Assembly: GCA_947179485.1 (NCBI GenBank)
Contig: OX359246.1
Coordinates: forward strand, 46,169,632-46,233,631
Direction: 5' to 3'
DNA: 64,000 bases
Source of the DNA: Allacma fusca
Lineage: Eukaryota; Arthropoda; Collembola; Symphypleona; Sminthuridae
Positions 1-64,000 of the stretch are shown piece by piece. The notes below the pieces were generated by a model. It searched no databases and was not told the origin of the DNA. It saw only the letters and a list, made by a program, of their open reading frames with translations. The translations under genes were made by a program, and so were the position numbers. The first letter of the stretch is position 1; each line of letters begins with the position of its first letter.

Positions 1-583
1 CAGATGCTCCTCGTACAGCTTCCGGGAGTTGGTCCGCCTATTCCGTTTATGTTTGTCCATCAACGTGTGCACTATGGTCTTTTTTAGTCTTCGCCTTCAG
101 ATTCTGGTGAATAATCCGATTCAAAGTCCTCTGAGAAACGTAGTTTTCTGGCTACTGCTCTTTGGGACAAAGGAGTAACCTTAGAGGTCAATTTATCCAC
201 TTTCCATAATAATACCGAATTTCGGACATTTCTAGGGTAGTTGTGTTTGGTCGTGGAAGTCCCACTGTTTGAGCCAACCGTCTTTTCCCCACTGGATTAA
301 CTACCCTGGACACTGTTTGATGGGAGACACTAATGTTGTGATTTTTAATTTCATGTTTGACCTGACACGGGGTCAAACCTTTCCCAGAAAGGTATTTAAT
401 GATACCTCCAACTTCCGGAGCTATTTGTGGAGGCATCGGCGGGAGTAGCACTTTGGTATTCAGTACACACATTGCTAATACTATTATCAACATAATCACA
501 AAATTATGTAACTGTAAATAAAGCGCGCTAAAAGTTGGGCGCCCTACGTCACTGTCCAAGGAAGTTGACTCACCCCTGTACAA
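1..583 (-). pseudogene. Tc1/mariner-like transposase N-terminal remnant
   Basis: Read on the minus strand, the segment from about 440 down to the window edge encodes two helix-turn-helix-like blocks. The first ends in the pattern SVSHQTVSRVV. The second reads LSQRAVARKL and RTLNRII. A basic KKTIVHTLMDKHKRNRR-type stretch and RKLYEEHL follow. This order (two HTH units, then a basic VH.L...RR.NSRKLY segment) is that of Tc1/mariner-IS630 transposases ahead of the DDE domain. The reading frame shifts at least twice (near 190 and near 130), so the copy is dead. The first 45 or so codons of the longest open stretch look unrelated. The catalytic domain would lie outside the window. The superfamily is fairly sure, the subfamily is not. 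Confidence 0.5.
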
Positions 584-1534
584 TTAATTTTTGGCATGAA
601 ATAGTCATTTGGATCTGTAGAGAAATCATTGCAACATTTTTGCCTACAATATTTTAATTTCCATCCAAAGAACCGATTAATGTTGGTTCATATGAAGCTG
701 TGCAAATTAGCCAATGCTTTCGCTTTTCCAACTGAAAGCAAAGCTTCTCTGGATGTAATATGAGGAATTTGAACTGAATCATTACTGTATGAACAAAAAA
801 TTAAATAAGTATGAATTAAACTTACAATGTCACACATGTGCCACAATTGAATTTGTGAAGAAGTGAATGTGAAATTCACTATTGTGAAATGCACACCACA
901 ATGTCTTGTGAAGAATATTGTGACAGTGTACATATTTTGCAACAAAAGTTTGTTTTACTAAAAACCTGTACACAATATTTTTGTATCCCATATACTAAGC
1001 CTTTGTAATTAATCATGATTTAAATGATTATTATTTGAAATAAGTAACCCTCAATATATGTTAACTCCCATCGGTGTGAATTTTCTTTCCAGTTTAGCAT
1101 ACACATCAAAGTGGGCACCTCAAACGTATAAATTTGCCAGTACTGGCAACGTCAATGGTCTCCGTTGGCCCCATCATAATCCTATTGGAAGGCCAGTAAT
1201 GGTCCCGTTTGATGGGTCCATGCAAGGCACCAGCGGCGAAAGTAGTGTACTGGGCCACGGCAATGAGGTATTGCCAGCCATTAGTGGCCCATCAGCCAGC
1301 CATAACTGTGTGCTCTTTGGTTATGCTCAAACGAGCACTGCACAGCCAGCATTTGCTGGCTCAGAAAGGCAGATGTAAATAGGGAAGGCAGTGTGGTTGA
1401 ATCGAATGCAATAGCTAGCTGCGCATAGCTATGGTCGTCTATACAGCTAGAGCGCGCGAATATTTGATTCTTACCATCACCTTGATCACTTTCACTATCA
1501 CTATCCACTCCTTCAAATTAGAAGAGAGGATTGC
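584..1534. other. Intergenic, no supported gene
   Basis: AT-rich at 600-1050. From about 1090 to 1400 the base composition changes and TTGGCC/TGGCCC-type motifs recur in both orientations, as in the subterminal parts of non-autonomous DNA elements elsewhere in this window. I found no matching terminal repeats or target duplication, so no element is called. Confidence 0.4.
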
Positions 1535-2428
1535 ATGCACAAAATGCCTAAATGCCACAAATCGAATGTTGGATTCAGAGGATTAGGTTCAAAATCAGTT
1601 TACAGATCCAGAGGATTCGTTCAGTTATCACTTGGTTCTCGGTACGATGCAAAATTTCAAATTGATGTGAATTCCTATGTCACGATTAAAGTTACAGGCA
1701 CATTACCAAGATTACCATGTAATAAGGAAGAAATTGCAAATTACAAAGATTTGCAATTAGCTGATCCGTCAATTTACAAGTCGGGGCATGTCGATCTATT
1801 ATTAGGATCCGATATTTTCTTTTCGACAATACGAGTTAGACAAAGGAGTGCTGGTGAAGGACTTCCTGGTGCATTAAATACTGTTTGGGGTTGGATCATT
1901 GGAGGCGAATGTCAATCACAGAATTATATTTCTGCATCGGTACATCATGTTCAATGTGAAGAAAATCTCAATGAAATTTTGACGAAATTCTGGGAAACTG
2001 AAGAAAGTATGAGTATATCATTGCTTACATCGGATGAGAAAAAGTGCGAGAAGCATTTTATGAGCACGACTGTTCGAGATTCTGATGGAAGATTTACAGT
2101 AGAAATACCATTTAAGGAGGGACATAGTCCACTAGGTAATTCTAGGAATGTTGCAGTTCAACGCCTGAAACAAATGGAAAGAGCGCTGCATCACAAACCA
2201 GATCGCAAACAACAGTATCTGGATTTCATGCAAGAATACCAATTACTTTGGCATATGGAGTTGGTTCCATCGGAGGAACTTCTGAAACCTGACCATGATG
2301 TATACTATTTACCTCACCACGCGATAATCAAGGAGGCCAGTACCACAACCAAACTGCGAGTGGTTTTTGACGCATCGTCGAAGACTACTTCCGATGTATC
2401 ACTTAATGATGCTTTTTACTTTAATTAG
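1535..2428 (+). pseudogene. BEL/Pao pol fragment (protease to start of RT), internally deleted
   Basis: About 290 codons on the plus strand align block by block with the protease/RT-start part of the BEL element at 22372-23313. Shared motifs are the retropepsin-region pattern DLLLGSD (partner DILLGAD), TVWGWIIGG (partner TTWGWIVGG), the FWETEE/FWAVEE block, and the RT entry signature LRVVFDASSKT followed by SLNDA. After SLNDA the frame runs four codons to a stop. It is followed directly by an A-rich then G-rich polypurine tract, so RT, RNase H and integrase are missing. This is an internally deleted, non-autonomous or dead copy. It is a different subfamily from the 19-25 kb element, since roughly half of the residues differ. 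Confidence 0.85.
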
Positions 2429-2430
2429 CA

Positions 2431-2446
2431 AAAAAAAAGGGGCGAC
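2431..2446 (+). promoter_or_regulatory. Polypurine tract of the truncated BEL element
   Basis: Eight A residues, then GGGGCGAC, immediately before TGTT. It has the same layout as the G-rich tract before the 3' LTR of the second BEL element (19715-19726 on the other strand), and would prime plus-strand DNA synthesis. Confidence 0.55.
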
Positions 2447-2670
2447 TGTTTAAATGTGTTTTGCATTTTATGTAATCATTTAAGTCGAGTCTAGAATATG
2501 ACTGGAATTTGTGCTTTTATTGCTAGTTCCGGGCTTGAGTGATATCTGAGGGTGCATTACAAACTTAATCGCCTGAGATAATGATGTGGAATAAATAGCT
2601 AATTAATTTACTTGAAATTGAACTTGCTTATAAAACTAAAACAATAACTGGCGTAAAACTTTCCGCAACA
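2447..2670 (+). repeat. Probable 3' LTR of the truncated BEL element
   Basis: Begins TGTTTAAATG straight after the polypurine tract. A TGTT...AACA pair would place its end near 2670, but no second LTR copy is available to confirm the boundary. Confidence 0.35.
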
Positions 2671-2910
2671 TTTGGTTGGCACTCTTGTCTAATTTGAAAA
2701 AACTTGAAGGAACAGCTCATGCAAATCTTCTCCCACCTTAACAAAATGCATTATAAACGTAGTTTTTGTTTACATGCTAAAATCCAAGACAAAAAAGATC
2801 AAATTTTTTATAATCGAATCTTTAATAATAAATTTTATTACATTGTGCAAGCGCACAAAATTGCTTTCTATGTAGATTAATGATAATTTTTTTTTAATAT
2901 TACTAACGGA

Positions 2911-2985
2911 AGCCGGACATGTTTCAATTCCAGTAAAGCTCTGGAACTTTCAAATGCTTTCCAATTTACTCTTTATCGCTGTACT
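2911..2985 (+). repeat. Small SINE-like fragment
   Basis: The stretch GTTTCAATTCCAGTAAAGCT and the following 40 bases resemble the segment just after the B box of the SINE at 44817-45463. The stretch is short and diverged, probably a 5'-truncated relic. Confidence 0.35.
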
Positions 2986-3122
2986 TCATAACAAAACAAA
3001 AAATTGTACAACAAGTGAAACGTAATTTTTTCAAAATCAATTCAACCTTCTTGTTTGAAGTAAAATCAATATACGGTTTAATATTAGCATTGAATACTCT
3101 CAAACGTTTTGTACTTAATTAA

Positions 3123-4912
3123 TTAAAACATTTTTCCGCTTGTAAATCTTTCCACCATATCGTAGCACCATTTCGGTTGATCCATAATGGCCCAGAAACC
3201 GGCATTCCTCAACATGACATAATGGAGGTTACCGGTTGATTTAACATAACCAGCGACATCATCATCCACTTTCCAGACCTTCCGTGGTGCTTTCTGAAAC
3301 TCCTCCTTTCCTTTCCAATTCAACGCCTTCATAGTTCTCTCCTGGCCCAGTCGAGGTACCAGCATATCGAATTGTGGTGAGTAAATTAAAACATTTATGC
3401 CTTTATCCAATATATTCTCCAATAGTTCGACTTCAGTATGTCCATAGTCGGCAAACCACTTGTTAAAAGTCTTCAAATTGAACAATTCAAATTTATGAAG
3501 TCCAACATGGAGGTAATTATGAACTTCTTTAGAATCAATGAACTTTGCAAAGCGAGAGATCCCTTCTGGTAAATTTGCATGTAACATGCTGTGAACATCT
3601 ATGAACCCTGTCATTGTGTATATCATGGCTCCGGGAATCAAATTAAGTTTTAGTATTTGCTAAAGAAAATAAAAATGAATATTGTAATATATTTAACATT
3701 TAGGCGTACATCCATTCTGTTCAAAAAATAGAACCTTACTTTTGTTCCCTCCACATACTTGTTCTGATCCAAGAACTCCACTAACTTCATTTCTTCAACA
3801 GCAAACATTTCGGATTGATTTTCATCGATAAGACCCATTTGAAGGAGGACATCACTAAATTTGACTTGCAGCTTTGGGGCTATCCATGGTGAACCAATGA
3901 TGACGCCCTTAACGTTGAACTGGAAATCGCCATTTTTGTCTCTTTTTTCAAATGTCACCACCATTTTCGGTATAATTCGTCCTAATTTTAGTAAATGAGG
4001 ATATTAAACATCTGAAATGAATACTAAATTTCGTAGCAAATAAGAGTACAAAGAAAGGCAGCTTCTACGGAAATTGAATAGTACACAGAATAAGAAATGT
4101 TTCGTGTCGTTCGACCTGCGTATGATGCACCAGCAAAGTATAAATCTCTTTTTTGATACTCTGGAAAGAGAGTGTATATTTGTTTCATGGCTTCGTAGAT
4201 ATCGTCTCCCTCGGATTCAAGTGTTGATGGTACTCCAATTTCTTTGTCGGTAAAGCTAAATCCTAATGTTAAATAAAGTAAGTCTGTATAGCTAAATGTT
4301 TCATTTTAAAATTTGCGTTATATTGCTGCTATATTTGCGTTTTTCTGTAGCGTCTTACAAATGATTGTTTTGATGTTTATTATTTTGTCTCAGATTATAC
4401 CTGTCCCAACAGGAGTATCAATATATATGAGCGTATGGGTTTTCGCCCAGGTATAGTTTTGCTCTTTCAATTCCATGTTATCATCCAACGTGAAGGGACC
4501 ATTTTCAAGAAAGATTGCTTGCATAAGTGAAACAGCTGGTACGCTGTTTACCACTAATATAACAGACGAAGTGTCAGGATTTTCCTGTGGAAACGAAAAG
4601 TTTAACGTTTTAAAACCGGATAAATCGATATTAAAAATATGTAATTTAAAGGAATTAAGTTACTATTGCAGGTAACAGCCAAAAGAACAAGTTGGAGTTG
4701 TAGGTCTCGTTGATAGTTAAATAGCCACTGTAGCTGGTCATTGGCTTGTTTAGAGAAGATTTGATATGAGAGATCTTTATATTATCGGTGGCCAATTCTT
4801 TCGCTTTGGCTAAATTCCCGTCTCGTATCAACGGGGTTAGAAACAAATCTTCAAAAGCAACTGCGATTGGTACCAAGGCCATGAGAAGCCCAAAGATTCG
4901 GGAGGGAATCAT
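3123..4912 (-). CDS. S10 serine carboxypeptidase-like protein, copy 1 (probable pseudoenzyme)
   Basis: Five exons on the minus strand: 4664-4912, 4401-4584, 4116-4262, 3740-3981 and 3123-3659. All introns are GT-AG and the joined frame is 452 codons. A signal peptide (MIPSRIFGLLMALVPIAVA) is followed by the family pattern SYSGYLTIN..YNSNLFFWL. Later come ENGPFTL, LIYIDTPVGTGFSFT, GASYAG (nucleophile elbow) and VLIYSPQFD. Canonical S10 enzymes have GGPG, GESYAG and a GH before the DQP motif. Here the oxyanion stretch reads VNSVPAVS, the Glu before Ser is Ala, and the His position in NAGFWAIMDQP is Phe. Ser and Asp remain. The length is normal for the CPVL / vitellogenic-carboxypeptidase type, so the fold is probably kept but peptidase activity lost. 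It is expected to be secreted or lysosomal. A close paralogue lies at 38989-40793. The start was chosen because it gives the signal peptide and is conserved with that paralogue. The function is unknown. Confidence 0.85.
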
Positions 4913-5400
4913 CTTCTAATGTGTGTTTAAAATAGCTTGAAGAGGTTATGAAGCTTTTAAAACAAGGATTTGAGAACTTTTTAGCTGAAAAGTATGCTTT
5001 CCTAACAAATTATTGTTGCATTGTTCTCTCAAAATAGTAGCACTTTGAACTTGTGTTATATGCAATCGGATGCTTACATCTAGCTAAATAATTGAATTGC
5101 TGCTTTTATATAAGTTACACTATTCTGCGTGACTGCAGAGATAAGATGTTTGAGGGGAAACTATCCAGTTTTTGCTGTAATGAAACACGGTACATAATTA
5201 GTCGGATGTCATGTTTGAATATTTTAGAAAAAATTGTGCCAATGTCTCGTATTCCAGAAGGACGTTTTCTTGTGAAAAACATGTTGATAAACTCACATGG
5301 TCTTTTGACCAGAGTTAGCTTTTCTGCTTGCGTTACATTTGTTTCAAATATCAATATTCACGTTTATAACGTGTAACATCTGTTTATTCATCTTTACGCA
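4913..5400 (-). promoter_or_regulatory. Upstream region of carboxypeptidase-like copy 1 with TATA box
   Basis: On the minus strand TATATAAAAGCAG (rc of 5101-5113) lies about 190 bp before the ATG. The same TATATAAAAGCAG string occurs upstream of copy 3. Short open frames here have no recognisable product. Confidence 0.5.
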
Positions 5401-6618
5401 CCAGTGGAGTACTATGGTTTGGTTGTAAACTACTCCCACTTCATAGGTACTTTCACTCTTCTGGCGGCATGAACATTTGTGGGTAATATATCAAGCACAA
5501 TGTTAAAATTAGTTTCATAATTCTGAAATACAAAATTAAAGAAAGAAATGTTACATCCTAGGTCCGAGCTTGTTGTGTCACTGAACACAGCACTCTTTTG
5601 AAGTAATTTGATCGAGTAGGAAAAGGAAGATAAACTACGTAACCAAGAGGGAAATTTTCAAAATTTTGTAGGTCGACGGTGCAAACTGTACAAGTTTCCT
5701 CCGAAAATCTTGTAGGCTAGATGTAGGCAAATAAGCTTTTTGATTAGATTTTTAACAGGGTTCTAGGTTGAGACAATACTCATAAAACTACATAGCAAGT
5801 CTCAGGATAGGGAGAAGAGAACGTATTCGGATAATACAGTTAACCACGCAATCCAAAGATATATATATAGAATCTATTAAAGTATGGGGAATTTCTGATG
5901 TTATCATAGATGATCTGGCTGGCGTTCGTGAAAATATTTCAAAATTCTCTCCTTGCATCTTTCATGAGAAATCATTTTTATTATACGTACCTGATCTTCT
6001 CAAGTTAAAAACTGCTGTCTCAAAAACTAAAAACTGTTTATTCTTAAAAATCTTTAAAACATGGCTTAATTTTTGTTCCAACAAACTTTAGGCTAAAGTT
6101 ATGTTTTTAATTCATGACGTACTTATTTCAAGGTAGGTAAAATTTAAAATGAGTAAGTCTGATATTAAATAGTAAATTATTTATGGGCATATTTGTGCCA
6201 ATTCTTACATGACATTTATGCGTATGTATGCATGCGTTAAAAAAATGATTTCACTTTTGTCCATTTTATGTGTTGCTCTTACTGAGCTGGTTTCCCAAAC
6301 ATTGAATATGTAAAGCCGTAATTATCAAATCCACCATTTTATTTTTTCGACATTTTTCTCGCTTTTGAACCTTTTCTGGTATGTCTTCTGTGCATTTTCT
6401 GGAGGGAGCATTGAACTTTATTTGTGTTTGGTCAACCCTAATAGATAATTGTTCTTGCTAAAATGAAATTATTGTAAATAAAAATCACTCAGGAGTGCTG
6501 GTGTCATGTACTCTTCACTCATACAATTTGAATCACAAATACTTATTATAATTCTCTCACATTCCCCCTGCAGTCTCAGTTGTTGACCAAGGTGGCTCCT
6601 AAGGCTTCCACCAGCAGA
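5401..6618. other. Intergenic with a diverged dispersed repeat
   Basis: No supported gene. About 5790-6060 (AAAACTACATAGCAAG..., ...GATCTGGC...GTGAAAATA...) resembles 13345-13600 in order and wording, so both are probably copies of one old repeat. An open minus-strand frame at 6469-6909 has no recognisable protein features and overlaps the duplicated segment below. Confidence 0.4.
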
Positions 6619-6764
6619 GTAGCCTATGTGAGCTGAGTTTTGCTGAGTTTCCAACCTTAGAATTCTCTTCGTGAGACTTGTGCATACAATCCCACACAAA
6701 CGAAAGTAGTTTAACACATGAAGTTTACATATATCGAAGGCGTAATAGCATAAAGCAGGTACTT
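6619..6764 (+). repeat. Segment A of a local duplication (empty site for the hAT insertion)
   Basis: Starts GTAGCCTATGTGAGCTGAG and ends TAAAGCAGGT. It is repeated with about 90 percent identity at 7022-7094 plus 7883-7950. Copy A has no insertion and therefore shows the pre-insertion sequence. Confidence 0.75.
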
Positions 6765-7021
6765 GTGTTAATAAAACAGCAATATTTTTGGGTACGATGT
6801 AGTTGAGTAAGTTTAAGTCGAAATTTTTGTTCACTTCATGAGAATACAAGATAGCTTGTTCGTCGATTTGGCCTCGACTCTTACAAGGTAAGATTTTGGG
6901 ATGGTACACGTGGATTCAAACAAAGCATAGCACAAGTTTTAGTACTTGCAGTCTAGTTTATGCGTATGTATGTATAAGCGATTAATTATATTATGGAGTG
7001 AATATATCATATCGACGACGC

Positions 7022-7950
7022 GTAGCCTATGTGAGCTGAGTTTGCTGCGTTTCCAACCGGAGAATTCTCTTCGTGACATGCATACAATCCCACACAGAGA
7101 TGCGCAGCCTTCGAAGGCTAGCCTTCCAAGAAGGCTTCCTTGAAGGCGGAAAGGTAACTTTCTTAACGTTGCAGAAGGAATGGAAGGATGGGGATACTTT
7201 TTCCTGAAGGCTGAAGGAAGACTTCACAAAACCTAGCAGTGAAGGATTGTGAAGGAAGGGTTCCTAAATATTAGCGCTTCCATGTACACGAAATATCTAT
7301 AACGTGAAAGCATAGCATCTGCAACGACTGTTTGCTGCTAGCGCAACAATACAGCCAATTCGTGAACTCACAACTGACAATGTGTGCCCGCTCTCTTCAC
7401 GGCACTGAATCCTGCTCGTGCAAAACGTTTTTAAGCGGGTTGTAGTTTAAAATTGAAGGAAGGCTGCTTTTAGAAGAAGGCTGAAGGAAAAAATGAGTGT
7501 ATGTATTTTGAAAGGAAGGGTGAAGGAAGGCAGATTTTTTAGAGGGCTTCATTCTACGACATGTGGAAGGAAAAATTTGTACTCAATTTTCGCCTTCGAA
7601 GGCTTGAAGGAAGGCTATTTCCTTTGCGCATCTCTGCACTGCACTGAATCCTGCTGGTGCAAAACGTTTTTAAACGGGTTGTAGTTGAAATTGAAGGAAG
7701 GCTATTTTTAGATGAAGGCTGAAGGCAAAAATTAGTGTATGTATTTTGGAAGGAAGGGTGAAGGAATGCAGATTTTTTAGAGGGCTTCACTCCAGGACAC
7801 GTTGAAGGGGAAATTTTTACTGAATTTTCGCCTTCGAAGGTTTGAAGTAAGGCTATATCATTTGCGCATCACTGATCACAGACAAACGAAAGTAGTGTAA
7901 CATATAAAGTTTACATATATCGAATGCGTAATAGCATAAAGCAGGTGCTT
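7022..7950 (+). repeat. Segment B of the local duplication, interrupted
   Basis: Second copy of 6619-6764, split after ATCCCACA by the 780-bp hAT-like element at 7095-7874. The repeat resumes as ACAAACGAAAGTAG. Confidence 0.75.
7095..7874. mobile_element. hAT-type non-autonomous element with GAAGGAAGG array
   Basis: Ends are CAGAGATGCGCA and, inverted, CAGTGATGCGCAAA. The flanking 8-mers are ATCCCACA and ATCACAGA (two mismatches), and the uninterrupted copy at 6619-6764 has ATCCCACA once. The interior is a GAAGG/CTTCC-rich array. It contains two tandem units about 237 bp apart (starting near 7404 and 7641), the first of which ends in a copy of the terminal GCGCATCTCTG sequence. There is no transposase. 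Confidence 0.8.
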
Positions 7951-8474
7951 ACGCGTCACTGTATCCTATGTATGTATTTATATGTTTTCCTTATGATGGA
8001 CCTGAAGTTCCAGGTACATCTAAACTTACATTAGTTAGCTGCTGTACTCGATTGTCTAATACAATTAATTAGCTGCGTTACTTGATTTTGTATAATTGAT
8101 AATACAATTAGATACCTGCTGTACTTCACTGTATAATGATGGATACATGAACCTAGTTTTCATAAATATGCTTAGCTCGTTTTGCTTTTGCCAACCTTTC
8201 ATGGAACCCAGTTTGCTTTTGTAACTGTTTGAGCTTAATCATTTCACCTTTAGTTAAACATATGTAGGATCGTTATGTAGGCTGGAAAAATGCATTATAT
8301 TTAAATGAAAAAGTAAATTAATAAAAAATGGCAATTAAATTATGTTAAAAAGATCACCACCAATTTAAATGCGTATTCAAGGAACAATGCGTATTCTATG
8401 AAAATATTTTTTTCAAAATGCTATTTCTTTTGGGCCTAAATGTGTAATCAATATTCACGAATTTTTATGAAGCT

Positions 8475-8765
8475 ACTTTGAACTCACTCCCCAGTCCCGT
8501 CCCGACAATCGGAACACGGTGACTAAAACCATGTCCCCGTCTGGTCCCCAAAAACTTAAAAAAAGTTGTCCCCGGTCCCGTCCCGAAAGTCGGGACATGG
8601 GGACGAAAACCTTGTTTTCGTCACTCCCCAAAAGTTTTAAAAAGCGTCCCCGGTCCCAAAAATCGGAGCATGAGAACAAAATTCTTGTCTCTTCCCGATA
8701 ATTACTAAAAATAGTTGTCTCTTACCAAAAATCGGATCATGAGGAAAACTTCGTACAAAATATAT
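8475..8765 (+). repeat. Fragment of the GTCCC-array hAT family
   Basis: CCCAGTCCCGTCCCGACAAT and the following 250 bases match 27680-28000 inside the complete element at 27614-28510. It is an end-less relic. The apparent reading frames on both strands are by-products of the repeat. Confidence 0.65.
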
Positions 8766-10041
8766 TTGTACAAAAAAAACACATTTATAGAATCGTAGTT
8801 CCAAGATTCCTCCTTGAGGCAGCTTAAATTGCGGTTATATTTCAACAACTATTACTATTCTGTTCATGTTCTATTTCGGTAACCAAAATTATTCTGTCAC
8901 TAATGTTTTGAACCCGTTTTCAAATACTGTGTATGATAACTTACTTCAATTATGATTGTAAATACAGTGACTTCCTATGTAGTGGTTCCCAATGGATGAC
9001 AAAATACGTGCCAATATATGGGGATGCCACTATATCCCACTAAAAATAATATTGGACGTCAATCATCATAATAATGGCACATTGTTTTTATTCCATCGAC
9101 ATTCAAGTCGCCTCCGGGATGCCCAGTGGTTGAGATCGAGAATAATTCTAGTGTCCTGTCCTGTTTCCATACTCATGTTCCGACTTATTATTTTACAGTA
9201 TAAGGGTGTTCTTGATAGTCGGGGTTCTTGTTCCATTATAAAAATCAAGTTATTGTTCAGTTCATCTGTTCTGAAGCTAAAAAGAAGTTTAAAAGCAATT
9301 TATTGTTCCCTGTAAGAATAATTTTTGCTGATATTAACCATGATGGCTCAGATGAACAACAATCTTATAAACCAACTTAGGTTAAGTAAAATTAACGACG
9401 ACAAATATTCATAAACTGCTGGTTACTGCATACTCACCAGATGAGTGCAGCACTAATGTGAACAGGAACAGGTTAGTAATCATTCACACAAATGTGAATG
9501 ATTGCTAACCTCTTAATTATGGAAATTAGTAAATTATATTACAATGTTTATAGTTATTTGATAAAGTATTTTAAACTTTTAAATGTGTATTTTTTTAAAT
9601 TTTTTTTAATGTAATTTTAAAGCAAAGAATATCATCCGCACGTCGTTCAGTTCATCCTAATTACGTCCTAACCATTAGCAGCTATATTAATTGTGGACGA
9701 AATTTCTAGCATTGTTTATTCATTTACGAATAAAATGCTTGAATAATCAAGTTCTTATCCAGCTCAAGTTCTATAAAATGAACTTGAAAATCGAGTACTT
9801 GAATACTCAAGTTGCTCGAGAAACTTGATTCATCAAGTACAAGTGCGGAAATTTATTTTTGAATAGTTGAATTTTTAACAAAAATTTTTGAATAGTTGAA
9901 TTTAAAAAAAATTGAATAGTTTATTGGCCGAAATTAATGGGCCAATCAATTTGGATTCCAAAAGGTTAGCCGGAACAGTCAGTATCTCTTAATAGCCAAG
10001 TGACTAATAAAGAGTAGCTAGAATCTATCTATAGCTGTAGG
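8766..10041. other. Intergenic, AT-rich, no supported gene
   Basis: I see no gene. Between about 9735 and 9850 the hexamer CAAGTT/AACTTG and its variants recur in both orientations, followed by repeated TTTTTGAATAGTTGAATTT near 9850-9920. This resembles the subterminal arrays of other elements here, but no terminal repeats were found. Confidence 0.4.
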
Positions 10042-10674
10042 CAGTGGTCGGACTTTGATTCATCAATACAATACTCTAGTGCTATTTTTGTACAGTTGCC
10101 TTTACCTGTACTGTGCTTTACTATAGTCTGGATATGATAATTGTTTCAATACAATGCTTTACTTTTAAAAGCACATCGAAATATGTTTCAATACTCTGCT
10201 TTACTGCACTAGTTATGCAAAAATAGTTATCAATACTTTGCTTTACTCTACTAGTTATACATAAATAGTTATCAATACTGTGCTTTACCCATAGAAGTAC
10301 GTATATAATCGTCAATATTGTATAATCACAAATATCACCCGTTCATTCTGCTTTCGTTTGTCGTTTTAATGTCGTATGCTAAATGTCTAACGTAAGTAGT
10401 TCCTCCGTAAATTTACTAGATGGGGTCCTTTGCGTGTGTCAATAATTTGCTGTACTTTATATGAATTTGTATTATTTATAACAATTCGTTGCTTTGCTTT
10501 ACTTGTTTTTATTGCTATAGCGGCTTTTCAATACTGTGTCAATAGTTCATGCTGTGAATAGATGTAGATACTGTACTCTGCTTTGTTGACGAAATATAAT
10601 GATGATGCGTTACTGTACCAATGCTGTACTTTTATCAATACTGTACTAAAAAGTACAGTACAGTCCGACCACTG
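10042..10674. mobile_element. hAT-type non-autonomous element, CAATACT-array family
   Basis: Terminal inverted repeats are CAGTGGTCGGACT and its complement, flanked by an exact 8-bp target duplication GCTGTAGG (10034-10041 and 10675-10682). The interior repeats TATCAATACTnTGCTTTAC, with a unit of about 59 bp in the 10130-10310 part. There is no coding capacity. Confidence 0.9.
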
Positions 10675-11395
10675 GCTGTAGGAGCCCTTTCCGAATATTA
10701 AGTTGTATATTATGTTGAATTATTATTGTATAAAATAAAGTGTAAATAAGTGCATCCATGAAGTAAAGGGAAATCTTTGAGCCAAGCGATTCATTTTTAA
10801 GTACTACATAGCAAAACCTAGCACTTGTACACACGTCTCGCGTCTCCCATGTGAGATTCCTCTCCCTTCCCTGTTGCAAGTTGTCACAAGTCAACTTGTT
10901 TCGACCTGTATCAACCATATCGTTACCCTACGGGACTGTGAATTACACACTGATGCCCAGTCTCACTTCTAGCGGTTCCGTCTGATTGCCATCTTCTCTC
11001 TCTTTCGGTCTATCGCCTACCTCCGAGTAGGGTTTAATAGACGCTTAATAAAGCCATGCATTCTTTACAGTTCAAACTGTTATAAATATCATACGAACAT
11101 TCGTTACCTAGACTTCAGAACAGCTATACATTGTAGTTATACAGTAATAATAGGAAACTGCCAATAATGTAACTTTAGTACAATAAAAAGAGCCGAAATT
11201 GCGCCCCTCCCTTGCAGGTTGTACACTTGCTAAGTGCAAAATCCCAATCCAGGGACGAGGCCGAGAAGCACAAAAGATGTTCAGGGCTCAGGTACTGTGG
11301 CCTTATGCGCACAATTGTAAATAGTTTAAATAACAAACTTGGTGATCTTACAATTAGCGTTTATTGTAACATGAACAAAACTGACATTGTATATA
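10675..11395. other. Intergenic, no supported gene
   Basis: 10900-11080 is less AT-rich and contains CTTAATAAAG, which could be a poly(A) signal of a solo LTR. No repeat partner, TG/CA boundary or target duplication was found, so no element is called. Confidence 0.3.
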
Positions 11396-13073
11396 CAGTG
11401 CTCGGCCAATAATTTGCATTACAAGCTTGTAGAGATGGTCTCCGCTGGATAACTCCAACGGGACTTGCACTAAAGGGCTAAAATTTTTAGAACTTATAAA
11501 CAGAGGTGTTAAGACGAGATAGGTGGGGGAAAAACATAGATTTTGTTGTTTATATCAGTATTAAAAAATTTGAAAACCAAAAAGGTGAGAATTCCGTGTG
11601 ACAAAAGTTTGCATTATGCGTAATGTATCCCAGCTCTTTCTGCACAATTCACGAAAAAAGAGCTCTGGATTAGACATTATTGTTCGTATTTACAGTATAG
11701 AGTGTCGTAAGCAAATTAGCTAAGTAATTATGATATGGAAAAAAGATTGAAGCCAGGATTGTACAGATTTAAATGTCCGGGGGTACATTGACGTTGCTTC
11801 AATTAAAACACCCTCTGAATTGCTACACGTTCCGTATCCAGCTGCTGAAACAGTGTTTTTCAGGTGCACTAGGTACGAAGTAATCAAACGCTATCTCACA
11901 CTGGCCTACCAGGGGTTACCAGCAAGAGGTTGGACCGTCAAATAATGAAGACAGCCATAAAACATAGGAAGTGGCGAACTAACCTGAACGCTGGCAGCGT
12001 ATGAAGCGACGCCAGTGTCAGTATTAGGGACCTTACTGTAAGGCGAAGACTCAAGGAAGTTTAATACAATCGAAATAATGACCGGAAAAAATCTTTGATC
12101 ACCAAAAAATATGCTGACAAAATAAGGTAGCAGGAGATGAAATTTTTCCAAATGTGAAGATAAGCATTGGGCTAAACTTCATCGGTCTCGGGGTTCCAAA
12201 ATCTATAGTTTTGATACCAAAGGACAGCCAAGAGTGTGGCGAAGCCCAGGAGAATCACTACAGCCAGGGTTCTACAAGTTTACCGTAATTCGCGAAGATT
12301 ATAAACTTGCTTACAACAACCTTAAATAAGTCCTCCTATAAGCATGGCTTCATCCCATACTCATTTTCAGATCTCTTGACAGTATGGGGCGGTTTCTGGC
12401 CCAATATCGTAGGGAATCTTGTTAGCGTTCATACTACCACGAACAAGGAGATCCATCAGTCCATATTTAAGAAATATTTTAAGGACTCTTAAAACAAATT
12501 AAAATTTTTTAGGAAATTAATTTTTCACATGACGAAGGATCAGAAGCATTCATCCAAATCTATGCAACCATGGTTTTAGAAGAGCCACATATATGTCCTC
12601 CTATGAATTACTTAATCGGAAGACCTGAATCCCATTTAAAATTTTTTGGGTCGAGCTTGTTCTTACGCTCCGTGGTGGCCCCCGCCCGGCCCAGGATAAT
12701 GTTGAGATACTGCTGATTCTCACAGACTAGTGGTACACTATTCCACCCAAAAAGACGCGAAAGCAAGTGTATTCCGTCCCCCAAATTATTCAAGAGCTTA
12801 TTAAGGCCCGTAATGGGTATATCCGCTATTAAAACTAAAGGGTGACGGAAATAATGCAAACTTTTGTCACACGGAATTCCACCTTTTTTTGTTTTTAAAT
12901 TTTTTTATACTGATATCAACAACAAAATCAATGCTTTTTTTATTCCCTATCTCGTCTAAACACCTCTGATTATACGTTCTAAAAATTTCAGCCCTTTAGT
13001 ACAAGTCCAACAGGAGTTATCCACCGGAGACCATTTGTATTGAATTATAATGCAAATTTTTGGCCACCGAGTG
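11396..13073 (+). mobile_element. Degraded Tc1-like transposon with long inverted repeats
   Basis: The ends CAGTGCTCGGCC and (inverted) CACTCGGTGGCC sit next to TA on both sides (11394-11395 and 13074-13075). About 200 bp of each end is inverted-repeat sequence; both carry ATTTGCATTA, GTACTAAAGGGCT-like and GTGACAAAAGTTTGCATTA stretches. The plus-strand interior holds broken transposase. RVWRSPGE (the Tc1 vWRkpGE block) lies near 12230, and a C-terminal block with IPP, then YSVPQIIQELIKARNGYIRY, lies near 12740-12835. Stops and frameshifts are frequent, so it is inactive. Confidence 0.8.
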
Positions 13074-14415
13074 TATGTATCAAAGAAAAATGGTTGAAAG
13101 AAAGAGATAAGCATGTAAATATGCTTAGGTATGAAGTTCACAGGAAAGATGGAGATAATGGCAAGAGTGGAGGCGTACGTTTGTATGTTTGCAGCAAATA
13201 ACTTAATAACTACAAGATTGGAAATTCCGTGCGTTTCCCTGTAAGAAACACTAAAAATCCTTCAGCCCCCCTTTGTAGGAAATTTAATGGACTTTTTAAT
13301 GACCTATATATTAATGCCACTGGTTGAAAGTATTGAATACTGGTAAAACTACATAGTAAGGTTGGAAAATTAAGCTTCAGGTTAAGGGAAAATGAGTAAA
13401 GTTTGAGGGAGTTTTGATGTTCCCGTTTTATTACCACGAGCGATCTGGCCATCATGAAAATACTTCAGAATGCTGTACTTGTAATACATTTTAGAGGGAT
13501 TCATTTTTATTTTACTTGAACTTCCCAAATCAAATATTCAGTCTCAGGAACTTAAAATTGAGATCATACTAAATTAAAACTCCGTCAAACAATTAATAAA
13601 CCTTACCAACAGTTTTTGCTCCTGTTATTTTTAAAAATTTAAAACTTTAATAATTTCAATTTTTCTGAAACATCCTGGAGTACTGCATCGAACATTTCTA
13701 GGCTGACGAGGTGATTACGAGGCCAATCTAAAATCTTGGATTATAATTGTAAAACGCTACTTGAATATTTTTTGAGTGCGTTTTCTTATACGACCAAGGA
13801 GTGTTAGAAGGTTTCTTGGCATCCAATATGTAATAATTTTCAAAGAATACAGGGCAAGTCTGGTGAGAACAAAATATATTTTCGTCTAGCTGATACAATT
13901 ATCAAGTTTATCGAAGGTTCTTCATAAACACTTCAAGGTAACATGTCACCTCATATTAGGGAATCTACGCGTGTTAAGTGATAATTAGTCACGGTGTGAG
14001 CGATGAAATCCCTGGGAAAACTTTGAAGACAGAACTTGAGAACATCTGGTAAATATTTCGTATACGGAAATAAAAATGTTGGTGTTGCTGAATGTTCAAG
14101 CCTCAACTACCTTTGCTTTTCAATAGCTCAAATAAATGAAATAAATGTCTATGAAAGAATGCAATTTAAATAGTATTTAGCTTTATTTGTTTGTAAAATC
14201 CAGAAAACAATCTTTAGTAATATTACAATATTTGTCTTCCGCCTTCTTTGAGTTCCAATAGCGCTATCCCTGATCGTAAAATAGTCTCTCATGTTCGAAT
14301 TGCATTCTGACCAATAGAGAGAAAGACTTTATTGACACTGCTTCTCAATAGAAGTAGCCCTTATGGACTCAGTATACTATTGACAATTTTCAAATAAGTT
14401 ACTAATTAGTATAAT
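13074..14415. other. Intergenic and 3' flank of the R2-like element
   Basis: No gene. 13345-13600 resembles 5790-6060. 14160-14415 would be the 3' UTR of the minus-strand R2-like element. No clear poly(A) tail or target duplication marks its end. Confidence 0.35.
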
Positions 14416-17400
14416 TTATGACTTATAAAGATGATTATTACAAATTAATGCACTGTTCTTAAGAACTAAAGATACTATTTCTTCAATAACTTTCATTGGT
14501 ATCCTAAATCGTTTTAGGAATGATACAAAAAAATTTGAAATTGTTCCTCGTGCCCCAATGTACAGTCCAATTGTTTCCACTTCTTTTAGATTGAATTTTG
14601 ATTGAAAGTAGGGGATGCATGGATCATAAATTGATTTCTTTTCTTGATTCACTTTTTCAGGCTGGTGAATATCTTGTTCCATTCTTATTGTTGGATCTAA
14701 AATGTATCCTTTTTTAATATTTGGTTCAATAGCAAGAATGTCAACTCTTCTAGTTGTCCCATTTTTATCTTCACAATATACTTCTTCTTGGACTATATAT
14801 TTATTTTCTTTAAATTTTGTAGCTAACAATGAGCGAATGCTGTGATGACGATTATTACGTAATAATTCACCTCTGGGGCATTTACCAAGGATATGTCCTA
14901 AGGTTTCAAACTCATTGCAATATCGACAATGGCTATTACCTTGGCTGTAACCCGGATTTGACTTATTAGGCAATACGTTTCCGCTCATTTTGATTGCATT
15001 TATCCATTCAGATGTTGATAACCCAAATGTATTAGTTATCCATTTGTTAGCAGTGGGACATTCGGGAAATTGTGCGACACCTTGTCCTTTACTTGGAAGC
15101 TTACTCCATTTTTCATATTCTATCTTTTGCAATTCATTCCTAATAAGTTTACATTTCTTTAACTTCTTTTTTGGTTGTTGTTTGTCGGTGTTATTCATTG
15201 ATTCTTCTCTATTACTTTCTGAAGTATCTTCATCTTGATAGATGTCTACAAGGGATGATTTGAATTCTTCGGTCATTTTTAGATTATCCAAGCTTTTATT
15301 TTTTTCATTGTCAAAATTTCTTATTATATTCAGAACTTCAATACCACTATTTTGTAGATTGACACATGCATTATAATTTTGAATGTTTGCTTCCCATGAT
15401 GTTTTAATAATTCCCAATCCTTTTACCTTTCTACTAGAATAAATCATAGCGTCAGGGGTTGATTTTGGTATTTGCAAAATTTCTTTAACTGCACTTTTAA
15501 GGATTTTATCCACTTTTTCAAAGAATGAAGGCGAAATTTTATTTAAGGGAATATGTTGTAGGGGGAAAATTAAAATCGGCCAGATAAATTCATTAATGAT
15601 ATTCAATTTTTGGCCTGGATTAAGGAATAGAGTTGCAACTATTCTTTCAATTTGGCCTCGAAATTTATGGAGTAATTTTTCTTCATGACATACTATTTCA
15701 TCATTAAAATTCATACCAAGATACTTCACCATTTCATTAGTTCCAATGCACTTGATCCGAGTATTTTCATTGAGAATCAGATCATCTGTACATAATTCTC
15801 CTTTTACCAGACTAATACATTGGGATTTTCTGGAATTAATTTGAAGTCCTAATTCATTATAAAGTCCAATAAATGTTTGGTTGAGAATGATGGAAGATGT
15901 ACGAGAGTTCGCAGAAATGTCTGAATCATCAGCGAAGTTTTGGAGAGTTTCATTTGGGAAGTCAGGGTGAAGCTGGAAGCCATACATACTTTTTACAGAT
16001 GGTTCATTTAATTCCATAATCTCATCATCAACTGCGTTGTTATAAATCCATGGAGATTGTGGTGCCCCCTGCATTACTCCACATTTGAAAAATATTTTTT
16101 GAGATTTTCCTTTAATTGTATTGATCCGTGTGTAGTTCAAACATGGGCGCCTGCCTAGATTCTAGGCCCTATAATAGGCAAAGGCTCTAGGATGCTGCAT
16201 GTTGGGATATAAATCTAGGCGAGGTTCTAGGCTGGGCAATCACCACTACAATATAGGCTTAGGGGAAATCTAGGCTATTCAGGTATTTCCGAAAAAGTGG
16301 CTGGGCTATTCAGGCAGGCTACAAGTTCGTTCAAGTAAAGGCTAGGCAATAGTGGTGAGTGGAACATTCTCAAAGCACGAATTTGTTAGGACAAGATTAC
16401 AAACGTTGGGAAAACGTTTGCAGAGACGAACTGACACAAAGGCGGGAATTACTTGCAACCAGTAATTACCAAAGTATATGCACATGTATACCACAGTACG
16501 AGTACATGCATAATTGTCCCATATTTTATTATTCCCACTGGATTATGTATTTTACTACAGCATTAATCAAACCCCTACATTGATACTTCAATTACATGTT
16601 GCATGTGATCATTGTATACTGCAAATCGGTGTATCTAAAACTGATTAAAACTCACAATTTTATATCGCCTATATAGGCTGGCAAAGCTCTGTCAGAAGCT
16701 GTACAGCAAATATAGGCAGGCAAGAAATGCACACTAGGACAGATATAGGCTAATAGGCAGGCAGTTAGAGTACTTGACCCGTGGTATTAAGGCTCTTCTT
16801 TTCGTTGAAACATCCTATTAGCCTATATAGGATGGCGATATTTTTTAAAGAAAATAGGCAGGCTTTAGGCTAAGGCACCTCATTTGCCCACCTTTGGTGT
16901 AGTTCTCAATCATGAAATTAATCGTGAGGTTTTTGAGTGCTGTTGGTGCTCTTCTAGCTTGAATCCTATTTGAAGCATGTAAGTGGCCTATCTTATCAAA
17001 AGCTTGAGTAACATCAAAGAATGTATTAGTGTAGTCCAATTTTTCAATTTTAGCCTTTTGAAGACATTCTTGTAATAAAGTCGTATTTATAAGAGTACCA
17101 TGTTTGTTAGTAAAACCACGCTGTTGATCACAAAACGGAACATAGAATCTCATTCTAGAATCAAGGACCTTTTCCACTGCTATTCTTAAAACAGAGCATA
17201 CTGTAATTGGTCTGAAATTTTTTGGATCACTCTCGTCTCCTCCCTTTGATATCAGTATTGTTCGGGCTTCACGCATAAATTTAGGAACAAAATTGTGTTT
17301 AAGCATGTACGTGATCATTACAGCCAATATTTTTGAAGATTCAGAATTTGTAGCTTTCAACCATCTTGTAAGAATGCCGTCTTCTCCTGCACTTGATTGT

Positions 17401-18191
17401 GAGTTTAATCTGTATATTTGTCTTGCTGTATCTTTTGGTGATATATTAATATCAAAAGATGCATCTAAAAGTTTCTGTTCTTCTTTAGTAACTGGATTCA
17501 ATGCAGGACGTGTTTTATTATTAGGTGTCTCCCATCGGTTTGAGAATTCTTTGTATAATTCATTTAATTCTATTGTACAACCTTGATCTTTCACATCTTT
17601 GATTATAGCATTCATTGCTTTTTTTCTTTGATTAAAGTAAAGCCATTGTGTTTTCTCTCTTTGATATTTAGCTCTTTTCTTATTTCTGTTTCTTTTAGTC
17701 GCACGTTGTGGATTGGCGGAGGTCTGATAATTACCATCAATATTTTGAAATCCTCCTGATTTTCGTAATCTATAAAATTTTTTGGCTGGGTGTTCTGGGC
17801 CAGACAGTTCCTTTTCACATTTATGTAAGCATTGTTGGTATTCAGAAATAATAACTTCAAATGTATCATGATTTGGTGCGTCATCAGTTGTCAATTCATT
17901 TAATTTGTTTAGAATTGTATCTAACTCATTTTTGAGTACGTTGTTGGTTGAAGATGTAATAGTTTTTTGTTCAGCCGTAAGATCATTTGCAATAGCTCCA
18001 CGGTCAATATTTTGATGGGATCTGGTAATGTGTGATCTACACCCTCCTTTACTTTTACATAATTGTTCACAGAAAGGACAAGGCCATCTAGAGTCATCTG
18101 GATTGTTCGCACTGTAACTATCTCTTGTGCTTTGAATTAAAGTCTTGATTGAGTCGGCCATATATTTCTCTCGGACACTTTTTATTTTCAC
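14416..18191 (-). pseudogene. R2-like non-LTR retrotransposon ORF, split by a hAT insertion
   Basis: Two minus-strand pieces (18191-16905 and 16137-14416) form one protein. Removing the inserted 759 bp and one 8-bp duplicate leaves 3009 nt, exactly 1003 codons including the stop, with no other break. Domains in order: an N-terminal C2H2 finger (C38, C41, H54, H59); an RT with SAGEDGI, the fingers block KNFRPITVCS and QRGF, then after the insertion CGVMQGAPQSP and the FADD active site; a CCHC motif CRYCNEFETLGHILGKC followed by RNNRHHSI; and a restriction-like endonuclease signature RRVDILA...ILDPTIRMEQ. This architecture defines the R2/R4/NeSL group. The flanks are not recognisable rDNA. The protein would nick DNA and prime reverse transcription at the target. 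The copy looks young apart from the insertion. Confidence 0.85.
16138..16896. mobile_element. hAT-type non-autonomous element with CTAGGC/ATAGGC array, inside the R2-like ORF
   Basis: The ends CAAACATGGGC and (inverted) CAAAGGTGGGC are flanked by the exact 8-bp duplication GTGTAGTT (16130-16137 and 16897-16904). The duplication repeats the codons for N-Y-T of the interrupted RT. The interior is full of TATAGGC/TCTAGGC in both orientations. There is no transposase; the open frame at 16359-16583 is not credible. Confidence 0.9.
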
Positions 18192-18997
18192 AATTTTGTT
18201 ATTTTTCAGTCAATTTATCATTTTTCAAAAAAATGATTTTAAACTTATTAAAATTCTTTGTGTCCACTTCAATGTAATATTTATAGATTTAAAATTTTAC
18301 ATGAGGACCATTGAGAAACAAACTTTTTATGTGAAATTCAAAATCAGCAATGTCTATTTGGTATGGAACAATCAATCATTGTCCACTCACCACTCTCAAC
18401 ACACACATTTTCTCAAGGTCTTCAAGAGCAAAATTGCATGCGACTGTCACTCACGACAGATTAACTACAATATAATATTCAAATATAAAATTATATGAAT
18501 TATTTTATTTTAACAATAACAAATAATGCAAGAACTTTGATGTGAATGGCAACAGTTGGAGAGGCATTGTCGCATATTAAAAATAATCTTACGGGAACAC
18601 ATTATGCAAGTCTTTCTCCTTCTTAAGCACCTAAGTAATAATTCTTGACTAAATTAGAAGGACCCTTCTTTCCAATTGCCACATATACCAAATTAAATTG
18701 TGAGTAAAATCTTTAGAACTTGCAAATGCTATCGAATTTATTCATATCACAGGGTTAGCTCTTACAATTAATTAGCAATCGGTTGAACTTTCGATGTGTT
18801 ATTGATTCTGCACATGTTGCAAGAATAATAATGAAATTAGTGATCAATAAGGAAATTATAACCAAGTTTTTGTCCAACTCACTTTCTTGAGGGTTCCTGT
18901 TTACTTGATAATTATAGGCATTTATCTGTATATACTGTACAGGCATACATGATTGAAAATTTTCTCAGCTGAGCTATATCTGCAGATATGTAGGCAC
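18192..18997. other. 5' flank of the R2-like element and intergenic DNA
   Basis: Strongly AT-rich, no supported gene. The part near 18192 may be the 5' UTR of the minus-strand R2-like element. Confidence 0.35.
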
Positions 18998-19205
18998 CAG
19001 AGCTATGCAAAATACTTGGTCTTCGATGACAAAATACAAAATAAAATAGATGAAATAAAATATGGAAAATACAAAATACAAAGTAAAATACCTCAGGTTA
19101 CATTGCTAAAATAAAAATAAAAATACAATACATGGTAGGAAATTTAAAATACTCAAATACAAAATACTGTATTTTAAATACAATACTTTCCCTAAAATAC
19201 CCACC

Positions 19206-19714
19206 TGAAATGTTGAGATTTCAATTCTAGCAACACGAATGCAATACTCAGGCGGTGGGGTGAGATGCTTACGACAACTGCAGGGTGAGATGTGTAAGAT
19301 CATTCAGGGTGAGATACGGCCCAAGCAGGTTGAGATGTGTATGACAAGGCAGGGTGAGATACGAGAATGTGACCCAGGGTGAAATGTAACAATGAGACCC
19401 AGGGTGAGATAGCAGAATGATTCTGAACTATATACTTTAATACGAGAACAATCTTAATAATTGAGGAAAATGAGAATACAAGAAGTATGACCGAAGATTA
19501 CGTCTGAACTCTGTGGTGGTCTCTGAGCGACTAACTCAATTAGTTAGTTGCAATGTTAGCAATGCAATGTCGTAGCATTAGGAAGTCATTCTATTCACTA
19601 ATCTACAATTTCCTAAAATAAAATGAATGTTTGGTAATGCCAATAAATTAATTACAATCAATCCAACATTATCGTATCCTAAACACTTAGTTAATTCTAA
19701 ATCAGAATTCAACA
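19206..19714 (-). repeat. 3' LTR of the BEL/Pao element
   Basis: Starts TGAAATGTTGAG and ends TCAACA on the plus strand, bounded inside by a polypurine tract. It is nearly identical to 24750-25248. Between about 19255 and 19410 it contains seven spaced copies of a CAGGGTGAGAT-like motif. Confidence 0.85.
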
Positions 19715-19726
19715 TTCCGCCCCCAT
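19715..19726 (-). promoter_or_regulatory. BEL polypurine tract
   Basis: Read on the minus strand as AATGGGGGCGGA directly before the TGTTGA start of the LTR, as usual for BEL/Pao elements. Confidence 0.7.
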
Positions 19727-19746
19727 TGAAATATTATTTCAATCTA

Positions 19747-21093
19747 CTACTCATGGGTTGATTTGATGGGAAGCGGGCACAATTTTACCAGAGGCCGTTT
19801 AAACAATCCCTCGGATGTCTTGATAGTGTACACCCTAGTAAGCCCATCTGGTCCGGGGTGTTTCACCATGATGTGGGCTAGCTTCCATTTTAGTGGTAGT
19901 AATCGTTCGTCCTTTACAAGTACCAGGTCTCCAAATTCCAAGTCCTTCTTGGGACCTAACCATTTTGGTCTCTGCTGAAGCCTCGACAGAAACTCTCTGC
20001 TCCACCGATTCCCAAAGTTCTGGGTGAGACGCTGCATACGCTTCCACTTGTTGAGTTGGTTCATCGGAACTTCCTCATAACCGGATTCCGGTATCGCGGT
20101 TAATGCCTCACCAATCATGAAATGTCCTGGGGTGAGAGCGGTGAGATCATTTGGATCCAATGAAATCTGGGTGAGAGTTCTAGAATTTAGGCAAGCTTCA
20201 ATCTGGGACATCATCGTGGACATGTCTTCGTAATTAAAAATGACATTGCCCAAGGTGCGATGTAAATGGAATTTCACCGAACGAATCCCGGCTTCCCAAA
20301 GTCCGCCAAAGTGTGGACTTCCTGGTGGGTTGTAATGCCAACAGCTTTGTTTGGTTGTCATGAATTTCCCAATTTCTTCCATGGCTTCACCGGATCTCCA
20401 GAATTTCCCCAATTCTTTGTTCGCCCCTATGAATGTCCTTCCACAATCTGAATATATATCGCTTTGACTCCCACGGCGTGAGGTGAAACGCTTGAGTACC
20501 GCTATGAATGCATGGGTTGACAGACTCGTCACAACTTCCAAATAAACTGCGCGTGTTACCATACAAATAAATATGGCAATGTAACCCTTTTGCCTTACGA
20601 CCCCCTTCCCTTTCCGTAGTGTCAATGGTCCTGCGAAGTCCACTCACACCTTCCGAAATGCTCGCGTTTGAGTCACACGAACTGAGGGTAGATCCACCAT
20701 CATCTGCGTTGCTCTTTCAGCCCGAAGTCTATAGCATCTCACACACTTACGAATTTCTCTTCGCACAGCATCACGTCCATTCACTACCCAAAACCTCCTC
20801 TGCATGCTTGCTAAGACCAACTGACAGCCTCCATGTAAATTATTAACATGCTCATGATTAATTATGAGAGTTGTCAATACGTGGCTCCTTGGTAATAGGA
20901 TGGGATGCTTCCTGCCTTCTGCCATGTTGGCATGTTCCAGACGTCCTCCCACCCTGAGAAGTCCGTCCTGATCTAAGAATGGGTTAAGACTTCTCAGCTT
21001 ACTCTTCACCGATATGGGTTTTTTCTCAGCTAGGAGCTGCAATTCCTCCACAAGTTCTACGTTGCACAATGAGCACCCATCGATGAAGTGCAT
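19747..21093 (-). pseudogene. BEL pol: integrase region
   Basis: This piece carries the zinc-binding part (H...H and IRKCVRCYRLRA, C-x2-C) and the DDE core. DFAGPL gives the first Asp, SDCGRTF the second, and the Glu lies after PPGSPHFGGLWEAGI. The family C-terminal block FGDLVLVKDE follows. A single in-frame TGA at 20644-20646 separates the zinc-binding domain from the core (KV-stop-VDFAGP, where family members have Trp). The upstream junction with RNase H needs a frame change near 21060. The protein cannot be made intact, so the copy is inactive for integration. Confidence 0.85.
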
Positions 21094-22378
21094 TATGAAT
21101 TTCCTGTGACGTCAGAACAGCGAAATTCCTTGCCTCCTTCTTCTGTTTCGCATTAGCCAGAAATCGAAAACAGTATGCCGGTACCCGTTGTAATTTGGTT
21201 AGAGATGAGAATTTATGTAGTATGGTGATATCTGCATGGACGTGGTTCACCATCGTCCCTGGTACATGGTGCCAGAATTCATACCCTAAAATATCCTTTA
21301 TAGCTGACACACGATTTGCCACATATGTATCCCAATGTTTGGGATGCTCCTTCAACCAGGCCAATACCACGGTCGAATCCGTAAACGCATAAGTAGCCCG
21401 AGGTGGTTTGATGAAAGCATCAGAAACCGTCTTCAGCAAGTTTGCTAACAGGACAGCTCCATTAAGCTCCAGACGTGGCAATGATTTTTGCTGTAGTTGT
21501 GCTACCTCGGTTTAAGCAGCAATCAATCTCACCCTGAAATTACCATCTTGATCCAAATACCTTAAATACACAGTGGCTGCAATAGCTGATTCTGATGCAT
21601 CGGAAAACCCAATTAAATCATAAAGCACATCGACGGATTTAATACAACGTGATATTTTAATATTTTCGAGATCAGGCAATGGTTCTCTATACTTCAACCA
21701 ATCTGATCGGACATCATTCGGAACCGGATCGTCCCAGTCCTGCTTTATCGCCCATAGCGTTTGCATCATTATTTTGCCAACAATAGTAACCGGTCCAAGC
21801 AGTCCCAATGGGTCGAACAATCTGGCTATGTCCGAACAAATACTGCGCTTTGTGATAATGCTTCTGTTTGGTGGTAACGTTACGTTGAACCAAAACATAT
21901 CAAGTCCCGGGAGCCAATGTAGGCCTAATATTTTAATGACGTCATCTTCATCAATGCGAAAGGGTGTTTGCATCGCTCGCATCGGTGGATCTATTTGCTC
22001 CAATAATTCTTCGCTGCAAGATGAGCACTTCCGAAGTTCCATGCCAGCACCATTCATGAGGGTGAGACACTCCTTCTGAAGAATCTTGGCTTTCGCAATG
22101 TCCATCTCACCCGTCATAAGGTCATCCATGTAATAGTCACGTCCAACTGCTATGCTAGCCTGTGGGTGACTACCTGTACTGACTTCTGAAAGTAATTGCA
22201 AACACCGCTTTGATAAATATGGCGCTGATGACGTACCATATGTAACTGTGGTGAGACGAAAATCCTCTATTGGTCTGTCCGGTGAATCTCGCCACACAAT
22301 ACGCTGGAAATCGCGATGTTTTGGTGTAATCCAAATATGCCGGAACATCTTCACTATATCCGCAGTAAAAGCTACCAA
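21026..22378 (-). pseudogene. BEL pol: reverse transcriptase and RNase H
   Basis: The RT palm motif YYMDD is in 22378-21512, preceded by VAFTADIVKMF and LSKRCLQLL. The connection LFDPLGLLGPVTI and the RNase H-like blocks GFSDASESA and PRLELNGAVLLANLL follow, then TDSTVVLAWL. A TAA stop at 21512-21514 interrupts the frame (IAA-stop-T), and the frame differs from the protease region upstream (shift near 22375). The domain order is typical of BEL/Pao Pol. The damage is light: single stops and shifts rather than large losses. Confidence 0.85.
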
Positions 22379-23390
22379 AACATCCGGAATCTCACCAAAA
22401 TGACAAAAAGGTCGTCTTGAAGCTTCGGTCCCGTCATTAGTGCATCGTTCAGAGAGAACCCACTTGAAGTCTTCGATGATGCATCGAAAACCACTCTAAA
22501 CTTCGAGGTAACTATTGCATGGTGTGGAATGTAACAAACCTCTGAGTCCGCTTTCATAAGGTCCAAAGGTGAGACCAGCTCCATATGACCTAGAGACTTA
22601 TATTCATTCATAAACTCAACGTACTTCTGTTGTACTTCAGGCTTGCGTGCTATCACCCGTTCCATTTGCATTAACCGTTTAATTGCAATATCTCGTGACG
22701 CCCCAAGCCTTGGATGATTCAATTTAAATGGAAGATCCACAACAAATCTGCCCGTCTCATCCCGGGTAGTGGTTTCCATGAATTGAACCTCGCATTGCTT
22801 TTCCTCGGCAGTAAGTATCTGCTTATGGGGTAGAACTTCCTCCACCGCCCAGAACTTAGCCAACATGTTGTCCAACTTTGCCTCATCGCATCGGACATGA
22901 TTCCATGTTGCGGAAGATAATCCCTGTGACGGACAAATTCCACCAACAATCCATCCCCATGTAGTTTCATGAGCTACTGGTAGATTTTCCCCAAGTCTCA
23001 TCTGACCTGAGCGAAGCGAATCAAAAAATACATCAGCCCCTAGTAGGATGTCAATAGCTCCGGTTTTAAAGAATTCCGGATCCGCCAGTGGCAATTTCAT
23101 GTAGGGTGAGATCTCATCTGTCTTGCATGCAATCTTTGGCAAATCTCCGGTGACACGATGAAACACATATGCATCTACATCGATATGATAATCTTCATCG
23201 CATCGAGAACTTACGGAAAGCTTTACTTCACCTCTTGCTCTGCCAACTGAACTCGTACCAATTCCTGAGAACTCCACATCTACATTCCGTCTTCTTATTC
23301 CCAAGAGCTGCACGCATTTCTCCGAAATGCAACTGACATCTGCTCCAGGATCTAGTAAGGCTCGGTATGTCTGAATTTAAACCACTGCAT
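22372..23390 (-). pseudogene. BEL pol: aspartic protease and RT entry
   Basis: The retropepsin motif LLDPGADVSCIS lies near 23310-23365. It is followed by the DUF1758-type blocks TTWGWIVGG and FWAVEE, and the RT entry motif FRVVFDASSKT...SLNDALMTGPKLQ. A TAA just upstream of the protease (near 23380) breaks the link to Gag. This region gave the alignment used to identify the 1535-2428 and 33218-34405 fragments. Confidence 0.8.
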
Positions 23391-23649
23391 CGGTAACATT
23401 TACTAACACCGTTGCTAGTAATGCTCGTTTGGTCCCACTCATCTTATGTGCTGCGTGTACTGACCCCGTCTCACCCTCTCTTCACGGTTGCTGTAGGTGA
23501 TTCTGTATGCAATAATGAATGATGCTTACCCTCACACGTCTTACAAGTGCTTTTGGAATAGCAATTCTGCGCGCTGTGACCCACACGTAGGCAGTTGAAA
23601 CAGAGTGAGAACTGTTTGACTTTATTTCTTCGCTCTGTCACTGTCAGAT
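23391..23649 (-). pseudogene. BEL Gag zinc-knuckle remnant
   Basis: The minus-strand translation contains CFNCLRVGHSAQNC (a CCHC knuckle) and a second CKTC...HH segment, in a frame different from the Gag ORF above. It would bind genomic RNA in an intact element. The shift near 23655 separates it from Gag. Confidence 0.6.
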
Positions 23650-24591
23650 CTATAAACCCCTTTCAACTGAAGATAGGGTGATTTCCTTGCTTACACATCT
23701 TGCATGTGTTATCAGACGTTGTTGCATGAATCCCATATTCAGTGATGATGACTTAGAATTGATCTTCCCTGATACGGATGAACTCAGAATCGAGGCCCGA
23801 TCATCAAGAAACTCCAGAAGCTCTGTCAAGGTTGGAACCCGATCCCGGCCAATCTTTGTCTCCCAAAGCTTAATTGTTTCCGTATCCAATCTTGTACTGA
23901 TGATATGCATTGCTAGATCGCTAGCATCTGCAATCGGCCTTTTCAATGCTTTCAGAGCCCGGACCACTGAGGATGATGTGTCCACCAATCTTCTTAATTC
24001 AGTCCCCGACTCCGACTTCAACACTGGCATTTCCAGGAATCTGGAAAGCTGCGACTTAACCAACTCCCGCAAGTTTTGGTAACGCTTCCGCAAAGTGTCC
24101 CAAGCTTCGGCATAATTGGCATCAGAAATTTGAAATGACTCCAAGAGTGCTGCAGCATCTCCTGACAGTGCGCTCTTCAAATACTGTAACTTCTGCGATC
24201 CCTTCAGGGTGGGATGATTGTGTATACTGGATGTATACAGGTCATGGAATGATGTCCAATCTAACATACTTCCATTGAAAGTTGGAATATTCAACTTCGG
24301 TAGCTTCAGGTTAGGCTCCGATTGAACATTCTGTGCATCTGGAGTAGATGACCCTTTTGAGTGCCGTCTACTTGATTCTTGTGGAGATCGATTTAACTCG
24401 TCCAAGATAAACCGCATCTGCACCTTAACATCAATGAATCGCTCAGACAATTCACAACATTGTGATGAATAATCATCATCTTCATCTTCCGGACAATTTG
24501 ACATAATTTCGTTAAAAAGTGCATTATTCTCAACCCATAGTTCTTGGATATGCTCATCATAAACTTTAGCTGTTTGTAAATTCATTGGCAA
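23650..24591 (-). pseudogene. BEL Gag (DUF1759-type) N-terminal region
   Basis: 313 codons, opening about 160 bp inside the 5' LTR. It contains LPKLNIPTFNGSMLDWTSFH and LKSALSGDAAALL, the hallmarks of Pao/BEL Gag, then AWDTLRKRYQN. These form the particle-assembly domain. The final 25 or so residues lose family character because of a frameshift before the zinc knuckles, so the polyprotein is not intact. Confidence 0.8.
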
Positions 24592-24730
24592 TTAAACATG
24601 CTTACCTAACTTAGACTTGACCCGAGTCAGCTTTGTCTTCAATAACTTCCGCTTTGAATGTAACGCGTCCATAATACCAGCTGGAAACCCTTAGCAACGA
24701 GAATTTGTATTCCGGAAACCAGTTACCGAT

Positions 24731-24747
24731 ATCCGGTTCGAAGGACC
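24731..24747 (-). promoter_or_regulatory. tRNA primer-binding site of the BEL element
   Basis: The plus strand reads TCCGGTTCGAAGGACCA, which is a tRNA 3' end (T-arm GGTTCGAA plus acceptor ending CCA). It lies two bases inside the LTR edge at 24750. The tRNA species was not determined. Confidence 0.7.
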
Positions 24748-24749
24748 AA

Positions 24750-25248
24750 TGAAATGTTGAGAAAATGAAATGTTGAGATTTCACTTCTAGCAACACGAAT
24801 GCAATACTCAGGCGGTGGGGTGAGATGCTTACGACAACTGCAGGGTGAGATGTGTAAGATCAGGCAGGGTGAGATACGGCCCAAGCAGGTTGAGATGTGT
24901 ATGACAAGGCAGGGTGAGATACGAGAATGTGACCCAGGGTGAAATGTAACAATGAGACCCAGGGTGAGATAGCAGAATGATTCTGAACTATATACTTTAA
25001 TACGAGAACAATCTTAATAACTGAGGAAAATGAGAATACAAGAAGTATGACCGAAGATTACGTCTGAACTCTGTGGTGGTCTCTGAGCGACTAACTCAAT
25101 TAGTTAGTTGCAATGTTAGCAATGCAATGTCGTAGCATTAGGAAGTCATTCTATTCACTAATCTGCAATTTCCTAAAATAAAATGAATGTTTGGTAATGC
25201 CAATAAATTAATTACAATCAATCCAACATTATCGTATTCTAAACACTT
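24750..25248 (-). repeat. 5' LTR of the BEL element, outer end truncated
   Basis: Matches 19206-19714 with very few differences, which suggests a fairly recent insertion. It lacks the outermost 26 bp found in the 3' LTR, and has a 16-bp local duplication of TGAAATGTTGAG at its inner edge. Confidence 0.85.
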
Positions 25249-25882
25249 CAAAGACTAAATATAAGACATGTGTAGTAACAAATTGTTCAACGGTTGCGAA
25301 TAGGTCAGTCCATTATAATTATATTTTACGTCGTTTTGACTGTTAATGAAGTAACAGAATAATATGAAATTTGTATTTAGTAGTAATTAAATGTATTTTC
25401 GGAATAATTATTCTAAAAAGGAGTATCTTAAATATCGCTGTTGAAGAGGCAAAATGGTCTGTGCTGTAAAAAGTATGCGCACGTAGATCATTTCGCCTCT
25501 TCAACGACGATATGCAGTATCGAGAATCTGAACATGTTTGATATAGTAAAGGGATTCATTCCAAGGTATGTTATTCCAATGTGTAAAATGGAATTTTCAC
25601 AGATATTGCACATCGTATAAGCTGCATACAATGTCAAAATCAGAAATAATACCAGTGAAAAGTATTTTGAGCAAAATACTTTATTTGAAATACATTTCAC
25701 AATTCATTGAGAGTAAGTAAATACCAAAAACTTTTGTACTTCCTGGCTCTCAAAATACTAAATACAAAATACTTGCTCACTGCTTACCAACTTTGAAATA
25801 CAAAATAAAAAATACTTTGTGGTCTCAAAATACGTATTTTAAAATACTGTATTTGAAAATACTGCATAGCTCTGGTAGGCAC

Positions 25883-27605
25883 TTTAATTTTTATGCGTGG
25901 ACATTTCCTTGTGAACTCATACCATTTTATACTTCCACTTGTACTGATTATACGAGTTAGATAACAAGTGAATGTTTCGTTGCATTTGTTTACCTCTCTG
26001 TTTGAAAAAGTGTTGTAATAACTTTGAATTTTACTCAGTTGTTTTAACAGAGCAAATGAGATCATGCACTCCGGAAAAGTCGGGGGAGAACCTTTTATTA
26101 GTTTTAGTTAATTTGCTAGTAGCCATGTACGTATGTATGTTCATATAAGGTTACACATCTTTAGTTAGCTAGCTCATAAGCATGCAAATTATAGATCTTT
26201 CAATTTTTAACGAATTATTTTGCATTAAAATAACAAGCTTCTACAAAAGACACCAACTCAATTTCATTTATTATAAACTGTTTAAACACTAGATACTATC
26301 AAAATTTTACGGATTTTAAGTGGAGTTATCACAGAATCATTGCAATGATTTTGAACTCGAACTAGTTTCGGGAATGGCTCGGTCTGTTCTTTGATTTTTG
26401 GTCTGGTCTGGGCCAAGCGTAGGACCATTCCGCAAGATTCGTTCCACAATTTTGGTCCAAGGAACATTGTCCGTTAGATTTACACGTTTAGAAGTGGCAT
26501 TTTCCATCCGTTGAACCATACCAATTGTACCAAATGTTTTGGCGGTGAATATCTTGAAGTAAATGATTCACGAAACCATGTATATTTAAAGGTAATCATT
26601 AATATCCTAAAATTAACTTCTTTGGTTGAAGTTTTAATACTCCATTGTGTTTTTTTCAATAATATCGGCTCGCAAAAACTGCTCCGATCTAATTGTCTGT
26701 TAACAGACATGTATTCAGACATTTTGGAGCAGATTTATTGGTCGTGGAATGAATTTGGAATAAATTTCAAAGCAAAAATTTCAAACTGTTCAAACTTTTG
26801 ATCCATACCAAAATATTGGTCTGGTAAAGGGAATGTCAAGATGGTCCATTTAATTTATCACCCTATTACACAATTTCAACCCTGAAAGTTTATTGCAATA
26901 CGGACGTAAGATCTCTTCAAGAAGTTCAAAATAATGATCAAGGATGAATAGGGTCTCTTTAAAAAATATATTTTGGACTGCAGTGTCATGACCCACAGAT
27001 ATCACAACTCAATTTTAGTAGTTACCTAAATGAATCGATCTCCACAAGTATGCATTTACCAGGATGAAAACGATACTTTGTAACACGGTGTAAACATTCT
27101 TGTTTAGAAGAAATAGATTGATTCAAGTTAAAAATAAATAAAATAAATAGTAATTTATGCTATATTTAATAAAAATGAAGCGTTGTTCCAGTTTTACCAG
27201 CAAAGAGTCAGGAAAAGGATGAAATGATTATTGAAAAGTGGGGGGACAGTAGTATAGCCTGTCCCTCCACGATGTTTTCTGGGAGGGACAATGTCCCCTC
27301 TGTCCCTCCTTATTCCTGAGTGCCTGAATGAGATAAAATATATTTGACTTGATCCAAAAGATACGTCTTTTCCTTATGATGAACATGATATTCTAGAGTA
27401 AATCGTATGTTACGTATATAGCTACCATACTACATCCAGATTTGTATAAATACAAATAGATTTACTTTATAGCTCGTTTTTGTCTTTAGTCAGCACTTTA
27501 TGCAAGTATTTTACAATATATAATACATTGCAGACCTTGTAGTCTCTTTTCCAACGTGAGACTACAGCGGCTGACAGTCTTAATAATAATTCCTCTTTAC
27601 TGTTG
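25883..27605. other. Intergenic, no supported gene
   Basis: AT-rich with short open frames on both strands that show no family features. 27240-27320 has a few GTCCCTCC repeats. Nothing else was recognised. Confidence 0.4.
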
Positions 27606-27613
27606 GTTCAAAC

Positions 27614-28510
27614 TAGAGCTTCTGTTGGGGACACATATCTTGTCCCGTCCCCATCCCGTCCCGATATTTTCTAAACACCTTTGTCCCCAGTCCCGTCCCG
27701 ACAATCGGGACACGGTGACAAAAACCATGTCCCTGTTCCGTCCCCAAAATTTTTAAAAAACGTTGTCCCCAGTCCCGTCCCGAAAGTCGGGACATGGGGA
27801 CAAAAACCTTGTCCCCGTCCCATCCCTAAAATTTTTAAAAAACGTTGTCTCCGGTCCCGAAAATCGGGGCATGTAAACAAAGTTCCTGTACCGTCCCGAT
27901 AATTACTAAAAACAGTTGTCGACATTCTCTTGCCGAAAATCGGAACATGAGGAAAATTTCGTAGAAAAAATATTTGTACTAAAGACATAAAAAACACATT
28001 TACAGAATCATGGCTCCAAGATTCTTCCTTAACTTTTTGAGCAACAAACTTCATTTTCTGCAAACTAAAATTGAATGTCTTACATTCGGTGAAATAGTGT
28101 TCACAGAATAGTTTACTCATGAGCATTAAAGCTGAAACGTTATCCTTGTTCTACTATGCTTGCTCGACCCGCCCCCTTATATACGCGACCAAAAAGCATG
28201 CCCCGTCCCGAATATAATGGGGACAATTATTTTGTCCCCGTCCCGTCCCTGATATAATGGGGACAATTGTTTTTGTCCCGGTCCCGTCCCTGATATAATG
28301 GGGACAATTGTTTTTGTCCCCGTCCCGTCCCTGATATAATGGGGACAATTGTTTTTGTCCCCGTCCCGTCACGAATATAATGGGGACAATTATTTTGTCC
28401 CCGTCCCGTCCCGAATACGACATGGGGACAATTATTTTGTTCCCTGGGATGTCCCGTCCCGGTCCATCCAGTGTCCCGACGGGACGTCCCTGTCCCCGGC
28501 AGAAGCTCTA
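27614..28510. mobile_element. hAT-type element with GTCCC minisatellites
   Basis: Inverted ends TAGAGCTTCTG(TT/CC)GGGGACA are flanked by the exact duplication GTTCAAAC (27606-27613 and 28511-28518). The left half has three units of about 82 bp (TGTCCCCAGTCCCGTCCCGA...). The right half has six units of about 41 bp (GGGGACAATTGTTTTTGTCC...). The tandem arrays create open frames on both strands that are not genes. Confidence 0.9.
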
Positions 28511-28540
28511 GTTCAAACCAATACGATAGACTCTACGAAC

Positions 28541-30135
28541 CAGTGCTCGGACTGGGTACAGAAACCGTGTACCCGTACCCATACCCGTACCCGAATATCG
28601 GGTACTACAAATTGCTTTACCTATACCCGTACCCATACCCGAGTACCCGGGTAAATTATTTCAGTACCCGTACCCGTACCTGAAAGTACAATGTAGTACC
28701 TGTACCCAAAATTTACCCGTACCCGTAATGTACCCAAAACCTTTACCCGTACCCGAGTATCTATTGTGTGTACCCGGGTATTACTCGGGTACTGGAAGTT
28801 TGGCCGATTTAAAATCCCCAGCGAAATTAGCCTGCCCAGCTGAAAAATTTTAATTTGACAATTTTTTGACCTCCATTAAAAGTGTCCGGTATTTTGGGAA
28901 TTTTCCCCAGGCGTTAAAGACATCCTATTTGAATTTTTTGAAAAAATTATTTAAGGCATTTTTAGATTTTTTTAATAAACACTGACGAAAAAATCCTACT
29001 ACCCCAAAATAATAACTTGCTGGATGAAATGAAATGTGTTCTCGCTAATTGGAATTGGGACGGATTCATTAATACTAAACTCTTCATAACTTGCTTTTCA
29101 ACTTGGAGAACAAGAAACAATTTTTTTCCCCTGCTAATCGTTTACGGCTAATCGAACACTGTGTATAGAAAATATTATACGGAAAAATTGAGTTGATCAT
29201 AATTTTTCTAAGTCAAATATTGCGGTTTCAGGAAATAAATGTGGGAGGCAATATTGAATATTCATTTTATATTACAGCTTTATAAAACAAATATTCGTAA
29301 ATTGTTTCTCACATTTAAGCCCGAGACGGAGATTTTCGAAAAATGCAGGCAAAATAGGACTAAAATGCAACCCCATGGAAGTTTTGAACGTCAAGTTCAG
29401 ATGTCTGTCAAGTTCTTTTAACATCAAAATTATCAAGATTAATCAAAGGGACTGAAATATAAATATTGCGTGCAAGGAATGATATTTTTCATTCTAAAAT
29501 GTTATAAATATTCACCTCAATAAATACTCAAAGTGTCTCGTAACACGTCTTCAAATAATTGTAATGTTACGCTCCCAATGAAGCTAATTAAATTGAATAC
29601 CAAGAACCTCCCCCTTGAAATTCTTCGTTGATGAGCTTCACTATTTAAGTCGATAAACACATGATTTCACTGACTCTACGCTCTATTTCTTTATTAGATT
29701 CCTTGGATGAATTATTAGAAGCGTTAGATTGCAACTACCACGTAATCATAAATGAGACGAAGCCACTTGGCTCTGTCACTAACGCAAGTATCTGTATACT
29801 AAGAAATAAGCAACTCCACGGTTGGTAGGTCTTATTGTTAGCCATAGTATATAATCCATCCCATCAGGAATCCTTGAAGTACCCAAAAATACTCGGGTAC
29901 AGCACCCACGGGTACAGGTATTTTACATAGTAATACCCGTACCCATTGGGTACTACCCGATTGCCACTGAGTGAGTACCCATACCCGTACCTGTACCCAC
30001 TTTATTGCCTAAAATCAAGAGTACCCGGGTAGTACCCGCGTACTTGCGAGTACGCAACTTCTGTACCCGGGTAGTACCCATACCTGTACCCGTACCCATT
30101 TACCCGAGTATTACCCGTACCCAGTCCGAGCACTG
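28541..30135. mobile_element. hAT-type element with TACCCG arrays
   Basis: Perfect 19-bp inverted ends CAGTGCTCGGACTGGGTAC are flanked by the exact duplication CTACGAAC (28533-28540 and 30136-30143). TACCCG/CGGGTA arrays fill about 250 bp inside each end. The middle (28800-29870) is AT-rich with no credible ORF. A diverged relative is at 35315-37015. Confidence 0.92.
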
Positions 30136-30777
30136 CTACGAACTTATACAGATACGTGTTGACCATTGAGGTAAAATGACTACTGAGGAAAACAAAATAC
30201 ATAAATCACTCCCTGGCCGCAGCCAAAAATATTTGAATCAATAAATGGTCATCTGCAAAGTTGCTCATATCACATGAAACTGATTAGGAAAGATTTGAAT
30301 ACATTGAGAATATGATTTCTATTTCTGTATGCCAAAGACTCGAAATTTATAAATTAACTTTGAGTTCCTCCATGTCCATCAATACATCAATAGAATATTG
30401 TCACATTTATTTACAACTAGAAGAGAATTAATAGATTACACCTCTAAAAGCATAAAAGCTAAACGTATAACAGCTAAGAGTATAAGCTTAATACGCATAA
30501 TCATCTAAACGCATAAGGTAACAAAATGTATAATAATGCACAGGTAAATATTGGTATTCGTTTGAATTACTCTGGTGTTTTAATTCAGGGATCATAACAG
30601 TATTTGGCTAGATTTCACGCTTGCTAATTCATACTAAAACATTTTTCCGCTTGTAAATCTTTCCACCATATCGTAGCACCATTTTGGTTGGTCCATAATG
30701 ACCCAGAAACCAGCATTCCTCAACATGACATATTGGAGGTTACCGGTTGATTTAACATAGCCTGCGACATCATCATC

Positions 30778-31866
30778 CAGGCGCGTAGCCAGGAATTGGC
30801 CAAGGGGGGGGGCAACATTAATTAGAACGTACATACATATGTAAACTGACACATTCTATGGGAAATCCAATTCACTAATGTAAGACGCATCAAATTTTGC
30901 AAACTGAATTTCAGATTTTAAAATTCTCCACGTTTTACGATTTCATCAAATTCGAATAATTTTGGACCAGATTTTTAATTGGGCTGGATCCGATTTCGGA
31001 GAATTTTGAGACCTGTGTTCGCTTCTATCGTTTCAGCTGGTGCTTAACCGACTGTTCCTGTGACACACGTCTTTGCTTCGAAAAGAAACTGCGGATATCA
31101 GGCGTGCTTGACTTTTCATAATGAAGAATTAAATACAATTCACTAATTTAATAATTCTATCCAGCTTAAAAATTCCCTCGAAGCGTTGCGGGTAAGTTAC
31201 AGAAGCTAAAAGCTTTTAATATGAAAATATTTAAAGCCGCTGCTACCATACTTTTGTTGCCGTTGAATGTTGAAGTCAAATCGACGAGGCAAAGGTCAAC
31301 GTGAAATCGGGATTTCGCAATGCATTCAAATCACCCGTTAAGCAAGGATGAACACAATAAAAATATACTCTATAATCACCCAAAACGTGTCTTTATTGAT
31401 TGGTTTATTACCCACGGCTTCTTTCCGTCAAAAGTTTCCTGTACCCATCCATACTCGCGAAAATCGTATCGAAATGCTTTTCCATTTCGATAGAAATTTA
31501 TTGATCTCGAAATCCTTTGCTCTCGCAATGGACAAACATTGCGATACGATTTTCGCGCGTATAGATGGGTCAATTAATGACGGGAGGAGCCGTGGGTAAT
31601 AAATCATTCACACGAAACATGCAAATTTCATGGGTGATTCTAGAGTTATGCTGTTTATACACAGATATTTACATGTAATACTGCATATGTTGAGTTTCGA
31701 AGTGATTTTTTTTACAAATAAAAAAAATTGTACTGTCAAATCACTAAAAAGGTTTGCATGTCTCGGTATGGACTGGTTTATTTTTAACTTTTTGAGTGAT
31801 TTGAGAGTATTTTATTTCGAATGGGGGGGCAATTGCCCCCTTTGCCCCCCCTTGGCTACGCGCCTG
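30778..31866. mobile_element. hAT-type element inserted in the last exon of carboxypeptidase copy 2
   Basis: Ends CAGGCGCGTAGCC (direct and inverted) with an exact 8-bp duplication TCATCATC (30770-30777 and 31867-31874). Both termini carry a G/C homopolymer run (GGGGGGGGG and CCCCCCC) just inside. It contains a foldback sequence at 31402-31605. There is no transposase. Confidence 0.92.
31402..31605. repeat. Foldback inverted repeat inside the hAT element
   Basis: GTTTATTACCCACGGCT at the left and its complement at the right start arms of about 90 bp (with GCGAAAATCGTATCG in both) around a short loop. It could be a nested miniature element or a hairpin-forming sequence. No separate target duplication was seen. 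Confidence 0.65.
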
Positions 31867-33217
31867 TCATCATCCACTTTCCACATCTTCCGTGGTGCTT
31901 TCTGAAACTCCTCCTTTCCTTTCCAATTCAATGCGTTCATAGTTCTCTCCTGCCCCAGTCGAGGTACCAGCATATCGAATTGTGGTGAGTAAATTAAAAC
32001 ATTTAGGCCTTTATCCAATATCTTTTCAAATGATTTCACGTCAGTAAATAGGGTAATTATGAACTTCCTTAGAATCAATGAATTTTGCAAAGCGGGAGAG
32101 CCCTTCTGGAGGATTTGACTGTAACATGCTGTGAACATCTGTGAACCCTGTTATTGTGTAAGTCATGGCTCCAGGACCAAAGTGAAGTTTTAACTTTTGC
32201 TGCAGACAAAACGAGTCACTGTAGTTTATCCTACATTTAGACACAAGTCATGTACATAAAAAGACAAAAACTTACATTAGATGCATCCAGGAACTTGTTC
32301 TGATCCATTAACTCCACTAACTTCTGTTCTCCCAAGCCAAACATTTTGGATTGATTTTCATCGATAAGCCCCATTTGAAGGAGGGCATCACTAAATTTGA
32401 TTGTCAGCTTTGGGGCTATCCATGGCGAACCAATGATGACGCCTTTAACGTTGAACTGGAAGCCGTCAATATTACCTTTTTCTTCAAACGTCTCCACCAT
32501 TTGGGGTATATATAACATGTCCTAATTTTATCAACGGATGTAAGCAAAAATAGCTCAAATCAATGCTAAATTTTGGAATATTTCACTATACCATGAAAGA
32601 CAACATATTTTTTGGTTTCCTATAGAAATCGTTTAACAAAGAGATTTAGCACTTTTTTGACCTGCATATACTGAACCACAGAAGTATAAATCTCTTGATT
32701 GGCACTCTGGAAAAAGAGTGTATATTTGCTTCATGGCTTCGTATATTTCCTCATCCTCGTCCTGTGATGATGATGCCAAACCATCTTCATCGTCTGTGAA
32801 GCTGAATCCTGAAAACGAATGATTTCACATTTTCTCAAGTTTTGTTAAGTTTTGGGTCATCATATCTAAACAAATTGTAATGACAGTGAGATTAATTATT
32901 TTTCTTAGATTTTACCAGCCCCAACAGGAGTGTCAATATATATGAGCTGATGGGTTTTCGCCCAGGTATAGGTTTGTTCTTTCAACTCCAGGTTGTCATT
33001 CAACGTTAAGGGACCATTTTCGAAGGAAATCCCCTGCATAAGTGAGACCCCTGGAATGCAGTTTACCACTAAGCGCTTTTCAGCTTGCAGCGGTAATAGA
33101 GCATCATCTGTTACGTGATCATTTCGAAATTGCTAGGTTACTACTTTCGTCGTTTTGCCTTGAAAACTGTGTTGTTTCCTTGAACAGCGTCACCATTATC
33201 ACCAGTTTAGGAGGTTA

Positions 33218-34405
33218 ATGGAGAAGCCCAAGATGGATTTAAGATGTTGGGAAACAAGTCTGGAGGAAGATGATTCTGGAACAGGTAGCAAACGTAACGT
33301 CTTAGGACTGACTTGGGATAAGACAATAGAATCCGTAATTCCCACACTGACTAAGCTGAGTACTCCAGACGTCATAACTAGTGCTGTCCATGGGAACAGG
33401 AGACACCCAGGTTTTTGGGAACAGGAACAGGAATGGGTGCGTACGGGAACACAAATTTTGTTCCCAAAACACTTTGGGAACGTTTGGGAACATAGAAATT
33501 GTTCCCAAAATATAGGAACAAAAACGGGTTTGGGAACAGGAACAAAACGTGTACCTACCCGGTATTCACATGAAGTTTATATTATAAAAAACCTCACAAT
33601 CAAAATAATATTTTAAAAGTATGTTGCAACATATCAAATAAGTCACTCTTTCGCACGTCAATATTTAACAAAAAAATTAATTGTTATTATTTAACACGTT
33701 GCAAAAATGGAATTCTCTGGAACTTAAACCCAAAATTGTAGCTCAGAAAACTCCAGTGTGCTCTTTTCCTTATTACCTCAGCAAAAGTATATTGAAAGTG
33801 CTACTTGTCTGAGCTAATTTCAGTTACTACTGTACTTTGCGCTGCGATAATTAATTTAATGACTGTTACTGAATTCTCATTTAAATTCGAGTAGCTAATG
33901 GTATTACAAATGGTGTGCTGTTATTTATTTTTAATAAAGTCGATCTGAAATTTGGCTTTTTAAATCGATGCATAAATGTATAGGTTGTACTTTTCTGCTA
34001 GTCTTTAAGTACTTTTGGGAACAGGAACAGGAACATCCCTGTTCCTGCAGGAACAGGTCCAGGAACTTTGAATTGGTACCCATTTTTATGGGAACAGGAA
34101 CAGGACCATTGCTTTAGTTCCTGAAAAAATGGGTACAGGTACAGGAACAGGTATGGGTACCAAATTTCCGTTCCCATGGACAGCACTAGTCATAACGAAG
34201 AGAACAATTCTTGCCACGGTCCATTCTATTTTTGATCCTCTGGGAATGTTTGTACCTGTGTCTGGAGCCGAAGTTCTGTTCGAGGGAAGATTGTCTTGCC
34301 AAATTTTCATGGGATGAAGATGTTCCTTGAGAAATATCTTCTCGATTGCAGTGGTGTCTTGATCTGGAATGTTTAGCTTCCATTACTCTCCCTCTAGTGG
34401 TAGCT
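33218..34405 (+). pseudogene. BEL/Pao pol fragment (after RT), split by a hAT insertion
   Basis: The plus strand encodes NVLGLTWD...PDVIT, and after the insertion VITKRTILATVHSIFDPLGM, then KFSWDEDVP-stop-EISSRL. This matches the BEL connection region after the RT (compare TKRSICSDIARLFDPLGLLG in the 19-25 kb element). The inserted 810 bp begins exactly within the V-I-T codons, and the duplicate keeps the frame. Stops beyond it show the fragment is dead. It abuts the truncated 5' end of carboxypeptidase copy 2, and may have been involved in the loss of that end. Confidence 0.75.
33379..34188. mobile_element. hAT-type element with GGAACA arrays
   Basis: Perfect 19-bp inverted ends TAGTGCTGTCCATGGGAAC are flanked by the exact duplication GTCATAAC (33371-33378 and 34189-34196). 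GGGAACAGGAACAGG-type arrays lie inside both ends, with an AT-rich centre. Open frames here are repeat artefacts. Confidence 0.92.
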
Positions 34406-35290
34406 GAGGGAAAATTATCAGCAAAATTAAAAACGATAAATTTTTACAAAAGCGCTTCGCTGTAATAATGTAATTATATTGACACGTACATACGCGCTAA
34501 AGCACGTGCAGCGCTAATTGTAATTACATATACTTATGTATAGTGACATGTCTTAACATTGGTTTGGATTTTATTCGATTTGCGAAAATGGATTTTTCTT
34601 ATGGGATTTAAGATGCAAAAATTCAAGCGAGGAAGGGTCCCTCCCCCCTGTCAAACTTTCAAAAAAAATCGAACTTTCAGATGTCCTACTGCCCGAACCC
34701 AGAGGAGATGGCACAAAGTTTTTGGTTTGTGTGAACACTATTAGTAGTGTCTACAATTCCACCAATTTTCATTTAGTTCTGGAGTTTACATAGGAAGACT
34801 GCTTGTTAGGTAAGTGGGTAAAATCTACTCAATATCGACGTGAAAGAATCGTTAAGTTTTTTACGTCAAATTGCGTGCTACGTGTAACGTTATGCTGCCC
34901 GGACATTATCACCATTTTATGACATTATATTTCCCAAAATTCCACTATTTAAAAGCGTCTAAGTAACGCATTCACGTGTACGTTTTTTACGTAAATTTGA
35001 CGTAAAATCAACGCGACTGTGTTTATTGGGTAGTAACATGTAAATTAGAAAAACGTTAACAAATCGTTAAGATTTTGGTGGTGTCACTGGGGACTACGGG
35101 AGACTGAGAGTTTGGATGTCGTAGAGGATTTAATTTTTGTGTTATATGCCTGATCCCAAAATTGAAGTAAAACGATATTTTAAAATATTGGCAATAACTG
35201 AGTAGAAAACAATTTTATTCTATTTAAGTTCAGTAAACTTTTATTCGGGCAAAATTTAGAGCACTCTTGAGCAGCTATCTCCAGGTTGGA
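34406..35290. other. Intergenic, no supported gene
   Basis: AT-rich, with several TTTTTTACGT/ACGTAAAAT motifs near 34840-35010. No gene or element boundary was recognised. Confidence 0.35.
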
Positions 35291-35314
35291 TTAGCGGGCT
35301 GAGACAACTCGCGT

Positions 35315-37015
35315 ACCCATACCTGAGTATGCGGGTACACATTTCTCATACCCGTACCCGCAACAAAATCTGAAACCATGTACCTGTACCCACACTGTAC
35401 TCGTACCCGGAAAGTACTCCAAAATTTTACCCGTACTCGGGTATCTCAGTGTCATACCCGTACTCGTGCCCGGGTAGTTTATCCAGATGTTTTAAAATGC
35501 ATCACTACATTATATGCAATAATGTGTGACACCTTAATGTGTGACACCTTAATGTGTGATTTTGAATAGCCAGAGCGATTATTGATTTTACATACTTTCG
35601 TCGACGAATCGAAAAAACTGGAAGCGTTTTCAGTTAGAAACCAAATTAACTTCCATACTTGCAGATTCATCACAAAATTACCACAGAAATCCAAAGTAGA
35701 ATGTAGGTGAAAATCTCTAAATTCAATTAAATTGCTAAATCGTATCAAGTCTTTTAGTATGCCCACAAGCACTAAGCATTTACCAATTGTAGAACATTTT
35801 TCTGATCAGCCGGTAGAAGGAGTAGAGATAAAAATATATATAGCATTTCCGAATTTTCTACGTTCGCGTCTAGAAAATTGTCACGGAATTTTGGTTCAAA
35901 TAATACTTTTAAAGGTTTAGGTTTTTATGGAAATACCAGAAGTAAAATACCTGAGTTGTATTTTTAAAATTGTATGACCTTTCAGCGAGCTACCAAGCAG
36001 GTCCCTAGGTTAATAATCGTGTAAATGTTAAGACAGATGAGGAATTCAAACGTTTTCCAAATTTCAGTTCTTTCAGAACAATTTTGTAAAGCAAAAACAG
36101 CAAACCTGTAAAACAAATGCTGCTGTACTTTCTTGACCGCTGTATGGGCTTGAACTGCGAGCTTGGAACTAATTGGAAAAATCGGAAAGAAACTGCTAAA
36201 AATTAGGGAAGCCAAATATTGTTCTCCCTTTATTGTTTATAGGGTGATGGTCGAAGCGTTTTATATCACCGTCCATATGTACATGCAGACAATATTTTTT
36301 GCGAATAGACAGAACTAATTTGCAGTTTTCGCTAGGACCTTGGCGACTCGACGTTTCTTTTCTTAAATTATTTATTTACTTATATTCCGTCTTTTCTACT
36401 CAATTTCTCATCCCAAGAGCTCTATCAACATATAACTCATTACTGTCTTCTTATAAATGCTCACCTTCTGCTAATTAACAAACAATGAAAAATAACATAA
36501 CCCACCTAATTTTATTCATTATGGCTGATGAAGCGTCATGTACGAAACTGTCACACAAACGTTTTATGTAATTCAGTGACAAAATAATACTTTACGAAGA
36601 ATGCTTGTACAAAATGTAGGTGAATCCTTGTCACCAATTCTATTTTTCTATAATAATTCCTCAGCCGTGTTAATTTATATATGCTGTGTATATTCCGGTA
36701 CACTGCAAAAAACTGTCAAAAGTTTCCAACGTACGGGCATGATAGCATAAAATTCGTCAAACTGTCTCAATTATCAACGTACCAAATACTCGATTACAAT
36801 GGCAGCGGATATGAGTAAATGACACCGTTATACCCGTCACCGGCAGGTAATATACCCATTTTAAAATCTGAATACCCTTATCAATACCCGAAATTTCGAT
36901 CCGACTAAAGTGTACCCGAATAGTAGCAGAAATCGGGTACATTACATCGGTACCCGGGTAGTACGCATAACTGTACCCGTTTACCCTAGTAACACTTATA
37001 CCCGCGCCGTAATTA
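35315..37015. repeat. Degenerate relative of the TACCCG hAT family
   Basis: TACCCG-type arrays occur at 35315-35480 and 36830-37015, separated by 1.35 kb of AT-rich sequence, as in the element at 28541-30135. The terminal 19-mers are not recognisable and no target duplication was found. Probably an old, eroded copy. Confidence 0.5.
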
Positions 37016-37314
37016 TTTTTCCTCTCCAGAATTGTACATTTGAGACACATTTATTACCCATTGGCTTTACAGTAGAAGTAGGATATACTAGTGGCTTAAA
37101 GTGCCTGGAAATTCACTCTGTAGGAGGCCACAGAAGGAAGAAAGGACTAACTTACAATAGTGTGCATCCTTCAAGTATTTACAAATGAGTTCACCTAGTT
37201 TCTGGAGGATAACACATAATTTCAAATATTTATATAATTGGAATCGGAATTGACACTCTAATTGACCATGAGGTTACGAAATTCCTCGAACTAAAATTAA
37301 ATCTTAAGGATCTA

Positions 37315-38078
37315 CAGTCGACTCTCTTTATAACGGAGAATAAGGGAATGACGTTATAGAGGCACATAAAATAAAAAACGGTTTAATTGCAAAGTTTTCG
37401 TTTTTAGTTAAATTGGACTCATGTCTCGTTTCAATTAATTAGCACATACTATATGTCTATGCAGAATGAGAATAAAAATAATTAATATTAATTAATAAAT
37501 AATAATATTTTTCAAAGTTTTCCACGCCACATGCAATGTCAACAACAAAGGTCAGGGTTGAATAGTGTTTTCTGAATCTCAATAAAACACTTTTCAGATA
37601 ATTTACCAAAGTTTTCAAACAGTGAAAAATGTAATTCAATATGAATGTCAGTTCTTTACTGGATGCAAAACTAAATCTAAAAGCTTAGAAATGTTGATTT
37701 TCCTGGATGGTACTTAATCAATGTCGTTAACCAGACTTGTACATATATTTACAATAATACGTTCCTTCCAGTCTTTTATAACGTCGCTGCATAATAAGCC
37801 AATGCAATTTTAGGGAAATTGAAGAGCAAACAAACTTTAAAATGGCGGCACAAGTGCTATTTCGCTATGTTTGCCGCTTTGTAACGTCAACATGACGTTA
37901 TAAGGGTACGCTATTCACCTTACGGCTACAAAAAAACGCCTTTATAAAGGAACTGACGTTATAACGAGTGACGCTATAAAGGTAGAAATTATCATATAAT
38001 TTAGCTTGGGAGGAACCCAGAATGACTTTATAGGGAGAGTGACTCTATAGGGAGAGACGCTATAAGGAGAGTCGACTG
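37315..38078. mobile_element. pogo/Tigger-like non-autonomous element
   Basis: Ends CAGTCGACTCTC(T/C)TTATA in inverted orientation, with TA on both sides (37313-37314 and 38079-38080). The GACGTTATAA motif is repeated near both ends, typical of pogo-like miniature elements. The same family occurs at 46179-47976. Confidence 0.8.
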
Positions 38079-38199
38079 TATTACGCATTTCTCCGTTAAA
38101 CCCTGGAGTAGTTGCTCAAAATGTACTTGCACCAGCATCGTTAGGTAGCTTGTTGCGATTAGTGCCAAGAATTTATTAGCAACATGTACGGGTCGAATT

Positions 38200-38410
38200 T
38201 TTGTAAATCTCCCTGGATGTTTTATTTAAATTTCCCCGCTGGATCTTAAATCCCCGCTGAAAAAACATCAGCAGTTTTTGAAATCCCTGTTCGCAAAACT
38301 AAATTCCCTGTAAGACGTCAAATCCCTGCTAGAAAAGGCCAACGAATTTTGAAAATCCCTGTTCACAAAAAATTCCCTCTCCATTGAAATTTTCCCAACC
38401 ATGAAGTTTC
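38200..38410. repeat. AAATCCCTG motif cluster
   Basis: AAATCCCTG/AAATTCCCTG and variants recur about ten times in 200 bp. It may be one arm of another element of the hAT array type, but no ends were found. Confidence 0.35.
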
Positions 38411-38988
38411 TTTCCCTGGGACGAATCAGCTAGATAAAATTGCCTTTTTAAAATTATATGTTTTGTAGTTGTTGGGGAAAATTATAAATAAATTCTTAAG
38501 TTTTAAAATTGTCCTAATTTCAAAGTGCGAAAATCTGGTATCGGAAACCTATAGTCAATTGTACCTAATGCTCACGAGTATGTGCCTTGGAGATCTAACT
38601 GCATGGCAGAACTTAGCAGTCAATAAGGAATGTAGGAACATTGAATAATTAAAATCATATGGAAACAGGTTATGAGTGCAACTATGTCCGTACATATATA
38701 GGTATTTTAGTATTATTTATTGTGTCTAACAGTAGCTTCTATTAACCCTAATGCGCATCCATTTTAAGCTTAAATGGAACTCATATTAAAGGCAAAATGA
38801 GTTACACAACTCAATATTTTATTTGTAGGCTATTTACGAAATAATGGTAATATTGTATCTATAAGGATTGACAATCTATAAAGTATACAATGTGCTATAA
38901 AAAACAAGTTTTAAACGTTACGTAAACTCATTGCAGCATTGGTTTCAATATTACAGAATGGCAACACATATTTCGTGCTCAAATATAA
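38411..38988. other. Intergenic, 3' flank of carboxypeptidase copy 3
   Basis: AT-rich. No feature recognised. Confidence 0.35.
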
Positions 38989-40793
38989 CTAAAACATTTT
39001 TCCGCTTGTAAATCTTTCCATCATATCATTGCACCATTTCGGTTGATCCATAATGGCCCAGAAACCGGCATTCCTCAACATGACATATTGGAGGTTACCG
39101 GTTGATTTAACATAGCCTGCGACATCATCATCCACTTTCCACATCTTCCGTGGTGCTTGCTGAAACTCCTCCTTTCCTTTCCAATTCAACGCCTTCATAG
39201 TTCTCTCCTGCCCCAGTCGAGGTACCAGCATATCGAATTGTGGTGAGTAAATTAAAACATTTAAGCCTTTATCCAATATCCTCTCCAATGATTCTACTTC
39301 AGTGTGTCCAAAGGCAGAAAAAAACTTGTAAAAGGCTTTTGTATTAAATAATTCAAATTTATGAAGCCCAACATGGAGGTAATTATGAACTTCCTTAGAA
39401 TCAATGAATCTTGCAAAGCGGGAGAGCTCTGCTGGAGTATTTGACTGTAATATGCTGTGAACATCTGTGAACCCTGTTGTTGTGAAAGTCATGGCTCCAG
39501 GAGTAAAGTGAATTTTTACCATTTGCTAAAGGAAGAACAAATCGTTGTAGTCTATTTTACATTTAGATAGACCTTGTAAAAAGGCAGAACCTAACATTAG
39601 ATGCATCCACGAACTTGTTCAAATCCATTAACTCCACTAACTTCTGTTCTTCCAGGGAAAACATTTCGGATTGATTTTCATCGATAAGCCCCATATGAAG
39701 GAGGACATCACTGAATTTGACTTGCAGCTTTGGTGCTATCCATGGTGACCCAATGATGACGCCTTTAACATTGAACTGGAAGCCGTCAATTTTACCCTTT
39801 TCTTCAAACGTCTCCATCATTTTGGGTATAACTCGTCCTAATTTTATTTTAAGGTGAATGCAAAAATTATTCAAATAAATGTTAAATTCAGCAAGAAGTA
39901 GACATCAAAGAAGTTAACTTATTTTTCTATTTACTTTTAAAAAATTATAAAATAATGACAAAATACTTATGTATTCTGCAAATGTAGTTCTGCTGACCTG
40001 CGTATGATGCACCAGCGAAGTACAAATCTCTTGTTTGATACTCTGGAAAGAGAGTGTATATTTGTTTCATGGCTTCGTATATTTCCTCGTCTTCATCCTG
40101 TGATGATGATGCCAAACCATCTTCTTTGTCTGTGAAGCTAAATCCTGAAAACGGTTAGTTTTAAAATTTTCACAATTGTTGTTATACTATTTTAGGGAGG
40201 AAATTTTCGCACGCAACGCCATGTCTATAAAAATAATTAATTTTAAAATTAATTATTTTTTCTCGCATCTTTACCCGCCCCAACAGGAGTATCAATATAT
40301 ATGAGCGTATGGGTTTTCGCCCAGGTATGGTTTTGCTCTTTCAACTCCAGGTTGTCATCTAAAGTGAAGGGACCATTTTCGAGAAAAATCCCCTGCATCA
40401 GAGAAATCCCTGGAACGCTGTTTACTATTAATATAACAGAAGACGTGTCTGGATTTTCCTGTGGTAAAGAAAAGATTCAGCTTGAAACCTGACGGTTCGA
40501 TTTAAAATGATGTACTGTAATATACACTACGATTGAATTATTACAATTGCTGGGAATAGCCAAAAGAACAAATTAGAGTTGTAGGCCTCATTGATGGTCA
40601 AGTAACCGCTGTAGCTGGTCATGGGCTTGTTTAAAGAAGATTTGATATGAGAGAGTTTTATATTATCGGTCGCCACTTCTTTGGCTTTAGCCAAATTTCC
40701 CTCTCGTATCATCGGAGTTAGAATCAATTCTTCAACAGCAACTGTGAATGGTAATAAGGCTATGAGAAGGGTGAAGATTCGGGAAGGAACCAT
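38989..40793 (-). CDS. S10 serine carboxypeptidase-like protein, copy 3 (probable pseudoenzyme)
   Basis: Exons 40545-40793, 40275-40458, 39998-40144, 39596-39837 and 38989-39525 (249, 184, 147, 242 and 537 nt, the same as copy 1) give 452 residues. The signal peptide is MVPSRIFTLLIALLPFTVA. Predicted key positions: oxyanion stretch V95-N-S-V-P-G100 in place of Q-G-G-P-G; G-A190-S191-Y-A-G194 in place of G-E-S-Y-A-G; D372 in YSPQFD retained; His replaced by F429 in NAGFWAIMDQP. An acidic, Ser-rich insert (about residues 151-165) precedes the nucleophile helix and is shorter in sequence identity to copy 1 there. Family members normally remove C-terminal residues in lysosomes or after secretion. 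Here the loss of His, Glu and the Gly pair argues against that. An in-frame ATG 96 nt upstream was rejected because it would bury the signal peptide. Confidence 0.87.
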
Positions 40794-41000
40794 CTTGGCC
40801 GTGGTGGTTGTGTTGAAGGGCTTTTTGAAATTGTAATAAATTAAGGTTTCAGTTGACAACTGACAATGAGAAACGTACTTCCCTTGCAATAGGAATATTA
40901 TACTATCTTGTAGTTGTAATATTATAGGTTATTGTTAAAACTGACGTTCTTGTGACTCGTTGAATGAGTTTCGTAGATCTAGTTGATGAAATGAAATGAT

Positions 41001-41019
41001 GCTGTTATATACGGTGCAC
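41001..41019 (-). promoter_or_regulatory. TATA-like box, proximal, of copy 3
   Basis: Minus strand GTGCACCGTATATAACAGC, about 210 bp before the ATG, similar in position to the box of copy 1. Confidence 0.4.
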
Positions 41020-41205
41020 TATTATTCGTATCCTTAAATAATGTGACAAGTTAATTGGAAGTGAAATATTAAGTTTTTGCAAAGACTTCCGGCGAAAACC
41101 ACCTGGACCTACGAAGTTTACTGAGAAGAACATGCTGTTAGTAGGACACGTACAATCAGTCAGATGTATGTATCTAATGGATGCACATCTAAATAAAATG
41201 AAGTA

Positions 41206-41226
41206 CTGCTTTTATATACTGTGCAC
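41206..41226 (-). promoter_or_regulatory. TATA-like box, distal, of copy 3
   Basis: The minus strand carries GTGCACAGTATATAAAAGCAG, sharing TATATAAAAGCAG with copy 1 and GTGCAC with the proximal box. About 205 bp separates the two boxes, as expected for a duplicated promoter unit. Confidence 0.45.
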
Positions 41227-41239
41227 CAACCCCGGGTCT

Positions 41240-41741
41240 TGTACGGGGGGGGGGTACAAAACTGCTGTTTGAACTTATATAATATAATGGTTTGAAAAAA
41301 ACATGGCGGCAAAAATTAATTTGCTGATAACATTTTGTTGACGCTCGTTTCTCACTCAACGCTCATGCTTCTGAGATTATGCAAAGGGTTTCATGCTTGC
41401 ACTTGGTCAATGTATGATCTTTCAGAACTCATTGTGAGTTCAATGTTATTTTGAGTTTAATTATTATAGAACTTTCCATTCCCTCCCATTTATGTACTTC
41501 CCTTTGCGACGAAATGAAATGTAAAGAAAGTAATGCCAAACGCATTGAATCTCAAGAATTAACAAAAACACTCCTTTGACTTTAAATTAAATATAAATTT
41601 AAGTTTAGCTAAACCATCTCACAATCAGATTTCTCACATTGCTGCATTTTATTTCCAAGGCTCACTCTCATATTGCACATGCACCCATAACCATAACTTC
41701 TGAAAAAACAAACTTTTCGTAGTTTCAATTTTGATTTACAG
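41240..41741. other. Intergenic with G run
   Basis: A run of ten G at 41247-41256, otherwise AT-rich. No gene. Confidence 0.35.
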
Positions 41742-41974
41742 CTTAGGGTGTACTCACATAAACCATGTTCCTTCCGTAACCGTAAATATTTTAGTCGGCA
41801 TTACGGAAGGAACTAAACGGAAACAACATTCCAACCGCTTACGAACAGACATCTCACATTCACATTCACGTAAAGTAATTACATACGGTCCGAACTTATG
41901 TGAGAGGTCTCTCCGTAACGGAGAAAAATTTTACGTGCACGGACAAAACATGCTTTATGTGAGTACGCCCTTAG
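41742..41974. mobile_element. Miniature inverted-repeat element
   Basis: Ends CTTAGGGTGTACTCACATAA and (inverted) CTAAGGGCGTACTCACATAA, 18 of 20 matching. CCGTAA/TTACGG motifs occur inside. No clear target duplication, so the superfamily is open (the hAT style of ends is possible). Confidence 0.6.
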
Positions 41975-42940
41975 ACGATCTACTAACCTGGGATACCAAA
42001 TCACTATTTTGGAGTTAAATGTAGAACAGAGAAAAACGTATGTACTACAGCCACTAATCTGTATTTAAAATGTGATCAAATTATGCCGTTTGTGATACAG
42101 ATCATCTTTAAGAAGTAAAATTTTTTGCTTCATTTATGCTCACATTTGCGACTGCAATGATTTTTGACTTGTGCCAATAAATACGGTTAGAGCTAATCAC
42201 TACATATGCTGAAAGTTTTCTATTTGAAAGTTTTCTATCTTGATAACATATACCATATAATAAAATTGCAGTATCAAAATTTCATCCTCAAAAAGCTTCT
42301 CAATTTCAACCCTAGCTAGTTCCGCAGTTACCGTCCACGCAGGCATATACAACACAAATCAAATACATGTTTGTAGAAATCTCAAAGGAGCAAGCAAGTA
42401 TAAAATATTGAATGTTTTGAATGATACTAAGATAAATTTCTAAGCTCTGAATCCTAAGAACCCGTTTTTTTCATTTTTCGTCTTAACTTTTGAATTGAAG
42501 ACATTGAATGGTAGGTGTAGAATATCATTTATTTGCCTACAAGTTCATAAAGAATTATTCATTGTATTACAGCATCAACTGAAAATTTCGAATATATATA
42601 TCTAAACCCACAAAGTGAGATAATGCACGCTGAAATATTTTGACTAGTATAGACAACATAGGATCCTGATTCTTTACTAAAAATTGCACAGATCTTAGAT
42701 GAATCTACCGTAACCTGGTAATTTTTTCAAAGAAAGTATTTTTAGTTACGAAGTTCTGCGACAACATTTTACCTGCAGTGTTGCATGCATTATAAGGAGT
42801 TCAATTTCTGTCATGTATGTGTGCATCGATTTTTTCTCGGAGGTACAAGTCTAAGCATGTAATCCTCCGGGTTCTGAGTTGGGGGTACGATGAGACCCAC
42901 TGCCCCCCCCCCCCCGCGGTTAAGTCACTGAATAAAGTGT
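41975..42940. other. Intergenic, no supported gene
   Basis: AT-rich. A run of 13 C lies near 42903-42915. Nothing else recognised. Confidence 0.35.
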
Positions 42941-43190
42941 CTTCGAAGTGATTAGTTGAAGATGAATGACCACTATTTGGAATGATTAATGGAGGAAACT
43001 ACCTGGAACCTGGAAGATTTATGACAAAATTCTGGTGAGAAAAATACACGCCTGGGTAAACTTAGTCGGTCAAACATACATGTGTATTACTCGATCAGTA
43101 ATAATTTCACACTAAAATTGTACGTAACTTTTGGACATTCACCAGCTTAATAAAAACACATTTCCTTATATATTTATATAATATAATTAC
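42941..43190 (+). repeat. Direct repeat unit 1 (carboxypeptidase-upstream-like)
   Basis: GTCACTGAATAAAGTGTCTT to CACATTTCCTTATAT, repeated with about 90 percent identity at 43545-43790. The core (ACCTGGAACCTGGAAGATTT, ACGACAAAATTCTGGTGAGA) is weakly similar to the region before copy 3 near 41040-41150 and to 47985-48110. Confidence 0.65.
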
Positions 43191-43379
43191 TGTTCAGGAT
43201 GTTATGCTTATCCCATATTATGACTTACATTATTATGTAATGAATCGAGAAATATTGGGAGTGTATACATATGTACATACAAAGAAGTGTAACATGATTT
43301 TACCAACTTTAGCATACGGAAAAGATGTAGAAGTTTTTGAAGGCCCACTGTATATACTAATAATAATTATTATTACTGC

Positions 43380-43540
43380 TACAATATAAAGAAATTGTCA
43401 TTATTAATGTAATAATAATAATAATTACAAATATTGTTATAATAAATATATTTCTATAATAATTGCTAATATTGCCATAATAATATTGAATATTCCTATA
43501 ATAATTACTTGTACTGGTATAGTAATTACTAATATACATA
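43380..43540 (+). repeat. AT-rich low-complexity (ATAATA-type) repeat
   Basis: Irregular AATAATTA/TATAATAATT repeats. The predicted peptides rich in Tyr, Asn and Ile are artefacts. Confidence 0.7.
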
Positions 43541-43544
43541 AGTC

Positions 43545-43790
43545 ACTGAATAAAGTGTCTTGGAAGTGCTTAATTGAAAGATGAACCACTGTTTGGAATG
43601 ATTAATGGAGGAAACTACCTGGAACCTGGAAGATTTACGACAAAATTCTGGTGAGAAAAATACACGCCTGGGTAAATTTAGTCGGTCAAACATACATATG
43701 TATATTTATTATAATAACTGCACACTAAAACTAAAATTGCACGTAACTATTGAACATTAGCAAGCTTAATAAAAGCACATTTCCTTGCAA
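43545..43790 (+). repeat. Direct repeat unit 2 (carboxypeptidase-upstream-like)
   Basis: Second copy of 42941-43190, offset about 604 bp. The pogo-like element begins just after it. Confidence 0.65.
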
Positions 43791-43869
43791 TATACAGTAA
43801 ACCCTGTATATAATGGTTTTCCTAGGGACGCCAAAATTTGACCACTATAGACAGGGGCCACTATATAAG

Positions 43870-44717
43870 CAGAGCTATGCAGTATTTTAAAATACAGTAT
43901 TTTAAAATACGTATTTTCAGACCACAAAGTATTTTGTATTTTGTATTTCAAAGTTGACAAGTATTTTGTACTTATTATTTTAAGAGCCAGTAAGCACAAA
44001 AGTATTTGGTATTTACTTAATCTCAGTGACATATGAAATGTATTTCGAATAAAGTATTTGGCTCAAAATACTTTTCACTTGTTTGATTTCTGACTTTGAC
44101 ATCGTTTGTAGCTTGTATTATTTATTGGAATAACATACGTTTGAATAAATCTCTTTGCTACATCAAACATGTTCAGGTTCTTGAAATAGTCTACGCGCGC
44201 ATTAAGATACGCCGAAGACCTATTTGATTTAATTTTCAGATACTAACTCCTTTTTATAATAGTTATTCTAAAAATGCATTTAATTACTAGTAAATAAAAA
44301 TTTCATATTAATCTTCATTACTTCATCAAAAGTCAAAACGACTTAAATTATATTTATAATGAACTGACCTATGTATTCGGCAACAGCTGAACAATTTGTT
44401 AAACTCCATGTCTTATATGCAGTCTTTGAAGTGATTAGTTATCTGATGACGTTTTAAAACACTAAAGCTATTTGTGTTCTAGAAACCGAAAAGAGTACAT
44501 TATATACATAGTAGGTATTTTAAGGAACGTATTGTATTTAAAATACAGTATTTTGTATTTGAGTATTTTAAATTACCTGCCCTGTATTGTATTTTAATTT
44601 GTATTTTAGCAATGTAGCCTGAGGTATTTTACTTTGTATTTTGTATTTTCCACATTTTATTTCAGGTATTTTATTTTGTATTTTGTCATCGAAGACCAAG
44701 TATTTTGCATAGCTCTG
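43870..44717. mobile_element. hAT-type element with AAAATAC array (uninterrupted family copy)
   Basis: Inverted ends CAGAGCTATGCA as in the element at 18998-25874. The flanks TATATAAG and TATATAGT match at 6 of 8. The arms are TATTTTAAAATAC-rich. This copy lacks the BEL insertion and so serves as the reference empty site. Confidence 0.85.
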
Positions 44718-44816
44718 TATATAGTGGTCAGGGGTCACTGTATAAATACGTATACATACAGGCATACTAGCACGAATCCGACAAAGTTTTACCTATAAAC
44801 GTTATTGAAAATCAGT

Positions 44817-45463
44817 CGCCAGGCAGGGTGGCTGAGTGCCAGGCAGGGTGGCTGAGTTGTCAGAGCGTCCCGTTCGTTGCGGCTGGAGTCGGTTTCGATT
44901 CCAGTAAAGCTCTGATACTTTAATAATTTCCACTGCTCTTTCTATCTTCTACTATAGCTTTGGGTGGGGTGAGGAGAAGGGCGTGAAAGGGGCTTGCACT
45001 CTGAAGACTGGAACCATGGCCTGGATGCACAAGGGGAACTAGCAGTGGACTTCCTTTAGACGGAGAGGAACCAGGAGAAGCTGCCAATCTGCATTGCTCG
45101 CTAGACATTCCAGTCTAATGAGCGTCCGTTAATCTCCTTCAATTAACCCAAAAAACCTCTCCCTCCCAATTCCTTCTACTCTACATTTCCTCGGCTGGAG
45201 CAAAGACTAGTGATATACTCCCTTAATGGGAGGAATGGACTGAGGGGTGTTTGTCCCACTAGTCTAGCTCTGTGCCTACGTGCTTTAGGGGAAGAAATGT
45301 GTACGACACCCTGTACATATGATTCCCAACCCTCTATAAACCGACGAGAGCTGGTATAAGCTTCTCGGTTGTAACCTCACAAGTTAGAAAAATTGTGTAT
45401 GGCATGATGAGTAATCTCAAGTGCAAGAATAAAATGCGATCCTGTGGGCCTTATAAAAAACAA
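44817..45463 (+). mobile_element. tRNA-derived SINE
   Basis: The 5' head contains an A-box-like GTGGCTGAGTTGTCAGAGCG and a B-box-like GGTTTCGATTCC about 30 bp apart, the internal pol III promoter of a tRNA relic. A 20-bp piece of the head (GCCAGGCAGGGTGGCTGAGT) is tandemly doubled. The body is unrelated to tRNA and ends in TTATAAAAAACAA. An exact 15-bp target duplication TTATTGAAAATCAGT flanks it (44802-44816 and 45464-45478), which indicates target-primed insertion by a LINE partner. There is no ORF. Confidence 0.88.
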
Positions 45464-46766
45464 TTATTGAAAATCAGTTATTTTACACTTTTATTAAATA
45501 TTCGCTAATTGTTTGTCCATTTTTAGCTTTTCAGCAAGATAACTCTGGGATTTCACTTTCGATGCTTTCAATAATTGTAAGTTTCTTAGAGAGTGAGAAC
45601 TTTGCGTAACTTCGGTTGAATCATTACTAAATTATTTGATTTCTTGCAACGCAACTAATAATTCTATTATGATGCTTGAAAGCCACTAGTAATTAATTTA
45701 AAATACTTCAAAGCACTAATAAGAAACAAGGTACTTAAATACAATGGATCTAATATATAAATAACCATTTGATGTGGTACATAGATATACATACAACATG
45801 AAACCGCTGCAAATACTTAAAAGTAGTCCAAATGCCTTTGAGTTAAACTCAAGCAAATGTAGTATTGCTTCGGGTTCAAGCGAGTTATATCCCTTCGTTC
45901 TGACTGGTTGACCACTCTATACAGGTACTTCAAGCTGCATTTTTAACTGAAGGGGTATGATCATTAGCCCACTTTGAGCAGGTTTCCACTATATAGAAAA
46001 CCATTATATGGAGGGAGTTTCCTATGTTAAAGGATAGGAGGTGGGACCGGGAAAAAAATGTGACCTCTATTAACAGGAATCCATTATATGAACGGCCATT
46101 ATATACAGGTTTTACTGTACTATATACTCAATGAAACAAAATGCTGCTCTTAATATATACTATGCGCTATAATGTGTACAGTCGACTCTTTATAACGACA
46201 TCAATAAATCTCCCAGAAAGTGACGTTATAAGGGAACGACGTTATAGAGGCACATAATATAAATAACGGTTTAATTGCAAATTTTTTGTTTTTAGTCAAA
46301 TTGGAGTCATGTCTCGTTTCGTTTAAGTAGCACACAGACTGAGTAGAATGAGAAGAAAAATGGTTAATATTAATTAATAAATAATAAAATATTTCCAAGT
46401 TTCTGACGCCACAAACACCCCCAACAACAAAGGCCAGCGTTGAATAAAGTATTTTCTGAATCTCAATAAGTCACTTTTCAGAACATTTGTAAAAGTTTTC
46501 AAACAGTGAAAATTGTAATTCTCCTAAAGCTATGAATGTCAGTTCTTTACTGGATGCGAAAATAAATCTAAAAGCTTGGAAATGTGGATTTTCCTGGATG
46601 GAGCTTAATCAATGTCGCTAACCACGCTTGCACATATATTTAAAATAACACGTTTCTTCTAGTCTTTTATAACGTCGCTACATTATAAGCCAATGCAATT
46701 ATAGTGAAACTGAAGAATAAAAATAGCTTCAAAATTACAGCACCAGTATGTTATTTAGCTAGGTTT

Positions 46767-47767
46767 CCCAGTCACTCGAAATGTATAGGATCCTACATGT
46801 AAAATCTATAGGATAAAAGTATCAGATCTGCGGACGATATCTCAAACGATTTTCTTACAGGATCCTATACTATCCCATAGTTACTAATCCCAACCTCGCA
46901 TGGGATTTTCTCTAGCTTGTCCTATAGTTGAAAATTTATTATTATCTTATGCGCTTCTCTACTTCTACTCCATTTTCCTCCAAAATTAAAACTACATAAC
47001 CATCTTTACTACAGTTAGCTTAATTTTTAGACAATTGTAAATATTCTAAATATTTACAATTGTCTAAACAATTAAGCTAACTGCCATTAACGTTTTCATA
47101 CATATACATCTCCTCAAATTGTCAATAGTAATACACCCTACACTGCAGTTCTATGTAGAAATAACATGTAACACTACAAAATAAAATTGCAGCCACAAGT
47201 AAATAATTTCACGTATAAATTGAAAAAAAGAACAATAACAATCACACACTGGTTATATTTTCCGCTTGTCTTACTATTACTAATTATAAGTTAAAATTGA
47301 AACAATCTAAAGAACAGGTAAGTCGATTTGGTGTTCATCACAACCAAAGAACACGTGAATGACAACTGCTGTTGATTAAGTATGGCGAATTTGGCGGTTA
47401 TAATATATGTCTTGTACAAACGATGAGGAGCGCAGAATCCTTGTCAAAGCAAGTACAGGATTTTTCTAAAAATGTCCTATGGTACCCGAAACCATAGGAT
47501 TTTTCTGAAAATGCCCTATAGAACTCGAACTTGCAGGATATGCGGCACCCAACTTATAGGATTTCTTTAAAAACTTCCTATGGTACCCTCAGCTCATGGG
47601 ATTTTTCTGAAAACTTCCTATGGTACTATATCTTATAAGAATCGCGTGTCAGTTTCTGACGAGCTGAATGATTTCTATAAGATCCTATATGGCTTGTGGG
47701 ATTTCTGGTACATTTTCTCACAGAAATTGCATCCTATAGGAATCCCATACAGTTTGAAGTGACTGGG
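46767..47767. mobile_element. Nested DNA element with ATAGGAT/TCCTAT arrays
   Basis: Inverted ends CCCAGTCACT(T)CGAAA and CCCAGTCACTTCAAA. Near both ends, palindromic motifs (ATAGGATTTTTCTGAAAA, TTCCTATGGTAC) recur. The flanks align with the uninterrupted pogo-like copy, which confirms it is an insertion. The target duplication is not clear. It contains a 72-bp near-perfect palindrome. Confidence 0.7.
47012..47083. repeat. Near-perfect 72-bp palindrome
   Basis: Arms CAGTTAGCTTAATT...TAGACAATTGTAAATATT and their complement meet with almost no loop. A cruciform or hairpin is likely. It lies in the centre of the nested element. Confidence 0.8.
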
Positions 47768-47979
47768 TTGACGCGTTGTAACGTTAACCTGACGTTATAA
47801 GGTTACGCGTTTCACCCAACGGCTACACAAAAAGCGACTTTATAAAGGAATTGACGTTATAACGAGTGACGCTATGAAGGTAGAAATTATCATATAATGT
47901 AGCTTGGGAGGAACCCAGGATGACTTTATAGGGAGAGTGACTCTATAGGGAGAGACGCTATTAAGAGAGTCGACTGCAT

Positions 47980-48530
47980 CCTTAAATAAAGTGACAGCAA
48001 TTTAATTGGAGGAAATATCAAATTGTTATTAAGACTGTTGTGTGAACCGTGAATCAGGAACGAACCTTCAAAAATTTACGACAAAGTTTTGACGAGGAAA
48101 ACATGCTCCTTAGAATTTTTTATTTTGTTACTGTTATGTATGCATCTATAGTAATAATTATTATCCACTAGTATTTTGGAAGGTCTGTTAGAGGATTATT
48201 AGAACATTTTGATAAATTGTCAAAGTATGTTCCCACCTGCGATAGGTTCCCAAGATTGCAGGACTGACAATATGAATTGTTTAGCTGAAAAGGTGAAGGA
48301 TAAATATCTACTAATATGGATGGACAAGGTCACAATTAGGGTTCTCACTTTTTTGAAACGTCATTCCGGAACAACATAATTTTAAAATTGTTTTACGTAT
48401 ACATGATTCCTAATTGTATTTTTAGCCTTTTTGGCATCTAATAAAATTTTCTTGTTTTCCGGTTTGTTCAAAAAAGAACAAACGAGAACATTTACAACAT
48501 GAAATGGTCACATTAAACCTGACTTGAAGC
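47980..48530. other. Intergenic with a carboxypeptidase-upstream-like stretch
   Basis: 47985-48110 (CCTTAAATAAAGTGAC..., ACGACAAAGTTTTGACGAGG) recalls the regions at 41030-41150 and 42950-43060. No gene. Confidence 0.4.
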
Positions 48531-48891
48531 TAGGGTGTCCATATTTTCTGAACCCCAAATCAGGACTTTCACTTAAAATAATTTATATACATATAGAATA
48601 AAAAATGTATATATCTAACAGATGCAGGTAGTTTATAGGAATACAGGAGATCGTATTTTCTTAAATCTTGACAGCTTGAAGCGTTGTGGAGTATTTGAAC
48701 TATGAACCAGCTTCTAATTTACTTGACATTAAAGGGGTGACTTCTTCTATTCTTTTGGCAGTTCCTTTCTGAAAACCTTGGTACTGAGTATAAATGACAA
48801 CAACTTCAGAAGTTGTGGACTCTTGCCGTCAACATTTGGAAAATATTTTACATATTTTTCCACGACATTCAATGACACTTTTCTAAATCAG

Positions 48892-50220
48892 TTAATGAAT
48901 TTCCAAATCTAGACAGCATAACGTATTCATCAAACAATGCATCCTATCTATTTCGATGCGTACAGCTTTAACTGCTGCTTCCAACTCACTAAAGTTGAAC
49001 TCATTTTGCAAACTCAGACACTTTAAATGTTTGTGAAAGTTAGCTTCAGAAAAATCGTACCACTTCTTTACATACTCAAAAGTGGTGTAAAACATTAAAT
49101 AACATAAACAACAATACACAACATTAAAACACAAAAACTATTCATTTTAGCCACGTAAAAATCTTGCAGAACTCTTTTTTCAAAATTTTGGACGATTTCC
49201 TCCATTAGGGAAAACACTAATTACCGTAAGATTATTAGCTTCAAGATTCTTAATAGTTTCGTGGACTAGTTTCATAATGTGAGACATAAAATACATATAA
49301 TTCTCCGGCAAACTTTGATGTTGTTCAACTTCAATTCCGAAAAAATCAAAGGTGGGCGCATACCCTACATGTATGCCTACAAGTAGGCAAAATTGTAGGC
49401 TATGCTCAAATGTTCACATATTTTGTAGGCATTTGTATGTAGGCTGTATATTTCGAGGGAAAAATGTATGCAATTTATGTATGCTGGGAATAATCTGTAC
49501 GTACCTACATAAAAAAGGTAGGTACTTAAGCATGAAAATGTATGTGTTTATATGAACCTTTCGTATTCCAAAGCACTGAAAAAAGCCCCATCTACACTTT
49601 GGTTCACATATATACATATGTTATGTTACTTTTGTTTACGTGCTGGAGTAAAAACGATTTCAATTCGTTTTCAGCAATTACAATGAATGATTGCATAATT
49701 TCATTTTAGTTATGCAGGTATGAATCAATTACGACAAAGAGGTATGTTGGTTGTAGGTAGGGACAATTCTCGGGAGTAATGTATGTAGGTTGTAGGTAGG
49801 GTCAACTCTCGGGAGGGATGTATGTAGGTTGTAGGTAGGGTAAACTCTCGGGTGGGATTTATGTAGGCTAAAATGTAGGTTGTACGTAAGAACCTAAAAA
49901 TATGTAGGCTTTAAGGTATGCGAATCCTTTGCCCATCTTTGGAAAAAATCCTTAATAACATTCGGAATAGTTCCTTCATCCTGTGATTGGAAATACTTAT
50001 ACAATGGATCCCAGTTGAGCAAAATTCTATCAATGGCTCGAAAGAGTGATACAAATCGGGTAGAAACATGCCTCAAAAGGGGTGCCTACTCTGCATCGAC
50101 AAACTCAAAAAAAGTCCTTAATCCACTTGTTCGCACTGTGGATCGACTAAAATGCGAGAATACACTTTTAAAACAAAACCTTCAACATCCCACAGAAAAT
50201 TGTAAAAACATTTATTCTTT
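48892..50220 (-). pseudogene. hAT transposase remnant (ZBED/DUF4371-like)
   Basis: The minus-strand translation gives, in order, DVEGFVLKVYS, then RTFFEFVDAE, LLRHVSTRFVSLFRAIDRIL and NWDPLYKYF, then (after the nested element) ENYMYFMSHIMKLV and a C-terminal KKWYDFSEANFHKHLKCLSL block. The pattern RWLSLxxAxxRxLxxWxxLxxYF is typical of hAT-derived transposases in arthropods. At least two frameshifts and several stops are present and the N-terminal half is missing, so it is inactive. Confidence 0.7.
49347..49941. mobile_element. hAT-type element with TGTAGG array nested in the hAT transposon
   Basis: The ends CAAAGGTGGGCG and (inverted) CAAAGATGGGCAA are flanked by the exact duplication GAAAAAAT (49339-49346 and 49942-49949). 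TGTAGG/CCTACA motifs fill the ends. Three tandem units of about 47 bp (ATGTATGTAGGTTGTAGGTA...) lie at 49740-49870. Confidence 0.9.
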
Positions 50221-50738
50221 GGCATTGTTAAAATTGTGTTAATTATTTTATTTATAAAATCACTCGGGTATAATAAAAACTGGTGCTTACTAGGATTTCA
50301 AGCTGACTAACTTTATGTACACATGGTTACTACTGAAGATTCGCTTATTTCAGTACTTCAATATGAAAACGTTTGGCAAATGTAATCTGTATAGATACAT
50401 TCTATATGAATGAGTGCATAGGATTACCCGGAATAGGACCAAGAGATGGCCTCGGCAGTTTCCTTTCAGTATCTGTACTATGTGTTGGAAGTATGATAGT
50501 ACTTATATTTACGTACATACACTAACATTAGCAGGGCACGATCAGCCAAAACTTTGCTTTTATTGGTTATAGGGCAAAACTACAATACCATATAGCATCA
50601 AATCAGCTTAAAACCAATTTCCGTACATGTATCCAAAAAATCAGGACTTTACGCCTACTTATCAGGTCATCAGGTGTGCCTATCTCAAATCAGGACAGTC
50701 CTGATGAAATCAGGACTGTTGGACGCCCTACTTGAAGC

Positions 50739-51395
50739 TCTCCCTGACACGAAGTTTCTCTCGACTGTCCAAACGTTCGTCATTAGGCTGAAATACGTTT
50801 TTGTAAAAGCGTTGCTAACAGGAATTAACAGTACCATCAATACAAGCTTGAATAGTTTAGAACATTATTCTTTCTTAACTCACTCAACCCACTTTGCACC
50901 GACCGATCTAATGACACTCAAAAGTTTGACGAAGTAAGCCAAATTCATTGTACAGCTGGTCCTCGTTTAATTTATTACCGAGTGAAATGGCAATATTTAG
51001 TAACTAAGCCATGAAAACTCAGAATTCCTATGATTTTCATTTTCAAACAAATTGAGTATCACTGAAATCAAAATGTCTGCTTAAATGGGTCTCCAGTGAT
51101 TACAAAATATACAAAGCTTCCTGTTCAAAGCGCCTTTTTTGTTGCGGGTGTAAACTTTTCAGATTTGCATTAGCGTACTTCCGTATAATTTACCCTAGTA
51201 TCGGTTTACAACACTTCCCAGAAGAGATTTCATTATAGCGTAAACTTCTGTAGAAGTAGTCATTACAGTACACTCCAACATAAAAATGGGCGAATTCGTC
51301 ACATTATTCCTTGAAAAGAAAAGATGACGTTAAAGCTGACCTATTAAAAAGGAATCTATCCAGTTCTGGAAGTAAGGAAAGCCACATCCACAAAT
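50739..51395. other. Intergenic, no supported gene
   Basis: No feature recognised. The plus-strand frame across 50674-50937 starts inside the hAT terminus and is not credible. Confidence 0.35.
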
Positions 51396-51779
51396 TCACA
51401 GAATTGTTTTAAAGAGTTTAGTCTGCGCTGACGAACTAAAAACCTTTAAAACTAAGCCTTCAACATCCATTGATAATCTGTTGCATGCATTTTTCACAGC
51501 GTTGTGTATAATGCAATATTTAAAATTGGCAGCAACAGTTGATGGATTTTCTTTCCGGAGTTTCTGAAACGCAGAATGTTGGCGACCGTAATTTACGTTC
51601 GCTTTTTTCGCGCTGTAACATCTAATATTTTGAAGTTTTATTCCATTCTTAGCAGCTATGTCTCGGATTTGTTTGAAAATATCCTTGCTGAATTCATTTG
51701 TGTCTTTGTAAAACTCTAGGGTCCCATGAAATCCCATTCCGTGGACTTTATCAAAATACTGGACCTCAAAGGAATACAT
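51396..51779 (-). pseudogene. Second hAT transposase fragment
   Basis: 127 codons open on the minus strand with YFDKVHG, FSKDIFKQIRDI, IRCYSAKKANVNYGRQHSAF and KYCIIHNAVKNAC, ending in DVEGLVLKVFS. These are the middle blocks of the same hAT-type transposase family as 48892-50220 (CYSADNAxVNYG, CxxHxxHNAxK). Both fragments contain the DVEG(L/F)VLKV block, so they are not simply two halves of one copy. No ATG context, terminal repeats or remainder of the gene were found. Confidence 0.65.
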
Positions 51780-51920
51780 TTTGATATTTTCTAAAATTTC
51801 ATTTATTCTCGTACAAGTTTATGAGAGTTGAAGAAATGTACATGTAAAAGTTAATTGAATACCTATTACAACAGTTTGTTTTAAAATATTTTACGTTTCT
51901 AATAATAACTCACCATATAT

Positions 51921-52634
51921 TGTAACGAGATTATTGGATGTTAAATCTCGTGCCCAAGTTCGGAACGAGTCGAGTATTGATGTGAAGTATTTTTGGTGAT
52001 AATAAAATAATCCGTGGATAAAAAGAAGTTTATACTGAATAATAATCTTGTATTAATTTATTCTGACTGAAATCAAAGATAAAATAAACTTGAAATGATA
52101 AAAGGATTCTTAAAATAATTCTTCTGTGCTGAAAATCCTCCATGGAAAGTCTCCCTGAATTATATTGGGATCCAAGGATCTTTTCCCAATATAATTCTCC
52201 GCATGGCTGTGGATCTTCAAGCCTTGGGCAGGGGCTGTAATGGATACGGATCTGTAACGCGAGCTTTGATCCGAACCATACGAGTGCCTCCCAAGAACTT
52301 ACTGTCTCTTCTTTCTTGACTTAATCTAAAGATTTGGTCTTAGCCTATTTACATAGTATGTACATAATTACAATTCAACATAATCATCATAATTATTGTT
52401 TGTAATAACAATAGGTTGGATTGATGTTAATGGATTTCACATTCCACTCTTTATTCGTTCTCCTCTCAGATTCTGCTGAGTGGAATTGCTGATTGATCTA
52501 AAAGGTTAAATCTTCCTTTTTGAGATCTGTGGACGTGGTCTTTTATTTTCTGCTAACGTGACATCACGCGATCTTTTGTCACGTAGCCTCCGTTTCTTGT
52601 CACGTTCTCCAGGTGTGCGAATTGGGATGTAACA
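51921..52634 (-). repeat. 3' LTR of the Ty3-like element
   Basis: 714 bp, reading TGTTACATCC... to ...CTCGTTACA on the minus strand (TGT...ACA ends), placed directly after a polypurine tract. The 5' LTR is outside the window, so the boundaries rest on the TGT/ACA ends and the tract alone. Confidence 0.7.
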
Positions 52635-52644
52635 TTCCTCTTCT
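52635..52644 (-). promoter_or_regulatory. Polypurine tract
   Basis: The minus strand AGAAGAGGAA abuts the TGTTAC start of the LTR and would prime plus-strand synthesis. Confidence 0.65.
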
Positions 52645-52926
52645 GTCGGTAGGCTGTCCTCAGCCGTCTTCTCGACTGCATAAGGATGTTATATTAGCTA
52701 AACTTTATGTACATGATTAGATCGTCTCAAATATTTACATTCTTTTTATGATTGTGGTTTCCTATTATCTATAAACTTATCTGTGAACTACATGTAGATG
52801 TTTGTGTTGGCTTGTGAGCTATGTGTATTACAGAGTGTGTTTTTCTTACATACTACTTTTTACAGTTTGGTTATAAGCGTACGTTCCTTTTCCTTTTTGG
52901 ATTTTCTGGGCATTAAATTCGGACTC

Positions 52927-53670
52927 CTAAGGTCGGGCGGGTAACCTTGCGGTTGATGGCCCTGGTGTGGGTGATGCTCGTACAAGTTTACATCCTACTA
53001 AACGTTCGAAACTGTTCTGAACCACTGTTGCGGTATCCGGCGCTGTGATCCTCTTCAATTCTTGGTATTGATGTCTTGATTCCGGTATTGGTCTACGAGC
53101 TATTATTCGACAATAATAGGCACTAAGGCTGATGATAGCGATTAAGATGAAAATTCCAAAACTGCAAAGGATGATGATGGTGAGGTTGCTGTTTTCAGCT
53201 GGTGGTGGTGGAATCCATGTATCTCCTACGTCTTGTGCGTATTTTTGTAACCAAGGTGGATATCTGTTAAAGTCGACTTCACCTGTTGAAGGATTTATTG
53301 GTTGGTTTATTTGCGGTCTTTGTAGTACTTGCTGCTGTTGTAACTGCATTTGTTGTTGGAGTTGCAGTTGGTTTTGTTGTTGAGCAGCTATCACGTTTGC
53401 ATCTAGCGGGTCGTAAGGTACAGCAGCCATTTGTCCATTGTTGCCTGGATGTAATAAATGCACAACAGGATCTTTTTGTGACAAATGGGTGGCGGTAATA
53501 GCTGTAGATCCTACCAACATAGGTGGTACTACGTACTTTGCGATCCATGCTCCAATACTCGTAAGTCCCGCTTGAACTACCGGTCCTATCGGTTCAGGTA
53601 TCGGAACTGGTAGAGTTTCCACAACTGCTAGAGTTATGGTGATGTACAGAATCAAAGGTCTAAGTGTCAT
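52927..53670 (-). CDS. ORF F: type I membrane protein, Gln-rich
   Basis: 247 residues. An N-terminal signal peptide (about 1-20) is followed by a Pro-rich stretch and a hydrophobic segment. A Gln/Leu-rich tract (about 97-120), an N-glycosylation sequon at 162 and one strong transmembrane segment (about 164-187) follow. The cytoplasmic tail has RR, YQEL (residues 202-205, a tyrosine-based sorting or late-domain-like motif) and C-terminal Pro/Ser. It is the last gene before the LTR and stands alone, without overlap, 640 bp after ORF E. No family was recognised. A surface glycoprotein or viroporin-like role is possible for a retrovirus-like element; this is inference. The ATG at 53670 gives the signal peptide. 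Confidence 0.75.
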   Translation of the reverse strand: MTLRPLILYITITLAVVETLPVPIPEPIGPVVQAGLTSIGAWIAKYVVPPMLVGSTAITATHLSQKDPVVHLLHPGNNGQMAAVPYDPLDANVIAAQQQNQLQLQQQMQLQQQQVLQRPQINQPINPSTGEVDFNRYPPWLQKYAQDVGDTWIPPPPAENSNLTIIILCSFGIFILIAIISLSAYYCRIIARRPIPESRHQYQELKRITAPDTATVVQNSFERLVGCKLVRASPTPGPSTARLPARP

Positions 53671-54312
53671 TACTCAAATCTATGTTTTCTTTGATTATGA
53701 GTTTCTGACAATGGGTAATTGTTGCGAAGATAGATTTTGATCGATTGGTGTTGGAAGTCCAGGGACAGGTTGTAAGTTGACTGTGTCCAGCCTGATCCTG
53801 GAGCTTTCCTTTTATACTGAATGGTCTTGATTGTTTAGAACAGTTGAGAATGTAAACAATTACGAGTCTTTTGCAAGATTTACTTAATAAAGGGATGTTG
53901 GTCCGAATTTAATCTCCATACTCTTCCGGTGGTAATAATCTAAATGTAAACTATAAACAAAATTATGTTAGCTTTGTTCTTTTTGTATTGTTTTCTTATT
54001 ATGTATTTCTTTTATTTGATTTTATGCTTATCCTATGTTCTGTTATACTGCCATTCCTCTCTAATCCTCCGGAAATCCCCAATGGCTGATTAGGAGTAAA
54101 TGTCAGTTGTTTTGGTTTCGTGATCTGCATTCTATTATTATAAAATGCTGACGCGAAATTCTTGCTCTCTAGAATTTTGCATTCCTTCATAGAGCTCCCC
54201 GTAAAGGTTCGTTATCCTACTTCTAACCTACTCTGCTCTTTCTCTCTCTCCTGTTTTGACTATTAAGATTGTATTAAATAGTCTGACCGTAATTTCTGTT
54301 GATGTATTGATT
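53671..54312 (-). other. Spacer between ORFs E and F
   Basis: About 640 bp without a credible ORF, the only long non-coding gap in the 3' half of the element. It may hold a splice acceptor for ORF F. None was assigned with confidence. Confidence 0.4.
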
Positions 54313-57300
54313 TTATTGCCTGACAGGTGGATCTTTCGTCAGGGGAGATGTATCGCCCTTCTTCTGGGGTAGCTTCCTGAAACTGATGATGATCAGTCTA
54401 GGTTCTGATGTTCCCAATCCAGATTTTATGTTGTACTTTCTCTTCAGGTTCAACGCCTCTACGAATCTGTTGAATTCTTCGTCATTTGATAGTGCTAGCT
54501 GTGACACATAAAATTGTGTTGGGGTGATGGGGTCAGTTTCTCTTCGTCCTTCTAATAATTGATTTTCAGGATCTCGTATTATTATCTCGGACTGTGGTAT
54601 TATCTTGATGCCAAATAAAGTGCCAAGTATGTCGTCAGGGTTAGCTGGAACCTCTATTACAATCGAACTCCATGTTTCTGCTAGGTTCAATTGGATGGTC
54701 TGCCTGACTAATGATAGTTGAGTTACGCCTGGTATGTAATCTACATGTGGGTCGCGTACTCTGGCTGGAGTTGTTCGGCTTTGATGTAGTCCTTCTACTG
54801 CCCGTGTCAGTCTGCTGAAGCGTTCTTGTCTCCAACAGTAAATGATGTTCAACTCGCTCAGATACTCTATGAACAATTTATGTTGTGGTTTTCGGATTGA
54901 AAACAGAATCCCTTCTGGATTCTCTACATGAAGTGTAGCTGGATAGATGTTGATGGTGGCACTGTATAAGTCAAAAATCCATTCTTCCCATTGTTCTATT
55001 TCATCTAACATTTCTGCTATGGGTGAAGATTCCCCTTCCGATCTTATGGATTCTCCAGTCCATTCCTTCCATTTTTCTATGGCCGCTCTTTGTTTGTACA
55101 GAATGATGAGGCGCTGTGCCATGGGTTGGAATTCTCCACAAGAAAGTTGGTCCGCTGGTAAATCTGCTAACATCTGTAGTCCTGTCTCGGGTCGTCCTGT
55201 TATAGGCGTTCCACGGTGAATAAATGTTTCCATCCATAGAGCTTGTTCTCCCCAGCTGGGTTCTAATCCTATGTCATTCCATATGTGAATGAGTAGTCTC
55301 CTCACTTCTGTTCCGGTTAATCCTTGGAACGTACCGTGATGTTCTCGGCCTAGTAATTGTTGTGGAATGGTCGTCCCTTCATTTTCTTTAAGGGAACGGT
55401 ATAGGGTATCCCATAATTGTGCTACCATTTCTCCTGGGTGAATGGTTAGGTCGGTGGCTAATGTTTCCATTCTTGAGTCTGTAAAAGATATTCGTCTCCG
55501 TGCTTGTCGGTAGATTATGGCAAGGTCTCGTTCCGCTGGTGCTACTGCTTGAAATTCCATAGGGTGATCCATTGCTTCTTGCATTAAGCTTCGTCTTTCC
55601 CTAATGGTTTCTTGTCGAGTTTCAGTGTCGGCATCAAACATGTTTTCTTCGTAAGAGAAAGTTTCTCTTTGCGGTATGTTTTGAGCTTGCTTCAGCATTT
55701 CCTGCAGCTGTTCCAATTTGATTTTTGGCTGCTTATTTTCTTTCACCTTTTTCCTTGCAGTTCTGGCCTCTATGGTTTCCATATGCATACGGTGTGTCCA
55801 TTGGAACAAACTATTTGCTCTCATTCCATCATGATCTGGTTTACGTATGCATGGAAACTGTTTTGGGTCTCTGCTTGGTACATCTTGACAATTTCTGCAT
55901 TTGTCTATCATCGGCAATCGTCCGTGTCCTTTGCATACTCTGCATTGCGGTCTATCGGTCCAATATGGTCTGCTGTCATTTTTCCAATCAGGTGAAAGGT
56001 CTCCTATGCGTCTCGTCATGTCTCTTTGTGTTTCTTCTGCTGGACTCCTATCACGAAAGCATTGTCGTCTTTGCTCTGGTGAAAGTCCCCTTTCATTTTG
56101 TGCGCTTCGTTCGGCTCTTCCTATTGCGAATGGTGCTTCGACATTTTGAAAGACTGTGGCTTGTGTAACTGAATCTGGGCGCTGTAAAACAATAAGTTCG
56201 CTTCCACTTCTGATGTATTGTGGATGCGAAATGTCAATCCGTGTTATAGTGAGGTCTCTTTCCTCAGGTGGGGTGACATTACGAGACTGAGATCTTGTAT
56301 CAAAATCGTATCCTCTCGTGAATCTTTGAATGGTGTCCCTCTGTAGTTCAATGAGTCTTTCTTGTTCCCGTACTTCTCTTTCTTCCTCAGATGCTTTCAT
56401 AGCTTCCTCTATATCTTTCCTTAGTTGTTCCTCCTCAATTTCGTCCTCAGATTGTTCTTTCTTCTCATCTGGAAGTGTTCCTGCAGTGCATTCTGTAGGA
56501 TTTCCGCATAGCATTTCGGGCGTTAATGGTGGATCCCATCCTGCCTCTCTATTTACTCTGGCAAGGAATCCAAACATTTCTTCTCCCTTTTTCATAACAT
56601 CTAAACTTGGACAATCTAAGTTTAAAAAGGATGGTCGTTTGGTTTTCTTTCGTGCTTTTGCTTTCTCTTTCTTTGGTTTAGGTTGATTTTCTTGTGTCAA
56701 GGCTGGTGATGCTGGTCGTTCCTCTTCTGGAGGTGCTGATGGCGTTGGTGTACTCAGCTCTCCTTCCTCCTGAGTGGCTTCGACATCGGTGTTAGGTGGA
56801 GTATCTTTCAGAATCTCTGGTGGATTTTTTGTCTCATCTATTGCAAATGCTGTACCTATGTACAACAAGGTTCTAAAGATGAATCTTACAAAGCCTTGTA
56901 GTATGCCTGTGTTTTTGGGAGCTGCTGATGATTCGCCGCTCTCCTTTTCCATGGCTCTCAGTAATTCCAGTTGTTTTCTGATAAATTTGTGGTTGTACTC
57001 AATGGGTGTCCATGAGTCGTCTGGTCCAAGAAAGGCTTCTCTTTTTCGTCGTAGATGGGTCTCCTCCTCCCCTCTGGGAAGCTCGTTGCCCTCAATGATG
57101 GCGGTTCGACGAAAAAGTCTACGTTGGTTGAATGCTGTTACCTGGGCCTCAGTTTCCCATTTCTTAAATTTGTCTGTTTCGATGTGATCTACTCCTTTGT
57201 AAATCATTGGGAGTAAAATTGCAACTGTCATATTGGCCTCATGGATGGTGATGGCGGTGTTAAAGAAAACTACTTCTCCGTCCAAAATTTCTCTGTCTGG

Positions 57301-57495
57301 ATGGTTGAAGTCTTCTCCTAATGTTAAGCTATGAGGGTCTTCTTGGATTTGTCTTTGGATCTTTGACAAATCCTCTCTTGGGGTAATACTTCTTTTGGTC
57401 CTGTTGTTGTGTGGTTGGTATCCTAGTATAATTTTTAAGCTTGATCCTAGGTGTTCATTGATACCTTTGTCGACTGCTTTTTCTAAGGTACCCAC
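54313..57495 (-). CDS. ORF E: 1060-residue protein with N-terminal furin-like sites
   Basis: Overlaps ORF D by 13 nt in another frame. Two dibasic, furin-like sites lie near the N terminus (RTKR at 32-35, RRKR at 149-152). An extracellular-looking stretch with NMT and a hydrophobic segment (about 198-219, VRFIFRTLLYIGTAFAI) precede a long charged region: Pro-rich, then a Lys-rich run, then Glu/Arg-rich helix (about 330-400). A CxxCxGxG...CxxC cluster (PQCRVCKGHGR...CRNC, near residue 550) resembles a zinc-binding module. The C-terminal 400 residues look globular and mixed helical. No known family was recognised. The N-terminal part may continue an envelope-like product begun in ORF D; the rest is unlike any envelope. 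A single 3.2-kb frame with no stop is strong evidence of coding. Confidence 0.75.
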   Translation of the reverse strand: MGTLEKAVDKGINEHLGSSLKIILGYQPHNNRTKRSITPREDLSKIQRQIQEDPHSLTLGEDFNHPDREILDGEVVFFNTAITIHEANMTVAILLPMIYKGVDHIETDKFKKWETEAQVTAFNQRRLFRRTAIIEGNELPRGEEETHLRRKREAFLGPDDSWTPIEYNHKFIRKQLELLRAMEKESGESSAAPKNTGILQGFVRFIFRTLLYIGTAFAIDETKNPPEILKDTPPNTDVEATQEEGELSTPTPSAPPEEERPASPALTQENQPKPKKEKAKARKKTKRPSFLNLDCPSLDVMKKGEEMFGFLARVNREAGWDPPLTPEMLCGNPTECTAGTLPDEKKEQSEDEIEEEQLRKDIEEAMKASEEEREVREQERLIELQRDTIQRFTRGYDFDTRSQSRNVTPPEERDLTITRIDISHPQYIRSGSELIVLQRPDSVTQATVFQNVEAPFAIGRAERSAQNERGLSPEQRRQCFRDRSPAEETQRDMTRRIGDLSPDWKNDSRPYWTDRPQCRVCKGHGRLPMIDKCRNCQDVPSRDPKQFPCIRKPDHDGMRANSLFQWTHRMHMETIEARTARKKVKENKQPKIKLEQLQEMLKQAQNIPQRETFSYEENMFDADTETRQETIRERRSLMQEAMDHPMEFQAVAPAERDLAIIYRQARRRISFTDSRMETLATDLTIHPGEMVAQLWDTLYRSLKENEGTTIPQQLLGREHHGTFQGLTGTEVRRLLIHIWNDIGLEPSWGEQALWMETFIHRGTPITGRPETGLQMLADLPADQLSCGEFQPMAQRLIILYKQRAAIEKWKEWTGESIRSEGESSPIAEMLDEIEQWEEWIFDLYSATINIYPATLHVENPEGILFSIRKPQHKLFIEYLSELNIIYCWRQERFSRLTRAVEGLHQSRTTPARVRDPHVDYIPGVTQLSLVRQTIQLNLAETWSSIVIEVPANPDDILGTLFGIKIIPQSEIIIRDPENQLLEGRRETDPITPTQFYVSQLALSNDEEFNRFVEALNLKRKYNIKSGLGTSEPRLIIISFRKLPQKKGDTSPLTKDPPVRQ

Positions 57496-58808
57496 CTTAT
57501 TCTTAGTGAAAATACCTGGTAACGTATGTCAAATAACTGGAATAGTTTATGAGGTGAAAGTTTCCATCCGTCACGCATGACTCGTGAAAACATCAAAATT
57601 CCACTTGGTGTATCGACTTCCCGTTGGTGATTTTCGTTGTGATTTTCATCCTGTACATAAATAGCTTTGTTCCACAGTTGTGAAATCGATGAGTTTGTTA
57701 ACCATTCAGCTTGTCTCTTAGCTCTGACAGAGATGGGTTTTCTTACGTAAGGTGATGAGGTAGTAGTTGTGGTGGTTGTGATTGGAACTTGGATATTTAG
57801 GTTGTTTTCCAGTTCCATCACACTGGCTGTGTCAATAGGAAGTGTAATCCACATTGGTCTTCCGTCTTCAAGTTCGTATTTGACCATAATCCAATCCTCT
57901 GGAATGACTACTCTCTGTCCGCATGTGGGCTTCCAGTATTGGAAAACATAACTTAGTGTCATGATGGTCCAAGTTAAGGCTATAGCTGCCATAGTGGCGC
58001 ATCCTTTTGCTGTTACGGATTCTTTGAATCTTTGAATCCAATTGGAAAAGAAAGGTCTCACATTTTCTCCGAAATTGTGAGGTGGCGGCTCGCTATCCCT
58101 TGTATGAAGTCTGCGGTGTCGTTCCATACTGTTGCATGTGAAGTCGTCATGTTTCGCGGTCTCATTAAACGATTTCATTAGACGATTAAATCCTTCCCGT
58201 CCGTGTAAATAATTGTTGGTGGTGACGGGTCCTGGCAAACGTGTTGTTGGTGTCATTCCTAATCCCATTGTTACTACTCCCATGAGTAACATAAATGTGA
58301 AAAAGTTGTGTCCAATGGCTGGAATCGGTCCTCCACGTCCTCCTCCTCCTCTGGGTGGAGAGTGATCATCCCGTGGTGGGCTGGGAGTTATCGGTAACTC
58401 TTCCGTATCCATACTTAAGGAAATGTCATGAGGTGGTGTCGCAAAATCCGATAAAGATGAAGATTCAATGTGTTGTTGTAAATGAGTTGGTTCCAAGTAT
58501 TTTTCCAATTCTGTTGCTATCTCGTCAGTTAAAAGTGGAGTGATAGCTCTCTCCAGTTCGGTTTGGGTTTTAAATACTTGAGTTCTGTTGACGCTGTTAT
58601 TCAGGGTGGATAACTCCTTCTCCCCTGTGGGTGGTTGGACTTCCGTTCCATTTGTTCCCATGCGTTGATATGGTTCTAGTGATGTCTCTGGACCTGTCGC
58701 TTCCGGGGGTTGCTGAGCTTCTTTTGGCATCTCGGGGAATTTCCTAGAGTCGGGGTCAATTCCCAATAATGTACATACGGCTGGGAAATTATGTTTAATT
58801 CTCTCCAA
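57483..58808 (-). CDS. ORF D: membrane protein with two hydrophobic segments and a furin-like site
   Basis: 441 residues, overlapping ORF C by 133 nt and ORF E by 13 nt, each in a different frame. The N-terminal third is hydrophilic and Pro-rich, with a Gly run (about 153-160). Hydrophobic segments lie at about 168-185 and 268-291. A Thr-rich stretch (about 343-351) and RAKR (362-365) precede a C-terminal part with sequons (NSS). The combination of membrane segments and a furin-type site is compatible with an envelope-like glycoprotein, but no retroviral, baculoviral F or errantiviral Env signature was recognised. The start at 58808 is the first ATG of the open frame; the overlap suggests use of spliced RNA or reinitiation. 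Confidence 0.7.
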   Translation of the reverse strand: MERIKHNFPAVCTLLGIDPDSRKFPEMPKEAQQPPEATGPETSLEPYQRMGTNGTEVQPPTGEKELSTLNNSVNRTQVFKTQTELERAITPLLTDEIATELEKYLEPTHLQQHIESSSLSDFATPPHDISLSMDTEELPITPSPPRDDHSPPRGGGGRGGPIPAIGHNFFTFMLLMGVVTMGLGMTPTTRLPGPVTTNNYLHGREGFNRLMKSFNETAKHDDFTCNSMERHRRLHTRDSEPPPHNFGENVRPFFSNWIQRFKESVTAKGCATMAAIALTWTIMTLSYVFQYWKPTCGQRVVIPEDWIMVKYELEDGRPMWITLPIDTASVMELENNLNIQVPITTTTTTTSSPYVRKPISVRAKRQAEWLTNSSISQLWNKAIYVQDENHNENHQREVDTPSGILMFSRVMRDGWKLSPHKLFQLFDIRYQVFSLRIRWVP

Positions 58809-60880
58809 TCAATACGTATCTTATGCACTTGTTCTTGTGCATAATCTCGCATTTCTTTGAAAATGGCTGGGTCCTTTCCATTGTGGGTGGCAAATAAAAT
58901 AGATAAACTGTCTCGTTGTAAATTGCGAACAATTTCGTCGTATTGAGATTGTCGCTTTGAATCCAAATCCAAAATATGGATTGCTCGCTGTAGTGGGTCT
59001 AACGTTGGTAAAATTATTTCCATTTCTGCCTCGGTCTTTGGTCCCTCGGCTTTCTTTCTAGCCAATTTTTCGGTCTTTATGCGCTTTTTCATATGGCATT
59101 CGCATTCACCATTCTTAGGTTGAGGATCTGTCAAATTCATGGGGATATGTCGGTTCCTCTTGCATTTGGCATGTGTACATTTGATGTAGCTAATCTGCTT
59201 CACGATTTCCACTTCTGCTTCTGAGCTGACTGCTGATGTATCTGTAGTGGACCCTGGGCTTTGTGTCGTCGACTGTTGAGGTACATCATTTTCAATGATC
59301 ATGATGTCTGGTGAGCCTGGCTGATGTGATTGGGGCTCGTTCCGATTTTCCGGTGTTGTTAATATTATGTCCAAAGAAGTAGCCTTCTTTCCTTTGGCAT
59401 CTTCTGTCTGTACAACATTAACTTCCATGGCTGGCTGTATTAGTGTTTGAGGTGTGGATTGTATAGTTGGCTCCACTCGTGCTGTATTTGGTCCTATCGT
59501 GCTATGCTTTGTTGGTGTGGTTGGGGTGGATGTGAAAGGTTGGTCGCCTCTCGTTCGTTGTTCAGCCTTGGCCTCTCGTTGTGGTAGGGGTTTTTCGTCC
59601 CCACGGTTGGAGTCCTGAGGGCTGTACGGCCTCTCCTTTCGTGGAGGTGTGTTGGGCCTCTTCTGGATTTTTTGGGTGTGGAAAGTTACAGCGTTATAAC
59701 TGGCCTTTGTTGTGTCAATGGGTGGAGTGAGTATGGATTGTCTTTCCGTACTTCTACTCCTGACAGGTGAGTTTCGGCTTCGCCTTCTATCGTCCTCATT
59801 TGACCTATGTCCGCTGCGTTCGTAATGTCTTGCAGGTGACCTTCGTCTTTGATAATAGTAAGTGTCTCTATGTCTGCTGCTACTTGTGACAGTTTCTACT
59901 CTGGGTGGCGTACTTTCTCTCGATCTCATCCTTTTTGGTGTATGAGATGAGATTTCCTCCGTTTTTCTGGATCGCTCCTCCTTAGAACTTTGGCGGTCTC
60001 TAGAGCTGTATCTTGAGCTACCAGGTTCTCGATCTTCATGGCGATTATCTTTCCTCAACTCTCTCCTTATTCCTCTCCCTACTGCCACGGGCTGTACAAA
60101 CTTGAAATCTGGTTCTTTGTCAAGCTTGTCAGATGTGACAGTGGCTGGTAATTTAGCAGGTTTGTCTTCCGGTCCCCAGTCACTTACTCCATGCAATCGT
60201 TTCTTTGTAAGTTTACACGCTGGGTCGGCTGTAAAAATTCTTTTCGCTGAGTCCACAGTGTAAGGTCGTCTTTCGTCTTCTAATTCTTGTGACGTTGCCC
60301 ATGGAGTCCTCAAAAAATCGGTACAAGGTGGCATAATTGTTGACACCTCCTTTTCTCCTTTGAAGGGAACAAATTTCCATGGGTCTTCAGGTTGACGATT
60401 CCTATTGCTGGCTGGTATTGCCACTTCGTTTATCTTTGTGGGCTCAAAAGGTTGGTCTTTGAATAGAAATACCATATCATCCGGGACTCTCTTTCCTTCC
60501 CGAATTTCTTTCTCCTCTTCTGCAAAATTTAGGGAGCCGCAATAATAAGGGTCTCTTTTCAAAACTCTGTAGTCGTAGTTGGAAAGTGCACCAGTTTTTT
60601 GTAGTGCTCCGATAAAAAATGAATGACAAGTAACTTCATTCTTTTGTTCCGTTCGAATAATGATTCTGTGTCCAATTCTTCCATCTAGACTGGTTACTGC
60701 TTCCAGACGATGGGTGTCCATGTTAGGAATAAGTTTTGATGTTGGTTGTGGAATTTCTGTGGTGCTTACATACTGTTTCCAGTATAAGGGTCGTCTTGAG
60801 TCGTCATCCTCCTCTGAGGAATTATGTGACTCATTCCTTGCAGTTTGATATGTAGATGATTGCTGACCGTTTGGATCCAT
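58676..60880 (-). CDS. ORF C: Arg/Ser-rich protein with Cys/His cluster
   Basis: 734 residues. The N-terminal 190 residues look globular. A central Arg/Ser-rich, SR-protein-like region (about 270-390, with RSRESTPPR and RSRSTERQ) suggests nuclear localisation and RNA binding. It is followed by a long Thr/Pro-rich linker. A compact cluster C-T-H-A-K-C ... C-E-C-H (about residues 590-625) could bind zinc, and a helical C-terminal tail follows. It overlaps ORF B by 50 nt and ORF D by 133 nt. No homologue was recognised. A regulatory, RNA-export or transactivator role like that of complex retroviruses is an inference from composition and position only. Confidence 0.7.
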   Translation of the reverse strand: MDPNGQQSSTYQTARNESHNSSEEDDDSRRPLYWKQYVSTTEIPQPTSKLIPNMDTHRLEAVTSLDGRIGHRIIIRTEQKNEVTCHSFFIGALQKTGALSNYDYRVLKRDPYYCGSLNFAEEEKEIREGKRVPDDMVFLFKDQPFEPTKINEVAIPASNRNRQPEDPWKFVPFKGEKEVSTIMPPCTDFLRTPWATSQELEDERRPYTVDSAKRIFTADPACKLTKKRLHGVSDWGPEDKPAKLPATVTSDKLDKEPDFKFVQPVAVGRGIRRELRKDNRHEDREPGSSRYSSRDRQSSKEERSRKTEEISSHTPKRMRSRESTPPRVETVTSSSRHRDTYYYQRRRSPARHYERSGHRSNEDDRRRSRNSPVRSRSTERQSILTPPIDTTKASYNAVTFHTQKIQKRPNTPPRKERPYSPQDSNRGDEKPLPQREAKAEQRTRGDQPFTSTPTTPTKHSTIGPNTARVEPTIQSTPQTLIQPAMEVNVVQTEDAKGKKATSLDIILTTPENRNEPQSHQPGSPDIMIIENDVPQQSTTQSPGSTTDTSAVSSEAEVEIVKQISYIKCTHAKCKRNRHIPMNLTDPQPKNGECECHMKKRIKTEKLARKKAEGPKTEAEMEIILPTLDPLQRAIHILDLDSKRQSQYDEIVRNLQRDSLSILFATHNGKDPAIFKEMRDYAQEQVHKIRIDWRELNIISQPYVHYWELTPTLGNSPRCQKKLSNPRKRQVQRHH

Positions 60881-61082
60881 CTAAACGGGTAACTTTGAAA
60901 ATCTTGTTGGCGAAAACTTGGTCAATGAAAAATGGTCCAATATGCTTAACTCTCTTTCTTGTGGAACCGTCGTAATAACGAGTTGTTGAAAGTCGGATTA
61001 CTTCTCCCACTGAATATTTCCGTGGCTGTAGTTGGTAAGGGTCTGAACACTTTAGAATGTGGTGTAAATAATAGAAGTTCAT
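60831..61082 (-). CDS. ORF B: small protein resembling an integrase GPY/F module
   Basis: 83 residues. Its ATG overlaps the pol stop as ATGA (TGA at 61081-61079, ATG at 61082-61080), a layout typical of termination-reinitiation coupling. The pattern Y-x-V-G-E-V-I-R-L ... K-H-I-G-P-F-F-I-D-Q-V ... K-V-T-R-L-D-G-S is that of the SH3-like GPY/F domain found at the C terminus of gypsy integrases. Pol carries its own GPY/F domain (YRGPFKVIEVL), so this would be a second, separately translated copy. The family-like pattern makes coding likely despite the size. Confidence 0.6.
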   Translation of the reverse strand: MNFYYLHHILKCSDPYQLQPRKYSVGEVIRLSTTRYYDGSTRKRVKHIGPFFIDQVFANKIFKVTRLDGSKRSAIIYISNCKE

Positions 61083-63652
61083 ACCTCGGTCTCAAAACCA
61101 AATCTTTGAGGTGACTTCCTTTGACGTGTAGGGTATCGTTTATGTGCTACTTTCTCTTTCTCACAATCACTCTCGTCGACGGTATCTGGGAGTATTGTGT
61201 GATGTGGAGAATTGATTTGTATTGTTGGGCTTCCTGAAGTAATATCTTTGTCCCCTCCTGGGCTATTTCTGACGTCACTAGTAACTGTTGGATTTGGATG
61301 TCCAGTATTCGCTGGAAAGTTATTATTTCCTCCTTGATTTGATTGATTCGTTCCCTGGCAAACCTTTGTTGAGCTATTTTGGACATGAGGTTCCTCTTCT
61401 GTAGAATCTTCTACTTCCTTTCTTGGGCTGCTTTCTGGAGTTTCAATATTTTTAATTTCAATTCTCTTTGATTGTGATTGGCCTGTCTTAATTTCTCCGC
61501 TGTCTCCTCCAACTGCCTCCTGAGTTGAGCCTGTGTCGCCTCCGCCTGTCTTAATTCTGGTGTTGTGACTTCCGGAGATGTTGGAGGTGATGTGTGACTT
61601 GATTTGTCTGACATTCAACGTTTGCTCTGCTCCTTCCGGCGTTGAAAAGCTCGGTTCTCCTCTGCTATCTCCTCCTGGAGGGCCAGTAATTCGTGTCTCA
61701 AATTCTCTATCTCTGTCCGAATTCTTGGCAAGGCTCTCCTCACCACTTCGGCTTGTGCAAAAAGTCTCACGTTCTCCGTCGTCACTCTGGCTATCTGTGC
61801 TCTCAATTCGGCCTCTGAATGATTGGGTAGTTGTGGCGGGTTGGCGTGTGGCGGTGTCATAAGTATTTTTCAGCGATTGTTTCTCCGCGATTGTGTTTGC
61901 AGGTCCGATCGTAACTTTTGGGCCTGCTGACGAAGCTCCTGAAGTTGTCTCTGAAGTTCTCCCTGTTGCCTTTCTGCGTTCTCCAATGCTCTCCTCAGTT
62001 CTATATTGAGGGCTCGTGCCTGTTGTGACTCTTGTACTAGAGGGTTGTAATATGGGGGGTTGTTTCTCTGCATCTAATGGTCTTTTGTCACTGCAAGTAC
62101 CAGCATATCTTTGATACTTGCTAGTGCCCACTTGACGTCCTGTAACTCGCTCTCGAGAAGTTGATTGATTTCCTGTTGAAGTAGAAGTGCCTGCTTCAGG
62201 TGTTGGATTTGTTTGCGAAGGTGGTGAATTGCTGGAAATTGGTCCGCGGGATAAAGGCTGTGCTCCGGCATTAGTACAAATAGGATCTTTTTGTACTGTA
62301 TGCTGATCTTGTTCCTCACTTTCTAATGGATCTTTGAAAGTAAGTCTCTTTCGCTTTGGTTGAGTTGAAGTCTCACGTTGAGTATTAGTCTTTAAAATTG
62401 ATTTGAGCACAAACTCACTTTGCCCTTTTTCCACCAAATTCCAATTTCTTTTTGTTAAAATTTCCACTAAATCTGAGTCCAGATCGTATCTGAACTCTTC
62501 TTCGAAGTCCTCACGGCGTGTGCAGGGCTTGAGTCGCTCTACATGTACTTTCTGTGTTTTCTTTGGAGTTTTGTAATCCTGAATAATGTAGTTGTCTTTT
62601 GATAAGACTTCAATAACTTTGAATGGACCTCTGTATGGGTGTAAGAATCGCTCTGATTTTCCGATCACTCTGGTTGGTGTGAAGACTCGTACTGAATCTC
62701 CAATCTTAAATTGTACTTGTCTTCTCTTCCGATCGTACCAATCTTTACTATACTGTTGTCTTTGTGTTATCTTCTTTATTGCCTTTTGGAGCCGGGATTT
62801 TGCTTCGTCGGCTGTTATTAAGTCGTAGTTGACCGTTTCACATGACATAATCATATCCATGTCATCAATATGTTCCATCCTGAACATCATAAAGAATGGG
62901 GTCTCTCCCGTCACATCATGTCTTGATGTGTTATAGGCGTGGATGAGATAAGGCAGGCACATGCACCAAATACTTTGTTCTTCTTGTGCATAATGGCTGA
63001 GCATTGTACTTATGGTCTGAACCATTCTCTCAATTTGTCCCACGCTATTATGCCTCATTGCAGTTGCTGTAGTATGATTAATCTTCAGCTTTCTTAAAAG
63101 TTGCTTTGTCACTTCCGCTCGAAATTCTGATCCAGCATCGCTCATCAGGTTTTTGAAAAGTCCAAAGTTTAAAACTACATGATGAAGTAAAAAATTTGCT
63201 ATCCTCTCAGCAGTTTTATCTGGAATAGGCTGAGCAATTACGTATTTCGAAACGTAGTCTTGGGCTATAATAATATATTTGTGTCCGTTTACACTTGTAT
63301 GTATAGGGCCTATAAGGTCTACACAAAGTGCATCGCCTACATTTTCTACTCGTATAGGGTGTAGGAGTCCGGCGGGCTTTTGCCTTGGGATCTTTGCTGC
63401 TTGGCAGCTTTCGCATGACATTACATATTTAGCCACTGAAACTTGGATCTTTTTCCAGTGGTACTTTCGACATAGCCTATGTAGCGTTTTCTGAAATCCG
63501 AGATGGCCTCCACATAATAATCCGTCGTGGGCCTTAGTTAATAAAAAGTTTCTCAAAACTCTAGGTACTATGAGTTTTGGTCCATCTTTATGTTGGACAT
63601 ATAAAATGCCATGTTCATCATAAAAATACTTCTCGTATTTTTGTTTCTCTCT
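61079..63652 (-). CDS. pol, integrase region with long disordered tail
   Basis: Open from the TAG at 63655-63653 down to a TGA at 61079. Residue numbers are counted from the Leu codon at 63556. The zinc-binding HHCC domain has H10, H18, C48 and C51 (SCESC). The catalytic triad is D80 (VDLIGP), D140 (SDAGSEF) and E176 (GQIERM), spacing D-35-E. A GPY/F domain (YRGPFKVIEVL) follows near residue 305. This is Ty3/gypsy-type integrase. The remaining 440 or so residues are Ser/Thr/Gly/Pro-rich and disordered, ending in a typical pol-end basic motif (KRYPTRQRKSPQRF). The tail is far longer than usual and is overprinted by the coiled-coil ORFs below. Translation probably comes from a longer Gag-Pol, so no start codon is needed here. 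Confidence 0.88.
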   Translation of the reverse strand, partial: REKQKYEKYFYDEHGILYVQHKDGPKLIVPRVLRNFLLTKAHDGLLCGGHLGFQKTLHRLCRKYHWKKIQVSVAKYVMSCESCQAAKIPRQKPAGLLHPIRVENVGDALCVDLIGPIHTSVNGHKYIIIAQDYVSKYVIAQPIPDKTAERIANFLLHHVVLNFGLFKNLMSDAGSEFRAEVTKQLLRKLKINHTTATAMRHNSVGQIERMVQTISTMLSHYAQEEQSIWCMCLPYLIHAYNTSRHDVTGETPFFMMFRMEHIDDMDMIMSCETVNYDLITADEAKSRLQKAIKKITQRQQYSKDWYDRKRRQVQFKIGDSVRVFTPTRVIGKSERFLHPYRGPFKVIEVLSKDNYIIQDYKTPKKTQKVHVERLKPCTRREDFEEEFRYDLDSDLVEILTKRNWNLVEKGQSEFVLKSILKTNTQRETSTQPKRKRLTFKDPLESEEQDQHTVQKDPICTNAGAQPLSRGPISSNSPPSQTNPTPEAGTSTSTGNQSTSRERVTGRQVGTSKYQRYAGTCSDKRPLDAEKQPPILQPSSTRVTTGTSPQYRTEESIGERRKATGRTSETTSGASSAGPKVTIGPANTIAEKQSLKNTYDTATRQPATTTQSFRGRIESTDSQSDDGERETFCTSRSGEESLAKNSDRDREFETRITGPPGGDSRGEPSFSTPEGAEQTLNVRQIKSHITSNISGSHNTRIKTGGGDTGSTQEAVGGDSGEIKTGQSQSKRIEIKNIETPESSPRKEVEDSTEEEPHVQNSSTKVCQGTNQSNQGGNNNFPANTGHPNPTVTSDVRNSPGGDKDITSGSPTIQINSPHHTILPDTVDESDCEKEKVAHKRYPTRQRKSPQRFGFETEV
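61147..61386 (-). CDS. Overprinted coiled-coil ORF 5 of 5
   Basis: 79 residues in the frame one base off pol. Leu/Ile heptads run through KEEIITFQRILDIQIQQLL. It starts 24 nt after the TAG of ORF 4, and its final residues are basic. It is the last of the chain, ending 65 nt before the pol stop. Confidence 0.35.
   Translation of the reverse strand: MSKIAQQRFARERINQIKEEIITFQRILDIQIQQLLVTSEIAQEGTKILLQEAQQYKSILHITQYSQIPSTRVIVRKRK
61411..61614 (-). CDS. Overprinted coiled-coil ORF 4 of 5
   Basis: 67 residues. A Ser/Thr/Pro-rich N terminus is followed by the heptads QLRRQLEETAEKLRQ and ELKLKILKLQ. The ATG directly follows the TGA of ORF 3 (TGAATG). Same frame as the others. Confidence 0.4.
   Translation of the reverse strand: MSDKSSHTSPPTSPEVTTPELRQAEATQAQLRRQLEETAEKLRQANHNQRELKLKILKLQKAAQERK
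61615..61860 (-). CDS. Overprinted coiled-coil ORF 3 of 5
   Basis: 81 residues. Heptads run from AELRAQIARVTTENVRLF through IRTEIENLRHELLALQEEI, with a basic C terminus. The ATG is 9 nt after the TGA of ORF 2. Confidence 0.4.
   Translation of the reverse strand: MTPPHANPPQLPNHSEAELRAQIARVTTENVRLFAQAEVVRRALPRIRTEIENLRHELLALQEEIAEENRAFQRRKEQSKR
61870..62073 (-). CDS. Overprinted coiled-coil ORF 2 of 5
   Basis: 67 residues. A short Asn/Pro/Tyr-rich start, then a very strong coiled coil (ELRRALENAERQQGELQRQL and QELRQQAQKL). The ATG directly follows the TAG of ORF 1 (TAGATG). Confidence 0.4.
   Translation of the reverse strand: MQRNNPPYYNPLVQESQQARALNIELRRALENAERQQGELQRQLQELRQQAQKLRSDLQTQSRRNNR
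62074..62319 (-). CDS. Overprinted coiled-coil ORF 1 of 5
   Basis: 81 residues. The heptad region is HLRKQIQHLKQALLLQQEI through NQLLESELQDV. First of five same-frame ORFs (81, 67, 81, 67 and 79 residues) inside the integrase tail. Coding is suggested by composition and stop depletion, not by homology. Confidence 0.4.
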   Translation of the reverse strand: MRNKISIQYKKILFVLMPEHSLYPADQFPAIHHLRKQIQHLKQALLLQQEINQLLESELQDVKWALASIKDMLVLAVTKDH

Positions 63653-64000
63653 CTACTTGAGTGAGTTCAAATGAGTCATCATGTCCTTTATATGAATACA
63701 GTCTGGGTCTTTGTTTTGCATTTCTTCCAAATTATGTTCTTTTAATGGTAGTACTTGTGGTTCTTCCTCCAATGTTATGGCTAGGTCCTGAAATTTTTCC
63801 CCTTCTCCTTGGCACCCCTGCAGTGCGAAGGCTCCTATATAAAACTTCGGTTATCTTTCAGGTTCTAATTCTGCGTGCCGCACCTCATAAAACTGGGGTT
63901 GCGGTGTATTTCTAGAAAGTATTCTTGAATTGTCCTTTGGAGGGTTTATTGTTTCAACTCTCCATTTTTCTCCATTCGTAAATTTTAACTCTCCTGAGTC
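63653..64000 (-). pseudogene. Upstream pol frame with two in-frame stops
   Basis: The same frame as the integrase continues to the window edge, interrupted only by TAG (63655-63653) and TAA (63853-63851). The stretch between them has the charged, linker-like composition expected between RNase H and integrase. The outermost 49 codons were not recognised. Either this copy carries two point mutations or the stops are read through; the sequence alone cannot decide. Confidence 0.55.

What the first reader, a model, noticed from the sequence alone, without database searches (positions are those of the whole stretch)
52635..61082. About 8.4 kb of extra, overlapping genes between integrase and 3' LTR in a Ty3-like retroelement
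Directly seen: after the DD35E integrase come ORFs of 83, 734, 441, 1060 and 247 codons on the same strand, four linked by overlaps of 4, 50, 133 and 13 nt in alternating frames, then a polypurine tract and LTR. Known Ty3/gypsy elements and errantiviruses have zero to two ORFs there. The layout (compact overlapping accessory genes, an Arg/Ser-rich protein, membrane proteins with furin-like sites) recalls complex retroviruses more than any described insect element. None of the five large or small products was recognised by me beyond a GPY/F-like module. This is the best candidate in the window for an undescribed system.
Basis: partly seen in the sequence, partly recalled or inferred. Interest (0 to 1): 0.88.

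Follow-up and report, generated by a model that had tools for sequence, protein, structure and literature searches.

The report
Giant springtail retroelement with overlapping genes

Summary
The host is the springtail Allacma fusca: contig C10 has exactly the published scaffold N50. The window copy is 24.6 kb; 14 LTR pairs lie 24-26 kb apart. Six of 10 LTR pairs fetched are identical, so the family moved very recently. Other copies encode a 2014-aa Gag, a -1 frameshift signal, a Pol of about 2200 aa, an 83-aa ORF, a 2200-aa ORF3 and a 255-aa ORF4. ORF3 is under strong purifying selection (dN/dS 0.12-0.16); no relative was found in the collections searched. That frame holds five ATG-started mini-genes of 65-81 codons separated by single stops. 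All starts and stops are kept in 20 of 20 fully covered copies, one of them at 74% nucleotide identity. Stop-start spacings of 0, 9, 0 and 24 nt suggest relay reinitiation (inferred). ORF3 may be an Env-like polyprotein.

The parts
51921..52634 (-). 3' LTR, 714 bp, TG...CA, ATAT on its outer side
   Evidence: 5' LTR of the same copy lies outside the window (L017, G000:C8 near 46245433-46246144), 3 mismatches
52635..52647 (-). purine-rich stretch next to the LTR (candidate polypurine tract)
   Evidence: sequence; function inferred
52927..53670 (-). ORF4, 247 aa here, 255 aa in other copies; signal-like start and one strong transmembrane segment
   Evidence: dN/dS 0.119 over 247 codons
53671..54312 (-). 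non-coding spacer between ORF3 and ORF4 with TATAAAAG at 53816-53809; candidate internal promoter
   Evidence: 25 substitutions in 620 aligned nt, 10 in the first 480; TATAAAAG in 4 of 4 copies aligned; promoter role inferred
54313..57495 (-). third piece of broken ORF3 (ORF3 residues about 1130-2200), the 1060-aa ORF
57483..58808 (-). second piece of broken ORF3 (residues about 701-1129), the 441-aa ORF
58676..60880 (-). first piece of broken ORF3 (residues about 1-702), the 734-aa ORF
60831..61082 (-). 83-aa ORF; its ATG overlaps the pol stop (ATGA) and its end overlaps ORF3 by 50 nt
   Evidence: dN/dS 0.052 (window), 0.144 (L034), 0.089 (L035); TATGA in 20 of 20
61147..61386 (-). mini-gene c5, 79 codons, +1 frame of the Pol tail
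61411..61614 (-). mini-gene c4, 67 codons, +1 frame of the Pol tail
61615..61860 (-). mini-gene c3, 81 codons, +1 frame of the Pol tail
61870..62073 (-). mini-gene c2, 67 codons here (65 in the other copies read), +1 frame of the Pol tail
62074..62271 (-). mini-gene c1, 65 codons, +1 frame of the Pol tail
61079..63556 (-). C-terminal part of Pol: integrase (H2C2, rve, p58_C) and the dual-coded tail
   Evidence: rve is below its curated cut-off (28.5 against 32.6 bits)

Best explanation
A roughly 25-kb, recently active Ty3/gypsy-type retroelement family of the springtail Allacma fusca. SHOWN from sequence: a giant Gag; a canonical-looking -1 frameshift signal into Pol; five conserved mini-genes (c1-c5) dual-coded in the +1 frame of the Pol tail; an 83-aa ORF whose start overlaps the pol stop; a 2200-codon ORF3; and an ORF4 with a transmembrane segment; all under purifying selection. 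The window copy is a recently inserted, decayed copy. INFERRED: the run c1-c2-c3-c4-c5-83-ORF3 is translated as a polycistron, ribosomes that end one cistron restarting at the next (spacings 0, 9, 0, 24, 64 and -50 nt), as in caulimovirus relay translation. INFERRED more weakly: ORF3 is a polyprotein with a glycosylated, furin-cut Env-like middle, and ORF4 has its own promoter in the conserved spacer, as foamy viruses have for accessory genes (recalled). c1-c5 would be small helical proteins, perhaps adaptors of the particle or of the restarting ribosome.
For: One 2200-codon frame in other copies. dN/dS: ORF1 0.16, ORF3 0.123 and 0.159, ORF4 0.119. Mini frame 0.14 (window), 0.158 (L016), 0.164 (L035) against pol frame 1.79, 3.5, 1.49 and third frame 1.0, 0.8, 1.0. 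Five starts and six stops in 20 of 20 fully covered copies, stop swaps TGA/TAA and TAA/TAG, pol frame open in 17 of 20. Non-conserved linkers, with extra stops in L035, favour ATG starts over readthrough. Frameshift site GGGAAAC plus hairpin in 4 copies. LTR pairs identical in 6 of 10. Sequons of the ORF3 middle kept 4 of 4 in L034.
Against: No RNA or protein data. No TGGGA motif in the 90 nt before any of the six stops. No known restart factor among the proteins. How ribosomes reach c1 is unknown. The 20 copies are mostly near-identical, and the 14 fetched last were chosen from copies with a whole ORF3, so independent evidence comes mainly from the window subfamily and L035. The hydrophobic segments of ORF3 are weak and give no consistent topology. 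The spacer is little conserved in L034. Both structure predictions failed. Heptad signal is significant only for c2 and c3.
Confidence: 0.58

Rival explanations
1. c1-c5, 83 and ORF3 are real genes but are expressed from separately spliced subgenomic mRNAs, as in complex retroviruses; the tight stop-start spacing only reflects compactness.
For: Animal retroviruses do this (recalled). Six donor-like motifs lie in the 2468-nt leader, not tested against chance.
Against: Stop and start are adjacent at two of the four c junctions and kept in L035 at 74% identity, and ATGA joins pol to the 83-aa ORF; separate mRNAs would not need this. No acceptor prediction was made.
Confidence: 0.35
2. The +1 frame is one protein of about 390 residues made by stop-codon readthrough or recoding.
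For: All five segments are in one frame, and each gap is bounded by a single stop in most copies.
Against: Linkers are not kept as protein, and L035 has extra stops before the c1 and c5 ATGs. ATGs are kept in 20 of 20. Stop types are mixed and swapped.
Confidence: 0.05
3. ORF3 is not Env-like but a cytosolic or nuclear multidomain protein that acts on RNA or chromatin; only ORF4 is a membrane protein.
For: Arg/Ser-rich N-terminal third, CxxC pairs at 1658-1676, weak hydrophobic segments (one above 1.5 mean hydropathy), few cysteines in the middle. ORF4 has a strong transmembrane segment (2.7).
Against: Sequons are kept 4 of 4 in the middle in L034 against 1 of 5 before residue 800 and 2 of 3 after 1500; RxKR sites 1060, 1172 and 1289 are kept in L034.
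Confidence: 0.4
4. The window region is an ordinary element with fragments of unrelated elements nested by chance.
For: The window copy has several broken frames.
Against: The same order is present in the other copies read, and one LTR pair encloses it.
Confidence: 0.01

Closest known systems
Burro giant gypsy-like elements of planarians (PMC6431247, passages read)
   Same: Gypsy-like, internal region up to 25 kb, much coding sequence of unclear function, CCHC Gag.
   Different: In Burro the extra domains, env included, lie within one giant ORF1 between gag and pol, with ankyrin, BIR, MATH and BCL2 motifs. Here the extra genes follow or overlap the end of pol, and no such Pfam domain was found.
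Errantivirus (gypsy group with baculovirus-type Env)
   Same: Ty3/gypsy Pol and a possible Env-position gene.
   Different: No Baculo_F match in ORF3 pieces or ORF4; far larger; mini-genes.
Caulimovirus polycistronic translation with TAV (PMC5972666, passages read)
   Same: Tightly spaced or slightly overlapping ORFs on one RNA of a reverse-transcribing element.
   Different: Here an integrated LTR element of an animal, cistrons of 65-81 codons, no TAV-like protein recognised; relay is inferred.
Bdelloid rotifer LTR retrotransposons with captured ORFs (PMC5408684, start of abstract in a search listing)
   Same: LTR elements of small invertebrates with ORFs beyond gag and pol.
   Different: Those extra ORFs include known enzyme types (recalled); here none of the extra ORFs reached a family cut-off.

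Membership tests
Ty3/gypsy (Metaviridae) | Pol order protease, RT, RNase H, integrase | tested here: met
   (L010, L011); rve itself below its cut-off, H2C2 and p58_C above
Ty3/gypsy (Metaviridae) | LTRs with TG...CA ends and a short (4-6 bp) target duplication | tested here: met
   714 bp, TG...CA, ATAT on both sides in the window copy
Ty3/gypsy (Metaviridae) | Gag with capsid domain and CCHC knuckle | tested here: met
   zf-CCHC above cut-off; capsid-like part 29% identical over 127 aa to a protein (P0001) that carries Retrotrans_gag PF03732 (E 8e-5)
Ty3/gypsy (Metaviridae) | tRNA primer-binding site after the 5' LTR | tested here: inconclusive
   TGCTGTTTCTGCC follows the LTR, no TGG start; no self-primer match over 7 nt
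Errantivirus | Baculovirus F-type Env | tested here: not met
   no Pfam Baculo_F match in the six window ORFs or in ORF3 1-1355 and ORF4 of other copies
Troyka | CG...CG termini and 3-bp target duplication | tested here: not met
   TG...CA and ATAT; definition from part 1 of 5 of PMC12440569
Burro | extra domains between gag and pol within one ORF | tested here: not met
   Gag and Pol are separate overlapping frames; extra genes at the 3' side
Caulimoviridae | no integrase and no LTR (recalled) | tested here: not met
   integrase and LTRs present
Relay-translated polycistron (works like) | downstream cistron yield depends on upstream termination | not testable with these tools
   only spacing and conservation of starts and stops shown

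The most novel reading that the evidence does not exclude
An animal LTR retroelement that carries an operon: seven consecutive cistrons (five dual-coded helical mini-proteins, an 83-aa protein and a 2200-aa protein) translated in relay by termination-reinitiation, helped by an element-encoded restart factor that may be among its unknown proteins.
Probability: 0.4. Interest if true: 0.92.

Novelty: new variant of a known kind. Interest (0 to 1): 0.82.

Why it matters
Animal Ty3/gypsy elements are usually described with gag, pol and at most an env. This one moved recently at about 25 kb, close to the Burro size described in PMC6431247, with eight coding units after or over the end of pol, none assignable to a known family here. 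The tandem, dual-coded, stop-start mini-genes would, if translated in relay, make polycistronic translation in an animal testable in a natural system with several conserved junctions. Its host belongs to the globular springtails, for which paternal genome elimination is reported (PMC9630974, start of abstract in a listing), so a young virus-like element there also bears on how such elements persist.

Tried and rejected
Separate overlapping genes 734/441/1060: rejected. Nested separate elements: rejected; one LTR pair encloses the region. Homologues: none for the 734-aa ORF (the 8000 candidates sharing most words were scored), none for ORF3 residues 740-2195 (6124 candidates), only four PDB hits at E 0.64-0.8 for the 1060-aa ORF, none in viral contigs for the 1060-aa ORF, the integrase or the 83-aa ORF, none in genome contigs for ORF3. 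Structure: two AlphaFold2 jobs, ORF3 residues 1560-2200 and 850-1380, gave mean pLDDT 35.5 and 28.7, so no fold search was run. Other dual-coded regions: none seen in ORF1, ORF3 or the Pol parts scanned; the Pol region between RNase H and integrase has weak selection in its own frame and no clear signal in another. Antisense coding of c1-c5: registers give dN/dS 0.33-1.8 with 9-24 stops. Readthrough: see rivals. Self-priming: longest match 7 nt. One search was run with a 2-nt offset that mislabels the frames; one search replaces it. In one search the pol-frame stop counts of L060-L073 used a wrong anchor; one search replaces them. In one search the L021 stretch came out empty and gave no data. 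Donor-like motifs were listed but splice acceptors were not predicted. The ten literature searches answered listed no description of this family or of such a mini-gene array; the library holds open papers only.
Full report
Where it is. One search places the window at G000:C8:46169632-46233631 of a 392.7-Mb genome in 91 contigs. C1, C9, the total and the contig number differ slightly from the paper, so the version held may differ. The host is a hexapod of class Collembola, not an insect. The window lies on chromosome 2. The published assembly has QV 58.7, so sequencing indels are an unlikely general cause of broken frames.

The observation. All five ORFs, their overlaps, the purine-rich stretch and the LTR are present. 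But of 46 genome matches of the 1060-aa ORF, 21 sit in one frame of 2199-2200 codons with no stop in the match, and 2 more in a frame of 2200 with one stop. In L033 the frame is 2200 codons without a stop, and the window's 734, 441 and 1060 ORFs align to its residues 1-702, 701-1129 and 1130-2200. They are one gene, ORF3, broken twice in this copy. ORF1 of this copy is matched in four pieces, and Pol in pieces with a stretch unmatched.

The element. The 5' LTR of the window copy lies in L017: 714 bp, 3 mismatches to the 3' LTR, ATAT on both outer sides, 24.6 kb in all. Of 40 LTR places listed (the best-scored ones), 28 form 14 pairs 24-26 kb apart, 8 form 4 pairs at 14-34 kb and 4 are single. 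Of the 14 pairs I fetched 10 besides the window's: 6 are identical and 4 differ by 2 or 3 bases. The window LTR is 6.6-7.9% away from the copies; others are 3-7% away. Other copies show a 2468-nt leader with 23 ATGs against 49.7 expected from composition, ORF1 of 2014 codons ending in a CCHC knuckle, and Pol with protease, RT, RNase H and integrase and about 640 mostly acidic residues between RNase H and integrase. Pol length (about 2200) is estimated from two overlapping partial copies. Pol is in the -1 frame of ORF1; in their overlap lies GGGAAAC, in register with ORF1 codons GGA AAC, then 7 nt and a GGGGG/CCCCC hairpin, in the 4 loci that reach it, the window copy among them. The longer segment around it does not fold unusually well (z -1.23).

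Hidden genes. Frame-by-frame dN/dS was calibrated on regions of known kind: ORF1 is low only in its own frame throughout, RT-RH and ORF3 likewise, the leader shows no comparable signal in any frame. In the Pol tail the signal changes frame: L011 against window gives 1.70 in the pol frame and 0.147 in the +1 frame over 389 codons. That frame reads as five ORFs of 65, 65-67, 81, 67 and 79 codons from ATG to stop. Within the ORF bounds the mini frame gives 0.14 (window, 357 codons), 0.158 (L016) and 0.164 (L035, 350 codons, dS 1.29), and the pol frame 1.79, 3.5 and 1.49. Of 21 sequences examined one (L010) was cut short by the fetch; in the other 20 all five ATGs and all six bounding stops are present, and all five ORFs are whole in 17; the exceptions are L035, L067 and L072. 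The pol frame is open to its own stop in the same 17 while the third frame has 32-39 stops there, so both frames appear to be used; the last 21 pol codons are selected in the pol frame (0.124, 7 against 4 changes). Nineteen of the 20 belong to the main family, and 14 of them were picked from copies with a whole ORF3, so they are not independent; the window subfamily and L035 (74% nucleotide identity, itself decayed) carry the weight. Stops are swapped for other stops (c2 TGA to TAA, c5 TAG or TAA), and linkers are not kept as protein. c2 and c3 are coiled-coil-like by heptad periodicity (p 0.008 and 0.0015, 2000 shuffles); c1, c4 and c5 are not significant. Weak Pfam hits, all below cut-off, are largely to coiled-coil families (that reading of the names is mine).

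Downstream. The pol stop overlaps the ATG of the 83-aa ORF (TATGA) in 20 of 20. The 83-aa ORF has dN/dS 0.052, 0.144 and 0.089 against window, L034 and L035; within the young group there are only 0-3 changes of each kind, so ratios there (0-0.31) say little. ORF3 gives 0.123 against window (2195 codons), 0.159 against L034 (2174) and 0.14 over 978 codons against L035. Its middle keeps 4 of 4 N-glycosylation sequons (913, 1070, 1171, 1228) in L034, against 1 of 5 before residue 800 and 2 of 3 after 1500; the one at 1171 is lost in L036. RxKR sites at 1060, 1172 and 1289 are kept in L034, 928 is lost there, 1172 is changed in L036, and 1289 is unclear in L036 and L037, where frames break. Hydrophobic segments lie at 863-881, 969-987, 1220-1238 and 1341-1359, only the first above 1.5. 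This favours an Env-like middle but gives no consistent topology. ORF4 has a signal-like start and a strong transmembrane segment and dN/dS 0.119. The first 480 nt of the spacer before it differ at 10 sites between window and L013 (2%), against 24-27% at fourfold sites of ORF3 and 17% of ORF4; TATAAAAG is kept in the 4 copies aligned. In L035 the 123 nt available align over most of their length; in L034 little beyond the start is shared.

How it may work. Shown: gene content, selection and layout. Inferred: Gag-Pol by -1 frameshift; c1-c5, 83 and ORF3 by termination-reinitiation (spacings 0, 9, 0, 24, 64, -50 nt), as described for CaMV in passages of PMC5972666, where ORFs are tightly spaced with short overlaps and more than about 130 nt of overlap inhibits; ORF4 perhaps from an internal promoter. 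Against: no TGGGA motif near the stops, no known transactivator, no RNA data. Splicing of separate mRNAs remains open.

Relation to the known. Pol order, LTR ends, target duplication and Gag place it in Ty3/gypsy. Of 1203 hits to its RT-RH region 120 were listed, the five best animal ones at 36-42% identity; among 66 tips it sits on a long branch (0.88) next to two unnamed environmental proteins (support 0.886). None of the 120 proteins matches ORF3, ORF4, the 83-aa ORF or c1-c5. Burro is nearest in size but differs in layout (PMC6431247, passages). The literature searches listed under Tried and rejected showed no description of this family.

Noticed in passing
window 19747-24591 (minus) and 1535-2428 (plus): Pieces that look like BEL/Pao-type elements (label from memory; the ORFs are).
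   Followed up: no
window 14416-18191 (minus): Two ORFs (448 and 574 aa) that look like a non-LTR, R2-like retrotransposon with a zinc finger (label from memory).
   Followed up: no
window 3123-3641 and 38989-39522 (minus): Two similar ORFs that look like last exons of serine carboxypeptidase genes (label from memory).
   Followed up: no
window 51396-51779 (minus): A 127-aa ORF right beside the LTR that looks like part of a transposon-derived protein (label from memory).
   Followed up: no
L023-L032 (chromosome ends): No TTAGG-type arrays among the eight motifs tried at ten contig ends; some ends read like ribosomal DNA (from memory), and C12 ends in TAGTTAAGCTTG repeats.
   Followed up: partly
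L034, L035, L036: Decayed copies of more distant subfamilies (ORF3 identity about 59-86% in their pieces), so the family is old although some copies are new.
   Followed up: partly
L010:3556-9900, residues about 780-1425: About 640 residues between RNase H and integrase, mostly acidic and weakly selected, with no Pfam match above cut-off.
   Followed up: partly
L018:3598-9660, nt about 2836-3800 of the frame: Substitutions between subfamilies are denser here than in neighbouring parts of ORF1, which may mean recombination between subfamilies.
   Followed up: no
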